A stretch of 64,000 nucleotides of DNA from Liolophura sinensis. Taxonomy: Eukaryota > Mollusca > Polyplacophora > Chitonida > Chitonidae. Each line of letters starts with the position of its first letter. Position 1 is the first letter of the stretch. The position numbers were made by a program, and so were the translations under genes. Positions 1-64,000 of this stretch are shown one piece after another. Below the pieces are notes generated by a model that did not search any database, was not told the origin of the DNA, and was given only the letters and a program-made list of their open reading frames with translations. The stretch is taken from contig NC_088304.1 of assembly GCF_032854445.1 (NCBI RefSeq), positions 30,077,732 to 30,141,731 of the forward strand, written 5' to 3'.

Positions 1-1204
1 CCCCCCCCCCACAGGAGGTGGTGACTTCGGACATTTACTTTACACCAACACATAAACGAGATAAGCCAACCAAAGGGTTGGTTTCGGACTTTAATTAGGT
101 TTTTAAAAAATACAAAGTTTAACTTAAACATCTCAGGATGTTTGAAAAGTTATAAATGCACGTGTTTTGCTTAACAATGAAACAAATTTGAGAAACCGCA
201 ATCACGTTTACACCATTTGGGAGCATAATTTTACAGTTTAAAAACAAAAGCTATGCAACACACAGTTCAAATACGGAACAGAACGTCTCTAGAATTCCTT
301 TTGTTGACTATGGGATCCATTCACTGGCGTCAGCCGCAAATTTGAGCAGACCTCTTCGCAGTGTTTGTGGTTGATTAAGTGCTCCAACTATTTGGTCGAA
401 ATCCACTAATGCACAGTCTTCTTCTTTGGGGTGAACAAATACATTTGTCTGCAGACTTTTTCTTCTTAGAAAAGAAACCTCAAGATCCCCATCTGAATAA
501 TACACGGTGTCGATCCTTCCGATGAACAGTTTCTTCACACGATCCCCGAGCCGCACTAATACCCACTGATCTACATGTAACTCCTTAATTGACTTCACGT
601 TAACCACGCCAGTTAGTCCAGTCCTTCCACTGCTTCGCTGAGCATTTCCCGATGACGAGGTTCCCTGGACACCTTCTGTTTCTATATTATCGCAATGGCT
701 GCTAACCCCTTTATCGGAATCTCCACCTTCTGTGCTCTCAGACGACGCTTCTGTAGATTGCTCTTCTCCTGAACTTGTTTCCTCGGAGTCACTAGTTTCA
801 CCGTTGTCATCATCATTGTGGGATAAATCCTCTGAAGAAACACTTTTTCCCGGCTCAACACGAAGACGCTTTGCTCGTTTCTTTGGCTGTTTACAATCTG
901 CACCACGCATGTCTTTCAACAACGCTATTAATGCGCCATCCACTCCATGGCCTCCTGCTCCTTCGGGAGTTTTCTCGATTTCCCTGGGAATCCTATCAAG
1001 AACAGGGGTTGGGTCGTGAGGGACAATGCCGCACTCTTTAAACGCAGATTTTACATTTTCGCTCTGAGTGGTAGATAATTTCTCTGAAAGTTCATGAAGT
1101 AGCCGTGGGAATACATCTTTTGCAACAGTAACGATACTATTGTATACTTTTATTGGCTCACTGTCCGAATTCACCACGTTGTCCGAAGTCACCCCAATTT
1201 ACGG
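1..1204 (-). mobile_element. Pogo-like element P1 (left end outside window)
   Basis: This is the right-hand 1.2 kb of the element found in every unit. It ends with the terminal repeat (reverse complement begins CCGTAAATTGGGGTGA), followed by the target TA at 1205-1206 and U1 upstream sequence. The poly-C tract opens the window. Confidence 0.85.
308..1192 (-). CDS. C-terminal remnant of pogo/jerky-type transposase (P1)
   Basis: Open frame of 294 codons. Residues about 28-70 match the segment that follows the DDE catalytic core in pogo/jerky-like transposases (a leucine-rich stretch, then SAFKECGIVPHDP). After it come a basic patch KKRAKRLRVE at about 105, which is a possible nuclear signal, and a long Ser/Glu/Asp-rich linker. 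The C-terminal domain (about 200-294) is of the kind often appended to such transposases, with WVLVRLGDRVKKLFIGRI and a following FLRRKS. The N-terminal helix-turn-helix and catalytic DDE are absent. The frame opens with GTG inside the terminal repeat, directly after an in-frame TAA, and the first ATG is codon 95. It is therefore most likely the 3' remnant of a transposase gene after internal deletion, not a complete protein. The whole-frame reading is from sequence; the family assignment is by recalled motif similarity. Confidence 0.6.
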   Translation of the reverse strand: MTSDNVVNSDSEPIKVYNSIVTVAKDVFPRLLHELSEKLSTTQSENVKSAFKECGIVPHDPTPVLDRIPREIEKTPEGAGGHGVDGALIALLKDMRGADCKQPKKRAKRLRVEPGKSVSSEDLSHNDDDNGETSDSEETSSGEEQSTEASSESTEGGDSDKGVSSHCDNIETEGVQGTSSSGNAQRSSGRTGLTGVVNVKSIKELHVDQWVLVRLGDRVKKLFIGRIDTVYYSDGDLEVSFLRRKSLQTNVFVHPKEEDCALVDFDQIVGALNQPQTLRRGLLKFAADASEWIP

Positions 1205-1437
1205 TACTGATGGACAGAATATAACCAAAGGAGTGAAAAAGGTTTTAACACTGACAGAGATTGGGTGCCAAAGGAAGGTGAGGAAAGCTCGTATTTGACG
1301 AGAGACAGAACACCCACTCAAGTCTCGTGCGCACTTCGTGCGTTTTGTGCCGGGCCAAGACGGCCAGCCATTTGCGGTTCGCCCAAGCCGGACACGGGCC
1401 GTCTTTCACCAGTTTGAGTGGTGAGGCAGATCAAATC
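1205..1437 (+). promoter_or_regulatory. U1 upstream region (snRNA promoter)
   Basis: This 233-bp block is present, with few changes, before every U1 gene in the window, including copies lacking the pogo element (for example 21055-21287 and 62415-62646). It contains the inverted repeat CGCACTTCGTGCG about 105 bp upstream and, just before the start, TCACCAGTTTGAGTGGTGA, an imperfectly PSE-like inverted repeat. Conservation and position support a Pol II snRNA promoter, but the exact PSE cannot be fixed from this sequence alone. Confidence 0.6.
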
Positions 1438-1600
1438 ATACTTACCTGGCACAGGGGCTACCGTGATCAATCAGGCGGTGCCCCCAGGGCGAGGCCTTCC
1501 CATTGCACTTCGGTGGGCTGACCCCTGCGATCGCCCCAAATGTGGGCGACTCGGGTGCGTAATTTTTACTCAGGGGGACTGCGTTCGCGCTATCCCCTTT
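1438..1600 (+). ncRNA. U1: U1 snRNA, unit 1
   Basis: A 163-nt spliceosomal U1 RNA gene. The 5' end ATACTTACCTGGC is the universal U1 5' terminus, whose ACUUACCUG pairs with 5' splice sites. Stem-loop I has a GATCAATCAGG loop where U1-70K binds. Stem-loop II carries the U1A-binding loop ATTGCACTTC between CCC and GGTGGG. Stem-loop III is closed by CGCCC/GGGCG around the loop AAATGT. A single-stranded GTAATTTTTAC is the Sm-site candidate, and the terminal stem is GGGGACTGCGTTCGCGCTATCCCC. All elements are intact, so the gene looks functional. A 3' box follows at 1611. Confidence 0.97.
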
Positions 1601-1610
1601 CATGAACCTA

Positions 1611-1624
1611 AGTGAAAAACAGAA
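1611..1624 (+). terminator. snRNA 3' box
   Basis: AGTGAAAAACAGAA begins about 10 nt after the RNA end and resembles the metazoan snRNA 3' box (GTTT-N-AAARNNAGA), the signal for Integrator-dependent 3' processing. The same motif follows nearly all U1 copies in the window (for example 3587, 5563, 7533, 11468, 13436, 15386 and 17359). Confidence 0.7.
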
Positions 1625-1784
1625 TACAAACATCAACACTTGTCCTTAGTCGGAGATGCGCATCTGGATTAGACAGCCACCACTGCACTGCTGTGTACAG
1701 GCACGTGCGCACTTCGTGTAGGGTTGGTCGTAGACGTTTGGCATGCATGTGACAGCGGCATCCAAGGCAAGTTTTCTGCACGTA
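1625..1784 (+). other. U1 3' spacer
   Basis: Spacer between the U1 3' box and the pogo insertion site. It contains a second CGCACTTCGTG-like motif. It ends at GTA, where the pogo element is inserted at TA (1783-1784). No gene is seen. Confidence 0.7.
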
Positions 1785-3180
1785 CCGTAAGCTGGGGTGA
1801 ATTGGGACGATTTTTGTAGTCTTTTCTTTCTGTGCTTCAGAATATCTGATATAATAAGGACTTTTTCTTCTTATCAGTTTGCATTTAATATATGGGTTCA
1901 GCCAGCATTAGTACAAGTCTTAAATGTATAAGAGTCTGCGATTTTTTTTTGTTTGAAAGTTGTCCGAATTCCCCCCCCCCCCCCCCACAGGAGGTGGTGA
2001 CTTCGGACATTTACTTTACACCAACACATAAACGAGATAAGCCAACCAAAGGGTTGGTTTCGGACTTTAATTAGGTTTTTAAAAAATACAAATTTTAACT
2101 TAAACATCTCAGGATGTTTGAAAAGTTATAAATGCACGTGTTTTGCTTAACAATGAAACAAATTTGAGAAACCGCAATCACGTTTACACCATTTGGGAGC
2201 ATAATTTTACAGTTTAAAAACAAAAGCTATGCAACACACAGTTCAAATACGGAACAGAACGTCTCTAGAATTCCTTTTGTTGACTATGGGATCCATTCAC
2301 TGGCGTCAGCCGCAAATTTGAGCAGACCTCTTCGCAGTGTTTGTGGTTGATTAAGTGCTCCAACTATTTGGTCGAAATCCACTAATGCACAGTCTTCTTC
2401 TTTGGGGTGAACAAATACATTTGTCTGCAGACTTTTTCTTCTTAGAAAAGAAACCTCAAGATCCCCATCTGAATAATACACGGTGTCGATCCTTCCGATG
2501 AACAGTTTCTTCACACGATCCCCGAGCCGCACTAATACCCACTGATCTACATGTAACTCCTTAATTGACTTCACGTTAACCACGCCAGTTAGTCCAGTCC
2601 TTCCACTGCTTCGCTGAGCATTTCCCGATGACGAGGTTCCCTGGACACCTTCTGTTTCTATATTATCGCAATGGCTGCTAACCCCTTTATCGGAATCTCC
2701 ACCTTCTGTGCTCTCAGACGACGCTTCTGTAGATTGCTCTTCTCCTGAACTTGTTTCCTCGGAGTCACTAGTTTCACCGTTGTCATCATCATTGTGGGAT
2801 AAATCCTCTGAAGAAACACTTTTTCCCGGCTCAACACGAAGACGCTTTGCTCGTTTCTTTGGCTGTTTACAATCTGCACCACGCATGTCTTTCAACAACG
2901 CTATTAATGCGCCATCCACTCCATGGCCTCCTGCTCCTTCGGGAGTTTTCTCGGTTTCCCTAGGAATCCTATCAAGAACAGGGGTTGGGTCGTGAGGGAC
3001 AATGCCGCACTCTTTAAACGCAGATTTTACATTTTCGCTCTGAGTGGTAGATAATTTCTCTGAAAGTTCATGAAGTAGCCGTGGGAATACATCTTTTGCA
3101 ACAGTAACGATACTATTGTATACTTTTATTGGCTCACTGTCCGAATTCACCACGTTGTCCGAAGTCACCCCAATTTACGG
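1785..3180 (-). mobile_element. Pogo-like element P2 (1396 bp, complete)
   Basis: A DNA transposon derivative bounded by inverted repeats: left CCGTAAGCTGGGGTGAATT, and right, in reverse complement, CCGTAAATTGGGGTGACTT. It is flanked by TA at 1783-1784 and 3181-3182. U1 units lacking it (20884, 33925, 34353 and 62428 regions) read straight through GCACGTACTGATGG, which gives exact empty sites. Subterminal copies of the TGACTTCGGAC/GTCCGAA motif recur (about 1967, 1993, 2060, 3137 and 3157) and could be transposase-binding repeats. TIR length, TA duplication and the pogo-type ORF place it in the Tc1/mariner-pogo superfamily. Confidence 0.88.
2284..3168 (-). CDS. C-terminal remnant of pogo-type transposase (P2)
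   Basis: Same 294-codon frame as P1, differing by one residue (I72T). It opens with GTG in the terminal repeat and has no early ATG. Catalytic residues are absent. Convergent with the upstream U1 gene. Confidence 0.6.
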   Translation of the reverse strand: MTSDNVVNSDSEPIKVYNSIVTVAKDVFPRLLHELSEKLSTTQSENVKSAFKECGIVPHDPTPVLDRIPRETEKTPEGAGGHGVDGALIALLKDMRGADCKQPKKRAKRLRVEPGKSVSSEDLSHNDDDNGETSDSEETSSGEEQSTEASSESTEGGDSDKGVSSHCDNIETEGVQGTSSSGNAQRSSGRTGLTGVVNVKSIKELHVDQWVLVRLGDRVKKLFIGRIDTVYYSDGDLEVSFLRRKSLQTNVFVHPKEEDCALVDFDQIVGALNQPQTLRRGLLKFAADASEWIP

Positions 3181-3413
3181 TACTGATGGACAGAATATAA
3201 CCAAAGGAGTGAAAAAGGTTTTAACACTGACAGAGATTGGGTGCCAAAGGAAAGTGAGGAAAGCTCGTATTTGACGAGAGACAGAACACCCACTCAAGTC
3301 TCGTGCGCACTTCGTGCGTTTTGTGCCGGGCCAAGACGGCCAGCCATTTGCGGTTCGCCCAAGCCGGACACGGGCCGTCTTTCACCAGTTTGAGTGGTGA
3401 GGCAGATCAAATC

Positions 3414-3576
3414 ATACTTACCTGGCACAGGGGCTACCGTGATCAATCAGGCGGTGCCCCCAGGGCGAGGCCTTCCCATTGCACTTCGGTGGGCTGACCC
3501 CTGCGATCGCCCCAAATGTGGGCGACTCGGGTGCGTAATTTTTACTCAGGGGGACTGCGTTCGCGCTATCCCCTTT
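3414..3576 (+). ncRNA. U1: U1 snRNA, unit 2
   Basis: Identical in sequence to the unit 1 U1 RNA, with all stem-loops and the 5' splice-site-pairing end intact. Upstream block and 3' box are conserved. Confidence 0.97.
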
Positions 3577-3760
3577 CATGAACCTAAGTGAAAAACAGAA
3601 TACAAACATCAACACTTGTCCTTAGTCGGAGATGCGCATCTGGATTAGACAGCCACCACTGCACTGCTGTGTACAGGCACGTGCGCACTTCGTGTAGGGT
3701 TGGTCGCAGACGTTTGGCATGCATGTGACAGCGGCATCCAAGGCAAGTTTTCTGCACGTA

Positions 3761-5156
3761 CCGTAAGCTGGGGTGAATTGGGACGATTTTTGTAGTCTTT
3801 TCTTTCTGTGCTTCAGAATATCTGATATAATAAGGACTTTTTCTTCTTATCAGTTTGCATTTAATATATGGGTTCAGCCAGCATTAGTACAAGTCTTAAA
3901 TGTATAAGAGTCTGCGATTTTTTTTTGTTTGAAAGTTGTCCGAATTCCCCCCCCCCCCCCCCACAGGAGGTGGTGACTTCGGACATTTACTTTACACCAA
4001 CACATAAACGAGATAAGCCAACCAAAGGGTTGGTTTCGGACTTTAATTAGGTTTTTAAAAAATACAAATTTTAACTTAAACATCTCAGGATGTTTGAAAA
4101 GTTATAAATGCACGTGTTTTGCTTAACAATGAAACAAATTTGAGAAACCGCAATCACGTTTACACCATTTGGGAGCATAATTTTACAGTTTAAAAACAAA
4201 AGCTATGCAACACACAGTTCAAATACGGAACAGAACGTCTCTAGAATTCCTTTTGTTGACTATGGGATCCATTCACTGGCGTCAGCCGCAAATTTGAGCA
4301 GACCTCTTCGCAGTGTTTGTGGTTGATTAAGTGCTCCAACTATTTGGTCGAAATCCACTAATGCACAGTCTTCTTCTTTGGGGTGAACAAATACATTTGT
4401 CTGCAGACTTTTTCTTCTTAGAAAAGAAACCTCAAGATCCCCATCTGAATAATACACGGTGTCGATCCTTCCGATGAACAGTTTCTTCACACGATCCCCG
4501 AGCCGCACTAATACCCACTGATCTACATGTAACTCCTTAATTGACTTCACGTTAACCACGCCAGTTAGTCCAGTCCTTCCACTGCTTCGCTGAGCATTTC
4601 CCGATGACGAGGTTCCCTGGACACCTTCTGTTTCTATATTATCGCAATGGCTGCTAACCCCTTTATCGGAATCTCCACCTTCTGTGCTCTCAGACGACGC
4701 TTCTGTAGATTGCTCTTCTCCTGAACTTGTTTCCTCGGAGTCACTAGTTTCACCGTTGTCATCATCATTGTGGGATAAATCCTCTGAAGAAACACTTTTT
4801 CCCGGCTCAACACGAAGACGCTTTGCTCGTTTCTTTGGCTGTTTACAATCTGCACCACGCATGTCTTTCAACAACGCTATTAATGCGCCATCCACTCCAT
4901 GGCCTCCTGCTCCTTCGGGAGTTTTCTCGGTTTCCCTAGGAATCCTATCAAGAACAGGGGTTGGGTCGTGAGGGACAATGCCGCACTCTTTAAACGCAGA
5001 TTTTACATTTTCGCTCTGAGTGGTAGATAATTTCTCTGAAAGTTCATGAAGTAGCCGTGGGAATACATCTTTTGCAACAGTAACGATACTATTGTATACT
5101 TTTATTGGCTCACTGTCCGAATTCACCACGTTGTCCGAAGTCACCCCAATTTACGG
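3761..5156 (-). mobile_element. Pogo-like element P3 (1396 bp)
   Basis: Same TIRs and the same TA site as P2. The poly-C tract (3947-3962) is 16 C, as in P2. Confidence 0.88.
4260..5144 (-). CDS. C-terminal remnant of pogo-type transposase (P3)
   Basis: Protein identical to P2. GTG-opened frame without an early ATG or catalytic core. Confidence 0.6.
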   Translation of the reverse strand: MTSDNVVNSDSEPIKVYNSIVTVAKDVFPRLLHELSEKLSTTQSENVKSAFKECGIVPHDPTPVLDRIPRETEKTPEGAGGHGVDGALIALLKDMRGADCKQPKKRAKRLRVEPGKSVSSEDLSHNDDDNGETSDSEETSSGEEQSTEASSESTEGGDSDKGVSSHCDNIETEGVQGTSSSGNAQRSSGRTGLTGVVNVKSIKELHVDQWVLVRLGDRVKKLFIGRIDTVYYSDGDLEVSFLRRKSLQTNVFVHPKEEDCALVDFDQIVGALNQPQTLRRGLLKFAADASEWIP

Positions 5157-5389
5157 TACTGATGGACAGAATATAACCAAAGGAGTGAAAAAGGTTTTAA
5201 CACTGACAGAGATTGGGTGCCAAAGGAAAGTGAGGAAAGCTCGTATTTGACGAGAGACAGAACACCCACTCAAGTCTCGTGCGCACTTCGTGCGTTTTGT
5301 GCCGGGCCAAGACGGCCAGCCATTTGCGGTTCGCCCAAGCCGGACACGGGCCGTCTTTCACCAGTTTGAGTGGTGAGGCAGATCAAATC

Positions 5390-5552
5390 ATACTTACCTG
5401 GCACAGGGGCTACCGTGATCAATCAGGCGGTGCCCCCAGGGCGAGGCCTTCCCATTGCACTTCGGTGGGCTGACCCCTGCGATCGCCCCAAATGTGGGCG
5501 ACTCGGGTGCGTAATTTTTACTCAGGGGGACTGCGTTCGCGCTATCCCCTTT
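5390..5552 (+). ncRNA. U1: U1 snRNA, unit 3
   Basis: RNA sequence identical to unit 1, with intact flanks. Confidence 0.97.
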
Positions 5553-5736
5553 CATGAACCTAAGTGAAAAACAGAATACAAACATCAACACTTGTCCTTA
5601 GTCGGAGATGCGCATCTGGATTAGACAGCCACCACTGCACTGCTGTGTACAGGCACGTGCGCACTTCGTGTAGGGTTGGTCGCAGACGTTTGGCATGCAT
5701 GTGACAGCGGCATCCAAGGCAAGTTTTCTGCACGTA

Positions 5737-7126
5737 CCGTAAGCTGGGGTGAATTGGGACGATTTTTGTAGTCTTTTCTTTCTGTGCTTCAGAATATCTG
5801 ATATAATAAGGACTTTTTCTTCTTATCAGTTTGCATTTAATATATGGGTTCAGCCAGCATTAGTACAAGTCTTAAATGTATAAGAGTCTGCGATTTTTTT
5901 TTGTTTGAAAGTTGTCCGAATTCCCCCCCCCCACAGGAGGTGGTGACTTCGGACATTTACTTTACACCAACACATAAACGAGATAAGCCAACCAAAGGGT
6001 TGGTTTCGGACTTTAATTAGGTTTTTAAAAAATACAAATTTTAACTTAAACATCTCAGGATGTTTGAAAAGTTATAAATGCACGTGTTTTGCTTAACAAT
6101 GAAACAAATTTGAGAAACCGCAATCACGTTTACACCATTTGGGAGCATAATTTTACAGTTTAAAAACAAAAGCTATGCAACACACAGTTCAAATACGGAA
6201 CAGAACGTCTCTAGAATTCCTTTTGTTGACTATGGGATCCATTCACTGGCGTCAGCCGCAAATTTGAGCAGACCTCTTCGCAGTGTTTGTGGTTGATTAA
6301 GTGCTCCAACTATTTGGTCGAAATCCACTAATGCACAGTCTTCTTCTTTGGGGTGAACAAATACATTTGTCTGCAGACTTTTTCTTCTTAGAAAAGAAAC
6401 CTCAAGATCCCCATCTGAATAATACACGGTGTCGATCCTTCCGATGAACAGTTTCTTCACACGATCCCCGAGCCGCACTAATACCCACTGATCTACATGT
6501 AACTCCTTAATTGACTTCACGTTAACCACGCCAGTTAGTCCAGTCCTTCCACTGCTTCGCTGAGCATTTCCCGATGACGAGGTTCCCTGGACACCTTCTG
6601 TTTCTATATTATCGCAATGGCTGCTAACCCCTTTATCGGAATCTCCACCTTCTGTGCTCTCAGACGACGCTTCTGTAGATTGCTCTTCTCCTGAACTTGT
6701 TTCCTCGGAGTCACTAGTTTCACCGTTGTCATCATCATTGTGGGATAAATCCTCTGAAGAAACACTTTTTCCCGGCTCAACACGAAGACGCTTTGCTCGT
6801 TTCTTTGGCTGTTTACAATCTGCACCACGCATGTCTTTCAACAACGCTATTAATGCGCCATCCACTCCATGGCCTCCTGCTCCTTCAGGAGTTTTCTCGG
6901 TTTCCCTGGGAATCCTATCAAGAACAGGGGTTGGGTCGTGAGGGACAATGCCGCACTTTTTAAACGCAGATTTTACATTTTCGCTCTGAGTGGTAGATAA
7001 TTTCTCTGAAAGTTCATGAAGTAGCCGTGGGAATACATCTTTTGCAACAGTAACGATACTATTGTATACTTTTATTGGCTCACTGTCCGAATTCACCACG
7101 TTGTCCGAAGTCACCCCAATTTACGG
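5737..7126 (-). mobile_element. Pogo-like element P4 (1390 bp)
   Basis: Same boundaries as P2, with poly-C reduced to 10. It is the first copy of the second variant group (K instead of E at residue 53 of the ORF; TTCAGGAG instead of TTCGGGAG). Confidence 0.88.
6230..7114 (-). CDS. C-terminal remnant of pogo-type transposase (P4)
   Basis: 294 codons, differing from P2 by E53K. Features as for P1. Confidence 0.6.
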   Translation of the reverse strand: MTSDNVVNSDSEPIKVYNSIVTVAKDVFPRLLHELSEKLSTTQSENVKSAFKKCGIVPHDPTPVLDRIPRETEKTPEGAGGHGVDGALIALLKDMRGADCKQPKKRAKRLRVEPGKSVSSEDLSHNDDDNGETSDSEETSSGEEQSTEASSESTEGGDSDKGVSSHCDNIETEGVQGTSSSGNAQRSSGRTGLTGVVNVKSIKELHVDQWVLVRLGDRVKKLFIGRIDTVYYSDGDLEVSFLRRKSLQTNVFVHPKEEDCALVDFDQIVGALNQPQTLRRGLLKFAADASEWIP

Positions 7127-7359
7127 TACTGATGGACAGAATATAACCAAAGGAGTGAAAAAGGTTTTAACACTGACAGAGATTGGGTGCCAAAGGAAAG
7201 TGAGGAAAGCTCGTATTTGACGAGAGACAGAACACCCACTCAAGTCTCGTGCGCACTTCGTGCGTTTTGTGCCGGGCCAAGACGGCCAGCCATTTGCGGT
7301 TCGCCCAAGCCGGACACGGGCCGTCTTTCACCAGTTTGAGTGGTGAGGCAGATCAAATC

Positions 7360-7522
7360 ATACTTACCTGGCACAGGGGCTACCGTGATCAATCTGGCGG
7401 TGCCCCCAGGGCGAGGCCTTCCCATTGCACTTCGGTGGGCTGACCCCTGCGATCGCCCCAAATGTGGGCGACTCGGGTGCGTAATTTTTACTCAGGGGGA
7501 CTGCGTTCGCGCTATCCCCTTT
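7360..7522 (+). ncRNA. U1: U1 snRNA, unit 4 (one substitution in stem-loop I)
   Basis: Complete U1. It differs from unit 1 by one base at 7395 (AATCTGG instead of AATCAGG), about nt 36, in the stem-loop I loop region that binds U1-70K. Otherwise intact. Confidence 0.95.
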
Positions 7523-7707
7523 CATGAACCTAAGTGAAAAACAGAATACAAACATCAACACTTGTCCTTAGTCGGAGATGCGCATCTGGATTAGACAGCC
7601 CACCACTGCACTGCTGTGTACAGGCACGTGCGCACTTCGTGTAGGGTTGGTCGCAGACGTTTGGCGATGCATGTGACAGCGGCATCCAAGCAAGTTTTCT
7701 GCACGTA

Positions 7708-9095
7708 CCGTAAGCTGGGGTGAATTGGGACGATTTTAGTAGTCTTTTTCTTTCTGTGCTTCAGAATATCTGATATAATAAGGACTTTTTCTTCTTATCA
7801 GTTTGCATTTAATATATGGGTTCAGCCAGCATTAGTACAAGTCTTAAATGTATAAGAGTCTGCGATTTTTTTTGTTTGAAAGTTGTCCGAATTCCCCCCC
7901 CCACAGGAGGTGGTGACTTCGGACATTTACTTTACACCAACGCATAAACGAGATAAGCCAAACAAAGGGTTGGTTTCGGACTTTAATTAGGTTTTTAAAA
8001 ATACAAATTTTAACTTAAACATCTCAGGATGTTTGAAAAGTTATAAATGCACGTGTTTTGCTTAACAATGAAACAAATTTGAGAACCGCAATCCACGTTT
8101 ACACCATTTGGGAGCATAATTTTACAGTTAAAAACAAAAGCTATGCAACACACAGTTCAAATACGGAACAGAACGTCTCTAGAATTCCTTTTGTTGACTA
8201 TGGGATCCATTCACTGGCGTCAGCCGCAAATTGAGCAGACCTCTTCGCAGTGTTTGTGGTTGATTAAGTGCTCCAACTATTTGGTCGAAATCCACTAATG
8301 CACAGTCTTCTTCTTTGGGGTGAACAAATACATTTGTCTGCAGACTTTTTCTTCTTAGAAAAGAAACACTCAAAATCCCCATCTGAATAATACACGGTGT
8401 CGATCCTTCCGATGAACAGTTTCTTCACACGATCCCCGAGCCGCACTAATACCCACTGATCTACATGTAACTCCTTAATTGACTTCACGTTAACCACGGC
8501 CAGTTAGTCCAGTCCTTCCACTGCTTCGCTGAGCATTTCCCGATGACGAGGTTCCCTGGACACCTTCTGTTTCTATATTATCGCAATGGCTGCTAACCCC
8601 TTTATCGGAATCTCCACCTTCTGTGCTCTCAGACGACGCTTCTGTAGATTGCTCTTCTCCTGAACTTGTTTCCTCGGAGTCACTAGTTTCACCGTTGTCA
8701 TCATCATTGTGGATAAATCCTCTGAAGAAACACTTTTTTCCCCGCTCAACACGAAGACGCTTTGGCTCGTTTCTTTGGCTGTTTACAATCTGCACCACGC
8801 ATTGTCTTTCAACAACGCTATTAATGCGCCATCCACTCCATGGCCTCCTGCTCCTTCAGAGTTTTCTCGGTTTCCCTGGGAATCCTATCAAGAACAGCGG
8901 TTGGGTCGTGAGGGACAATGCCGCACTTTTTAAACGCAGATTTTACATTTTCGCTCTGAGTGTAGATAATTTCTCTGAAAGTTCATGAAGTAGCCGTGGG
9001 AATACATCTTTTGCAACAGTAACGATACTATTGTATACTTTTATTGGCTCACTGTCCGAATTCACCACGTTGTCCGAAGTCACCCCAATTTACGG
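7708..9095 (-). mobile_element. Pogo-like element P5, dense single-base indels
   Basis: Same TIRs and TA site. More than ten 1-bp insertions or deletions distinguish it from all other copies, in both spacer and ORF. See the finding on sequence quality. Confidence 0.8.
8208..9083 (-). pseudogene. Frameshifted pogo transposase remnant (P5)
   Basis: The frame that is open in P1-P4 is broken by several 1-bp indels (for example near 8230, 8368, 8498, 8712, 8736, 8764, 8803, 8857 and 8963). The flanking U1 region carries the same kind of error, so these breaks may be consensus errors. Confidence 0.6.
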
Positions 9096-9326
9096 TACTG
9101 ATGGGCAGAATATAACCAAAGGAGTGAAAAAGGTTTTAACACTGACAGAGATTGGGTGCCAAAGGAAGTGAGGAAAGCTCGTATTTGACGAGAGACAGAA
9201 CACCCACTCAAGTCTCGTGCGCACTTCGTGCGTTTTGTGCCGGGCCAAGACGGCCAGCCATTTGCGGTTCGCCCAGCCGGACACGGGCCGTCTTTCACCA
9301 GTTTGAGTGGTGAGGCAGATCAAATC

Positions 9327-9488
9327 ATACTTACCTGGCACAGGGGCTACCGTGATTCAATCAGGCGGTGCCCCCAGGGCGAGGCCTTCCCATTGCACTT
9401 CGGTGGCTGACCCCTGCGATCGCCCCAAATGTGGGCGACTCGGGTGCGTAATTTTTACTCAGGGGGACTGCGTTCGCGCTATCCCTTT
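9327..9488 (+). ncRNA. U1: U1 snRNA, unit 5 (three 1-bp indels)
   Basis: U1 copy with an extra T in GATTCAATC (stem-loop I), a missing G in CGGTGGCTGA (stem-loop II stem) and a missing C in CTATCCCTTT (terminal stem). If real it is a pseudogene. The same stretch is rich in homopolymer-type indels, so sequencing error is more likely. Confidence 0.85.
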
Positions 9489-9672
9489 CATGAACCTAAG
9501 TGAAAAACAGAATACAAACATCAACACTTGTCCTTAGTCGGAGATGCGCATCTGGATTAGACAGCCACCACTGCACTGCTGTGTACAGGCACGTGCGCAC
9601 TTCGTGTAGGGTTGGTCGCAGACGTTTGGCATGCATGTGACAGCGGCATCCAAGGCAAGTTTTCTGCACGTA

Positions 9673-11061
9673 CCGTAAGCTGGGGTGAATTGGGACGATT
9701 TTTGTAGTCTTTTCTTTCTGTGCTTCAGAATATCTGATATAATAAGGACTTTTTCTTCTTATCAGTTTGCATTTAATATATGGGTTCAGCCAGCATTAGT
9801 ACAAGTCTTAAATGTATAAGAGTCTGCGATTTTTTTTTTGTTTGAAAGTTGTCCGAATTCCCCCCCCACAGGAGGTGGTGACTTCGGACATTTACTTTAC
9901 ACCAACACATAAACGAGATAAGCCAACCAAAGGGTTGGTTTCGGACTTTAATTAGGTTTTTAAAAAATACAAATTTTAACTTAAACATCTCAGGATGTTT
10001 GAAAAGTTATAAATGCACGTGTTTTGCTTAACAATGAAACAAATTTGAGAAACCGCAATCACGTTTACACCATTTGGGAGCATAATTTTACAGTTTTAAA
10101 ACAAAAGCTATGCAACACACAGTTCAAATACGGAACAGAACGTCTCTAGAATTCCTTTTGTTGACTATGGGATCCATTCACTGGCGTCAGCCGCAAATTT
10201 GAGCAGACCTCTTCGCAGTGTTTGTGGTTGATTAAGTGCTCCAACTATTTGGTCGAAATCCACTAATGCACAGTCTTCTTCTTTGGGGTGAACAAATACA
10301 TTTGTCTGCAGACTTTTTCTTCTTAGAAAAGAAACCTCAAGATCCCCATCTGAATAATACACGGTGTCGATCCTTCCGATGAACAGTTTCTTCACACGAT
10401 CCCCGAGCCGCACTAATACCCACTGATCTACATGTAACTCCTTAATTGACTTCACGTTAACCACGCCAGTTAGTCCAGTCCTTCCACTGCTTCGCTGAGC
10501 ATTTCCCGATGACGAGGTTCCCTGGACACCTTCTGTTTCTATATTATCGCAATGGCTGCTAACCCCTTTATCGGAATCTCCACCTTCTGTGCTCTCAGAC
10601 GACGCTTCTGTAGATTGCTCTTCTCCTGAACTTGTTTCCTCGGAGTCACTAGTTTCACCGTTGTCATCATCATTGTGGGATAAATCCTCTGAAGAAACAC
10701 TTTTTCCCGGCTCAACACGAAGACGCTTTGCTCGTTTCTTTGGCTGTTTACAATCTGCACCACGCATGTCTTTCAACAACGCTATTAATGCGCCATCCAC
10801 TCCATGGCCTCCTGCTCCTTCAGGAGTTTTCTCGGTTTCCCTGGGAATCCTATCAAGAACAGGGGTTGGGTCGTGAGGGACAATGCCGCACTTTTTAAAC
10901 GCAGATTTTACATTTTCGCTCTGAGTGGTAGATAATTTCTCTGAAAGTTCATGAAGTAGCCGTGGGAATACATCTTTTGCAACAGTAACGATACTATTCT
11001 ATACTTTTATTGGCTCACTGTCCGAATTCACCACGTTGTCCGAAGTCACCCCAATTTACGG
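9673..11061 (-). mobile_element. Pogo-like element P6
   Basis: Intact boundaries and TA site, poly-C of 8. Confidence 0.88.
10165..11049 (-). pseudogene. Pogo transposase remnant with shared nonsense codon (P6)
   Basis: At about 10998, ATTGTATAC has become ATTCTATAC, which gives an in-frame TAG at codon 17. The remaining 211-codon GTG-opened frame (10165-10800) is otherwise identical to the other copies. The same change occurs in P8 and in the fragment at 20939-21054. Confidence 0.7.
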
Positions 11062-11294
11062 TACTGATGGACAGAATATAACCAAAGGAGTGAAAAAGGT
11101 TTTAACACTGACAGAGATTGGGTGCCAAAGGAAAGTGAGGAAAGCTCGTATTTGACGAGAGACAGAACACCCACTCAAGTCTCGTGCGCACTTCGTGCGT
11201 TTTGTGCCGGGCCAAGACGGCCAGCCATTTGCGGTTCGCCCAAGCCGGACACGGGCCGTCTTTCACCAGTTTGAGTGGTGAGGCAGATCAAATC

Positions 11295-11457
11295 ATACTT
11301 ACCTGGCACAGGGGCTACCGTGATCAATCAGGCGGTGCCCCCAGGGCGAGGCCTTCCCATTGCACTTCGGTGGGCTGACCCCTGCGATCGCCCCAAATGT
11401 GGGCGACTCGGGTGCGTAATTTTTACTCAGGGGGACTGCGTTCGCGCTATCCCCTTT
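11295..11457 (+). ncRNA. U1: U1 snRNA, unit 6
   Basis: RNA identical to unit 1; flanks intact. Confidence 0.97.
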
Positions 11458-11641
11458 CATGAACCTAAGTGAAAAACAGAATACAAACATCAACACTTGT
11501 CCTTAGTCGGAGATGCGCATCTGGATTAGACAGCCACCACTGCACTGCTGTGTACAGGCACGTGCGCACTTCGTGTAGGGTTGGTCGCAGACGTTTGGCA
11601 TGCATGTGACAGCGGCATCCAAGGCAAGTTTTCTGCACGTA

Positions 11642-13029
11642 CCGTAAGCTGGGGTGAATTGGGACGATTTTTGTAGTCTTTTCTTTCTGTGCTTCAGAAT
11701 ATCTGATATAATAAGGACTTTTTCTTCTTATCAGTTTGCATTTAATATATGGGTTCAGCCAGCATTAGTACAAGTCTTAAATGTATAAGAGTCTGCGATT
11801 TTTTTTTGTTTGAAAGTTGTCCGAATTCCCCCCCCACAGGAGGTGGTGACTTCGGACATTTACTTTACACCAACGCATAAACGAGATAAGCCAACCAAAG
11901 GGTTGGTTTCGGACTTTAATTAGGTTTTTAAAAAATACAAATTTTAACTTAAACATCTCAGGATGTTTGAAAAGTTATAAATGCACGTGTTTTGCTTAAC
12001 AATGAAACAAATTTGAGAAACCGCAATCACGTTTACACCATTTGGGAGCATAATTTTACAGTTTTAAAACAAAAGCTATGCAACACACAGTTCAAATACG
12101 GAACAGAACGTCTCTAGAATTCCTTTTGTTGACTATGGCATCCATTCACTGGCGTCAGCCGCAAATTTGAGCAGACCTCTTCGCAGTGTTTGTGGTTGAT
12201 TAAGTGCTCCAACTATTTGGTCGAAATCCACTAATGCACAGTCTTCTTCTTTGGGGTGAACAAATACATTTGTCTGCAGACTTTTTCTTCTTAGAAAAGA
12301 AACCTCAAGATCCCCATCTGAATAATACACGGTGTCGATCCTTCCGATGAACAGTTTCTTCACACGATCCCCGAGCCGCACTAATACCCACTGATCTACA
12401 TGTAACTCCTTAATTGACTTCACGTTAACCACGCCAGTTAGTCCAGTCCTTCCACTGCTTCGCTGAGCATTTCCCGATGACGAGGTTCCCTGGACACCTT
12501 CTGTTTCTATATTATCGCAATGGCTGCTAACCCCTTTATCGGAATCTCCACCTTCTGTGCTCTCAGACGACGCTTCTGTAGATTGCTCTTCTCCTGAACT
12601 TGTTTCCTCGGAGTCACTAGTTTCACCGTTGTCATCATCATTGTGGGATAAATCCTCTGAAGAAACACTTTTTCCCGGCTCAACACGAAGACGCTTTGCT
12701 CGTTTCTTTGGCTGTTTACAATCTGCACCACGCATGTCTTTCAACAACGCTATTAATGCGCCATCCACTCCATGGCCTCCTGCTCCTTCAGGAGTTTTCT
12801 CGGTTTCCCTGGGAATCCTATCAAGAACAGGGGTTGGGTCGTGAGGGACAATGCCGCACTTTTTAAACGCAGATTTTACATTTTCGCTCTGAGTGGTAGA
12901 TAATTTCTCTGAAAGTTCATGAAGTAGCCGTGGGAATACATCTTTTGCAACAGTAACGATACTATTGTATACTTTTATTGGCTCACTGTCCGAATTCACC
13001 ACGTTGTCCGAAGTCACCCCAATTTACGG
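11642..13029 (-). mobile_element. Pogo-like element P7
   Basis: Intact TIRs and TA site; poly-C of 8. Confidence 0.88.
12133..13017 (-). CDS. C-terminal remnant of pogo-type transposase (P7)
   Basis: 294 codons, the K53 variant, with the penultimate residue I changed to M. No early ATG and no catalytic core, as for P1. Confidence 0.6.
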   Translation of the reverse strand: MTSDNVVNSDSEPIKVYNSIVTVAKDVFPRLLHELSEKLSTTQSENVKSAFKKCGIVPHDPTPVLDRIPRETEKTPEGAGGHGVDGALIALLKDMRGADCKQPKKRAKRLRVEPGKSVSSEDLSHNDDDNGETSDSEETSSGEEQSTEASSESTEGGDSDKGVSSHCDNIETEGVQGTSSSGNAQRSSGRTGLTGVVNVKSIKELHVDQWVLVRLGDRVKKLFIGRIDTVYYSDGDLEVSFLRRKSLQTNVFVHPKEEDCALVDFDQIVGALNQPQTLRRGLLKFAADASEWMP

Positions 13030-13262
13030 TACTGATGGACAGAATATAACCAAAGGAGTGAAAAAGGTTTTAACACTGACAGAGATTGGGTGCCAAAGGA
13101 AAGTGAGGAAAGCTCGTATTTGACGAGAGACAGAACACCCACTCAAGTCTCGTGCGCACTTCGTGCGTTTTGTGCCGGGCCAAGACGGCCAGCCATTTGC
13201 GGTTCGCCCAAGCCGGACACGGGCCGTCTTTCACCAGTTTGAGTGGTGAGGCAGATCAAATC

Positions 13263-13425
13263 ATACTTACCTGGCACAGGGGCTACCGTGATCAATCAGG
13301 CGGTGCCCCCAGGGCGAGGCCTTCCCATTGCACTTCGGTGGGCTGACCCCTGCGATCGCCCCAAATGTGGGCGACTCGGGTGCGTAATTTTTACTCAGGG
13401 GGACTGCGTTCGCGCTATCCCCTTT
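13263..13425 (+). ncRNA. U1: U1 snRNA, unit 7
   Basis: RNA identical to unit 1; flanks intact. Confidence 0.97.
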
Positions 13426-13609
13426 CATGAACCTAAGTGAAAAACAGAATACAAACATCAACACTTGTCCTTAGTCGGAGATGCGCATCTGGATTAGACA
13501 GCCACCACTGCACTGCTGTGTACAGGCACGTGCGCACTTCGTGTAGGGTTGGTCGCAGACGTTTGGCATGCATGTGACAGCGGCATCCAAGGCAAGTTTT
13601 CTGCACGTA

Positions 13610-14979
13610 CCGTGAGCTGGGGTGAATTGGGACGATTTTTGTAGTCTTTTCTTTCTGTGCTTCAGAATATCTGATATAATAAGGACTTTTTCTTCTTATC
13701 AGTTTGCATTTAATATATGGGTTCAGCCAGCATTAGTACAAGTCTTAAATGTATAAGAGTCTGCGATTTTTTTTTGTTTGAAAGTTGTCCGAATTCCCCC
13801 CCCACAGGAGGTGGTGACTTCGGACATTTACTTTACACCAACGCATAAACGAGATAAGCCAAACAAAGGGTTGGTTTCGGACTTTAATTAGGTTTTTAAA
13901 AAATACAAATTTTAACTTAAACATCTCAGGATGTTTGAAAAGTTATAAATGCACGTGTTTTGCTTAACAATGAAACAAATTTGAGAAACCGCAATCATGT
14001 TTACACCATTTGGGAGCATAATTTTACAGTTTAAAAACAAAAGCTATGCAACACACAGTTCAAATACGGAACAGAACGTCTCTAGAATTCCTTTTGTTGA
14101 CTATGGGATCCATTCACTGGCGTCAGCCGCAAATTTGAGCAGACCTCTTCGCAGTGTTTGTGGTTGATTAAGTGCTCCAACTATTTGGTCGAAATCCACT
14201 AATGCACAGTCTTCTTCTTTGGGGTGAACAAATACATTTGTCTGCAGACTTTTTCTTCTTAGAAAAGAAACCTCAAGATCCCCATCTGAATAATACACGG
14301 TGTCGATCCTTCCGATGAACAGTTTCTTCACACGATCCCCGAGCCGCACTAATACCCACTGATCTACATGTAACTCCTTAATTGACTTCACGTTAACCAC
14401 GCCAGTTAGTCCAGTCCTTCCACTGCTTCGCTGAGCATTTCCCGATGACGAGGTTCCCTGGACACCTTCTGTTTCTATATTATCGCAATGGCTGCTAACC
14501 CCTTTATCGGAATCTCCACCTTCTGTGCTCTCAGACGACGCTTCTGTAGATTGCTCTTCTCCTGAACTTGTTTCCTCGGAGTCACTAGTTTCACCGTTGT
14601 CGTCATCATTGTGGGATAAATCCTCTGAAGAAACACTTTTTCCCGGCTCAACACGAAGACGCTTTGCTCGTTTCTTTGGCTGTTTACAATCTGCACCACG
14701 CATGTCTTTCAACAACGCTATTAATGCGCCATCCACTCCATGGCCTCCTGCTCCTTCAGGAGTTTTCTCGGTTTCCCTGGGAATCCTATCAAGAACAGGG
14801 GTTGGGTCGTGAGGGACAATGCCGCACTTTTTAAACGCAGATTTTACATTTTCGCTCTGAGTGGTAGATAATTTCTCTGAAAGTTCATGAAGTAGCCGTG
14901 GGAATACATCTTTTGCAACAGTAACGATACTATTCTATACTTTTATTGGCTCACTGTCCGAAGTCACCCCAATTTACGG
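13610..14979 (-). mobile_element. Pogo-like element P8 (18-bp subterminal deletion)
   Basis: The left TIR has one change (CCGTGAGC). Near the right end, 18 bp between two GTCCGAA repeats are missing, consistent with slippage between direct repeats. Confidence 0.85.
14101..14967 (-). pseudogene. Pogo transposase remnant with nonsense codon and 18-bp deletion (P8)
   Basis: Carries the same TAG as P6 (about 14934) and lacks six early codons through the 18-bp deletion. Residual GTG-opened frame at 14101-14736. Confidence 0.7.
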
Positions 14980-15212
14980 TACTGATGGACAGAATATAAC
15001 CAAAGGAGTGAAAAAGGTTTTAACACTGACAGAGATTGGGTGCCAAAGGAAAGTGAGGAAAGCTCGTATTTGACGAGAGACAGAACACCCACTCAAGTCT
15101 CGTGCGCACTTCGTGCGTTTTGTGCCGGGCCAAGACGGCCAGCCATTTGCGGTTCGCCCAAGCCGGACACGGGCCGTCTTTCACCAGTTTGAGTGGTGAG
15201 GCAGATCAAATC

Positions 15213-15375
15213 ATACTTACCTGGCACAGGGGCTACCGTGATCAATCAGGCGGTGCCCCCAGGGCGAGGCCTTCCCATTGCACTTCGGTGGGCTGACCCC
15301 TGCGATCGCCCCAAATGTGGGCGACTCGGGTGCGTAATTTTTACTCAGGGGGACTGCGTTCGCGCTATCCCCTTT
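15213..15375 (+). ncRNA. U1: U1 snRNA, unit 8
   Basis: RNA identical to unit 1; flanks intact. Confidence 0.97.
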
Positions 15376-15559
15376 CATGAACCTAAGTGAAAAACAGAAT
15401 ACAAACATCAACACTTGTCCTTAGTCGGAGATGCGCATCTGGATTAGACAGCCACCACTGCACTGCTGTGTACAGGCACGTGCGCACTTCGTGTAGGGTT
15501 GGTCGCAGACGTTTGGCATGCATGTGACAGCGGCATCCAAGGCAAGTTTTCTGCACGTA

Positions 15560-16952
15560 CCGTAAGCTGGGGTGAATTGGGACGATTTTTGTAGTCTTTT
15601 CTTTCTGTGCTTCAGAATATCTGATATAATAAGGACTTTTTCTTCTTATCAGTTTGCATTTAATATATGGGTTCAGCCAGCATTAGTACAAGTCTTAAAT
15701 GTATAAGAGTCTGCGATTTTTTGTTGTTTGAAAGTTGTCCGAATTCCCCCCCCCCCCCACAGGAGGTGGTGACTTCGGACATTTACTTTACACCAACACA
15801 TAAACGAGATAAGCCAACCAAAGGGTTGGTTTCGGACTTTAATTAGGTTTTTAAAAAATACAAATTTTAACTTAAACATCTCAGGATGTTTGAAAAGTTA
15901 TAAATGCACGTGTTTTGCTTAACAATGAAACAAATTTGAGAAACCGCAATCACGTTTACACCATTTGGGAGCATAATTTTACAGTTTAAAAACAAAAGCT
16001 ATGCAACACACAGTTCAAATACGGAACAGAACGTCTCTAGAATTCCTTTTGTTGACTATGGGATCCATTCACTGGCGTCAGCCGCAAATTTGAGCAGACC
16101 TCTTCGCAGTGTTTGTGGTTGATTAAGTGCTCCAACTATTTGGTCGAAATCCACTAATGCACAGTCTTCTTCTTTGGGGTGAACAAATACATTTGTCTGC
16201 AGACTTTTTCTTCTTAGAAAAGAAACCTCAAGATCCCCATCTGAATAATACACGGTGTCGATCCTTCCGATGAACAGTTTCTTCACACGATCCCCGAGCC
16301 GCACTAATACCCACTGATCTACATGTAACTCCTTAATTGACTTCACGTTAACCACGCCAGTTAGTCCAGTCCTTCCACTGCTTCGCTGAGCATTTCCCGA
16401 TGACGAGGTTCCCTGGACACCTTCTGTTTCTATATTATCGCAATGGCTGCTAACCCCTTTATCGGAATCTCCACCTTCTGTGCTCTCAGACGACGCTTCT
16501 GTAGATTGCTCTTCTCCTGAACTTGTTTCCTCGGAGTCACTAGTTTCACCGTTGTCATCATCATTGTGGGATAAATCCTCTGAAGAAACACTTTTTCCCG
16601 GCTCAACACGAAGACGCTTTGCTCGTTTCTTTGGCTGTTTACAATCTGCACCACGCATGTCTTTCAACAACGCTATTAATGCGCCATCCACTCCATGGCC
16701 TCCTGCTCCTTCAGGAGTTTTCTCGGTTTCCCTGGGAATCCTATCAAGAACAGGGGTTGGGTCGTGAGGGACAATGCCGCACTTTTTAAACGCAGATTTT
16801 ACATTTTCGCTCTGAGTGGTAGATAATTTCTCTGAAAGTTCATGAAGTAGCCGTGGGAATACATCTTTTGCAACAGTAACGATACTATTGTATACTTTTA
16901 TTGGCTCACTGTCCGAATTCACCACGTTGTCCGAAGTCACCCCAATTTACGG
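15560..16952 (-). mobile_element. Pogo-like element P9
   Basis: Intact TIRs and TA site; poly-C of 13. Confidence 0.88.
16056..16940 (-). CDS. C-terminal remnant of pogo-type transposase (P9)
   Basis: 294 codons, identical to P4. Features as for P1. Confidence 0.6.
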   Translation of the reverse strand: MTSDNVVNSDSEPIKVYNSIVTVAKDVFPRLLHELSEKLSTTQSENVKSAFKKCGIVPHDPTPVLDRIPRETEKTPEGAGGHGVDGALIALLKDMRGADCKQPKKRAKRLRVEPGKSVSSEDLSHNDDDNGETSDSEETSSGEEQSTEASSESTEGGDSDKGVSSHCDNIETEGVQGTSSSGNAQRSSGRTGLTGVVNVKSIKELHVDQWVLVRLGDRVKKLFIGRIDTVYYSDGDLEVSFLRRKSLQTNVFVHPKEEDCALVDFDQIVGALNQPQTLRRGLLKFAADASEWIP

Positions 16953-17185
16953 TACTGATGGACAGAATATAACCAAAGGAGTGAAAAAGGTTTTAACACT
17001 GACAGAGATTGGGTGCCAAAGGAAAGTGAGGAAAGCTCGTATTTGACGAGAGACATAACACCCACTCAAGTCTCGTGCGCACTTCGTGCGTTTTGTGCCG
17101 GGCCAAGACGGCCAGCCATTTGCGGTTCGCCCAAGCCGGACACGGGCCGTCTTTCACCAGTTTGAGTGGTGAGGCAGATCAAATC

Positions 17186-17348
17186 ATACTTACCTGGCAC
17201 AGGGGCTACCGTGATCAATCAGGCGGTGCCCCCAGGGCGAGGCCTTCCCATTGCACTTCGGTGGGCTGACCCCTGCGATCGCCCCAAATGTGGGCGACTC
17301 GGGTGCGTAATTTTTACTCAGGGGGACTGCGTTCGCGCTATCCCCTTT
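17186..17348 (+). ncRNA. U1: U1 snRNA, unit 9
   Basis: RNA identical to unit 1. The upstream block has one change (GACATAAC instead of GACAGAAC). Confidence 0.97.
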
Positions 17349-17532
17349 CATGAACCTAAGTGAAAAACAGAATACAAACATCAACACTTGTCCTTAGTCG
17401 GAGATGCGCATCTGGATTAGACAGCCACCACTGCACTGCTGTGTACAGGCACGTGCGCACTTCGTGTAGGGTTGGTCGCAGACGTTTGGCATGCATGTGA
17501 CAGCGGCATCCAAGGCAAGTTTTCTGCACGTA

Positions 17533-18441
17533 CCGTAAGCTGGGGTGAATTGGGACGATTTTTGTAGTCTTTTCTTTCTGTGCTTCAGAATATCTGATAT
17601 AATAAGGACTTTTTCTTCTTATCAGTTTGCATTTAATATATGGGTTCAGCCAGCATTAGTACAAGTCTTAAATGTATAAGAGTCTGCGATTTTTTTTTGT
17701 TTGAAAGTTGTCCGAATTCCCCCCCCACAGGAGGTGGTGACTTCGGACATTTACTTTACACCAACGCATAAACGAGATAAGCCAACCAAAGGGTTGGTTT
17801 CGGACTTTAATTAGGTTTTAAAAAATACAAATTTTAACTTAAACATCTCAGGATGTTTGAAAAGTTATAAATGCACGTGTTTTGCTTAACAATGAAACAA
17901 ATTTGAGAAACCGCAATCACGTTTACACCATTTGGGAGCATAATTTTACAGTTTAAAAACAAAAGCTATGCAACACACAGTTCAAATACGGAACAGAACG
18001 TCTCTAGAATTCCTTTTGTTGACTATGGGATCCATTCACTGGCGTCAGCCGCAAATTTGAGCAGACCTCTTCGCAGTGTTTGTGGTTGATTAAGTGCTCC
18101 AACTATTTGGTCGAAATCCACTAATGCACAGTCTTCTTCTTTGGGGTGAACAAATACATTTGTCTGCAGACTTTTTCTTCTTAGAAAAGAAACCTCAAGA
18201 TCCCCATCTGAATAATACACGGTGTCGATCCTTCCGATGAACAGTTTCTTCACACGATCCCGAGCCGCACTAATACCCACTGATCTACATGTAACTCCTT
18301 AATTGACTTCACGTTAACCACGCCAGTTAGTCCAGTCCTTCCACTGCTTCGCTGAGCATTTCCCGATGACGAGGTTCCCTGGACACCTTCTGTTTCTATA
18401 TTATCGCAATGGCTGCTAACCCCTTTATCGGAATCTCCACC
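17533..18441 (-). mobile_element. Pogo-like element P10, cut by assembly gap
   Basis: Left TIR and the first 0.9 kb are present. The sequence then enters the N run. The ORF part (18023-18441) has a 1-bp deletion at about 18260 (GATCCCGAG instead of GATCCCCGAG), which shifts the frame. Confidence 0.85.
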
Positions 18442-18641
18442 NNNNNNNNNNNNNNNNNNNNNNNNNNNNNNNNNNNNNNNNNNNNNNNNNNNNNNNNNNN
18501 NNNNNNNNNNNNNNNNNNNNNNNNNNNNNNNNNNNNNNNNNNNNNNNNNNNNNNNNNNNNNNNNNNNNNNNNNNNNNNNNNNNNNNNNNNNNNNNNNNNN
18601 NNNNNNNNNNNNNNNNNNNNNNNNNNNNNNNNNNNNNNNNN
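18442..18641. other. Assembly gap (200 N)
   Basis: Exactly 200 N, a placeholder length. Left of it is pogo P10, right of it mid-ORF2 of a LINE. The true distance and continuity are unknown, and the tandem array may be longer. Confidence 0.98.
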
Positions 18642-18643
18642 AT

Positions 18644-20377
18644 TATGATGAACAAAAAAACTTACCTTTTGCTTTTGTTTGTCTTGATCAAGAGAAAGCT
18701 TTCGACCGTGTAAGTCACGAATTCATGTTCTCAGCGTTACGTACATATGGATTTGGGGAATCATTTATTGGATGGGTGAAACTATTATACACAGATATTT
18801 CGAGTTCAGTTATTGTCAACGGATATATTTCCGAGCCATTTTCAGTAACTCGGAGTGTAAGGCAAGGCTGTGGGCTTTCCCCACTGTTGTATATTTTATG
18901 TCTTGAGGCTTTAGCCGTCAGGATTCGCAATGACGAAGATATTGTCGGCATATTGCCACCCGGTAGCCGGGATTATGTAAAGATAAGTTTGTATGCTGAC
19001 GATGGCACCTGTTTATGTTCGACTGAAAAGTCTATTGATAAAATTTTGTATTGGTGTCATTTGTTCGGATCCGCTTCTGGGGCTAAATTAAATTTGGGGA
19101 AAACAAAAGGGTTGTGGCTAGGGAAGTGGAAGTCCCGTTCAGACCATCCGTTTGGGATCTCCTGGCCAGACAATGTAAAAATTTTGGGGATTTTCTTTGG
19201 GAAAGGGGATTTGTATGCATTAAATTGGGAAAAGATTATTAAAAAGTGTAGCGATGTTCTTAATTTGTGGCAAACTAGGTCTCTGTCCTATTTTGGTAAA
19301 AGTCTGGTTTTAAAGACCTTAGCTGTTTCTAAACTTATTTATGTGGGCTCAATTTGTTCTGCCCCCTTTGATGTTGTTAAACGCTTAGAGCGCAAAATGT
19401 TTAACTTCTTGTGGGCAAACACTCAGTTTGATCCCATTCAGAGGGAAGTTACCTACTCCCCCGCTTTGAAAGGTGGTCTTTCAATGGTTCATTTGCCGAC
19501 GAAATTTGATGCTTTGCGTTTGTTTCATTTATATAAGTTAATTACCTGTACTGAAGCAAAATGGTGTCATTTTTCTGAATACTGGCTTGGTTTTTCTCTC
19601 CGGGCGCATAGGCCGGATTTTATTAATAATTCAATGCCACATTCGGATTTTCGTCCTACTTTCTATAATGAATGCCTTGTTGCTTATCATAAATTTAATA
19701 AGTTGTACCCTAATTTTGACTGGCATCAACCACTTAAATGTGCTTCTTTTTATAGTCTACTTATTAAGCATGTATATAAGAGACCTCGTGCTGTGGGATT
19801 ATACCCTACCATTAATTTAAAACATACCTGGATGGCTATTTTACATCCTTTCTTAGATTCCTGTAGTAGGAATGTCGCGTGGCGATTGTCACACGACATC
19901 CTACCTACGAATTATGTTCTGTTTCTGCGAAGGGTACAGTCCGATATGTTTTGCCCTTTATGTAAGACCAAGGAAACGAATGAACACCTATTATTAGATT
20001 GTAAATTTTCCAAACCCTTGTGGCGTATTGTTTGTAGCTGGCTAGGGCGTATTGTCGGTAAGCCTGTGCGCTGCTGCATACCCCTAGTCCAGTTTAATAT
20101 TCTTCCTTCTGGTTTGTCTAAAGAGCAAGTGGCTGTATGTTTATTATTAGTTTTTGAGGCGCGTTTGGCCATATGGTTAACAAGAAATGATGTTAAGTAC
20201 TCGCATGTCCAGCCGTCGTCAGCCGGCCGTATTATGTTTTTCTTAAATCGTCTCAAGTTTAGGATTACAGTTGATTTTTACCGTTTACCCAGAACGGAGT
20301 TTAATAAATATTGGTGTTCTACGAACATATTTTGTAAAGTTGTTGAGAGCAAACTAGAATTTCTGTTTCATACTTAA
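18644..20377 (+). CDS. ORF2 (reverse transcriptase C-terminal part), Tx1-like LINE copy 1
   Basis: Open from the gap edge to a stop at 20377 (about 577 codons visible). It starts within the RT palm: FVCLDQEKAFDRV (first catalytic Asp region), then SVRQGCGLSPLLYILCLEALA and the YADD box in SLYADDGT. The C-terminus has CPLCKTKETNEHLLLDC, the zinc-binding zf-RVT-type C2HC pattern seen in L1/Tx1-group elements. No RNase H domain is present. Compared with copy 2 it lacks the internal stops, so this visible part could be functional. The clade call rests on motif style (QEKAFDRV, RQGC-LSPLLY, terminal C2HC) and should be confirmed by phylogeny. Confidence 0.85.
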   Translation, partial: YDEQKNLPFAFVCLDQEKAFDRVSHEFMFSALRTYGFGESFIGWVKLLYTDISSSVIVNGYISEPFSVTRSVRQGCGLSPLLYILCLEALAVRIRNDEDIVGILPPGSRDYVKISLYADDGTCLCSTEKSIDKILYWCHLFGSASGAKLNLGKTKGLWLGKWKSRSDHPFGISWPDNVKILGIFFGKGDLYALNWEKIIKKCSDVLNLWQTRSLSYFGKSLVLKTLAVSKLIYVGSICSAPFDVVKRLERKMFNFLWANTQFDPIQREVTYSPALKGGLSMVHLPTKFDALRLFHLYKLITCTEAKWCHFSEYWLGFSLRAHRPDFINNSMPHSDFRPTFYNECLVAYHKFNKLYPNFDWHQPLKCASFYSLLIKHVYKRPRAVGLYPTINLKHTWMAILHPFLDSCSRNVAWRLSHDILPTNYVLFLRRVQSDMFCPLCKTKETNEHLLLDCKFSKPLWRIVCSWLGRIVGKPVRCCIPLVQFNILPSGLSKEQVAVCLLLVFEARLAIWLTRNDVKYSHVQPSSAGRIMFFLNRLKFRITVDFYRLPRTEFNKYWCSTNIFCKVVESKLEFLFHT

Positions 20378-20650
20378 TAATGTTTACAAATAATGTGATG
20401 TATGGTGTATATTTGTTTCAAATAGTATAATAACTGTATTATACTTCTACCTTTTATTACTGTTGGAAAATTTTGTAGTTATCCTTCAGAATATTAGCCC
20501 ATAATTAATGCATTCCATGTTTGAGTAATACGTGCAATAAAACTACAGTAATAGTGTTAAAGTGCCATGTTGGCACTTTTTATTTCATCTATCATCGTGT
20601 ATATCCATCTCAACCATTCATCTCAGAATAAATCTTATTCAAAAAAAAAA
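20378..20650 (+). other. 3' UTR and A tail of Tx1-like LINE copy 1
   Basis: AT-rich 3' UTR. Near its end is the perfect 8-bp hairpin AAGTGCCA-TGT-TGGCACTT (20560-20578), 72 nt before the junction, and AATAAA-like sequences at 20537 and 20628. It ends in A10. Confidence 0.8.
20560..20578 (+). promoter_or_regulatory. 3' UTR stem-loop, LINE copy 1
   Basis: 8-bp stem with a 3-nt loop. Copy 2 keeps a stem-loop at the same distance from its 3' end (62088-62108) although the stem sequence differs. This suggests an RNA structure used by the reverse transcriptase. Confidence 0.5.
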
Positions 20651-20710
20651 TGTGGGCGACTCGGGTGCGTAATTTTTACTCAGGGGGACTGCGTTCGCGC
20701 TATCCCCTTT
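20651..20710 (+). pseudogene. U1: U1 snRNA 3' half (nt 104-163) downstream of LINE copy 1
   Basis: The right half of the U1 gene interrupted by the LINE: half of stem-loop III, the Sm site and the terminal stem. The 3' box follows. Not functional as separated from the 5' half. Confidence 0.93.
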
Positions 20711-20938
20711 CATGAACCTAAGTGAAAAACAGAATACAAACATCAACACTTGTCCTTAGTCGGAGATGCGCATCTGGACCAGACAGCCACCACTGTACTG
20801 CTGTGTACAGTTGCCTTTGTAGGGTTGGTGGCAGACGCTTGGCATGCATGTGACAGCGGCATCCAAGGCAAGTTTTCTGCACGTACTGATGGACAGAATA
20901 TAACCAAAGGGGTGAAAAAGGTTTTAACACTGACAGAG
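20711..20938 (+). other. U1 spacer with empty pogo site
   Basis: U1 3' spacer then upstream sequence, reading GCACGTACTGATGG across 20884-20885, the TA occupied by pogo in the array. It breaks off at about 20938 into pogo sequence, a probable recombination junction between short and long units. Confidence 0.85.
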
Positions 20939-21054
20939 AGTTCATGAAGTAGCCGTGGGAATACATCTTTTGCAACAATAACGATACTATTCTATACTTT
21001 TATTGGCTCACTGTCCGAATTCACCACGTTGTCCGAAGTCACCCCAATTTACGG
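20939..21054 (-). mobile_element. Pogo-like element fragment (right end only)
   Basis: 116 bp matching the right end of P6/P8, including the TAG-creating ATTCTATAC and the right TIR. It is followed by TA and the U1 upstream block. Confidence 0.85.
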
Positions 21055-21287
21055 TACTGATGGACAGAATATAACCAAAGGAGTGAAAAAGGTTTTAACA
21101 CTGACAGAGATTGGGTGCCAGAGGAAAATGAGGAAAGCTCGTATTTGACGAGAGACAGAACACCCACTCAAGTCTCGTGCGCACTTCGTGCGTTTTGTGC
21201 CGGGCCAAGACGGCCAGCCATTTGCGGTTCGCCCAAGCCGGACAAGGGCTGTCTTACACCAGTTTGAGTGGTGAGGCAGATCAAATC
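21055..21287 (+). promoter_or_regulatory. U1 upstream region (21288 gene)
   Basis: Nearly identical to 1205-1437. It differs at a few bases (GACAAGGGCTGTCTTAC before the TCACC/ACACC inverted repeat), variants shared partly with the dispersed 34-kb and 62-kb copies. Confidence 0.65.
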
Positions 21288-21450
21288 ATACTTACCTGGC
21301 ACAGGGGCTACCGTGATCAATCAGGCGGTGCCCCCAGGGCGAGGCCTTCCCATTGCACTTCGGTGGGCTGACCCCTGCGATCGCCCCAAATGTGGGCGAC
21401 TCGGGTGCGTAATTTTTACTCAGGGGGACTGCGTTCGCGCTATCCCCTTT
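21288..21450 (+). ncRNA. U1: U1 snRNA, complete, 3' box displaced
   Basis: RNA identical to array U1. Three bases after its end (CAT) the sequence switches to the tail of a CR1-like LINE, so the usual 3' box is 12.3 kb away at about 33759. Correct 3' processing is therefore doubtful. Confidence 0.95.
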
Positions 21451-21453
21451 CAT

Positions 21454-22513
21454 TTTTAGATTTGATTTGATTTATTCACCAGAAAGAAAGTAGAAAAGGA
21501 AGAACATCTCAATACCTCTCTGTACCTAAACCTCTTGTATCCGCATGCTTATATGTAAATATATATACACACACATACACACATACATATACATACACAC
21601 CCGCAAACACACAGGCACACGCATATGTATGTACATGTACGTATATTCATACAAATACATCTTAAATATTATCGTAATGTGCACAGTATAAGTAGGCCTA
21701 TATAATAATGGTTTTTCTTAATCAAGGTTAATACAAACAGGTATATACACACACACATAATTACATATGTACGGATACATCAGTTTGTCAACATAATACA
21801 ACTTATAGCACTCTGGCGAGAGCAGAAACCCCAAAGGGCTTATTGTATCCCATAACATGTTTAAATTTAATTGACAAGAGATGCTAACTGGTTAATACTC
21901 ATATGTTGGAATGAAGCACTTGCACATACGTACACGTGTACCTAATTATGCATACACATAGTAGTTACTACTGTAGCACCCACTCCTAAATGTAAGGATA
22001 TACAGACAGTAAAGAGAATTTACATTTGTAAATATGTGTACAAATATGCACACGCACACATGTGCACTTATGTATTAATATTCATATCAATCAAGGCGAC
22101 AACAATATACTATCAAGAGAAAACGTTAAGCAAGCAACTACGTGTCGCAACTGGGTTAATTCAAAACGTATGTACAATTGTGGATGACTTGGTGTAGTAA
22201 TGATTATAGCTATATGCTTCATCAGCTGTATATTTTTCTCAGGAGTAAAGCTTTCAAAGACGATTTAAATAATGATAAAGAGGTGATTTCTTTTAAATTA
22301 GAGGGCAGTTTATTCCATTCGATCGGTCCTTTTATTTTACAAGTGTGTAGGGATAGATTGCTTCTATGAAATGGTCGGTGTAAGTTAAAATATGATGTTC
22401 TAGTTGGATAGCAGTGAATATCAGACTGTTTTGTAAAGTAAGTACGGGTGTATAATGGAGTAATGCTAGGATTGTAGAAGTATTTGTGAACTAACTGGAA
22501 TGTCTGAAAGGTG
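21454..22513 (-). other. 3' UTR of CR1-like LINE with CA/TA microsatellite
   Basis: Noncoding stretch of about 1 kb. It begins with a GATTT-repeat tail (21460-21475) and holds a dense ACACAT/ATACAC microsatellite at about 21553-21660, with smaller ones at 21743-21760 and 22047-22060. No gene is seen. Confidence 0.7.
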
Positions 22514-24570
22514 TTAACCGCGGTAACAGATATTTTTCTTTAGGGCATATTTAATATGATTTATCACCCCTAAATTACGGGATATTTTTTTGCAGATATT
22601 ATTTATGTGGTTTGTCCACGTTAATCTTTCATTGAAAGTTATACCTAAGAAATTGAAGGTCTTGATTTTTTCGATATTTACGCCTGCTATAGCCAGGAAA
22701 GGAGTAGCATGATTATTTATTCTGCGATTGGGAGCGATGTACATAAATTTGGTTTTCTTAATATTAAGACAGTTTATTGCAACATAGCCAATCGTAAATT
22801 TTTTCAATTTCACGATTAAAAGTTTCCAGGAGGTGTGCTGGATCATCATTGCAAAGGACAGCACTAGTATCATCAGTAAACAAGATGATATCAAGTAGAG
22901 ATGAAACATCTTTAATGTCTTTTATGTATATTAAAAAGAGAAGGGGTCCTAGGATTGAGCCCTGAGGAACACCAATATTTATGTATTTAGTAGTTGATCG
23001 GCAATCGTTGTATAAAAGGCATTGTGATCTGTTTTTCAGATAATCATTAAACCATATATTACTAAGACCTTTGACACCATAATGGTCGAGCTTTTTCAAC
23101 AATATATTGTGGTCTACAGTATCAAAAGCCTTTGCAAGGTCTAGAAAAAGAGTGATGCTGTACTTATTTGTTTCTTTAGCATTTACTAGTTTATCATATA
23201 GAGCAATTATTGCATGTGTAGTAGAGTGATGCGATCTGAAACCGAACTGTTGACTGTATATAATATCGTTCATTTCGAAGAACATCATCAGACAGTTAAC
23301 CACCAGTTTTTCGATGATTTTGCTGAAACACGGTAAGACAGATATTGGTCGGTAATTTTTAAACTCCTTCATTTCACCCGATTTATACACTGGTGTGAGT
23401 TTAGCACTTTTCATTTTATCAGGGAATATTCCAGTTTGAAACGATAAGTTTATTATATGGGTCAGCGGTTTCGCTGTTGCTGTGGCACAATACTTCACAA
23501 CTGAAACACGAATCTCATTTAGGCCAGGAGAGCTATTCTTCAGTCCCATGATAACATCTACAACTTCTGCTGAGGTACAGGGATCGAGACTGAAATTTGG
23601 TACTGATGGTGTTTGGAGAAAAGTTTCAAAATTTTGCCCCATCTGCTGTATCTCCCCAGCAATAACACTTGGGGCTGTGTTAAAGTAACCATTAAAATTG
23701 TCTGCTATGCTCTGAGGATCACTGTCTTCAATATCATTTATATAAAAAGATTTAGGTAGTACATTATTACGTTTCGTCTGTATAAGTTCATTTATTATTT
23801 TCCATGTGCCCTTTATGTTATTGTTGACCAGATTAAATTGATTGTCATAATAAGATTTTCTGGAAATACGAAGTGTGTGATTTAATTTATTTCTATATGT
23901 TCTGTATTGCTTACTTATCGTGCTGGCATTATGCTTCAGGTGTAGTTTATACAATTTATTCTTTTCTTTGCATGAATTTAAAATGGCTGAGCTTATCCAA
24001 GGTTTTGTTTTTTTATTGCTATGTTTAAATTTACGAAGTGGAAAGCACTGATCATAAATGGATTTAAATTGCTCTAGAAAAGAGTCATATGCGACAATGG
24101 TATCGCTTTCATTAAAGACGTGATTCCATTTATAATTATTCAAACATGCTTTAAAGTTAAGCTTATTATTTTCAGAAAAAAGACGTTTATAGATTGGGAT
24201 AGGTTTGCTTTCGTTCATATCATATAATGGCTGACTGCTAAAATGGAAAATGGGAAAATGATCGGTTATATCAGTCAAGAGAATGCCGGAAGTCAATGCA
24301 CTTTGGTGATGATTCGTAAATATGTTGTCGATCAAAGTTGCAGTCCTATCGGTTATTCTTGTGGGCTTTGTAATTTTGGGGAAAAAATGGAACGATTTAA
24401 GGTTTTCTAAAAAATACTTTGACGGTAGGTGTGTGTCTGCTTTGAATAAATCAATGTTGAAATCACCAAATATTGAACAGAGTTTGTTTTCAGGCTTGAT
24501 GGTCTCCAAAATTGAGGACAGTTGATCGTTGAAACAATCAAGACTTTTACCCGGTGGCCTATAAAAGATT
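22514..24570 (-). pseudogene. CR1-like LINE ORF2 (endonuclease C-terminus and reverse transcriptase)
   Basis: Reads from YRPPGKSLDCFNDQL, in mid-endonuclease, through GDFNIDLF and TLIDNIFTN (APE-type endonuclease). The RT follows, with KLTPVYKSG, NYRPISVLP, the LDLAKAFDTVDH palm, GVPQGSILGPLLFLIYI and a catalytic box LFTDDTSA, where A of the usual ADD is T. A 1-bp shift near 22790 separates this from the downstream thumb part SLNIKKTKFMYIAP / FLGITFNERLTW / CKKISRNLGVI, which ends at 22514. The 5' end of the endonuclease is missing where Nimb copy A begins. CR1/L2-group membership is inferred from motif style. Confidence 0.8.
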
Positions 24571-24823
24571 GAATGAATGAATGATTATGACTTAACGCCA
24601 CATCGGCAATATTTCAGCCATACCGTGGCGAGAACAAGGTGAAAGCAAGAGACGGTTAAGGTTTTCGATATGACAATATGAACACCAAAAGTAAAACAAA
24701 AAGTACAGACGTGATTAAAATCGAATAAAAGAAAAATAAGATTTAAAACTCGAAAACCAGGGTTGGAGTACATGTATAAAAATATATAACTGTTTATCTA
24801 TAGATATCCATGGCAATTAAAAT
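24571..24823 (-). other. 3' UTR and GAAT tail of Nimb copy A
   Basis: Noncoding 253 bp shared with all Nimb copies in the window. The terminal repeat tail is short (three GAAT units). Confidence 0.75.
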
Positions 24824-27800
24824 TTATATTTTATGATATAGGCCAATGGCCTTCAAATAATTTATGACAACATCGCCAGCGATGCTGTCAAACAAATCAT
24901 ATATAGAGTTGACCGTGTAGAATCTCTGCCGAACATGGGCAAAGTCTACACAGTCAACCAGAATATGTTTGATGCCATATTGAGCATCACATCCAACACA
25001 CTCGGGAGCACTGCTCCCATCCAAGATGAAATTGTGTGTCAGATGAGAATGTCCAATACGGCATCTGGTTAAAACGACTTGGTCTCTACGAGACATATCA
25101 AATGTATATGAATTATAGCCAATGACAGGATGAATGGCATGCAGTTTATTATGGACCTGCAAGATCCATTCACCCTGCCAAAGGCCACGAATATATTTAA
25201 GAATATTCGACTTCATGTCAGTATAAGGGATTTTTATCTTAGATATGGGTTTATTTAGGGCAGCTTTCGCCTCCCTGTCTGCGACTGTGTTTCCATGGAT
25301 ACCAGTATGACTTGGTATCCAGCAGAATATAATATCTTTACCTCTTCTAATTAATTTCCTATGTATAGCTAAAATTTGAAGGATCAAGGGATTTTTAAAT
25401 TTATTATTCTGTATTGCCAATAAGCTAGACAACGAGTCCGTGCATATCATTGCCCTCTGGGCACACCCAGAAGAAACATATGATAAGGCAAGAAGTATAG
25501 CTCTGGCCTCGGCAGAGAATATTGAAGAAGAGGATGGAAGACGAAAGGAAGAGACCCGCTGCTCTAAGACAGCCGCAGTCGCAACCCTATCCCCATCCTT
25601 CGACCCGTCAGTATATATAAATTTATAATCCGTATAATTAGCTTTAATTTCAGCAAAACCTTGCTGAATTATAAGAGGATTTGTATTCGATTTATTATAT
25701 TTACGTAGATCAAATATTAGTTTTGGTTGTGGGAGAAGCCATGGAGGAGACTCCGGAAAAGACACCGGAGCTATATCATCCAGCTTGATGTTAGCTCCCA
25801 CAATATGGTCCTGTATACGAAGACCGAACGAAGGGATCTTGTTAGGACATTTAGTATATTTGTCTACATATAATGGATTGAAAACACAGTCGTAGGCAGG
25901 GTTTGTTGGATGAGCTTTAAGCTTTGTACTATATTGAAGGCTAAGTTTTATACGTCGGTGATATAAAGAAGGTTCATTTGCCTCCACGTATAAACTTTCT
26001 ACTGGTGAGGTTCTAAAAGCACCAAGGCTGAGCCTCAAACCTTGGTGATGAACGGGATCCAACATTTTAATGTACGACTTCCTAGCGGAACCGTAAATGA
26101 TGGATCCATAGTCCAATTTAGACCTCACCAGAGAACGATATAAATTAAGTAAAACTGATCGGTCAGCACCCCAATCGGTGCTAGACACGACCTTAATTAT
26201 ATCGAGAGCCTTTGTACATTTAGCTTTAAGCATTTTTATGTGAGGTGTAAAAGATAGCTTACTATCAAATATTATACCTAAAAATTTTGTTTCTCCAACA
26301 ATTTTAATCTGTTTACCACAAAAAGTAAGCTCAGGGTCAAGATGAAGTTTCCGTTTATTACAAAAATGCATACCGACGGTTTTAGACGTTGAAAATCTAA
26401 AACCGTTTTCAGTTGCCCATTTCTCGATTTTATTGAGACAAAGCTGCAACTGACGTTCGATATTATTCATATTCTTAGCTCGGTAGCATATAAGAAAATC
26501 ATCGACGTATAAAGAACCCTCTGTGCCAGTTGTTAATGTTTTTGCTAGGCTATTTATTTTTATGCTAAACAGAGTTGGTGATAGAATGCTGCCCTGGGGT
26601 ACACCCATTTCCTGCTCATAAGAGTCAGAAAGAGTGGACCCCACCCGTACCTTAAACTGACGATCGGATAAAAATTGAGATATAAATATAGGTAATCGAC
26701 CTTTAAGACCCATGTTCGCGAGGTCTTTTAAAATACCATATTTCCATGTGGTGTCGTAGGCCTTTTCAAGGTCAAAAAATATGGACACCACATGTTCGTT
26801 ATTAATGAAGCCATCGCGAACAAAGGTTTCGAATCGAACAAGGTGATCTATGGTAGATCTACCTTGCCGAAAACCACATTGAATATTAGATAAAAGCTTG
26901 TTGGTTTCAAGAAACCAAACAAGTCTATCATTAATCATCCGTTCCATAGTCTTACAGACACAGCTGGTAAGAGCTATGGGACGGTAATTATTTGGATCAT
27001 TATGATCCTTACCCGGTTTGGGAACCGGGATAATACACGCCTCCCTCCATGAGGCTGGAAAATTACCAGTTATCCAAATATCATTAATCAAGTCCAAGAG
27101 AGTCTCCAGTGGCTCAGGTGGTAAATGGTTCAGAAACTTATAATATACATTATCAGGACCACAAGCAGTATCGTGGGCCTTTTTTAATGCAGTTTTAAGT
27201 TCATCGATATTAAAAGGATTATTATAATCTTCTAAATTCTTAGAAGAAAAGGGCAATTTAATTTTCTCCTTCTGGTTTTTAATACGTTGGAATTCTTTAG
27301 TATAATTCTCAGAAGAAGATTTCTTTGAGATTGTTTCAGCTAGTTTATTAGCTATATCGGGTGGAGAAGTTATTATATTATCTCCATCTTTTAAATGCTG
27401 AACTTTTGCTCTATTATTTTTGCCCTTAAGTTTGTGAACCATGTTCCAGACCTTACGCATGGGTGTTTTTGACGTAATGCCTGAAACAAAGTTCCGCCAA
27501 CAAGATCGTCTCTTGGACTTGAGTAATCGACGAGCCTTAGCTCGAAAAATACGAACCTGGTTTAAGTTATTATCAGTAGGACATGTATTAAAATTTCGCT
27601 CGGCCTTTTTGCGGTCTTTAATGGCTTTGCGACAGTCCTGATCATACCAGGGTTTGCTTTTGGATTGTGGATTTGTCGAGGTTTTAGGGATAGTTCTATC
27701 GGCAGCTCGTAATACAAGCTCGTTAAATTTTAATATTGGATCATTTGTTGCATTGAGAGTCTCTGGAGAGATATCAGCCTCGCAGAACATCTCAAATGCG

Positions 27801-28519
27801 ATCCAATCTGCTTTATCGAATTTCCACCCAGCTACACGTTCTAAAGAATTAGAAGTGATATGCTCTAGGATAATAGGAAAATGGTCACTACCACAAAGAT
27901 CGTCATGCACCCTCCAAGAAAAATCTGGGAGAAGTGATGGATTTGTGATAGTGAGGTCGATAGCAGAATAAGTGCCATTACCTGGATGTAAATAGGTGTT
28001 AGAACCATCATTGAAATAACACAGTTCTTCGTTAGATAAGAAGTCTTCGACTATCTTGCCCTTATTATTTATGTTATTACTGCCCCATAGAGGGTTATGG
28101 GAATTAAAATCTCCCATAATGATAAACGGTTTTGGCAATTGTTCTATTAGATTATGTAACTGAGAAGCTGACAAAGAAGTGTTCGGAGGTATATACACCG
28201 AACACAATGTGACTGTTTTAGACAGTGAAATACGAACGGCCACAGCCTGAAGCTCTGTATGCAGAGCAACAGGGCTGTGGATAATACTGTTATTAATGAA
28301 TATCGAGGAGCCGCCTGCAGCTCGCTCTTCTTCATTTGAATAAGTACTATATAATGAATAATTTTTAAGGGCTACTGTGTCTTTGTCAGATATCTTCAGG
28401 TGAGTTTCCTGAAGACATAGGGCTACTGGATTAAAAGATTGAACTAGCTGTGTTATTTCAATAAAATTGACCTTAAGACCTCGACAATTCCACTGTATAA
28501 ATTTGTCTAAAGAAAACAT
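24824..28519 (-). CDS. ORF2 polyprotein: APE endonuclease, reverse transcriptase, RNase H (Nimb copy A)
   Basis: Intact, 1231 aa. Residues about 1-225 form an APE-type endonuclease (IQWNCRGLK, LQETHLK, MGDFNSHNPLWGS, SAIDLTI, SDHFPIIL). The RT lies at about 470-750 (IIPVPKPGKD, NYRPIALTS, the FFDLEKAYDTTW palm, GVPQGSILSPTLFSI and the LYVDDFLI catalytic box). RNase H lies at about 960-1090 with the D-E-D-D set (YTDGSK, SAEARAI, CTDSLSS, VADREAK). A C-terminal Cys/His motif is CVGCDAQYGIKHILVDC. It starts at ATG overlapping the ORF1 stop (TAATG). RNase H together with APE supports the I group (I/Nimb). This is the only fully intact ORF2 of the family here and is a candidate active enzyme. Confidence 0.92.
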   Translation of the reverse strand: MFSLDKFIQWNCRGLKVNFIEITQLVQSFNPVALCLQETHLKISDKDTVALKNYSLYSTYSNEEERAAGGSSIFINNSIIHSPVALHTELQAVAVRISLSKTVTLCSVYIPPNTSLSASQLHNLIEQLPKPFIIMGDFNSHNPLWGSNNINNKGKIVEDFLSNEELCYFNDGSNTYLHPGNGTYSAIDLTITNPSLLPDFSWRVHDDLCGSDHFPIILEHITSNSLERVAGWKFDKADWIAFEMFCEADISPETLNATNDPILKFNELVLRAADRTIPKTSTNPQSKSKPWYDQDCRKAIKDRKKAERNFNTCPTDNNLNQVRIFRAKARRLLKSKRRSCWRNFVSGITSKTPMRKVWNMVHKLKGKNNRAKVQHLKDGDNIITSPPDIANKLAETISKKSSSENYTKEFQRIKNQKEKIKLPFSSKNLEDYNNPFNIDELKTALKKAHDTACGPDNVYYKFLNHLPPEPLETLLDLINDIWITGNFPASWREACIIPVPKPGKDHNDPNNYRPIALTSCVCKTMERMINDRLVWFLETNKLLSNIQCGFRQGRSTIDHLVRFETFVRDGFINNEHVVSIFFDLEKAYDTTWKYGILKDLANMGLKGRLPIFISQFLSDRQFKVRVGSTLSDSYEQEMGVPQGSILSPTLFSIKINSLAKTLTTGTEGSLYVDDFLICYRAKNMNNIERQLQLCLNKIEKWATENGFRFSTSKTVGMHFCNKRKLHLDPELTFCGKQIKIVGETKFLGIIFDSKLSFTPHIKMLKAKCTKALDIIKVVSSTDWGADRSVLLNLYRSLVRSKLDYGSIIYGSARKSYIKMLDPVHHQGLRLSLGAFRTSPVESLYVEANEPSLYHRRIKLSLQYSTKLKAHPTNPAYDCVFNPLYVDKYTKCPNKIPSFGLRIQDHIVGANIKLDDIAPVSFPESPPWLLPQPKLIFDLRKYNKSNTNPLIIQQGFAEIKANYTDYKFIYTDGSKDGDRVATAAVLEQRVSSFRLPSSSSIFSAEARAILLALSYVSSGCAQRAMICTDSLSSLLAIQNNKFKNPLILQILAIHRKLIRRGKDIIFCWIPSHTGIHGNTVADREAKAALNKPISKIKIPYTDMKSNILKYIRGLWQGEWILQVHNKLHAIHPVIGYNSYTFDMSRRDQVVLTRCRIGHSHLTHNFILDGSSAPECVGCDAQYGIKHILVDCVDFAHVRQRFYTVNSIYDLFDSIAGDVVINYLKAIGLYHKI

Positions 28520-29892
28520 TATGGAGGGAGGCGTATGGGGGATTTATCTTTATGTTTGGACCGCGGACGACCCTTCCGTGGAGATTGGCTGGAAGATCTC
28601 CCTGGTGCGGGTGATGTATCCATCACATCCGCATCTGAGGCTGAAGGACCAACGTCCTCCAACAATCCAAACTTGTTAAAAGTTTGAACAGGGTCCCTAG
28701 TGGCCTTAGAGGGACGCTCTGTGGGACCACTAGGTTTATTAGGTTTATTATTTTTTGGGGGTTTGTTACCGGACTTGCTTTTCTCATTGTTTTTAGGGAG
28801 ACTGGGATCAGGTTTATCAAGTTTTTCTATACTGTTTATTGTTTTTATCTGTTGTGTTGAAGTTGTCTGGGTTGAGGATGAATTAAAGACTGGTTGAGCC
28901 GGAAGTTGCACAGAAATAGGAGTAGGTTTGTCGTTTCCAATGGGCCAAGTCAATGAAGTTTGAGTAGCAACAGATGCTACCCGCTTGACCACATTGGCAA
29001 ACGAAGGCTGCGGAAAATTATTAGAAAGGGAGGCCAATTTGCGGGCCTCCTGATAAGAAATATTGTTTTTTGTTTTTAAATTTATTATTTGTTTTTCCTT
29101 AAGGAAAAGCGGACAGTCCCTAGAGGAGGCCATGTGATCTCCACTGCAGTTGCAACACTTAACTGTGTTGCTGCAGTCGAAACCGTCATGACCTTCACTG
29201 CCGCATTTGAAACAAATAAGTTTATTTTGACATTGGCCTTTGCCGTGACCGAACTTTTGACAATTAAAACAACGTGTTGGATTGGGAATATATAAGTCTA
29301 CATTAACCCTATACGGGCCAATGTAGATATGGGACGGAAGAGAGGTACTATTAAAGGTCAAAAGATAGGTGTTTAATTTTAGGATGGTACCAGATTTCTT
29401 CGTGGTGAAGCGTTTAACTCTGGTAACACCTTGTGAATTTAGTTCTCTACAGATTTCTTCTTCCGATAAGTCTTTTATATCCTGATCCCGGTCACGTATT
29501 ATTCCCTGACAGCTGTTCAGGGAATTGTGAGGGGACGTATATACAGATATATCAGTAATTTTATTCAGTGAAAGTAAATTTAGCGATTGTTGTTTCCGGA
29601 AACATTCGATCAGAATGTCCCCGGATCGTAATTTTTTGACGTTTTTTAAAGTCCCAGCTGTGCCCTCAAGAGCCCTTTTCAACACGAAAGGATGAATTTT
29701 AGAGGCTGGATGGTGTTCACTCTTCGTTGAGAGTACAATGAAAGCTGGCCAACGGTCCGGTCTATTGTCAGGTGCGTCCGACAAAACCTCAACCTTCCTC
29801 TTCTTATCAGCACTCGACGAAGTCGGTTGAGAGGAAGACCTTAATGAAACATTACTATTGGAAACATTATTTAAGAGGTTTAGAGAAGACAT
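28519..29892 (-). CDS. ORF1 gag-like protein with three zinc knuckles (Nimb copy A)
   Basis: Intact, 457 aa. The N-terminal half has an RRM-like region (WPAFIVLSTKS, KIHPFVLKRALEG, VKKLRSGDILIEC). It is followed by CFNCQKFGHGKGQC, CFKCGSEGHDGFDC and the variant knuckle CCNCSGDHMASSRDC at about 215-265. The C-terminal tail is Pro/Ser/Lys-rich. Its likely role is RNA binding and ribonucleoprotein formation with the element transcript. ATG at 29892. The TAA stop shares its last A with the ORF2 ATG, suggesting reinitiation. Confidence 0.9.
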   Translation of the reverse strand: MSSLNLLNNVSNSNVSLRSSSQPTSSSADKKRKVEVLSDAPDNRPDRWPAFIVLSTKSEHHPASKIHPFVLKRALEGTAGTLKNVKKLRSGDILIECFRKQQSLNLLSLNKITDISVYTSPHNSLNSCQGIIRDRDQDIKDLSEEEICRELNSQGVTRVKRFTTKKSGTILKLNTYLLTFNSTSLPSHIYIGPYRVNVDLYIPNPTRCFNCQKFGHGKGQCQNKLICFKCGSEGHDGFDCSNTVKCCNCSGDHMASSRDCPLFLKEKQIINLKTKNNISYQEARKLASLSNNFPQPSFANVVKRVASVATQTSLTWPIGNDKPTPISVQLPAQPVFNSSSTQTTSTQQIKTINSIEKLDKPDPSLPKNNEKSKSGNKPPKNNKPNKPSGPTERPSKATRDPVQTFNKFGLLEDVGPSASDADVMDTSPAPGRSSSQSPRKGRPRSKHKDKSPIRLPP

Positions 29893-30494
29893 GGTGTATA
29901 TATACTATAAATTCACCCCATATGTTCCCCACCCACCACGGAGTGCCAACAAGGGCGATGCCTGAACCTGGGAATACCCGGCAGGAAAGACACCAAGGAT
30001 TCTATATGAGGTATACTCGAACAGATTGATTTATACCAAAAGGTTAAATTCAATCCACTCGATTGACCCATGAGCCACCGCCTCAAACCGTAGTCCCGTA
30101 AACGAAGTTTCAGAAATAACGTTTTCTTTAAGGAATGGTGTTATGCAGAAATTCTGGGACAACGCAGAGGCAAGACATGACCAAGCCGATTGATCGGACC
30201 GGGCCCATCCGACCTCCCGTCTCACTCCAAGTAAGGGCCAAAGTGACGTGTTGGGCGTGAGGATCTCGCAAGACCAACACACCCTCAGACACCAGGATCC
30301 CGTCCTCGGAGATTACGGGTCGCAACCCACGGCAAACAGGTCGCTCCCCGGTTGCCTCTCACACAACCGGGAAGATGTGAGCCTATTATATTCACCGGGC
30401 GCACACAGGAGAGCTCTAGGTTAGTCGACTTTTACGACAAGCTTGCCTAGAGGGCTGAGGTCCTATTCTTATCACCCCGGAAACCCCACGGGGG
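29893..30494 (-). other. 5' UTR of Nimb copy A
   Basis: 602 bp, presumably holding the internal promoter. It contains the block CCGATTGATCGG (inverted repeat) conserved in all five 5' UTRs and the 5' terminus CCCCGTGGGGTTTCCGGGG. No ORF is supported. Confidence 0.7.
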
Positions 30495-31487
30495 TCGTCA
30501 CAAGAAATATTGCCATTGGAAGACTTCAAGCTGGAGAGTCCCAATCGTCCATTTCTAGGCCTCTACACGTCAGCCAGAGCACGATTTTACGGCTTGCTGC
30601 CCGCTACAACAATACTGGGACAACAAATGACCGTCGGCGTTCAGGTCGACCACGTGTCACTACAGCAGCCCAAGATCGCTACATAAGGGTCCTCCATTTG
30701 CGTGACCGTTGTGCTACAGCTGAAAGCACAGCAGCCAGCATACCGGGACTGAGGAGGATATCAGGTCAGACAGTGCGGAACAGGCTGAGGGAACATGGAC
30801 TGAGAGCCAGGAGGCCCTATGTTGGGATCGTGCTGCGTCCTCACCATTGCGCCAATCGCCTCCGATGGTGTAACAGCGTGACTGCATGGAATCTACTCAA
30901 CAGGGCGACGCATTTGGTTCAGTGACGAGTCCAGATTCCTATTGCAGAGACGTGATGGTAGAAACCGGGTTTACAGACGTGCTCACGAACGTTATGCCCC
31001 TAACTGCGTACGCCAAGTGGACAGATTTGGTGGATGGAGTGTGATGATGTGGGCAGCAATATCGTATACTGGTCGTACAAATCTTGTCCACGTTCAGGGA
31101 AATCTTACGGCCGTACGCTACCGAGACACCATCCTGCAGCCACACCTCTTACCTGTCATTGACGTTCAGCGGGAGTTGTTCCAGCAGGACAACGCCAGAC
31201 CGCACACAGCACGTGTCACCAGGGACTTCCTCGCCGAAAACAATGTAAATGTGCTACCCTGGCGGTCCCGTTCCCCGGATTTTAACCCAATTGAGCATCT
31301 GTGGGATGAACTTGATCGACGTCTACGCCAACGTCAACCTCAACCCCAAACGCTTCAAGAGCAAGTTGCATGTTTGCAGGAGGAGTGGCAGAACATTCCC
31401 CAGGCCTCTATCCAGCGTCTCATCCAGTCCATGACAAGGCGTGTCAGAACTGTTATTCGTGCACGTGGTGGTCACAACAGATACTGA
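30495..31487 (+). pseudogene. Tc1 transposase (DD34E), N-truncated, one frameshift
   Basis: The HTH part reads IAIGRLQAGESQSSISR and SQSTILRLAARY, then RRSGRPRVTTAAQDRYI. The catalytic core has FSDESRF, FQQDNARPHTA and, 34 residues after the second D, EHLWDEL. A 1-bp shift at about 30908 separates the first catalytic motif from the HTH frame. The C-terminus ARGGHNRY ends at 31487. The first residues are missing. Confidence 0.85.
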
Positions 31488-31657
31488 CATTCCACTCAAG
31501 TGGGAGACTCATTGTGAGTGTCTTACCTCAAGTTGATGGCCTTGTTGTCTAGATATGGACCCCACCTTAATCTGTGTAAAAAATATTTGCAGAATAGCAA
31601 TTCTTATTTAGTTATGCATAATTGAAAAGACTGCATCACCTCCGCAAAAAACCGGGT
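30495..31657 (+). mobile_element. Tc1-like transposon, 5' end missing
   Basis: Begins abruptly at the Nimb 5' end inside the transposase N-terminus. The right end is tentatively the TA at 31658-31659, beyond which CR1-like ORF2 resumes. The TIR pair cannot be checked because the left end is lost. Confidence 0.6.
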
Positions 31658-31659
31658 TA

Positions 31660-31851
31660 TGCGTTTCTTTTTTTGGATAGTATTTGTATTGGGTTAAAAC
31701 AAAGATTGTCAAGGTCTAAAACTGCAGAGGTCGATTTTATCACTGGGTTTACAGGATTGTTATGCACAGTGGAGTCAGTAAAATCTATGCAATCATAAAA
31801 AGGTAACTGTTCAAGAGTCGATGTGCCCTCATCGTTGTTATTATCAGCCAT
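31660..31851 (-). pseudogene. Probable N-terminus of CR1-like ORF2, cut by Tc1
   Basis: 63 codons from ATG at 31851 (MADNNNDEGTSTLEQ...), ending in a stop created at the Tc1 boundary (31658). It has an acidic, low-complexity start and a LDLDNLCFNPIQIL stretch of the kind that precedes the endonuclease in CR1-group ORF2. It has the right strand and order to be the missing start of the ORF2 at 22514-24570. It could instead be an unrelated exon. Confidence 0.4.
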
Positions 31852-32741
31852 AATATTGCAAGACAGATTTCAATGATACGGCTGATGAGAGGCATACATA
31901 CTTTAAGGTCCCAATTTGAATATACACAATAATATAACAACAGTAGTGAAATAAAAAGGTGCAAACATATACACAGTGATCAAAGCGCTTACTGTACATC
32001 CTCGCTGATCGATGACTCCTGTAGGCCATGTGCAGGGATAAGATTTTAAGAGGAATAAAAAAGGAATGAAACAGGAATAAGTAAACAAAACAAAAATATA
32101 ATAATTGATTACTGGAGTTTAAATTTTCTAAGACATAAAGGACAGAATTACTACAGTATGGCAGTTGAGACATTCAAGTCTAACATATTTAGAAGTTTGA
32201 GATCCAATTTACAGTACTTGTGTTACACACAAACTGACACTCTGATCAAAGGGAGATTAACGTATCACATGGTATTAATAAGAGTAATTCAGATGAATAC
32301 TATCAGAACAGGTTTTCTCATTGTTGGTCAAGTACCAAGATATTGAAATGCAAGATCTGTACGTCATGGTCAAGCAGGGTGTACGTGCAAATACATAAAG
32401 GCAGTGGCATTTAATATATGATATTTATCTAATTAATTGTAATAGTTGTCACTCACAGGTGATCAAAGGGAGATAAATGTAGTTCAACAAGAAAATGCAA
32501 TACACGCCATGTAAATGATATGAGTTAAGTATCATCAATGTTAAGTACATAAATGTGGAACTGAGATAAACGTCTGCGTGACACTGTTCAGTGGTGGGTG
32601 AAAGCATGTGTTCAATTACCACATGTATAAGGAGCAAAATGATCTGATTTGTTTGTCAACTGAACTCACTTTGTCCCTGGCACCTGACAGATGACCTAAC
32701 AATGCACAGCAGCAGATTGAGGGGTGCAGTTTTCAGATGGT
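31852..32741. other. Unassigned 890 bp between LINE ORF1 and ORF2 start
   Basis: AT-rich, with no ORF above background on either strand and no repeat copy elsewhere in the window. Interpreted as the ORF1-ORF2 spacer of the CR1-like element, which would be unusually long; otherwise unexplained. Confidence 0.35.
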
Positions 32742-33632
32742 TCAGTCTCTCATTATTTTCCATGGACCAATGCTGTTCATAGGCCTAGTTTCCAGGATAA
32801 CATCAGTATCAACCACTCTAATTCGTGTCTGTTTATTTTCAGTGGACCTAATTTTGTAGGCAAGGTTAGCCAATCTTCCTCGTTCTCTTTTCAGTTCTGG
32901 TGGAAGATCAGTTCTAACTGACATTTTCTTTCCTCGCAAAACGGACGTCGCCTGTAAAATCTTGTCCCTGTCACTTGTGTGCACCAATCGCATTATGATG
33001 GGCTGATGTGGGTTGGTATTACTTGGATGACTTGATTTTGGTAATCGATGAACATTGCCGATTTGCAGTTTTTGTGCCCATTCTGCATCTAGCCCCATTT
33101 CGGTTGATAAAAATGTCCTGATAAACTGATGGGTATTTTCGGTTTCACTCGTTTTAGGAACGCCATAGAAGAGAAGGTTGTTTTTTCTATTATGTATCTC
33201 CAGGCGAAGTAATTTTTTCTCCAATTCTGCGACGTAATTCATTAGTTTTTGTTCTGTGGTTGGGATGGACTTTTCGATTTCGTCTACTTTGTCACTTAAC
33301 ATACTAACACTGTCCTCCACATTCGAGAATTTTCCTTCCAATTTGGTTACCATCTCGTTTATCTGTTTCACATCCTGTTTAATCTTTTTCACATCTGACT
33401 GAATTGAAACAAGTTTCTGATTTAAGGCTGTGTTCATAGTCAGGATAGTTGCATGGACAGAGCTTGGATTCTCACTGGCAGTTGTTGTTGTTTCCTCAGG
33501 CTTGGGTGACGTTGTTGTTGAAGCAAATAATGTCCTCGATTCTCCTTCGTCTCCAGCTTCATTATTTGATCTACCCATGCTTCTGGTACTCGCCTGAGTT
33601 TTTCTGCTTGTTGGTTTGTCTTTTGGGGCCAT
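32742..33632 (-). CDS. LINE ORF1 protein, coiled coil plus RRM/CTD (L1-ORF1p type)
   Basis: Intact, 296 aa. The N-terminus is basic and Ser/Thr-rich (about 1-60). A long heptad-like coiled coil runs through about 70-145. The RNA-binding part begins with LEIHNRKNNLLFYGVP, as in the RRM of L1 ORF1p, and the C-terminal domain contains RDKILQATSVLRGKKMSVRTDLPPELKRERGRL. Such proteins form trimers and coat LINE RNA. It lies at the 5' end of the minus-strand element that begins at 33750. Its pairing with a CR1-like ORF2 downstream is inferred from position only. Confidence 0.8.
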   Translation of the reverse strand: MAPKDKPTSRKTQASTRSMGRSNNEAGDEGESRTLFASTTTSPKPEETTTTASENPSSVHATILTMNTALNQKLVSIQSDVKKIKQDVKQINEMVTKLEGKFSNVEDSVSMLSDKVDEIEKSIPTTEQKLMNYVAELEKKLLRLEIHNRKNNLLFYGVPKTSETENTHQFIRTFLSTEMGLDAEWAQKLQIGNVHRLPKSSHPSNTNPHQPIIMRLVHTSDRDKILQATSVLRGKKMSVRTDLPPELKRERGRLANLAYKIRSTENKQTRIRVVDTDVILETRPMNSIGPWKIMRD

Positions 33633-33750
33633 CTCTCACCTATTTTTAGGACCTATTAAGTGCGTAAAATCCCTGCACACGGCCTCGGAGAATCCAAACC
33701 TTTTTCACCAGTCAACAACTCTGTCCGCCATATTGTAAAAACCTAAAAAC
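33633..33750 (-). other. 5' UTR of the ORF1-bearing LINE
   Basis: 118 bp between the ORF1 ATG and the point where U1 3' flank (CATGAACCTAAGTG) resumes. Confidence 0.6.
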
Positions 33751-34072
33751 CCATGAACCTAAGTGAAAAACAGAAGACAAACATCAACACTTGTCCTTAG
33801 TCGGAGATGCGCATCTGGACCAGACAGACACCACTGTACTGCTGTGTACAGGCGCCTTTGTAGGGTTGGCGGCAGACGCTTGGTATGCATGTGACAGCGG
33901 CATCCAAGGCAAGTTTTCTGCACGTACTGATGGACAGGATATAACCAAAGGAGTGAAAAAAGTTTTAACGCTGACAGAGATTGGGTGCCAAAGGAAAATG
34001 AGGAAAGCTGATATTTGACGAGAGACAGAACACCCACTCAAGTCTCGTGCACACTTCGTGCGTTTTCTGCTG
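33751..34072 (+). other. U1 3' flank, spacer and upstream block
   Basis: Continuation of the unit whose RNA ends at 21450. The 3' box (AGTGAAAAACAGAA) is at about 33761, an empty pogo site at about 33926, and part of the upstream block follows. The block is cut short by the deletion described for the next entry. Confidence 0.85.
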
Positions 34073-34180
34073 GGCCTTCCCATTGCACTTCGGTGGGCTG
34101 ACCCCTGCGATCGCCCCAAATGTGGGCGACTCGGGTGCGTAATTTTTACTCAGAGGGACTGCGTTCGCGCTATCCCCTTT
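34073..34180 (+). pseudogene. U1: U1 snRNA pseudogene lacking nt 1-55
   Basis: U1 nt 56-163 are fused to upstream sequence at a GGCC shared by both sides (CTGGGCC|TTCCC). This looks like a microhomology deletion that removed the proximal promoter, the 5' splice-site-pairing end and stem-loop I. One further change is seen in the terminal region (CAGAGGGAC). Confidence 0.93.
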
Positions 34181-34583
34181 CATGAACTTAAGTGAAAAAC
34201 AGAAGACAAACATCAACACTCGTCCTTAGTCGGAGATGCGCATCTGGACCAGAAAGCCACTACTGTACTGCTGTGTACAGGCGCCTTTGTAGGGTTGGTG
34301 GCAGATGCTTAACATGCATGTGACAGCGGCATCCAAGGCAAGTTTTCTGCACGTACTGATGGACAGGATATAACCAAAGGAGTGAAAAAAGTTTTAACAC
34401 TGACAGAGATTGGGTGCCAAAGGAAAATGAGGAAAGCTGATATTTGACGAGAGACAGAACACCCACTCAAGTCTCGTGCGCACTTCGTGCGTTTTCTGCT
34501 GGGCCAAGACGGCCAGCCATTTGCAGTTCGCCCAAGCCGGACACGGGCCGTCTTACACCAGTTTGAGTGGTGAGGCAGATCAA
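34181..34583 (+). promoter_or_regulatory. U1 spacer and upstream region (34584 gene)
   Basis: 3' box, spacer with an empty pogo site (GCACGTACTGATGG at about 34353), then the upstream block. Three bases (TCA) just before the U1 start are missing relative to the array. Confidence 0.7.
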
Positions 34584-34635
34584 ATACTTACCTGGCACAT
34601 GGGCTACCGTGATCAATCAGGCGGTGCCCCCAGGG
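34584..34635 (+). pseudogene. U1: U1 snRNA 5' part (nt 1-52), cut by LINE copy 2
   Basis: ATACTTACCTGGCAC to GTGCCCCCAGGG, one substitution (CACATGG instead of CACAGGG). It is followed directly by LINE 5' sequence AGATTTTTACAG. Nt 53 to about 103 are absent on both sides of the LINE. Confidence 0.93.
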
Positions 34636-34782
34636 AGATTTTTACAGACCTTTTGATGTGATCCCAAAACACGGCAGCTTTACGGTGGAGAGCCGTATTG
34701 CAACGGCATTTCTTTTTCCCGTTTTACCCCCCTGTCTACATCTGGTAGCAGGGGGGAAGAACTGCCATTTTCCTTGTTCAAG

Positions 34783-35738
34783 ATGGAGAGGGTCCCCCTT
34801 ATTGACCCTAAAATTCTGCAGCGGACAGCGAGACTTGTGGTGTCCGGCGACCTGCCTCAAGGGTCATCTGTAAAGGCTTTGTTTTTGAATTGGCTGTATA
34901 ACCACCATCAGATATACCACTCTGCCGTTGATGCTTTTGGGTGTCTGCGGGGCAGAGGGCAGTTTTGTTGATGCTACTGTCGTTTCTACCGGTCTTATCC
35001 ATCTGGGTGGTGATGTTCGCGTGGAGTTACAGCCTTTTAAAAAGGTACGCACGAGCGTGAGGTTACACTGGGTGCCCCCCTTCTTGACCAACGAGGCCAT
35101 TGCTATGTTCTTGAGTACGTATGGCGACGTAGAGAGAGTGAAGATGGACATATCGAAGGAGGATGACATCCTGTCCGACGTCCGGTATGTCACAATGTGT
35201 ATTGACCATCAACGCAGGGGCTCCATTCCGTATATAGCGGATATTGCCGGGAACTCCATCCTGGTGACAGTTAAGGGCCGACCACCGAAGTGCTTGAAGT
35301 GTTCGGCAGTGGGACATGTCCGGCGTGAGTGCCCGTCGAAATTCTGTGCAAGTTGCAGGCGGCACAATCTCCCTGAGGCGGCTTGCCCGGTGCAGTCGTG
35401 GGCCCAGCGGACAGCGCAGCGTTTAGTCGAAGAGGACGAGTCGGACGATGAAGGAGAAAGCCTTCGTATGGAAGACCAGGAACAGAAAGAAGATGTCAGG
35501 GGAAGCCCGGAGGAAGTGGCGACGAAACCTACCCCAGAGGCAGATACTCCACCGGATACTAGTGTCGTGCCATTTTAGAAACGGAAATAAAGTAGTGGTC
35601 AGCGAAAAGCGTAGCGCCGACGAGGAAAGTTCGGACGACCTGGATTTGGGTGGCTCTCCTGAGGTCACGGCTTCGTCTGAGGGAAAAGAGCCGGTCCCCA
35701 AACGGTATAGGCAGGAAGATGTTGGGGACCCGCCATAG
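34783..35738 (+). pseudogene. ORF1 of Tx1-like LINE copy 2 (RRM-like, CCHC)
   Basis: The first ATG (34783) gives MERVPLIDPKILQRTARLVV. A shift at about 34940 moves the frame to GVCGAEGSFVDATVVST, and another at about 35560 leads into an acidic tail ending at 35738 (KRYRQEDVGDPP). The core matches Tx1-clade ORF1: SVRLHWVPPFLTNEAI, then the IAGNSILVTVKGRPPKCLKC segment with a CCHC knuckle (CLKCSAVGHVRREC) and a second Cys/His cluster (CASCRRHNLPEAAC). Predicted to bind element RNA. Two frameshifts make this copy nonfunctional. Confidence 0.85.
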
Positions 35739-35972
35739 CTGTTGGCGCGCTGTGGTTCCCCGGAGCATCGACCTGATTTATGCCCCTGGACTCTGGCTTT
35801 GCCTAACGGATTAAACTCGGATTGTATGGACTATGGACTTGACCTGGAACGCCCTTGGACTGTGAGTTCTCTTTTAGGGGGTTTCCCCTGTTTTCATACT
35901 TACTTGCAGGTAATTATGACGTTTACCATGTTACCTTTGTATGGTTGTTTTCCCTTTTCTCCTTAGCTAAAT
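35739..35972 (+). other. ORF1-ORF2 spacer of Tx1-like LINE copy 2
   Basis: 234 bp with no supported coding function between the ORF1 stop and the ORF2 ATG. Confidence 0.6.
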
Positions 35973-36165
35973 ATGAAAATAGCTACGCTTAACTGTAACG
36001 GTTTAAGGCAAAAATATCGCAGGGACTTATTGTTTAACTGGGCGAAGTTTAATTCTGTGGATGTTTTGTTTTTGCAAGAATGTTATGTTACTTGTATGGA
36101 TGAGGCCAAAGAGTGGGAGGCAGAATGGGAAGGGAAGGGTTTTTGGAGTTTCGGACTCAATTATA
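35973..36165 (+). pseudogene. ORF2 part 1 (endonuclease start), Tx1-like LINE copy 2
   Basis: MKIATLNCNGLRQKYRRDLL and FLQECYVT are the first APE-endonuclease motifs. The frame is cut after WSFGLN by a Tc1 inserted at TA (36164-36165). Confidence 0.88.
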
Positions 36166-36445
36166 AACTGAACAAAAATATAAACGCACCAACCTATATA
36201 TCCAAGTCAAACTGACCATTATTTGGAAATGGTCAAACCAGTGATATATTTGTTTAATGGGTCCTTCGTGTTGCACAACACAAGTGGTCCCATTGCAATT
36301 GACCATTCTGAGTGGGTATACTCATATGCTGAAAAAGTCAACCCATGTGACCAATGGGGCGTGACAGTGCGATGGTCAGTGTGCGTGAGCAACACGCAGA
36401 CATTCCTTACAGCTTACTCAGTAAAAGGCCACCCCAAAGTGTGGA

Positions 36446-36578
36446 ATGAATGAATGAATGATTATGGCTTAACGCCACATCGGCAATATTTCAGCCATAT
36501 CGCGGCGAGAACAAGGTGAAAACGCGAGACGGTAAAGGTTTTCGACATGATAATATGAACATCAAAAGTAAAACAAAA
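36446..36578 (-). mobile_element. 5'-truncated Nimb-type LINE tail (133 bp) in Tc1
   Basis: Only the conserved 3' end (GAAT tail, then CGGCAATATTTCAGCCATAT). Flanked by 12-bp duplications CCAAAGTGTGGA at 36434-36445 and 36579-36590. A typical dead-on-arrival LINE insertion. Confidence 0.92.
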
Positions 36579-36608
36579 CCAAAGTGTGGATTTGTGCCAC
36601 ATGCCGAC

Positions 36609-37622
36609 ATGCCACAGATGTCACAAATTATGAGGGAGCGTGCCATTGGCATGCTTAATGCTGGGTTATCTGTTACTGCTGTGACAGCCCAACTGAATGT
36701 GCATCATTCCACTATCAGCCGCCTGAGGACTCGCTTCAGAGAGACTGGTACCACAGTCAACCGCGCACATGCCCGCCGGCCACGTGTGACCACGCCCGCA
36801 CAAGACCAGCACATGCGGCTCCAACACCTGCGTGATCGGACCCGCCCAGCAACCAGAACTGCTGATGAGACTGTCGGTCTTCACAACAGGCGGATTTCAG
36901 CCCAGACAGTCAGGAACCGGCTGCGGCAGGCTCATCTCCGGTCACGTCGACTACACGAGGGCATCGACCTAACGGTAGCCCGACGTCGGACACGACTGGA
37001 CTGGGCCAATATTCATGTGCGCTGGACACTTGCTCGTTGGAGGACTGTGCTCTTTAGTGACGAATCTCGCTTCCAGCTGCACCATGTTGATGGCAGAGTT
37101 CGGGTTTGGCGCCGCGCTGGTGAGCGGTATGCTGACGCTAATGTCCTGCGACGGGTGGCTTATGGTGGCGGAAGTGTCATGGTGTGGGAAGGCATTTGTC
37201 ATGGGCAGCGCACACGTCTGCATTTCATCCACGGCAACCTTAATGCACAACGTTACCGAGATGAAATCCTTAGACCTGTTATTGCGCCCTTTGTGGTGCT
37301 CCATCATTTGACTTTCCAACACGACAACGCCCGCCCACACACTGCCAGGATATGCAGGGACTTCCTTGAGGAGGAGGATATTCCTGTCCTCAAGTGGCCG
37401 CCGTATTCACCAGACATGTCACCCATTGAACACCTCTGGGATGTTCTGGATAGGCGTGTCCGCCACCGGGTTCCAGTTCCCCAGAACATTCGCCAAATGC
37501 GAGTGGCACTCCAGGAGGACTGGGACAACATCCCCCAGCCCACAATTGACAACTTGGTGATGTCCATGCGTCGCCGGTGTACAGCTCTACGCGAGGCTAA
37601 TGGTGGTCACACGCGTTACTGA
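36609..37622 (+). CDS. Tc1 transposase, DD34E, apparently intact
   Basis: 337 aa from the ATG of MPQMSQIMRERAIGML. Paired HTH domains span about 1-120 (NVHHSTISRLRTRFRETG, then RRISAQTVRNRLRQAHLRSR), with the GRPR-like ARRPRVTT hook between them. The catalytic core has LFSDESRF, FQHDNARPHTA and, exactly 34 residues after the second Asp, PIEHLWD. GGGSVMVWEGI and the C-terminal NGGHTRY are typical. The length fits the family (about 340 aa) and no stop or shift is seen. Cut-and-paste DNA transposition is predicted. The start was chosen because the frame upstream is Nimb sequence. Confidence 0.93.
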   Translation: MPQMSQIMRERAIGMLNAGLSVTAVTAQLNVHHSTISRLRTRFRETGTTVNRAHARRPRVTTPAQDQHMRLQHLRDRTRPATRTADETVGLHNRRISAQTVRNRLRQAHLRSRRLHEGIDLTVARRRTRLDWANIHVRWTLARWRTVLFSDESRFQLHHVDGRVRVWRRAGERYADANVLRRVAYGGGSVMVWEGICHGQRTRLHFIHGNLNAQRYRDEILRPVIAPFVVLHHLTFQHDNARPHTARICRDFLEEEDIPVLKWPPYSPDMSPIEHLWDVLDRRVRHRVPVPQNIRQMRVALQEDWDNIPQPTIDNLVMSMRRRCTALREANGGHTRY

Positions 37623-37826
37623 CGTCTGTGAACTTGGCCCATTGACCCCCATTGTCCTCTTCCTGCCATTACTGCAGGGCTATTGCTTGAGAATTGATTG
37701 CAATGCTCGCAAATTAAAGCGGAATTGTTCAGAAATATGTCCCATTGTTTTGGGATATGTACTATATTTTGTTACATAAAAAAACAGAAAATATTTGTTC
37801 GTGCGTTTATATTTTTGTTCAGTGTA

Positions 37827-40807
37827 GTTGTGGGGTAGGTATCCTTTTCTCTGCTAACTTTTCGTCGCGTTTTGTTACATACGATCACGAAGGCCGTTTG
37901 GTTGTTGTCGATGCCGCGTTAGATGGTAAATATTTTAGATTTATTTGTCTATATTGTCCAAATGCTATTAGGGAGCGTAAACTCTTTTTGGAAACTATTC
38001 TGCCTTTCTTTTCTACGTCGGTTCCTATTATTTTAGGTGGCGACTTTTAATTGTGTAGAGAGTACTTCTAAGGATAAATTGGGCGGAATACCGTATAAGG
38101 GGGCGGGAGGGGCTGAGATTTTGAAAGCCTATTGTGCTGATTTTGATCTGTGTGAGATCTATCGTCGTGTGCACCCGAACTCCCGGGTGTACACATTTCA
38201 TAAGGGTGATGTCGCCACTCGTATTGATCGTTTTTATATTTCCAATTCCCTCTTTCCTTTTGTAAAGAAGTGTGATATTCTGCCATATGTTTTTTCTGAT
38301 CATGATTTCGTGTTGGTAGAATTTGATGGGTTTGATAATTACTTTAGTAAGGGTGGTGGGTTTTGGAAGTTTAATTCCTCATTGTTAACGGATAATGACT
38401 TTTCTGACGCCGTATACCTGCTTGTTAATACTGAGCTATATAAGTGTGGTGATGATGTTTCTTTAGAGTGGTGGGATAAAATCAAAATATTAGTTGGGGA
38501 CTTAGCCCGCAAATGTGGCACGGCTCGTGCGCGCGAACGCCGTAAGGTATACCGGCAGCTACAAAAGCAATACAGGAAATTACAGACAGAAGAAAAGAAC
38601 CATCCGGGACAGTACATAGACAGAATTAATGGGTTAAAAAAACAGCTTAAAGATTTACAGTTAAATGATATTAATGGGGTTAAAATAAGAAGTAAGGGAA
38701 AGTATTTAGATAACGGGGAAAAGCCTACAAGTTATTTTTTTAAGAGGGAGTCACACAGAAATAAAAAGCAAACTTTGGTCCAACTTATAACTGATACTGG
38801 CATTGTTTCCACGCAGGAGGGCATTATGGCTGCCTGTCGTGAGTTTTGCATTGATCGGCTTTCTCGGGAACCTATCGACCCAGACATATGCGATAATTTT
38901 TTAAGGACGTTGCCGAGGCTAGACCCGGTGACGGCTGATATTTGTGAAGGGCATATTACAAAGGAGGAAGTATATAAAGCTCTGTCGTGTATGAAAAATG
39001 GTAAATCTCCGGGGAATGACGGTTTGACTAAAGAATTTTATTTACACTTCTTTAATCTTTTCTCGGACATTTTGGTAGCCTTATACAATAAATGTTTTTT
39101 GGAGGGTGTTTTACCGTCGTCTTTAAGACACGAATTAATAAGTCTCATTTGTAAAGACCCCCAGCAGAGTAATAATTTAAAATGCTGGAGGCCTATTTCC
39201 TTACTTACCGTGGATTATAAAATTTTATCTAAGATATTAGTTAATAGGTTACAGAAGGTCTTGGGAAATATTATTCACCCTGATCAGACATGCTCCGTCC
39301 CTGGCCGATCAATACTAGATAATTTACATTTGTTACGATCCATTAATGATTATGTTGAACAAAAAAACTTAGCCTTTGCTTTTGTTTGTCTTGATTAAGA
39401 GAAAGCTTTCGACCGTGTAAGTCACGAATTCATGTTTTCAGCGTTACGTACATATGGATTTGGGGAATCATTTATTGGATGGGTGAAACTATTATACACA
39501 GATATTTCGAGTTCAGTTATTGTCAACGGATATATTTCCGAGCCATTTTCAGTAACTCGGAGTGTAAGGCAAGGCTGTGGGCTTTCCCCACTTTTGTATA
39601 TTTTATGTCTTGAGGCTTTAGCCGTCAGGATTCGCAATGACGAAGATATTGTCGGCATATTGCCACCCGGTAGCCGGGATTATGTAAAGATAAGTTTGTA
39701 TGCTGACGATGGCACCTGTTTATGTTCGACTGAAAAGTCTATTGATAAAATTTTGTATTGGTGTCATTTTTAATTAAAAATTAAATTTGAGGAAAAACAA
39801 AAGGGTTGTGGCTAGGGAAGTGGAAATCCCGTTCAGACCATCTCCTGGCCAGACAATGTAAAAATTTTGGGGATTTTCTTTGGGAAAGGGGATTTGTATG
39901 CATTAAATTGGGAAAAGATTATTAAAAAGTGTAGCGATGTTCTTAATTTGTGGCAAACTAGGTCTCTGTCCTATTTTGGTAAAAATGTGGTTTTAAAGAC
40001 CTTAGCTGTTTCTAAACTTATTTATGTGGGCTCAATTTGTTCTGCCCCCTTTGATGTTGTCAAACGCTTAGAGCGCAAAATGTTTAACTTCTTGTGGGCA
40101 AACACTCAGTTTGATCCCATTGAAAGGGAAGTTACTTACTCCCCCGCTTTGAAAGGTGGTCTTTCAATGGTTCATTTGCCGACGAAATTTGATGCTTTGC
40201 GTTTGTTTCATTTATATAAGTTAATTAACTGTACTGAAGCAAGATGGTGTCATTTTTCTGAATATTGGTTGGGTTTTTCGTTACGTAAACTTAGACCTGA
40301 TTTTCTAAATAATTCAATGCCTCATTCTGAGTTTCGTCCTACGTTTTATAATGAGGTATTCTCCGCTTATGATAGATTTAATAAGTTATACCCTCATTTC
40401 GATTGGCATAAGCCGCTTCGATGTGCTACGTTCTATCATTTACTGATAAAACATGTGTATAAAAGACCTCGTGCGATAGCCTTGTACCCTACAATAAATT
40501 TAAAGCGGACCTGGTCTGCTATTATGCATCCATTTTTAGACCCTTGTACCAGGAATGTCGCGTGGCGTCTGTCACACGACATCCTGCCAACAAATTACTT
40601 ACTTTTTGTTCGTAGGATTCAATCTGATATGTTTTGCCCTCTGTGTAAAGTTAAAGAAACTAATGAGAATTTGCTGTTCGAGTGCTCCTTTTCACGTCCG
40701 GTGTGGCGGTTAGTTTGTAGCTAGTTAGGGCGTATTGTAGGCAAGCCTGTGCGCTGCTGTATGTCCCTAATCCAGTTTAATATTCTTCCAACTAGTGTAC
40801 AGAATGA
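37827..40807 (+). pseudogene. ORF2 part 2 (endonuclease end, RT), Tx1-like LINE copy 2
   Basis: Resumes at SCGVGILFSANF. The endonuclease continues with IILGGDF, a 1-bp insertion at about 38048, then NCVES, TRIDRFYIS and SDHDFVLVEF. The RT has KNGKSPGNDGLTKEFY, WRPISLLTVDYKILSK and FVCLD followed by TAA in place of CAA (39398), then SVRQGCGLSPLLYIL and SLYADDGT. Small deletions lie at about 39773-39850, and a TGG-to-TAG change at about 40723 interrupts the C2HC region. It ends at the Nimb insertion (target copy TGTACAGAATGA at 40796-40807). Confidence 0.88.
40796..40807. repeat. Target-site duplication (left) of Nimb composite
   Basis: TGTACAGAATGA, repeated at 61790-61801. The preceding G and the following A also match, so the duplication could be 12-14 bp. 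Confidence 0.9.
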
Positions 40808-41062
40808 ATGAATGAATGAATGATTATGGCTTAACGCCACATCGGCAATATTTCAGCCATACCGTGGCGAGAACAAGGTGAAAGCAAGAGACGGTTAAGG
40901 TTTTCGATATGATAATATGAACACCAAAAGTAAAACAAAAAGTACAGACGTGATTGAAATCGAATAAAAGAAAAATAAGATTTAAAACTCGAAAACCAGG
41001 GTTATAGTACATGTATAAATATATATAACTGTTTATCTATAGATATTTATGACAATTAAAAT

Positions 41063-41285
41063 TTATATTTTATGATATAGGCCAATGGCCTTCAAATAAT
41101 TTATGACAACATCGCCAGCGATGTTGTCAAATAAATCATATATAGATTTGACCGTGTAGAATCTCTGCCGAACGTGGGCAAAGTCTACACATTCAACCAG
41201 AATATGTTTGATGCCATATTGAGCATCACATCCAACACACTCGGGAGCACTGCTCCCATCCAAGATGAAATTGTGTGTAAGATGA
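41063..41285 (-). pseudogene. ORF2 C-terminus of Nimb element C (left piece)
   Basis: SSAPECVGCDAQYGIKHILVEC to KAIGLYHKI and stop at 41063. Split from the rest (47216 onward) by Nimb element B. Confidence 0.88.
41273..41285. repeat. Target-site duplication (left) of Nimb element B
   Basis: GTGTGTAAGATGA, repeated at 47203-47215; the ORF2 reading frame of element C is continuous when one copy is removed. Confidence 0.93.
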
Positions 41286-41539
41286 ATGAATGAATGAATG
41301 AATGATTATGGCTTAACGCCACATCGGCAATATTTCAGCCATATCGTGGCGAGAACAAGGTGAAAAATGCGAGACGGTTAAGGTTTTCGATATGATCATA
41401 TGAACACCAAAAGTAAAACAAAAAGTACAGACGTGATTAAAATCGTATAAAAGAAATTAAGATTTAAAACTCGAAAACCAGGGTTATAGTATATATATTT
41501 ATACAACTGTTTTATCTTTAGATATTTGACAATTAAAAT

Positions 41540-44500
41540 TTATATTTTATGATATAGACCAATGGCCTTCAAATAATTGATGACAACATCGCCAGCGATG
41601 CTGTCAAACAAATCATACACAGAGTTGACCGTATAGAATCTCTGCCGAACGTGGGCAAAGTCTACACAGTCAACCAGAATATGTTTGATGCCATATTGAG
41701 CATCACATCCAACACACTCGGGAGCACTGCTCCCATCCAAGATGAAATTGTGTGTCAGATGAGAATGTCCAATACGGCATCTGGTTAAAACGACTTGGTC
41801 TCTACGAGACATATTAAATGTATATGAATTATAGCCAATGACCGGATGAATGGCATGCAGTTTATTATGGACCTGCAAGTTCCATTCACCCTGCCAAAGG
41901 CCACGAATATATTTAAGAATATTGGACTTCATGTCAGTATAAGGGATTTTTTATCTTAGATATGGGTTTATTTAGGGCAGCTTTCGCCTCCCTGTCTGCG
42001 ACTGTGTTTCCATGGATACCAATATGACTTGGTATCCAGCAGAATATAATATCTTTACCTCTTCTAATTAATTCCCTATGTATAGCTAAAATTTGAAGGA
42101 TCAAGGGATTTTTAAATTTATTATTCTGTATTGCCAATAAGCAAGACAAACGAGTCCGTGCATATCATTGCCCTCTGGGCACACCCAGAAGAAACATATG
42201 ATAAGGCAAGGAGTATAGCTCTGGCCTCGGCAGAGAATATTGAAGAAGAGGATGGAAGACGAAAGGAAGAGACCCGCTGCTCTAAGACAGCCGCAGTCGC
42301 AACCCTGTCCCCATCCTTCGACCCGTCAGTATATATAAATTTATAATCCATATAATTAGCTTTAATTTCAGCAAAACCTTGCTGAATTATAAGAGGATTT
42401 ATATTAGATTTATTATATTTACGTAGATCAAATATTAGTTTTGGTTGTGGGAGAAGCCATGGAGGAGACTCCGGAAAAGACACCGGAGCTATATCATCCA
42501 GCTTGATGTTACCTCCCACAATATGGTCCTGTATACGAAGACCGAACGAAGGGATCTTGTTAGGACATTTAGTATATTTGTCTACATATAATGGATTGAA
42601 AACACAGTCGTAGGCAGGGTTTGTTGGATGAGCTTTAAGCTTTGTACTATATTGAAGGCTAAGTTTTATACGTCGGTGATATAAAGAAGGTTCATTAGCC
42701 TCCACGTATAAACTTTCTACTGGTGAGGTTCTAAAAGCACCAAGGCTGAGCCTCAAACCTTGGTGATGAACGGGATCCAACATTTTAATGTACGACTTCC
42801 TAGCGGAACCGTAAATGATGGATGCATAGTCCAATTTAGACCTCACCAGAGAACGATATAAATTAAGTAAAACTGATCGGTCAGCACCCCAATCGGTGCT
42901 AGACACGACCTTAATTATATCGAGAGCCTTTGTACATTTAGCTTTAAGCATTTTTATGTGAGGTATAAAAGATAGCTTACTATCAAATATTATACCTAAA
43001 AATTTTGTTTCTCCAACAATTTTAATCTGTTTACCACAAAAAGTAAGCTCAGGGTCAAGATGAAGTTTCCGTTTATTACAAAAATGCATACCGACGGTTT
43101 TAGACGTTGAAAATCTAAAACCGTTTTCAGTTGCCCATTTCTCGATCTTATTGAGACAAAGCTGCAACTGACGTTCGATATTATTCATGTTCTTAGCTCG
43201 GTAGCATATAAGGAAATCATCGACGTATAAAGAACCCTCTGTGCCAGATGTTAATGTTTTTGCTAGGCTATTTATTTTTATGCTAAACAGAGTTGGTGAT
43301 AGAATGCTGCCCTGGGGTACACCCATTTCCTGCTCATAAGAGTCAGAAAGAGTGGACCCAACCCATACCTTAAACTGACGATCGGATAAAAATTGAGATA
43401 TAAATATAGGTAATCGACCTTTTAGACCCATGTTCGCGAGGTCTTTTAAAATACCATATTTCCATGTGGTGTCGTAGGCCTTTTCAAGGTCAAAAAATAT
43501 GGACACCACATGTTCGTTATTGATGAAGCCATCGCGAATAAAGGTTTCAAATCGAACAAGGTGATCCATGGTAGATCTACCTTGCCGAAAACCACATTGA
43601 ATATTAGATAAAAGCTTGTTGGTTTCAAGAAACCAAACAAGTCTATCATTAATCATCCGTTCCATAGTCTTACAGACACAGCTGGTAAGAGCTATGGGAC
43701 GGTAATTATTTGGATCATTATGATCCTTACCCGGTTTGGGAACCGGGATAATACACGCCTCCCTCCATGAGGCTGGAAAATTACCAGTTATCCAAATATC
43801 ATTAATCAAGTCCAAGAGAGTCTCCAGTGGCTCAGGTGGTAAATGGTTCAGAAACTTATAATATACATTATCAGGACCACAAGCAGTATCGTGGGCCTTT
43901 TTTAATGCAGTTTTAAGTTCATCGATATTAAAAGGATTATTATAATCTTCTAAATTCTTAGAAGAAAAGGGCAATTTAATTTTCTCCTTCTGGTTTTTAA
44001 TACGTTGGAATTCTTTAGTATAATTCTCAGAAGAAGATTTCTTTGAGATTGTTTCAGCTAGTTTATTAGCTATATCGGGTGGAGAAGTTATTATATTATC
44101 TCCATCTTTTAAATGCTGAACTTTTGCTTTATTATTTTTGCCCTTAAGTTTGTGAACCATGTTCCAGACCTTACGCATGGGTGTTTTTGACGTAATGCCT
44201 GAAACAAAGTTCCGCCAACAAGATCGTCTCTTGGACTTGAGTAATCGACGAGCCTTAGCTCGAAAAATACGAACCTGGTTTAAGTTATTATCAGTAGGAC
44301 AATGGTTAAATCTACGTTCAGCCTTTTTACGGTCCTTTATGGCTTTACGACAGTCATTGTCGTACCAGGGTTTACTTTTGGATTTGGGATTTGTCGAGGT
44401 CTCAGGTATAGTTCTATCGGCAGCTCGTAATACAAGCTCGTTAAATTTTAACATAGGATCATCTGCTGCTTTGAGAGTCTCTGGAATGATATCAGCCTCA

Positions 44501-45237
44501 CAGAACATCTCAAATGCGATCCAATCTGCTTTATCGAATTTCCACCTAGCTACACGTTCTAAAGAATTAGAAGTGATATGTTCTAGGATTATAGGAAAAT
44601 GGTCACTACCACAAAGATCGTCATGCACCCTCCAAGAAAAATCTGGGAGAAGTGATGGATCTGTGATAGTGAGATCGATAGCAGAATAAGCGCCATTACC
44701 TGGATGTAAATAGGTGTTAGAACCATCATTGAAATAACACAGTTCCTCCTTCGATAAAAAATCTTCCAAAGTTTTGCCTTTAGCGTTTATATTATTACTG
44801 CCCCATAAGGGGTTATGGGAATTAAAATCTCCCATAAGTATAAAAGGTTTGGGTAATTGTTCTTTTAGATTACGTAACTGCAAAGCTGACAAAGAAATGT
44901 TCGGGGAAATATACACCGAACATAATGTGATTGTTTTGGACAACGAAACACGAACAGCCACAGCCTGCAGTTCTGTATCCAGAGCAACAGGGCTGTGAAT
45001 AACATTGTTATTCACGAAGATGGAAGAGCCGCCTGCAGCTCGATCTTCTTCATTTGAATAAGTGCTGTATAAGGAATAATTTTTCAGAGTTATATTATCT
45101 TTGTCAGATGTCTTCAGGTGAGTTTCCTGAAGACACAGGGCAATAGGATTAACTGATTGAACTAACTGTGTTATTTCAATGAAATTTACCTTAAGGCCTC
45201 GACAATTCCACTGTATAATTTTGTCTAAATAAGACAT
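41540..45237 (-). pseudogene. ORF2 of Nimb element B, two 1-bp insertions in RNase H
   Basis: Endonuclease and RT are intact (MGDFNSHNPLWGS, FFDLEKAYDTTW, LYVDDFLI), as is the first part of RNase H (YTDGSKDGD, SAEARAI). An extra A at about 42149 (GACAAACG) shifts the frame after CTDS, and an extra T at about 41950 (ATTTTTTATC) shifts it again after VADREAK. The rest runs to a stop at 41540. Both are homopolymer insertions, so either recent mutation or sequencing error is possible. Confidence 0.88.
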
Positions 45238-46598
45238 TATGGAGGGAGACGTATAGGAGATTTCTCTTTATGTTTGGACCGAGGACGACCCTTCCTTGGA
45301 GATCGGCTGGAAGATCTCCCTGGTGCGGGTGATGTATCCATCACATCCGCATCCGATGTTGTAGGACCAACATCCTCCAACGATCCAAATCTATTAAACG
45401 TTTGGACAGGGTCCCTAGTGGCCTTCGAGGGACGCTCTGTGGGACCGCTAGGTTTACTATTATCACTATTATATTTATTTTCAGATTTGGTTTTGGCAGA
45501 TTTGTTTTTGAATTGGTTAATTTCAGGTTTATCAGTTTGTTGTTTATTATTGACTGGTTTTATTTGCTGTTCTGCAGTGGTCTGTGTTGAGCAGGAAATA
45601 TGCGCAGGTTGAGCAGCAGGTTGTAAAGATGTGAAGCTAGGTTTGTCGTTTCCAATGGGCCAAGTTAATGAAGTCTGAGTTCCAACAGACGTTGTAGTTC
45701 GCTTGACCACATTGGCAAACGAAGATTGCAGTGAAGTGTTAGAGACGGAGGCCAATTTGCGGGCCTCCTGATAAGAGATATTGTTTTTAGTTTTTAGATT
45801 TATTATTTGCTTTTCTTTAATAAAAAACGGACAGTCCTTGGAGGAGGCCATGTGATCTCCACTGCAATTACAACACCTAACTGTGCTGCTGCAGTCGAAA
45901 CCATCATGACCCTCACTGCCGCATCTAAAACAAACCGTTTTATTTTTACATTGGCCCTTGCCGTGACCAAATTTTTGGCAAGTAAAGCAGCGTGTAGGGT
46001 TGGGAATGTATAAATCTACACTAACCCTATACGGGCCAATGTAGATATACGACGGAAGCGAGGTTGTGTTAAAGGTCAAAAGATATGTATTAAGTTTAAT
46101 GATGTTGCCAGATTTCTTCATAGTGAAGCGTTTAACTCTGGCAACACCCTGTGATTTCAGTTCTGCGCATATTTCCTCCTCAGACAAGTCAATAATATCA
46201 CCATCCCGGTCACGAATTATTCCCTGACAGCTGTTCAGGGAATTGTGCGGGGATGCGAAAACAGATATATCAGCAATTTTATTTAATGATAATAAATTTT
46301 TGGATTGTTGCTTCCGGAAACATTCAATGAGAATGTCTCCGGATCTTAACTTTTTAACTGTTTTTAATGTTCCAGCAGCGCCCTGGAGAGCCCTTTTCAA
46401 TACAAAAAGGTGAATTTTTGAAGCTGGCTTCTGTTCACTCTTAGTCGAGAGAACAATAAAAGCCGGCCAGCTGTCCTGTCCATTATCAAGAGAGTCTGAA
46501 AAAAGTTCTAACTTCCTCTTTTTGTCAGCACTTGATGAAGTCGGCTGAGAGGAAGATCTGTTAGGCATAATTGAAGTTGACATTTGAAATGAGGCCAT
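45237..46598 (-). CDS. ORF1 gag-like protein, three zinc knuckles (Nimb element B)
   Basis: Intact, 453 aa. Same architecture as copy A ORF1: an RRM-like region with KIHLFVLKRALQG and VKKLRSGDILIEC, knuckles CFTCQKFGHGKGQC, CFRCGSEGHDGFDC and CCNCSGDHMASSKDC, and a Pro/Ser/Lys-rich tail. TAA overlaps the ORF2 ATG by one base. Confidence 0.9.
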   Translation of the reverse strand: MASFQMSTSIMPNRSSSQPTSSSADKKRKLELFSDSLDNGQDSWPAFIVLSTKSEQKPASKIHLFVLKRALQGAAGTLKTVKKLRSGDILIECFRKQQSKNLLSLNKIADISVFASPHNSLNSCQGIIRDRDGDIIDLSEEEICAELKSQGVARVKRFTMKKSGNIIKLNTYLLTFNTTSLPSYIYIGPYRVSVDLYIPNPTRCFTCQKFGHGKGQCKNKTVCFRCGSEGHDGFDCSSTVRCCNCSGDHMASSKDCPFFIKEKQIINLKTKNNISYQEARKLASVSNTSLQSSFANVVKRTTTSVGTQTSLTWPIGNDKPSFTSLQPAAQPAHISCSTQTTAEQQIKPVNNKQQTDKPEINQFKNKSAKTKSENKYNSDNSKPSGPTERPSKATRDPVQTFNRFGSLEDVGPTTSDADVMDTSPAPGRSSSRSPRKGRPRSKHKEKSPIRLPP

Positions 46599-47202
46599 TG
46601 TTTATTTTTTTTAAATTTCGCCTTACGTGTCCCCCACCCGCCACGGAGTGCCAACAAGGGCGAATCTACCTCTGCGGATGACCGGCAGAGAATAGAAACA
46701 GGGAATCCACGCAAGGTATACTCGAACAGATTGAGTTATACCAAAAGGTTAAATTCAATCTACTCGATTGACCCATTAGCCACCGCCTTCTGCATTGACC
46801 CCAAAGGAAGTGCATCTGAAGAAGAGCAAACTTGACATCTCAGTAAGACAAAGAATAACAAACGGGATCAAGTGTAGGGCTTGACGTGACCAGCCGATTG
46901 ATCGGACCGGGCCCATCCGACCTCCCGTCTCTCTCCAAGTAAGGGCCAAAGTGGCGTGTTGGGCGTGAGGATCTCGCAAGACCAACCCGCCCTCAGCCAC
47001 CAGGATCCCGTCCTCGTAGATTACGGGTTGCAACCCACGGCAAACAGGTCGCTCCCCGGTTACCTCTCACACAACCGGGAAGATGTGAGCCTATTATATT
47101 CACCGGGCTCACACAGGAGAGCTCTAGGTTAGTCGACTTTTACGACAAGCTTGCCTAGAGGGCTGAGGTCCTATTCTTATCACCCCGGAAACCCCACGGG
47201 GG
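46599..47202 (-). other. 5' UTR of Nimb element B
   Basis: About 600 bp. The middle part (46776-46880, CCGCCTTCTGCATTGACC and following) differs from copies A and C but is nearly identical to element D (61370-61475). The distal 300 bp are common to all. Confidence 0.75.
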
Positions 47203-47215
47203 GTGTGTAAGATGA
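47203..47215. repeat. Target-site duplication (right) of Nimb element B
   Basis: GTGTGTAAGATGA, matching 41273-41285. Confidence 0.93.
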
Positions 47216-50200
47216 GAATGTCCAATACGGCATCTGGTTAAAACGACTTGGTCTCTACGAGACATATCAAGTGTATATGAATTATAGCCAATGACCGGAT
47301 GAATAGCATGCAGTTTATTATGGGCCTGCAAGTTCCATTCACCCTGCCAAAGGCCACGAATATATTAAAGAATATTGGACTTCATGTCAGTATAAGGGAT
47401 TTTCATCTTAGATATGGGTTTATTTAGGGCAGCTTTCGCCTCCCCGTCTGCGACTGTGTTTCCATGGATACCAAGATGACTAGGTATCCAGCAGAATATA
47501 ATATCTTTAACTCTTCTAATTAGTTTCCTATGTATAGCTAAAATTTGAAGGATCAAGGGATTTTTAAATTTATTATTCTGTATTGCCAATAGGCAAGACA
47601 ACGAGTCAGTGCATATCATTGCCCTCTGGGCACACCCAGAAGAAACATATGATAAGGCCAGGAGTATACCTCTGGCCTCGGCTAAGAATATTGAAGAAGA
47701 GGATGGAAGACGAAAGGAAGAGACCCGCTGCTCCATGATAGCCGCAGTCGCAACCCTGTCACCATCCTTCGACCCGTCAGTATATATAAATTTATAATCC
47801 ATATAATTAGCTTTCATTTCAGCAAAACCTTGCTGAATTATAAGAGGATTTGTATTCGATTTATTATATTTACGTAGATCAAATATTAGTTTAGGTTGTG
47901 GGAGAAGCCACGGAGGAGACTCCGGAAAAGACACCGGAGCTATATCCTCCAGCTTGATGTTAGCTCCCACAATATGGTGCCGTATACGAAGACCGAACGA
48001 AGGGATCTTGTTAGGACATTTAGTATATTTGTCTACATACAATGGATTGAAAACACAGTCGTAGGCAGGGTTTGTTGGATGTGCTTTAAGCTTTGTAGCA
48101 TATTGAAGGCTAAGTTTTATACGTCGGTTATATAAAGAAGGCTCATTTGCCTCCACGTATAAACTTTCTACTGGTGAAGTTCTAAAAGCACCAAGGCTGA
48201 GCCTCAAACCTTGGTGATGAACAGGATCCAACATTGTAATGTACGACTTCCTAGCGGAACCGTAAATGATGGATCCATAGTCCAATTTAGACCTCACCAG
48301 AGAACGATATAAATTAAGTAAAACTGATCGGTCAGCACCCCAATCGGTGCTAGACACGACCTTAATTATATCGAGAGCCTTTGTACATTTAGCTTTAAGC
48401 ATTTTAATATGAGGTATAAAAGATAGTTTACTATCACATATTATACCTAAAAATTTTGTTTCTCCAACAATTTTAACCTGTTCACCACAAAAATTAAGCT
48501 GAGGGTCAAGATGAAGTTTCCGTTTATTACAAAAATGCATACCGACGGTTTTAGACGTTGAAAATCTAAAACCGTTTTCAGTTGCCCATTTCTCGATCTT
48601 ATTGAGACAAAGCTGCAACTGACGTTCGATATTATTCATATTCTTAGCTCGGTAGGATATAAGGAAATCATCGACGTATAAAGAACCCTCTGTGCCAGAT
48701 GTTAATGTTTTTGCTAGGCTATTTATTTTTATGCTGAACAGAGTTGGTGATAGAATGCTGCCCTGGGGTACACCCATTTCCTGCTCATAAGAGTCAGAAA
48801 GAGTGGACCCAACCCGTACCTTAAACTGACGATCAGATAAAAATTGTGATATAAATATAGGTAAGCGACCTTTTAGACCCATATTCGCGAGATCTTTTAA
48901 AATACCATATTTCCATGTGGTGTCGTAGGCCTTTTCGAGGTCAAAAAATATGGACACCACATGTTCGTTATTGATGAAGCCATCGCGAATAAAATTTTCG
49001 AATCGAACAAGGTGATCCATGGTAGATCTACCTTGACGAAAACCACATTGAATATTAGATAAAAGCTTGTTGGTTTCAAGAAACCAAACAAGTCTATCAT
49101 TAATCATCCGTTCCATAGTCTTACAGACACAGCTGGTAAGAGCTATGGGACGGTAATTATTTGGATCAGTATGATCCTTACCCTGTTTGGGAACCGGGAT
49201 AATACACGCCTCCCTCCATGATGTGGAAAATTACCAGTTATCCAAATATCATTAATCAAGTCCAAGAGAGTCTCCAGTGGCTCAGGTGGTAAATGGTTCA
49301 GAAACTTATAATATACATTATCAGGACCACAAGCAGTATCGTGGGCCTTTTTTAATGCAGCTTTAAGTTCATCGATATTAAATGGACGATTATAATCTTC
49401 TAAATTTTTAGAAGAAAAGGGCAATTTAATTTTCTCCTTCTGGTTTTTAATATGCTGGAAATCTTTAGTATAGTTCTTAGAAGAAGATTTCTTTGAGATT
49501 GTTTCAGCTAGTTTATTAGCTATATCGGGTGGAGAAGTTAATATATTATCTCCATCTTTTAAATGCTGAACTTTTGCTTTATTATTTTTGCCCTTAAGTT
49601 TCTGAACCATGTTCCAGACCTTACGCATGGGTGTTTTTGACGTAATGCCCGAAACAAAGTTCCGCCAACAAGATCGTCTCTTGGACTTGAGCAATCGACG
49701 AGCCTTAGCTCGAAAAATACGAACCTGGTTTAAGTTATTATTAGTAGGACAATGGTTAAATCTACGTTCAGCCTTTATACGGTCCTTTATGGCTTTACGA
49801 CAGTCATTGTCGTACCAGGGTTTACTTTTGGATTTTGGATTTGTCGAGGTCTTAGGTATAGTTCTATCGGCAACTCGTAATACAAGCTCGTTAAATTTTA
49901 ACACAGGATCATCTGCTGCTTTGAGAGTCTCTGGAGTGATATCAGCCTCACAGAACATCTCAAATGCGATCCAATCTGCTTTATCGAATTTCCACCTAGC
50001 TACACGTTCTAAAGAATTAGAAGTGATATGCTCTAGGATAATAGGAAAATGGTCACTACCACAAAGATCGTCATGCACCTTCCAAGAAAAATCAAGGAAA
50101 AGTGATGGATCCGTGATAGTGAGATCGATAGCAGAATAAATGCCATTACCCGAATGTAAATAGGTATTAGAACCATCATTGAAATAACACAGTTCATCCT

Positions 50201-50687
50201 TCGATAAGAAGTCTTCAACTATCTTGCCCTTATTATTTATGTTATTACTGCCCCATAGGGGGTTATGGGAATTAAAATGTCCCATTATTATAAAAGGTTT
50301 TGGCAATTGTTCTTTTAAACTATGTAACTGGAAAGCCGACAAAGACACGCTAGGAGGAACATACACTGAACATAATGTGATTGTTTCACATAGTGAAACA
50401 CGAACGGCCACAGCCTGAAGCTCTGTATCCAGAGCAACAGGGCTGTGAATAATATTGTTATTGATAAAGATCGAGGAGCCGCCTGCAGCTCGCTCTTCTT
50501 CATTTGAATAAGTACTATATAAAGAATAATTTTTAAGATTTATTTTATCTTTGTCAGATGTCTTCAGGTGAGTTTCCTGAAGACAAAGGGCGATAGGATT
50601 TAGTAATTGAACTAGCTGTGTTATTTCAATAAAATTTACCTTAAGACCTCGACAATTCCACTGTATAATTTTGTCTAAAGAAGACAT
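47216..50687 (-). pseudogene. ORF2 of Nimb element C (main piece)
   Basis: Endonuclease from MSSLDKIIQWNCRGLK, RT with FFDLEKAYDTTW and LYVDDFLI, RNase H with YTDGSKDGD. Breaks: a 1-bp deletion at about 49222 (CATGATGTGGAA instead of CATGAGGCTGGAA) in the fingers region; a TAA at about 47366 (ATATTAAAG instead of ATATTTAAG) after MKSNIL; and the element B insertion. MGHFNSHN replaces the catalytic-region MGDFNSHN, so an endonuclease Asp is also changed. Confidence 0.9.
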
Positions 50688-52035
50688 TATGGAGGGAGGC
50701 GTATGGGGGATTTATCTTTATGTTTGGACCGCGGACGACCCTTCCGTGGAGATCGGCTGTTAGATCTCCCTGGTGCGGGTGATGTATCCATCACATCCGC
50801 ATCTGAGGCTGAAGGACCAACGTCCTCCAACAATCCAAACTTGTTAAAAGTTTGAACAGGGTCCCTAGTGACTTAGAGGGACGCTCTGTGGGGCCACTAG
50901 GTTTATTAGTTTTATTGTTATTACTGTGAGGTTTGTTTTTTGATTTGATGCTGTCATTAGGTTCAGGTTTATCAGATTTTTCGATACTATTTACTATTTT
51001 TATTTGTTCTGCTGAAGTGGTCTGGGTTGAACAAGTGTTTTGCGCAGGTTGAGCCGAAAGTTTGACAGAAGTGGTACTAGGTTTGTCGTTTTCAATGGGC
51101 CAAGTCAATGAAGTTTGAGTAGCAACAGATACTACTCGCTTGACCACATTGGCGAACGAAGTATGCAGAGAGGAATTAGAAGGTAAGACCAATCTGCGGG
51201 CTTCCTGATAAGATATGTTGTTTTTAAATTTGAGGTTGATTATCTGCTTTTCTTTTACGAACAGTGGACAGTCTCTAGAAGAGGCCATGTGATCTCCACC
51301 GCAATTGCAGCACTTAACTATGCTGTTGCAATCGAAACCATCATGACCCCCACTGCCGCACCGGAAACAAACCAGTTTATTTCTACATTGGCCCTTGCCA
51401 TGGCCAAATTTTTGGCAAGTGAAGCAGCGTGTAGGGTTAGGGATATATAAAGCCACATTAACCCTATACGGGCCAATATAGATATATGACGGAAGAGATG
51501 TAGTATTGAATGTCAAAAGATATGTATTTAGTTTAATGATATTGCCAGATTTCTTCATAGTGAAGCGTTTTACTCTGGCAACACCTTGTGATTTTAGCTC
51601 CTCGCAGATTTCCTCTTCGGTTAAGTCAATAATATCAGCATCCCTATCACGAATTATTCCCTGACAGCTGTTCAGGGAATTGTGAGGGGATACGAAAACA
51701 GGTATATCGGAAATTTTATTCAATGACAGCAGATTTTTAGATTGTTGCCTCCGGAAACATTCAATGAGAATGTCTCCGGATCTCAGCTTTTTAACGTTTT
51801 TAAGAGTACCAGCTGCACCCTGGAGAGCTCTTTGTAAAAGGAACGGATGAATTTTGGAGGCCGGCTTTTGTTCACTCTTTGTTGAGAGAACAATGAAAGC
51901 CGGCCAGCTATCCTGTTCATTATCAATTGAGTCAGATAACTTCCTCTTTTTATCAACACACGGCAACAAAGTCGGCTGAGAGGAAGTTCGGTTAGATAAA
52001 TTGGAAACATTTGTAGAAATTTTTAATGTAGACAT
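50687..52035 (-). pseudogene. ORF1 of Nimb element C, one frameshift
   Basis: The frame is intact from MSTLKISTNVSNLS through the three knuckles (CFTCQKFGHGKGQC, CFRCGSGGHDGFDC, CCNCGGDHMASSRDC). A 1-bp deletion at about 50871 (AGTGACTTAG instead of AGTGGCCTTAG) shifts the last 60 codons. Confidence 0.88.
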
Positions 52036-52638
52036 TGTTTATATGTATGAAGTTCACCCCATATGTTCCCCACCCACCACGGAGTGCCAACAAGGGCGAT
52101 GTCTGAACCTGGGGATACCCAGCAGGAAAGACACCAAGGATTCCATATGAGGTATACTCGAACAGATTGATTTATACCAAAAGGTTAAATTCAATCCACT
52201 CGATTGACCCATGAGCCACCGCCTCAAAACGTAGTCCTACAAACGATATTTCAGAAATAATATTTGTTCGCCAAACGATATGCTGTTATTGAGGCAATTA
52301 AGACCACGTAGAGGCAGGACATGACCAAGCCGATTGATCGGACCGGGCCCATCCGACCTCCCGTCTCTCTCCAAGTAAGGGCCAAAGTGACGTGTTGGGC
52401 GTGAGGATCTCACAAGACCAACCCGCCCTCAGCCACCAGGATCCCGTCCTCGTAGATTACGGGTCGCAACCCACGGCAAACAGGTCGCTCCCCGGTTGCC
52501 TCTCACACAACCGAGAAGATGTGAGCCTATTATAATCACCGGGCTCACACAGGAGAGCTCTAGGTTAGTCGACTTTTACGACAAGCTTGCCTAGAGGACT
52601 GAGGTCCTATTCTTATCACCCCGGAAACCCCACGGGGG
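52036..52638 (-). other. 5' UTR and 5' terminus of Nimb element C
   Basis: About 600 bp ending with the family's 5' terminus (CCCCGTGGGGTTTCCGGGG in reverse complement) at 52638, directly joined to the endonuclease of element D. Confidence 0.8.
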
Positions 52639-52888
52639 CAGGGCTGTGGATAATACTGTTATTAATGAATATCGAGGAGCCGCCTGCAGCTCGCTCTTCT
52701 CCATTTGAATAAGTACTATATAATGAATAATTTTTAAGGGCTAATATATCTTTGTCAGATGTCTTCAGGTGAGTTTCCTGAAGACACAGGGCTACTGGAT
52801 TGAAAGATTGAACTAGCTGTGTTATTTCAATAAAATTAACCTTAAGACCTCGACAATTCCATTGCATAATTTTGTCATATATCGCCAT
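52639..52888 (-). pseudogene. ORF2 start of Nimb element D (first 83 codons)
   Basis: MAIYDKIMQWNCRGLKVNF to SIFINNSIIHSP, then cut by the 5' terminus of element C. Closest to copy A in this stretch. The remainder of ORF2 is not present as a distinct copy. Confidence 0.88.
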
Positions 52889-53983
52889 TATGGAGGAAGA
52901 CGTATTGGGGATTTGTGTCTTGACCGAGGACGACCCTTTTTGGGAGATCTACTAGGAGATCTCCCAGGTGCAGATGATGTATCCATCAGGTCTGCACATG
53001 ACGTTGAAGGATCGACATCCTCCAACGATCCAAACTTATTATAAGTTTGGATTGGGTCCCTAGTGGCTTTAGAGGGACGCTCCAGGGGGCCACTAGGTTT
53101 ATCCTTTTTATGATTTTTCTCAGATTTATTTCTGTCACCCGTTGTTTTCTGTGAAGAATCAACGGGTTTATTAGATTTAGATTTATTATCACATGAAGTG
53201 TGGTCAGATAAAGAAAGTGCTGGATACTCAGGTAAGGTATTATGTATTTTAGATGGGTTGATATCAGTCCGAGATGATGAGCTGGCTGTCTTATTTAAAG
53301 ATTTCGTGACGAGTTTCTGTGGCTGTTCTTTTTCAATGGGCCAAGTAAAAGTTGTTTGGACCCCCACAGAAACAGTGGTTTTCTTTACAACGTTGGCAAA
53401 AGTAGATGTTGTAAGGCCATGCGTGACAGAGACCATACGCTTTGCTTCCTGATAGGATATATTATTTTTACATTTTAAGGTTATAATTTCTTTTTATTTT
53501 TTGAAAAGAGGGCAGTCCTTGGAAGAGGCCATGTGGGCTCCGCTACAATTGAAACATTTTATTGTTTTTGTGCAGTCGAATCCCCCATGTCCTGCTTCCG
53601 CACATCTAAAGCAGACCAATGTGTTGCGGCATTGACTCCTGCCATGGCCAAACCGCTGGCAGGAGAAACACCGGGTGGGGTTAGGTATAAACAAATCCAC
53701 CCTCACACTGTATGGCCCGATAAATATAGACGACGGAAGGGAAGGTCTGTTAAAAGTTATCATATAAGTGTTCGTTTTTATCAGGTTTCCATCTCTTCTA
53801 ATTAGGAAGCGTTTTACCTTACTTACTCCTTGATGTTTTAGTTCTTCAGTTATTTGTTCTTCGTTCATTTCGGTAAGGTCCTGGTCTCTGTCACGAATTA
53901 TTCCATGACAGCAGTTCAATGTATTATGTGGAGAAACAGAAACAGGCTGCTCTCCTATATTTTGAATTTTTAATAAATTTATA
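52888..53983 (-). pseudogene. ORF1 of Nimb element D, C-terminal part
   Basis: Contains SSIFIGPYSVRVDLFIPNPT, knuckles CFSCQRFGHGRSQC, CFRCAEAGHGGFDC and CFNCSGAHMASSKDC, an in-frame TAA at about 53494 after CPLFKK, then a Lys/Ser/Pro-rich tail. A second-type ORF1, diverged from copies A-C. Split from its N-terminus (60942-61186) by Tc1 and out of frame across the join. Confidence 0.88.
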
Positions 53984-54248
53984 AACTACCAGGCAAAAAA
54001 AGGTTTCACCCACTTCTTGAGCCCATAAAACAAAAACAAAATCAGATATAAGAATTAAGAAGATTGGTTTATAAACAGGAATCATTGTGAAATATTCTCT
54101 CAAAAAGGCTTTAAAATATTGGCATTCAATTGGCCACAAAACACAATGAAAAAGACAAGGGGTCAGAAGAAAAAATTACACAAATGTAAAGTTAACTGGC
54201 AAGTGCATGTAAAGTCACAGTATCCACAGAAATGAAGGACTACAGTCA

Positions 54249-54505
54249 TCAGTAGCGAGTGTGGCCACCCTGGGCATCAATGCATGCAAGCATACGCCTC
54301 CGTATTGACGTCGTCCGTCGCCGGATGACGTCAGCTGGGGTAACGTTCCATAGGTTTAACAGAGCTTGCTCAAGTTCCTGTTGGTTAGTTGGAGGAGGCA
54401 CCAAGTGTCTCAAACGGCGGTCAAGGTGATCCCAGAGATGGTCAATGGGGTTCATGTCTGGTCAGTTGGCTGGCCAGGGCAACACGATGACGTTTGCGGT
54501 CTCGA
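54249..54505 (-). pseudogene. Tc1 transposase C-terminus (left piece)
   Basis: Reads PWPAN, TGA, PDMNPIDHLWDHLDRRL to QGGHTRY. The third catalytic residue is D (PIDHLWD), so the triad would be DD34D, and the preceding TGA replaces the usual Arg/Tyr-Ser region. Confidence 0.8.
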
Positions 54506-54765
54506 ATGAATGAATGAATGATTATGGCTTTACGCCACATCGGCAATATTTCAGCCATATCGTGGCGAGAACATGTTTAAAACCAGGGATCAGTATATGG
54601 TTTTCAAGACTGAAATATGAACATACAAAACAAATGAAAAATGACAGACATGTTTAAAACTAGGTAAAACAATCAAAGCTCTTTAAAAACTTGAAAACCA
54701 CAAAGCTTTTGAAATTTTAATATGTATATATGAACTAGAAATATCTATGTGAAATAAAAAAAAAA
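54506..54765 (-). other. 3' UTR of Nimb element E
   Basis: 260 bp. The terminal 60 bp are conserved with the family; the remainder is clearly diverged from copies A-C. Confidence 0.7.
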
Positions 54766-57700
54766 TTATATCTTATGATATAATCCAATATGTTTTAAGT
54801 AATTAATGATAGTATCGCCAGCGACACCGTCAAATAAATCAAATATAGAGCTGACTGTGTAGAATCTTTGCCTAATATGAGCAAAGTCCACAGAGTCAAC
54901 CAGAATATGTTTGATGCCGTACTGGGCATTACAACCAACACACTCATGAGCACTGCTCCCATCTAGGATAAAATTGTGTGTTAGACGAGAATGCCCAATA
55001 CGGCACCTTGTTAGAACTACTTGGTCCCTACGAGACCTATTAAGAGTATAAGAATTATTGCCAATGACAGGATGAATAGCATGCAGTTTGTTGTGGATCT
55101 GCAAATCCCATTCACCCTGCCAAAGGCGACGAATATATTTAAGAATATGAGATCTAAAATCAGTGTAACAAATTTTCATCTTCGATATGGGTTTATTAAG
55201 GGCAGCTTTCGTCTCCCTGTCCACGACTGTGTTTCCATGGATACCAATGTGACTTGGTATCGAACAGAATACAATATCTTTACCTCTTTTAATTAGATTT
55301 TTATGTACGGCTAATATCTCAAGGATGGAAGGATTTTTAAATTTATTATTCTGAATTGCCAAAAGGCAAGAGAGCGAGTCCGTGCAGATCACAGCCCTCT
55401 GGGCATGCCCAGCAGAAACATATGACAAAGCCAGAAGTATAGCTCTGGCCTCTGCAGAAAAGATTGAAGATGAGGATGGAAGACGAAGAGAAGTGACCCG
55501 CTGTTCTAAGACAGCCGCAGCCGCAACCTTCTCCCCATCCTTCGACCCGTCAGTATATATAAATTTATAATCTGGATAATTAGCCTTTATCTCAGAAAAA
55601 CTTTGCTGAATTATTAGAGGATTCGTATTTCCTTTGTTATGTTTACGTAGATCAAATATCAATTTAGGTTGTGGGAGAAGCCATGGAGGAGACTCCGGTA
55701 AAGAAACCGGAGCTATATTCTCAAGCTCGATGCCAGCTCCCACAACGCGGTCCCGAACACGAAGGCCGAACGAAGGAATCTTATCAGGACATTTGTTATA
55801 TTTGTCTACATATAACGGATTGAAAACACAGTCGTAGACAGGGTTTGTTGGGTGTGCTTTAAGCTTTGTAGTATATTGAAGGCATAGTTTTATACGCCTG
55901 AGATGTAAGGAAGGCTCATTAGCTTCGACGTATAAACTTTCTACTGGTGAAGTTCTAAATGCACCAAGGCTGAGCCTCAAACCTTGGTGATGGACGGGAT
56001 CCAACATTTTAAGATAGGATTTCCTTGCAGAACCATAAATGATGGATCCATAGTCCAATTTAGACCTCACCAGAGAACGATATAAATTAAGTAAAACTGA
56101 TCGGTCAGCACCCCAATCGGTACTAGACACGACCTTAATTATATCGAGAGCCTTTGTACATTTAGCTTTAAGCATTTTTATATGCGGTATAAAGGATACT
56201 TTTTTATCAAATATAACCCCTAAAAATTTATTTTCCCCAACAATCTTCACTGGTTCTCCACAAAATTTAAGCTCAGGGTCTAGATGAAGTTTCCGTTTAT
56301 TACAGAAATGCATACCGACGGTTTTAGATGTAGAAAATCTAAAACCGTTGGCAACTGCCCATTTCTCAATCTTGTTGAGACAAAGCTGCAGTTGCCGCTC
56401 GATGTTATTCATATTTTTAGCACGGTAGCATATGAGGAAATCATCTACGTATAAAGAACCCTCAGTGCCAGATGTCAACGTTTTAGCTAAGCTATTAATT
56501 TTTATGCTGAACAGTGTTGGCGAAAGAATACTGCCCTGGGGAGCACCCATCTCCTGCTCATACGAATCAGAAAGAAATTCGGATATAAATGATGGTAAGC
56601 GGTCTTTAAGACCCATATCAGAAAGGTCCTTTAAAATACCATATTTCCATGTGGTGTCGTAGGCCTTTTCAAGGTCAAAAAATAGAGACACCACATGTTC
56701 ATTATTAATAAAACCGTCACGAATAAAAGTTTCGAAACGGACAAGGTGATCTAAAGTAGATCGACCTTGACGAAAACCACATTGTATATTAGATAGTAAC
56801 TTGTTGGTTTCAAGAAACCAAACAAGCCTATCATTTATCATCCGTTCCATAGTCTTACAGACGCAGCTGGTAAGAGCTATGGGACGGTAATTATTTGGAT
56901 CAGTGTGATCCTTACCCGGTTTAGGGACCGGGATAATACACGCCTCCCTCCAAGTCGGCGGAAAATTACCAGTTTGCCAAATGTCATTAAGTAAATCTAA
57001 GAGAGTCTCAAGTGGCTCAGATGGTAAATGATTCAGAAGCTTATAATATATATTATCAGGGCCACACGCAGTATCGTGTGCCTTTTGAAGAGAAGTTTTA
57101 AGTTCCTGAATTGAAAAACGTCGATTATAATCTTCTAAATTCTTTAGAAGAAAAAGGCAATTTAATTTTCTCCTTATGTTTTTTAATACGTCGAAACTCA
57201 GAAGTGTAATTCTCAGAAGAAGATTTCTGAGATATTGTTTCAGCTAGTTTATTCGCTATTTCAGATGGCAATGTTAATAGGGTATCGCCATCTTTTAAAT
57301 GCTGAATTTTGGCTTTGTTGTTTTTGCCCTTAAGCTTCTGAACCATGTTCCAGACCTTACGCATGGGTGTTTTTGACGTAATGCCTGAAACAAAGTTCCG
57401 CCAACAAGAACGTCTCTTAGACTTAATTAATCGGCGAGCTTTAGCTCCGAATATACGGACCTGGTTTAAATTTTTATTATCAGGACAATGATAAAATCTG
57501 CGCTCGGCCTTTTTGCGATCCTTTATGGCTTTACGACAGTCATCGTCGTACCAGGGTTTACTTTTGGATTTTGGATTTGTCGAGGTCTTAGGTATGGTTC
57601 TGTCAGCTGCTGTTAATATAAGTTCATTAAATTTTAAAAGAGGATCTTCTGCAGCATTGAGATTCTCTGGAGTGATGTCAGCTTCACAGAACATCTCAAA

Positions 57701-58423
57701 TGCCATCCAGTCTGCCTTATCGAACTTCCACCTAGCTATACGTTCTAAGGAATTAGACGTGAGATGCTCTAGGATAATAGGAAAATGGTCACTACCACAA
57801 AGATCATCATACACCTTCCAAGAAAAATCCAGGAGAAGTGATGGATCCGTGATAGTGAGATCAATAGCAGAATATGAACCATTACCAGGATGTAAATAGG
57901 TATTAGAACCATCATTGAAATAACACAGTCCATCAGAAGATAAAAAGTTTTCGATTTGTCTGCCCTTATCATTTATGTTATCACTGCCCCATAGGGGGTT
58001 ATGGGCATTAAAATCACCCATTATTATAAAAGGTTTAGGTAACTGTTCTGTTAAATTATGCAGTTGGGAAGCTGTCATGGAGGAACGAGGAGGAATATAA
58101 ACAGAACATAATGTAATGGTTTCAGACAAAGAAACACGTACGGCAACAGCCTGGAGCTCCGTATCAAGAGCAACAGGGCTATGAATAATATTATTATTGA
58201 TAAAGATAGAGGAGCCACCACAAGCTCTCTCTTCATCATTAGAATAGGTACTGTATAAAGAATAATTTTTAAGAGATATTTTATCTTTGTCAGTTATCTT
58301 CAGGTGAGTCTCCTGAAGACAAAGGGCAATTGGATTTAGAGACTGGACTAGCTGTGTTACTTCAATAAAATTGACCTTAAGACCTCGACAATTCCACTGT
58401 ATAATTTTGTCATTTATAGACAT
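54766..58423 (-). pseudogene. ORF2 of Nimb element E
   Basis: The endonuclease is intact in frame from MSINDKIIQWNCRGLK (58423). A shift at about 57130, after LPFSSKEF, leads into the RT (FFDLEKAYDTTW, LYVDDFLI) and RNase H (YTDGSKDGE, SAEARAI, CTDSLSC, VVDRETK) down to 54766. About 40 bp are missing in the RT near 56575, removing the segment equivalent to DRQFKVRVGST. GVPQG has become GAPQG. Confidence 0.88.
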
Positions 58424-59252
58424 TATGGAGGGAGACGTATAGGGGATTTACTGTTTTGTTTGGACCGAGGACGACCCTTCCGTGGAGATGTGCTGTTCGA
58501 TCTCCCCGGTGCGGGTGATGTATCCATCACGCACGCATCCAACGCCGAGGGACCAGCGTCCTCCAGCAATCCAAAGCTATTAAAAGTTTGGATCAGATCC
58601 CTAGTGGCCTTAGACGGACGGTCTGAAGGGCCACTAGGTTTACGGCTATGCTGATTAGATCCTTTTTGAGTTGATTTAGGTATATTTTTGTCAGCAGGAT
58701 TAGCAGAATAAATCGACCCGTACACTGTAAGGCCCAACAAAGATAGATGTTGGCAGTGAAGGTCTATCAAATGTTAACAGATAGGTATTTGTATTAATGA
58801 GATTTCCATCTCGTTTAATGGCGAACCGTTTAACACTGGTTACGCCCTGGGTTTTAAGTTCATCTGTTATTTCTTGTTCTGTCATTTGGTTCAGGTCCTG
58901 ATCCCTATCCCGAATAATGCCCTGAGAGCAGTTTAAGGTGCTATGTGGAGTGACCGAAACATTATGTTCTCCAATATTATGAATTTTCATTAAATTAAGA
59001 TATTGTTGTTTTCTAAATACTTCTAACAAAATGTTACCAGACGTCATCTTTTTTACCTGTTTTAAATTTCCTGCATAACTTTCTAGAGTTTTTTTTTAAT
59101 AAGAATGGGTTTATTTTATTTGCAGCTTTATTTTCATTTTTACTTGTTATTACTAGAAAGGCTGGAAAATGATTATTTGCTCCCTCTAAATCTAGCGATA
59201 ACTCATTTTTCCTTTTTTTACACACTACTGGGGAAGGTTGTGATAAAGACAT
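58423..59252 (-). pseudogene. ORF1 of Nimb element E, zinc knuckles deleted
   Basis: Second-type N-terminus (MSLSQPSPVVCKKRKNELSL), a frame break at about 59095, then KQQYLNLMKIHNIGEHNVSV to TSIFVGPYSVRVDLF. At about 58705 the sequence jumps to the C-terminal tail, so all three knuckles are missing. Incapable of making a normal ORF1 protein. Confidence 0.85.
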
Positions 59253-59908
59253 TATGTGTTTGTGTTAATTTCACCCTACGTGTCCCCAACCCACCACGGA
59301 GTGCCAACAAGGGCGGTGTCAGAGCCTGCGGATATCCAGCAGGATGCACACCGAGGATTCCACGAAAGGTATACTCAGATAGCCGCCTAAATGAGTGAAC
59401 CAAATTTCCACCACGAACTCCTCCCTTATTCACCCATGGAAAAAAGGTCACACATCAGATACCCACTATCCAATTGACCCATGAGCCACCGCCTCAAAAC
59501 GTAGTCCTACAAACGATATTTCAGAAATAATATTTGTTCGCCAAACGATATGCTGTTATTGAGGCAATTAAGACCACGTAGAGGCAGGACATGACCAAGC
59601 CGATTGATCGGACCGGGCCCATCCGACCTCCCGTCTCTCTCCAAGTAAGGGCCAAAGTGACGTGTTGGGCGTGAGGATCTCGCAAGACCAACACACCCTC
59701 AGACACCAGGATCCCGTCCTCGGAGATTACGGGTCGCAACCCACGGCAAACAGGTCGCTCCTTGGTTGCCTCTCACACAACCGCGAAGATGTGAGCCTAT
59801 TATATTCACCGGGCTCACACAGGAGAGCTCTAGGTTAGTCGCCTTTTACGACAAGCTTGCCTAGAGGGCTGAGGTCATATTCTTATCACCCCGGAAACCC
59901 CACGGGGG
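59253..59908 (-). other. 5' UTR of Nimb element E (mosaic)
   Basis: The proximal 210 bp (59253-59468) are diverged from all other copies. From about 59468 outward the sequence is nearly identical to element C (52203 onward) and, further out (about 59690-59730), matches copy A variants. This suggests a chimeric 5' end. Confidence 0.7.
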
Positions 59909-59920
59909 TCGCGGTCTCGA

Positions 59921-60663
59921 GGTAGTCTGTAAAAATGCGGACAGTGTGAGGTCTTGCGTTGTCGTGTTGCAAGATCGATCCTTTTGGCTGTCATTAAAGG
60001 AAAGGAACGACGACAGGTCTCAGTACCTCATCAAGGCATCGCTGGCCAGTCAGATTACCTCGCACAATAACCAGCTGCGTCTTCATTTGGTCACATATCC
60101 CTCCCCAAACCATGACGCCTCCGCCTCCAAACGGATAAACCTCTCTTACGCAGTTTGGCGCGAGACGCTCGCCTCTTCGTCGGAAAACTCGAACTCTGCC
60201 ATCGTTCCTGAATAGACAGAACCTGCTCTCGTCTGTAAACAGCACTCTCGCCCAGTCACGTCGCTGCCACCGACGTACAATACAATCTGCGTTGACGGTG
60301 TAAAAGGGTCAAGGCCATCCTACGGAAGGGACGGTAAGGTCGTAAACCAGCGGAACGAAGACGAAGCAGTGTTGTCCTGGGGCTGATGACATGGCCTAGT
60401 GCCGTCCCCGCTGTTGACGTCGCCGTGACGAATCGGTTTCGGAGGTGGATCTGCCGGATGTAGCGATCTTCAGCCGCAGTTGTTACCCTCGGTCTTCCCG
60501 ATCTTGGTCTGTCTTGGATCTGGCCTGTCTGCTGATAGCGTATCAACAACCTCCTGATGGTGGTTTGGCTGCAGTTGAACGTTCTTGCAATGTGACGTTG
60601 CGAGACTCCCATGGTGGACATACCGATGGCCTGGTCTCGTTGCGCTTGCGTAAGTCTTGGCAT
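59921..60663 (-). pseudogene. Tc1 transposase N-terminal and middle part (right piece)
   Basis: ATG at 60663 gives MPRLTQAQRDQAIGMSTMG. HTH motifs are CSQTTIRRLLIRYQQTG and SPRTTLLRLRSAGLRPYRP, with GRPRVTTAAEDRYI between them. The frame breaks near 60260-60330, then LFTDESRFCLFRNDGRVRV and GGGGVMVWGGI in a second frame, and QHDNARPHTV in the stretch before the Nimb insertion. Inactive. Confidence 0.83.
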
Positions 60664-60939
60664 ACTGTTGGTGTTTTTTCGGTCACTGAATGTCTGCTCT
60701 TTCGAGCAAGAGTATTTATGCAACATTACCGCACGTGCATCACGAGCCATGCCTCAAAAGGACGTTTTGCATGTTATCGCAATTTTACAATTCCAATTGC
60801 TGCGTTCGTGACGATGCGCTCTGGTAGAGGAAACGATGCAGTCATACACCATGTCCTGCTTAGAATCAAATCCGGAACCGCGCTTTTATTTTTTTTTATG
60901 ACAAAAAATACGGTGAAACCTTTCTTTTGCCTGGTAGTT
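60664..60939 (-). other. 5' UTR and TIR of the element D Tc1
   Basis: Noncoding 276 bp between the transposase ATG and the right TIR; no gene seen. Confidence 0.65.
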
Positions 60940-60941
60940 TA

Positions 60942-61186
60942 TATTGTTGTTTTCTGGAAACTTCCAACAAAATGTTCCCAGATTTCATTTTTGTGACTTG
61001 TTTTAGAGTTCCAGCATAACTTTCTAACGTTTTTTTAAGTACAAATGGATTTATTTTCATTTTGCCTTCATTTTTATTAGATATTACTAAGAAGGTAGGA
61101 AAATAAGTATTTTCTCCTTCAATATCTAACGGAACTTCATTTTTTCTTTTCTTAGTAACGACTGTTGTGATTTCAGAAGAAGCCAT
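60942..61186 (-). pseudogene. ORF1 N-terminus of Nimb element D
   Basis: MASSEITTVVTKKRKNEVPL to KSGNILLEVSRKQQY, cut by Tc1 at TA (60940-60941). Second-type ORF1 like element E. Confidence 0.88.
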
Positions 61187-61789
61187 GTTATATTTTATTT
61201 AATTTCACCCTGCGTGTCCCCCACCCGCCACGGAGTGCCAACAAGGGCGAATCTACCTCTGCGGATGACCAGCAGAGAATAAAAACAGGGAATCCACGCA
61301 AGGTATACTCGAACAGATTGAGTTATACCAAAAGGTTAAATTCAATCTACTCGATTGACCCATTAGCCACCGCCTTCTGCATTGACCCCAAAGGAAGTGC
61401 TTCTGAAGAAGAGCCAACTTGACATCTCGGTAAGACAAAGAATAACAAACGGGATCAAGTGTAGGGCTAGACATGACCAGCCGATTGATCGGACCGGGCC
61501 CATCCGACCTCCCGTCTCTCTCCAAGTAAGGGCCAAAGTGACGTGTTGGGCGTGAGGGTCTCGCAAGACCAACACACCCTCAGCCACCAGGATCCCGTTC
61601 TCGTAGATTACGGGTTGCAACCCACGGCAAACAGGTCGCTCACCGGTTGCCTCTCACACAACCGGGAAGATGTGAGCCTATTATATTCACCGGGCTCACA
61701 CAGGAGAGCTCTAGGTTAGTCGTCTTTTACGACAAGCTTGCCTAGAGGGCTGAGGTCCTATTCTTATCACCCCGGAAAGCCCACGGGGG
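61187..61789 (-). other. 5' UTR and 5' terminus of Nimb element D
   Basis: About 600 bp, nearly identical to the element B 5' UTR (46599-47202) although the two ORF1s are of different types. Ends at the CCCACGGGGG terminus, which carries one substitution relative to the family. Confidence 0.8.
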
Positions 61790-61801
61790 TGTACAGAATG
61801 A
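61790..61801. repeat. Target-site duplication (right) of Nimb composite
   Basis: TGTACAGAATGA, matching 40796-40807. Confidence 0.9.
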
Positions 61802-62055
61802 AAAATATGCCATGTTTGTTACTAATTTTTGAAGCCCGATTATCAATTTTGTTAACTCGAAACGATGTTAAATATTCAAATGTCAAGCCATCTTCAGTCG
61901 GTCGCATAATGTTCTTTTTAAATCGGATTAAATTCCGAATAACGGTGGATTTTTACTGGATGTCACTCAAAGAGTTTGCAAAATACTGGTGTTCTTCTGA
62001 CATATTTTGCGTTTTAGAAGGTAATGGAAACCTCCGTTTTTTATTTCAAACATAA
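61802..62055 (+). pseudogene. ORF2 part 3 (C-terminus), Tx1-like LINE copy 2
   Basis: CLLLIFEARLSILLTRNDVK to LRFLFQT and stop, aligning residue for residue with copy 1 (20140-20377). This confirms that the 21-kb Nimb block interrupts one ORF2. Confidence 0.92.
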
Positions 62056-62185
62056 GGTTGTAAAGTCTTAATGTATAGTTAACTGTCAGGTGTCGCTGTG
62101 TGACACTTTTTATTTTTATATTTCATCAACCATTGTTTATATTCATCTCACTCATGACAGAATAAAACTTTATCAAAAAAGAAAA
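62056..62185 (+). other. 3' UTR and A-rich tail, Tx1-like LINE copy 2
   Basis: Contains a stem-loop at 62088-62108 and AATAAA (62161), and ends in AAAAAAGAAAA joined to U1 nt 104. Confidence 0.8.
62088..62108 (+). promoter_or_regulatory. 3' UTR stem-loop, LINE copy 2
   Basis: GTGTC-GCTGTGT-GACAC core stem, extended by one G-T and one A-T pair. Same position relative to the 3' end as the copy 1 hairpin (77 versus 72 nt) with a different stem sequence. Confidence 0.5.
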
Positions 62186-62245
62186 TGTGGGCGACTCGGG
62201 TGCGTAATTTTTACTCAGGGGGACTGCGTTCGCGCTATCTCCTTT
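62186..62245 (+). pseudogene. U1: U1 snRNA 3' half (nt 104-163) downstream of LINE copy 2
   Basis: TGTGGGCGACTCGG to CTATCTCCTTT, one change in the terminal stem. Partner of the 5' part at 34584-34635. Confidence 0.93.
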
Positions 62246-62646
62246 CATGAACCTAAGTGAAAAACAGAAGACAAACATCAACACTCGTCCTTAGTCGGAG
62301 ATGCGCATCTGGACCAGACAGCCACCACTGCACGGCTGTTTTGCTGTGTACAGGCGCCTTTGTAGGGTTGGTCGCAGACGCTTGGCATGCATGTGACAGC
62401 GGCATCCAAGGCAAGTTTTCTGCACGTACTGATGGACAGAATATAACCAAAGGGGTGAAAAAGGTTTTAACACTGACAGAGATTGGGTGCCAAAGGAAAA
62501 TGAGGAAAGCTCGTATTTGACGAGAGACAGAACACCCGCGCACTTCATGCGTTTTGTGCTGGGCCAAGACGGCCAGCCATTTGCAGTTCGCCCAAGCCGG
62601 ACACGGGCCGTCTTACACCAGTTTGAGTGGTGAGGCAGATCAAATC
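62246..62646 (+). promoter_or_regulatory. U1 spacer (empty pogo site) and upstream region
   Basis: 3' box at about 62256, spacer, GCACGTACTGATGG empty site at about 62428, then the upstream block. About 13 bp (ACTCAAGTCTCGT) are missing near 62537, just before the CGCACTTC inverted repeat. Confidence 0.7.
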
Positions 62647-62809
62647 ATACTTACCTGGCACAGGGGCTACCGTGATCAATCAGGCGGTGCCCCCAGGGCG
62701 AGGCCTTCCCATTGCACTTCGGTGGGCTGACCCCTGCGATCGCTCCAAATGTGGGCGACTCGGGTGCGTAATTTTTACACAGGGGGACTGCGTTCGCGCT
62801 ATCCCCTTT
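62647..62809 (+). ncRNA. U1: U1 snRNA, complete, sequence variant
   Basis: Full 163 nt with intact 5' end and stem-loops I and II. Two changes from the array: C to T in the stem-loop III strand (GATCGCTCC) and T to A next to the Sm site (TTTTTACACAG). The 3' flank has AAGGGAAAAACAGAA in place of the usual 3' box. Possibly a divergent or decaying gene. Confidence 0.95.
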
Positions 62810-63009
62810 CATGAACCTAAGGGAAAAACAGAATACAAACATCAACACTCGTCCTTAGTCGGAGATGCGCATCTGGACCAGACAGCCACTGCTGTACTGC
62901 TGTGTACAGGCGCCTTTGTAGGGTTGGTCGCAGACGCTTGGCATGCATGTGACAGCGGCATCCAAGGCAAGTTTTCTGCACGTACTGATGGACAGAATAT
63001 AACTAAAGG
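62810..63009 (+). other. U1 3' spacer, interrupted by LINE
   Basis: 3' box variant, spacer and empty pogo site (about 62984), then the upstream block stops after AACTAAAGGGG at the start of a LINE. Confidence 0.8.
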
Positions 63010-64000
63010 GGAATCTGTGTCATTTAGACCTTACTTTTTGCTCAGCAGATATAGATCTGTCTTTTAATTGGTTCGTGGATACCATAAGCCCTAGTCCTAG
63101 CGACCATTTACCAGTTCTAGTCACCTGTAATATAGACCATCATGTGAATCCTGTAGGCCAGTCTCCAAGATGGTGTGTGAAAAGGGGAAACTGAGATGGA
63201 TACAAAGAAGAATGTATGAGATCTTTTTCTCAGGATGTGTATAATAATGATGTTGATATTTTTGCAAATAATGTACTTAATGCCATTGATGTGGCTGCAC
63301 AAAAATGTATCCCAAAATCCTCAGGTAAGGTGTCTAATAAAATACCTGTTCCTTGGTGGAACGACGATTGTTCTAATGCTATAAAAATTCGGAAACTTTT
63401 AAGAAATCGTGCAAAACGCACTCGCCTACACCAAGAAATTGTTTTATTTAAGCGAGCTAAAGCTGTAGCACAGCGGGTTATTAAAACAGCTCAGAGAGAT
63501 CACTGGCGACAATACTGTTCGCATTTATCTGAAAATACAAATACCGAAGAAGTCTTGAATAACATAAACTCGATTAAAGGTAAAAGAAAATCAAATAGCA
63601 CCCCAACTATTGTTCATAATAATAGTAATTATGTTACTAATATTGACAAAGCCAATGTTTTGCCAGACAGTTTCTCTTTTGTTTCCAGTTCAAACAATTA
63701 TTCTCCTGAGTTTATATCCCATAAGGAAAATATTGAAGAAATGCATCCTTTTAATAATATTCTTTTTGATGACATGCCAATTAACAATGATTTTTCTTTA
63801 CTAGAATTAAAGCAGGCCTTGTCTTCATGTTCGGATTCGTCACCGAGTGAGGATACTATTACGTACTCCATGTTGTATAATTTGCCATATCACTGTATGA
63901 CTATATTACTATTGCTCTACAATACCGTTTGGTCTAATATGAAACTCCCTGTTAAATGAAAAACGGCAATTGTTGTTCCCGTTGCTAAACCAGGTAAAGA
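63010..64000 (+). mobile_element. 5'-truncated LINE (I/jockey-like), runs off window
   Basis: Begins within the endonuclease C-terminus directly after U1 spacer and continues into the RT at the window edge. Confidence 0.75.
63012..64000 (+). pseudogene. LINE ORF2 fragment: endonuclease end to RT start
   Basis: LDLTFCSADIDLSFNW and SPSDHLPVLVTC (endonuclease end), then the linker with VPWWNDDCSNAIKIRKLLRN and IKTAQRDHWRQYC, then the RT start KTAIVVPVAKPGK. Two TGA codons stand where Trp is expected: at about 63193 (N-TGA-DGYKEE) and 63957 (PVK-TGA-KTAIVV). The remainder is outside the window. A different family from the Nimb copies. Confidence 0.8.

Follow-up and report, generated by a model that had tools for sequence, protein, structure and literature searches.

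Keno and Utopia, which insert into U2 genes, together with Dada-U1 and Dada-U6, were the only transposons reported from small nuclear RNA (snRNA) genes by 2015 (PMC4640811). Other multicopy genes for small RNAs are the targets of the LINEs Mutsu (5S) and Dewa (tRNA-Leu spacer), both of which are target-specific (PMC3706591). In a literature search that included the 2022 Dada survey, with Repbase, Dfam, subscription papers and preprints outside its scope, we found no LINE specific for U1, U4 or U5. We describe here two LINE copies joined to the same base of U1 genes in a chiton, and their relatives at fixed bases of the U5, U4 and U2 genes of the same genome. LINEs that are specific for a single base underlie current efforts towards RNA-templated gene insertion, and the evolution of target change in such elements is poorly known.

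The U1 gene array and its assembly context

The 609-Mb chiton assembly (632 contigs; N50 37,343,639; longest scaffold 96,433,062) was first published under the name Liolophura japonica (PMC11068029), which was later amended to L. sinensis (PMC12441733). The window, i.e. the whole stretch of 64,000 nucleotides analysed here, lies on contig C10 and contains 11 full U1 genes arranged in tandem, with a repeat unit of approximately 1976 bp. The main array comprises about 37 assembled genes (C10:30.03-30.14 Mb), with four additional genes on C627 and three on C6 and C7, and the number of U1 genes genome-wide is approximately 40. Gaps in this assembly average 200 N each, and the length of a gap is therefore a placeholder. 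The features of the window on which the analysis is based are as follows.

1438..1599, forward strand: intact U1 snRNA gene of 162 nt, the first of 11 (Rfam RF00003, 147.7 bits), used as the numbering reference
18442..18641: assembly gap of 200 N, concealing the 5' part and the 5' junction of copy 1
18642..20650, forward strand: LINE copy 1, with the reverse transcriptase (RT) and C-terminal part of ORF2, the 3' UTR and an A10 tail, the last three A's of which are U1 nt 101-103
20648..20709, forward strand: U1 nt 101-162 directly 3' of copy 1, then spacer (junction between 20647/20648 and 20650/20651)
34584..34635, forward strand: U1 nt 1-52 upstream of copy 2 (5' junction 34635/34636)
34636..62185, forward strand: LINE copy 2, interrupted, with 5' UTR, ORF1, pieces of ORF2, 3' UTR and tail
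34783..35578, forward strand: ORF1 of copy 2, with the frame broken near 34950 and C-terminal zinc knuckles
35973..36161, forward strand: start of ORF2 of copy 2, N-terminal part of an APE-type endonuclease (MKIATLNCNGL...LQE)
36162..37830, forward strand: Tc1/mariner-like DNA transposon within ORF2 of copy 2, ends approximate (DDE_3 7e-19, 36462-37619)
38037..38400, forward strand: C-terminal part of the APE endonuclease of copy 2 (RIDRFYIS...SDHDFV; PDB L1 ORF2p 3.5e-6)
39349..40789, forward strand: RT part of copy 2, 88% nucleotide identity to copy 1
40790..61789, reverse strand: nested LINE block with RNase H, inside copy 2 and foreign to the U1 element
61790..62185, forward strand: C-terminus of ORF2, 3' UTR and A-rich tail of copy 2
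62183..62244, forward strand: U1 nt 101-162 directly 3' of copy 2, with the same junction as copy 1

Two types of repeat unit were distinguished. The main, long-type unit (each of the units in 1438-18441) corresponds to the short unit plus about 1.39 kb inside the spacer. This insert has GTAC on both flanks (TA duplication) and inverted ends (CCGTAA..TGGGGTGA), and it encodes an ORF of 296 aa (e.g. 308-1198, reverse strand) for which Pfam gave no match; it is a DNA transposon that has been amplified together with the U1 array. Both U1 LINE copies occupy units of the short type, which lack this insert. A damaged U1 gene (34073-34179), in which nt 1-55 are absent and the remainder is fused to the upstream spacer at a GGGCC match, was found just upstream of copy 2.

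Structure and classification of the U1 LINE

The remainder of ORF2 in copy 1 is open for 577 codons (18644-20377). Its best PDB match was human L1 ORF2p (1e-27), with R2 proteins trailing at 2e-9 and weaker, and the RT of the U1 LINE matched RVT_1 in Pfam (1.5e-19). ORF2 of copy 2 is riddled with stops. Its N-terminal endonuclease piece nevertheless matched the L1 endonuclease in the PDB (3.5e-4) and PF03372 in Pfam (7.6e-4), and the C-terminal part of the endonuclease bears the RIDR and SDH motifs. A zf-CCHC match in ORF1 of copy 2 (E 0.0035) fell under the Pfam family cut-off. Within copy 2, the RNase H-bearing LINEs (41282-58642, reverse strand) are arranged head-to-tail and abut one another exactly at 47202/47203 and 52638/52639.

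The order of the ORF2 domains, endonuclease followed by RT, together with a poly(A) tail and no LTRs, identifies the U1 element as an APE-type LINE. CCHC zinc knuckles in ORF1 are a feature of the Tx1 clade. With an RT nearest to L1 ORF2p, an APE endonuclease, a zinc-knuckle ORF1 and a poly(A) tail, the element is plausibly Tx1-like, in a comparison whose reference set contained no Tx1, Keno or Mutsu sequences.

A shared junction in U1

The 3' junction of copy 1 reads ...ATAAATCTTATTCAAAAAAAAAATGTGGGCGACTCGG and that of copy 2 ...AAAACTTTATCAAAAAAGAAAATGTGGGCGACTCGG, and native U1 reads ...GATCGCCCCAAATGTGGGCG at this site. Ten A's (20641-20650) lead into TGTGGGCGACTCGG in copy 1, and the A-rich tail of the diverged copy 2 (A6GA4) meets U1 identically (62183-62186). 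Since the AAA at nt 101-103 of native U1 (CCCCAAATGTGGG) is common to tail and target, the junction can be placed anywhere from nt 100/101 to nt 103/104, and the U1 match 3' of both copies begins at nt 101. Upstream of copy 2, U1 ends at nt 52, and nt 53 to 100/103 are absent at both ends of the insertion, corresponding to a target loss of 48-51 bp; no target duplication was seen at this copy. The preliminary description of this DNA had the A10 tail of copy 1 passing directly into U1 nt 104 and attributed the same junction to copy 2. The passage from tail to U1 and the shared base were both confirmed from the sequence, with nt 104 being the latest of the four possible positions.

A pattern consisting of an A-tail followed by U1 from nt 104, with one mismatch tolerated, occurred at exactly two sites in the 609-Mb genome, copies 1 and 2, and the reversed pattern used as a control gave no sites in the same scan. 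Both copies lie within 42 kb of a single array. We estimate that a second random insertion at the same base in any of the approximately 40 U1 genes would have a probability of about 7e-8, and that the chance of hitting the same base would be about 1/2000 if insertion were confined to U1 repeat units. Both estimates agree with the earlier view that two insertions at one base are hard to ascribe to chance.

An RT search of the genome recovered copy 1, copy 2 (85% identity), a next match of 61% over a short stretch and matches of 39% or less over the full length. No further copies of the U1 family were found in the 609-Mb genome by RT, 5' UTR/ORF1, 3' UTR or junction pattern, the counts from these genome searches being lower bounds, and every copy detected sits in U1. 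No insertion of this family was found in U2, the LINEs inserted there being separate relatives, and a search for relatives among viral contigs gave none.

Relatives in U5, U4 and U2 genes

The nearest relative of the U1 LINE (L034 with L071; C11:3.66 Mb, 3.657-3.669 Mb) is located at the edge of a U5 array. Its A17 tail is followed by U5 from nt 50, with U5 nt 1 to ~44 upstream, its endonuclease and RT match L1 ORF2p at 8e-67, and the zf-CCHC match in its ORF1 (4e-5) is above the Pfam cut-off. A genome scan with the U5 junction pattern gave one true site and eight one-mismatch matches elsewhere. A second LINE has inserted into the U5 element at its 5' end, accompanied by a duplication of approximately 40 bp. 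Like the U5 insertion on C11, the U1 insertions on C10 were found at array edges, where homogenisation may purge insertions less often.

The U4 array contains two LINEs, L037 and L039 (with L072; C11:9.952-9.998 Mb), both joined at U4 nt 53. L039, the U4 insertion examined, has U4 nt 1-69 upstream, which amounts to a 17-bp target duplication (TATTGCTAGTTGAAAAC). For U2, six LINE tails are joined at one base (AAAAA/GTATCTG), and the assembly contains three intact U2 genes and at least six broken by LINEs. Some relatives are less strict: apart from the LINE nested in the U5 element, L006 is placed some 33 nt 5' of a U4 gene, and the flank of L035 is unrelated. More numerous, related LINE families cluster in arrays of tRNA, 5S and SRP RNA genes, mostly beside the genes, with L007 and L033 joined within a tRNA gene.

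LINE tails joined to U2: L008 (C118:44378), C118:31958, C5:10811, C5:69781, C5:90799, C5:16020853
LINEs in tRNA, 5S and SRP RNA arrays: L007, L009-L033, L038, L041-L043, L045, L046, L049

The tree inferred from the C-terminal part of ORF2 grouped the U1 and U5 elements (100/100) and the U4 and U2-type elements (100/99), and separated the snRNA-gene group (100/100) from the families found around tRNA, 5S and SRP RNA genes. The U1 and U5 elements also grouped together in the tree based on RT only (88/87). In the RT tree, built from a set without Tx1 references, the whole group joined human L1 over the other LINEs of the window (100/98). A single APE-type LINE lineage has probably switched repeatedly among U1, U5, U4 and U2 within one genome, with base-exact insertion in each branch.

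Target-site similarity was considered as a route for such switching and rejected, since the resemblances in both pairs are too weak. U1 and U5 sites agreed at 10/26 positions (fraction 0.06), which is not significant, and the 12/26 agreement of U4 and U2 sites, obtained with slack (0.013, uncorrected), is too weak to support a claim.

Independence of the insertions and target specificity

One ancient insertion into U1 could have been duplicated with its repeat unit, the LINEs then diverging while gene conversion kept their flanks alike. The U1-plus-spacer flanks of the short-type units carrying copies 1 and 2 are indeed mutual nearest sequences (97.5%), both copies are at the downstream edge of the same array, and conversion tracts could stop exactly at the end of homology. 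However, the likeness of the flanks discriminates neither way, since mutual-nearest flanks are predicted both by duplication and by homogenisation of the array. A dead duplicate should drift neutrally, with a ratio near 1, whereas the comparison of the two copies over 473 codons yielded a dS of 0.347, a dN of 0.051 and a dN/dS of 0.146 (bootstrap 95% 0.10-0.20), with 37, 16 and 86 differences at codon positions 1, 2 and 3, respectively. Silent-site divergence of this kind would accrue only under selection on the protein, i.e. in lineages that were still retrotransposing, and its predominance therefore indicates that the copies descend from separate active lineages and were inserted independently. 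Furthermore, the 3' UTRs of the two copies diverge by roughly a quarter, as opposed to 2.5% in the U1 flank that touches them, and the remainder of ORF2 is intact in copy 1 but full of stops in copy 2. We therefore consider it unlikely that one insertion was duplicated together with its U1 unit, which the preliminary description had named as the result that would overturn its reading, and the dN/dS ratio favours two separate retrotransposition events at the same base.

The poly(A) tail, the affinity to the L1 group and the three A's at the target would also be expected of a non-specific LINE with two insertions in U1, due either to chance or to an L1-like preference for A-rich sites in general. 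The L1-type target site is TTTT/AA, unlike CCACATTT/GGGG, no copy was found elsewhere in the 609 Mb, and the sister families occupy fixed bases in U5, U4 and U2, so that such an origin appears highly improbable. The element might instead be directed at the array or at array chromatin, with no preference for the U1 sequence itself, the same base being picked by local structure. The more distant families lie beside, and mostly not inside, tRNA, 5S and SRP RNA genes at variable places, and targeting of arrays therefore exists in the wider group; nevertheless, the base-exact recurrence within the U1, U4 and U2 coding regions makes this explanation very unlikely for the U1 family. Some LINEs form chimeras with snRNAs, and the U1 piece could accordingly be cargo, with the tail copied from U1 RNA by template switching or with a U1-derived 3' end. 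About 290 bp of U1 array sequence follow each junction, the match running past the end of the gene and across the spacer up to the next U1 gene, and the 5' half of U1 is also present upstream of copy 2. A cargo or RNA chimera was accordingly ruled out, its residual probability being negligible. We conclude that the two copies very probably represent a low-copy family of APE-type LINEs, with two ORFs and a poly(A) tail, that is site-specific for the loop of U1 stem-loop III, because they share a junction, their dN/dS is 0.146 and their relatives occupy fixed sites in U5, U4 and U2. Against this specificity, the known copies number two and come from one array of one species, their downstream U1 units are mutual nearest sequences, the 5' junction of copy 1 falls in the assembly gap, and copy 2 has lost target sequence instead of duplicating it. 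The U1-specific LINE proposed in the preliminary description is supported by the same evidence, and the copies with unrelated 3' flanks that it had considered contrary evidence did not appear in the source genome, where no copy outside U1 was found.

Proposed mechanism

In the U1 family, the ORF2 endonuclease would itself select the site and nick the bottom strand at 5'-CCACATTT/GGGGCG, a position inside the complement of U1 nt 100-104. The freed TTT end would anneal to the poly(A) tail, and ORF2 would reverse-transcribe the element from this TTT primer (target-primed reverse transcription). The top-strand cut would be less fixed: in U1 copy 2 it would lie upstream, with loss of nt 53-100/103, and in U4 it would lie 17 nt downstream, giving a duplication. 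Utopia and R2 likewise combine precise 3' with variable 5' junctions (PMC4640811). The element would persist in the tandem U1 array, where, with about 37 assembled genes, a few losses may be tolerated. Within the wider lineage, the U1 family forms one branch, and its sister branches would act alike in U5, U4 and U2.

U1, with approximately 40 copies in this genome, is able to host a LINE family. A clade that is exact for U1, U5, U4 and U2 in one genome provides related endonucleases with different short targets that can be compared and, if the lineage has indeed switched targets, a natural series showing how a LINE endonuclease changes its target. In U2, where three genes are intact and at least six are broken by LINEs, the cost to the host becomes a concrete question.

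Comparison with known systems

Target-specific APE-type LINEs are a known kind of element, and the specificities for U1, U5 and U4 appear to be new, although an unpublished or database-only record of such a family may exist. The new target specificity that had been suggested for the U1 element is consistent with the published list of snRNA-gene transposons, which holds no U1 LINE (PMC4640811). Keno, an APE-type LINE earlier placed among the target-specific families of the Tx1 clade, has a fixed 3' junction in an snRNA gene, as observed here (PMC4640811), but targets U2, whereas the U1 LINE targets U1 nt 101-104. The closest match to Keno, by description rather than by sequence, is provided by the U2-inserted LINEs of the chiton, whose junction at GTATCTG precedes by 2-3 nt the start at nt 39 that has been reported for the flank of Utopia and Keno. 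Utopia resembles the U1 LINE in being low-copy, in its location within an snRNA gene, in its precise 3' and variable 5' junctions and in the target deletions proposed for it (PMC4640811). However, it targets U2 and has a restriction-like endonuclease, whereas that of the U1 LINE is of the APE type.

Dada-U1 of fish shares the target gene U1 but is a DNA transposon with a DDE transposase, and it generates a 6-bp GCGAAT/C duplication approximately 10 nt upstream of the U1 LINE site (PMC3706591). Mutsu and Dewa, compared by description, are specific for multicopy small-RNA genes like the U1 LINE, but their targets differ (PMC3706591). Tx1L of Xenopus, also compared by description, has an APE endonuclease with sequence-specific nicking (cited in PMC8869645) and targets another transposon. 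Human LINE-1 is the nearest solved relative of the U1 LINE for both RT and endonuclease, and both elements have a poly(A) tail; however, LINE-1 is not site-specific, and the ORF1 of the U1 LINE, unlike that of LINE-1, ends in zinc knuckles.
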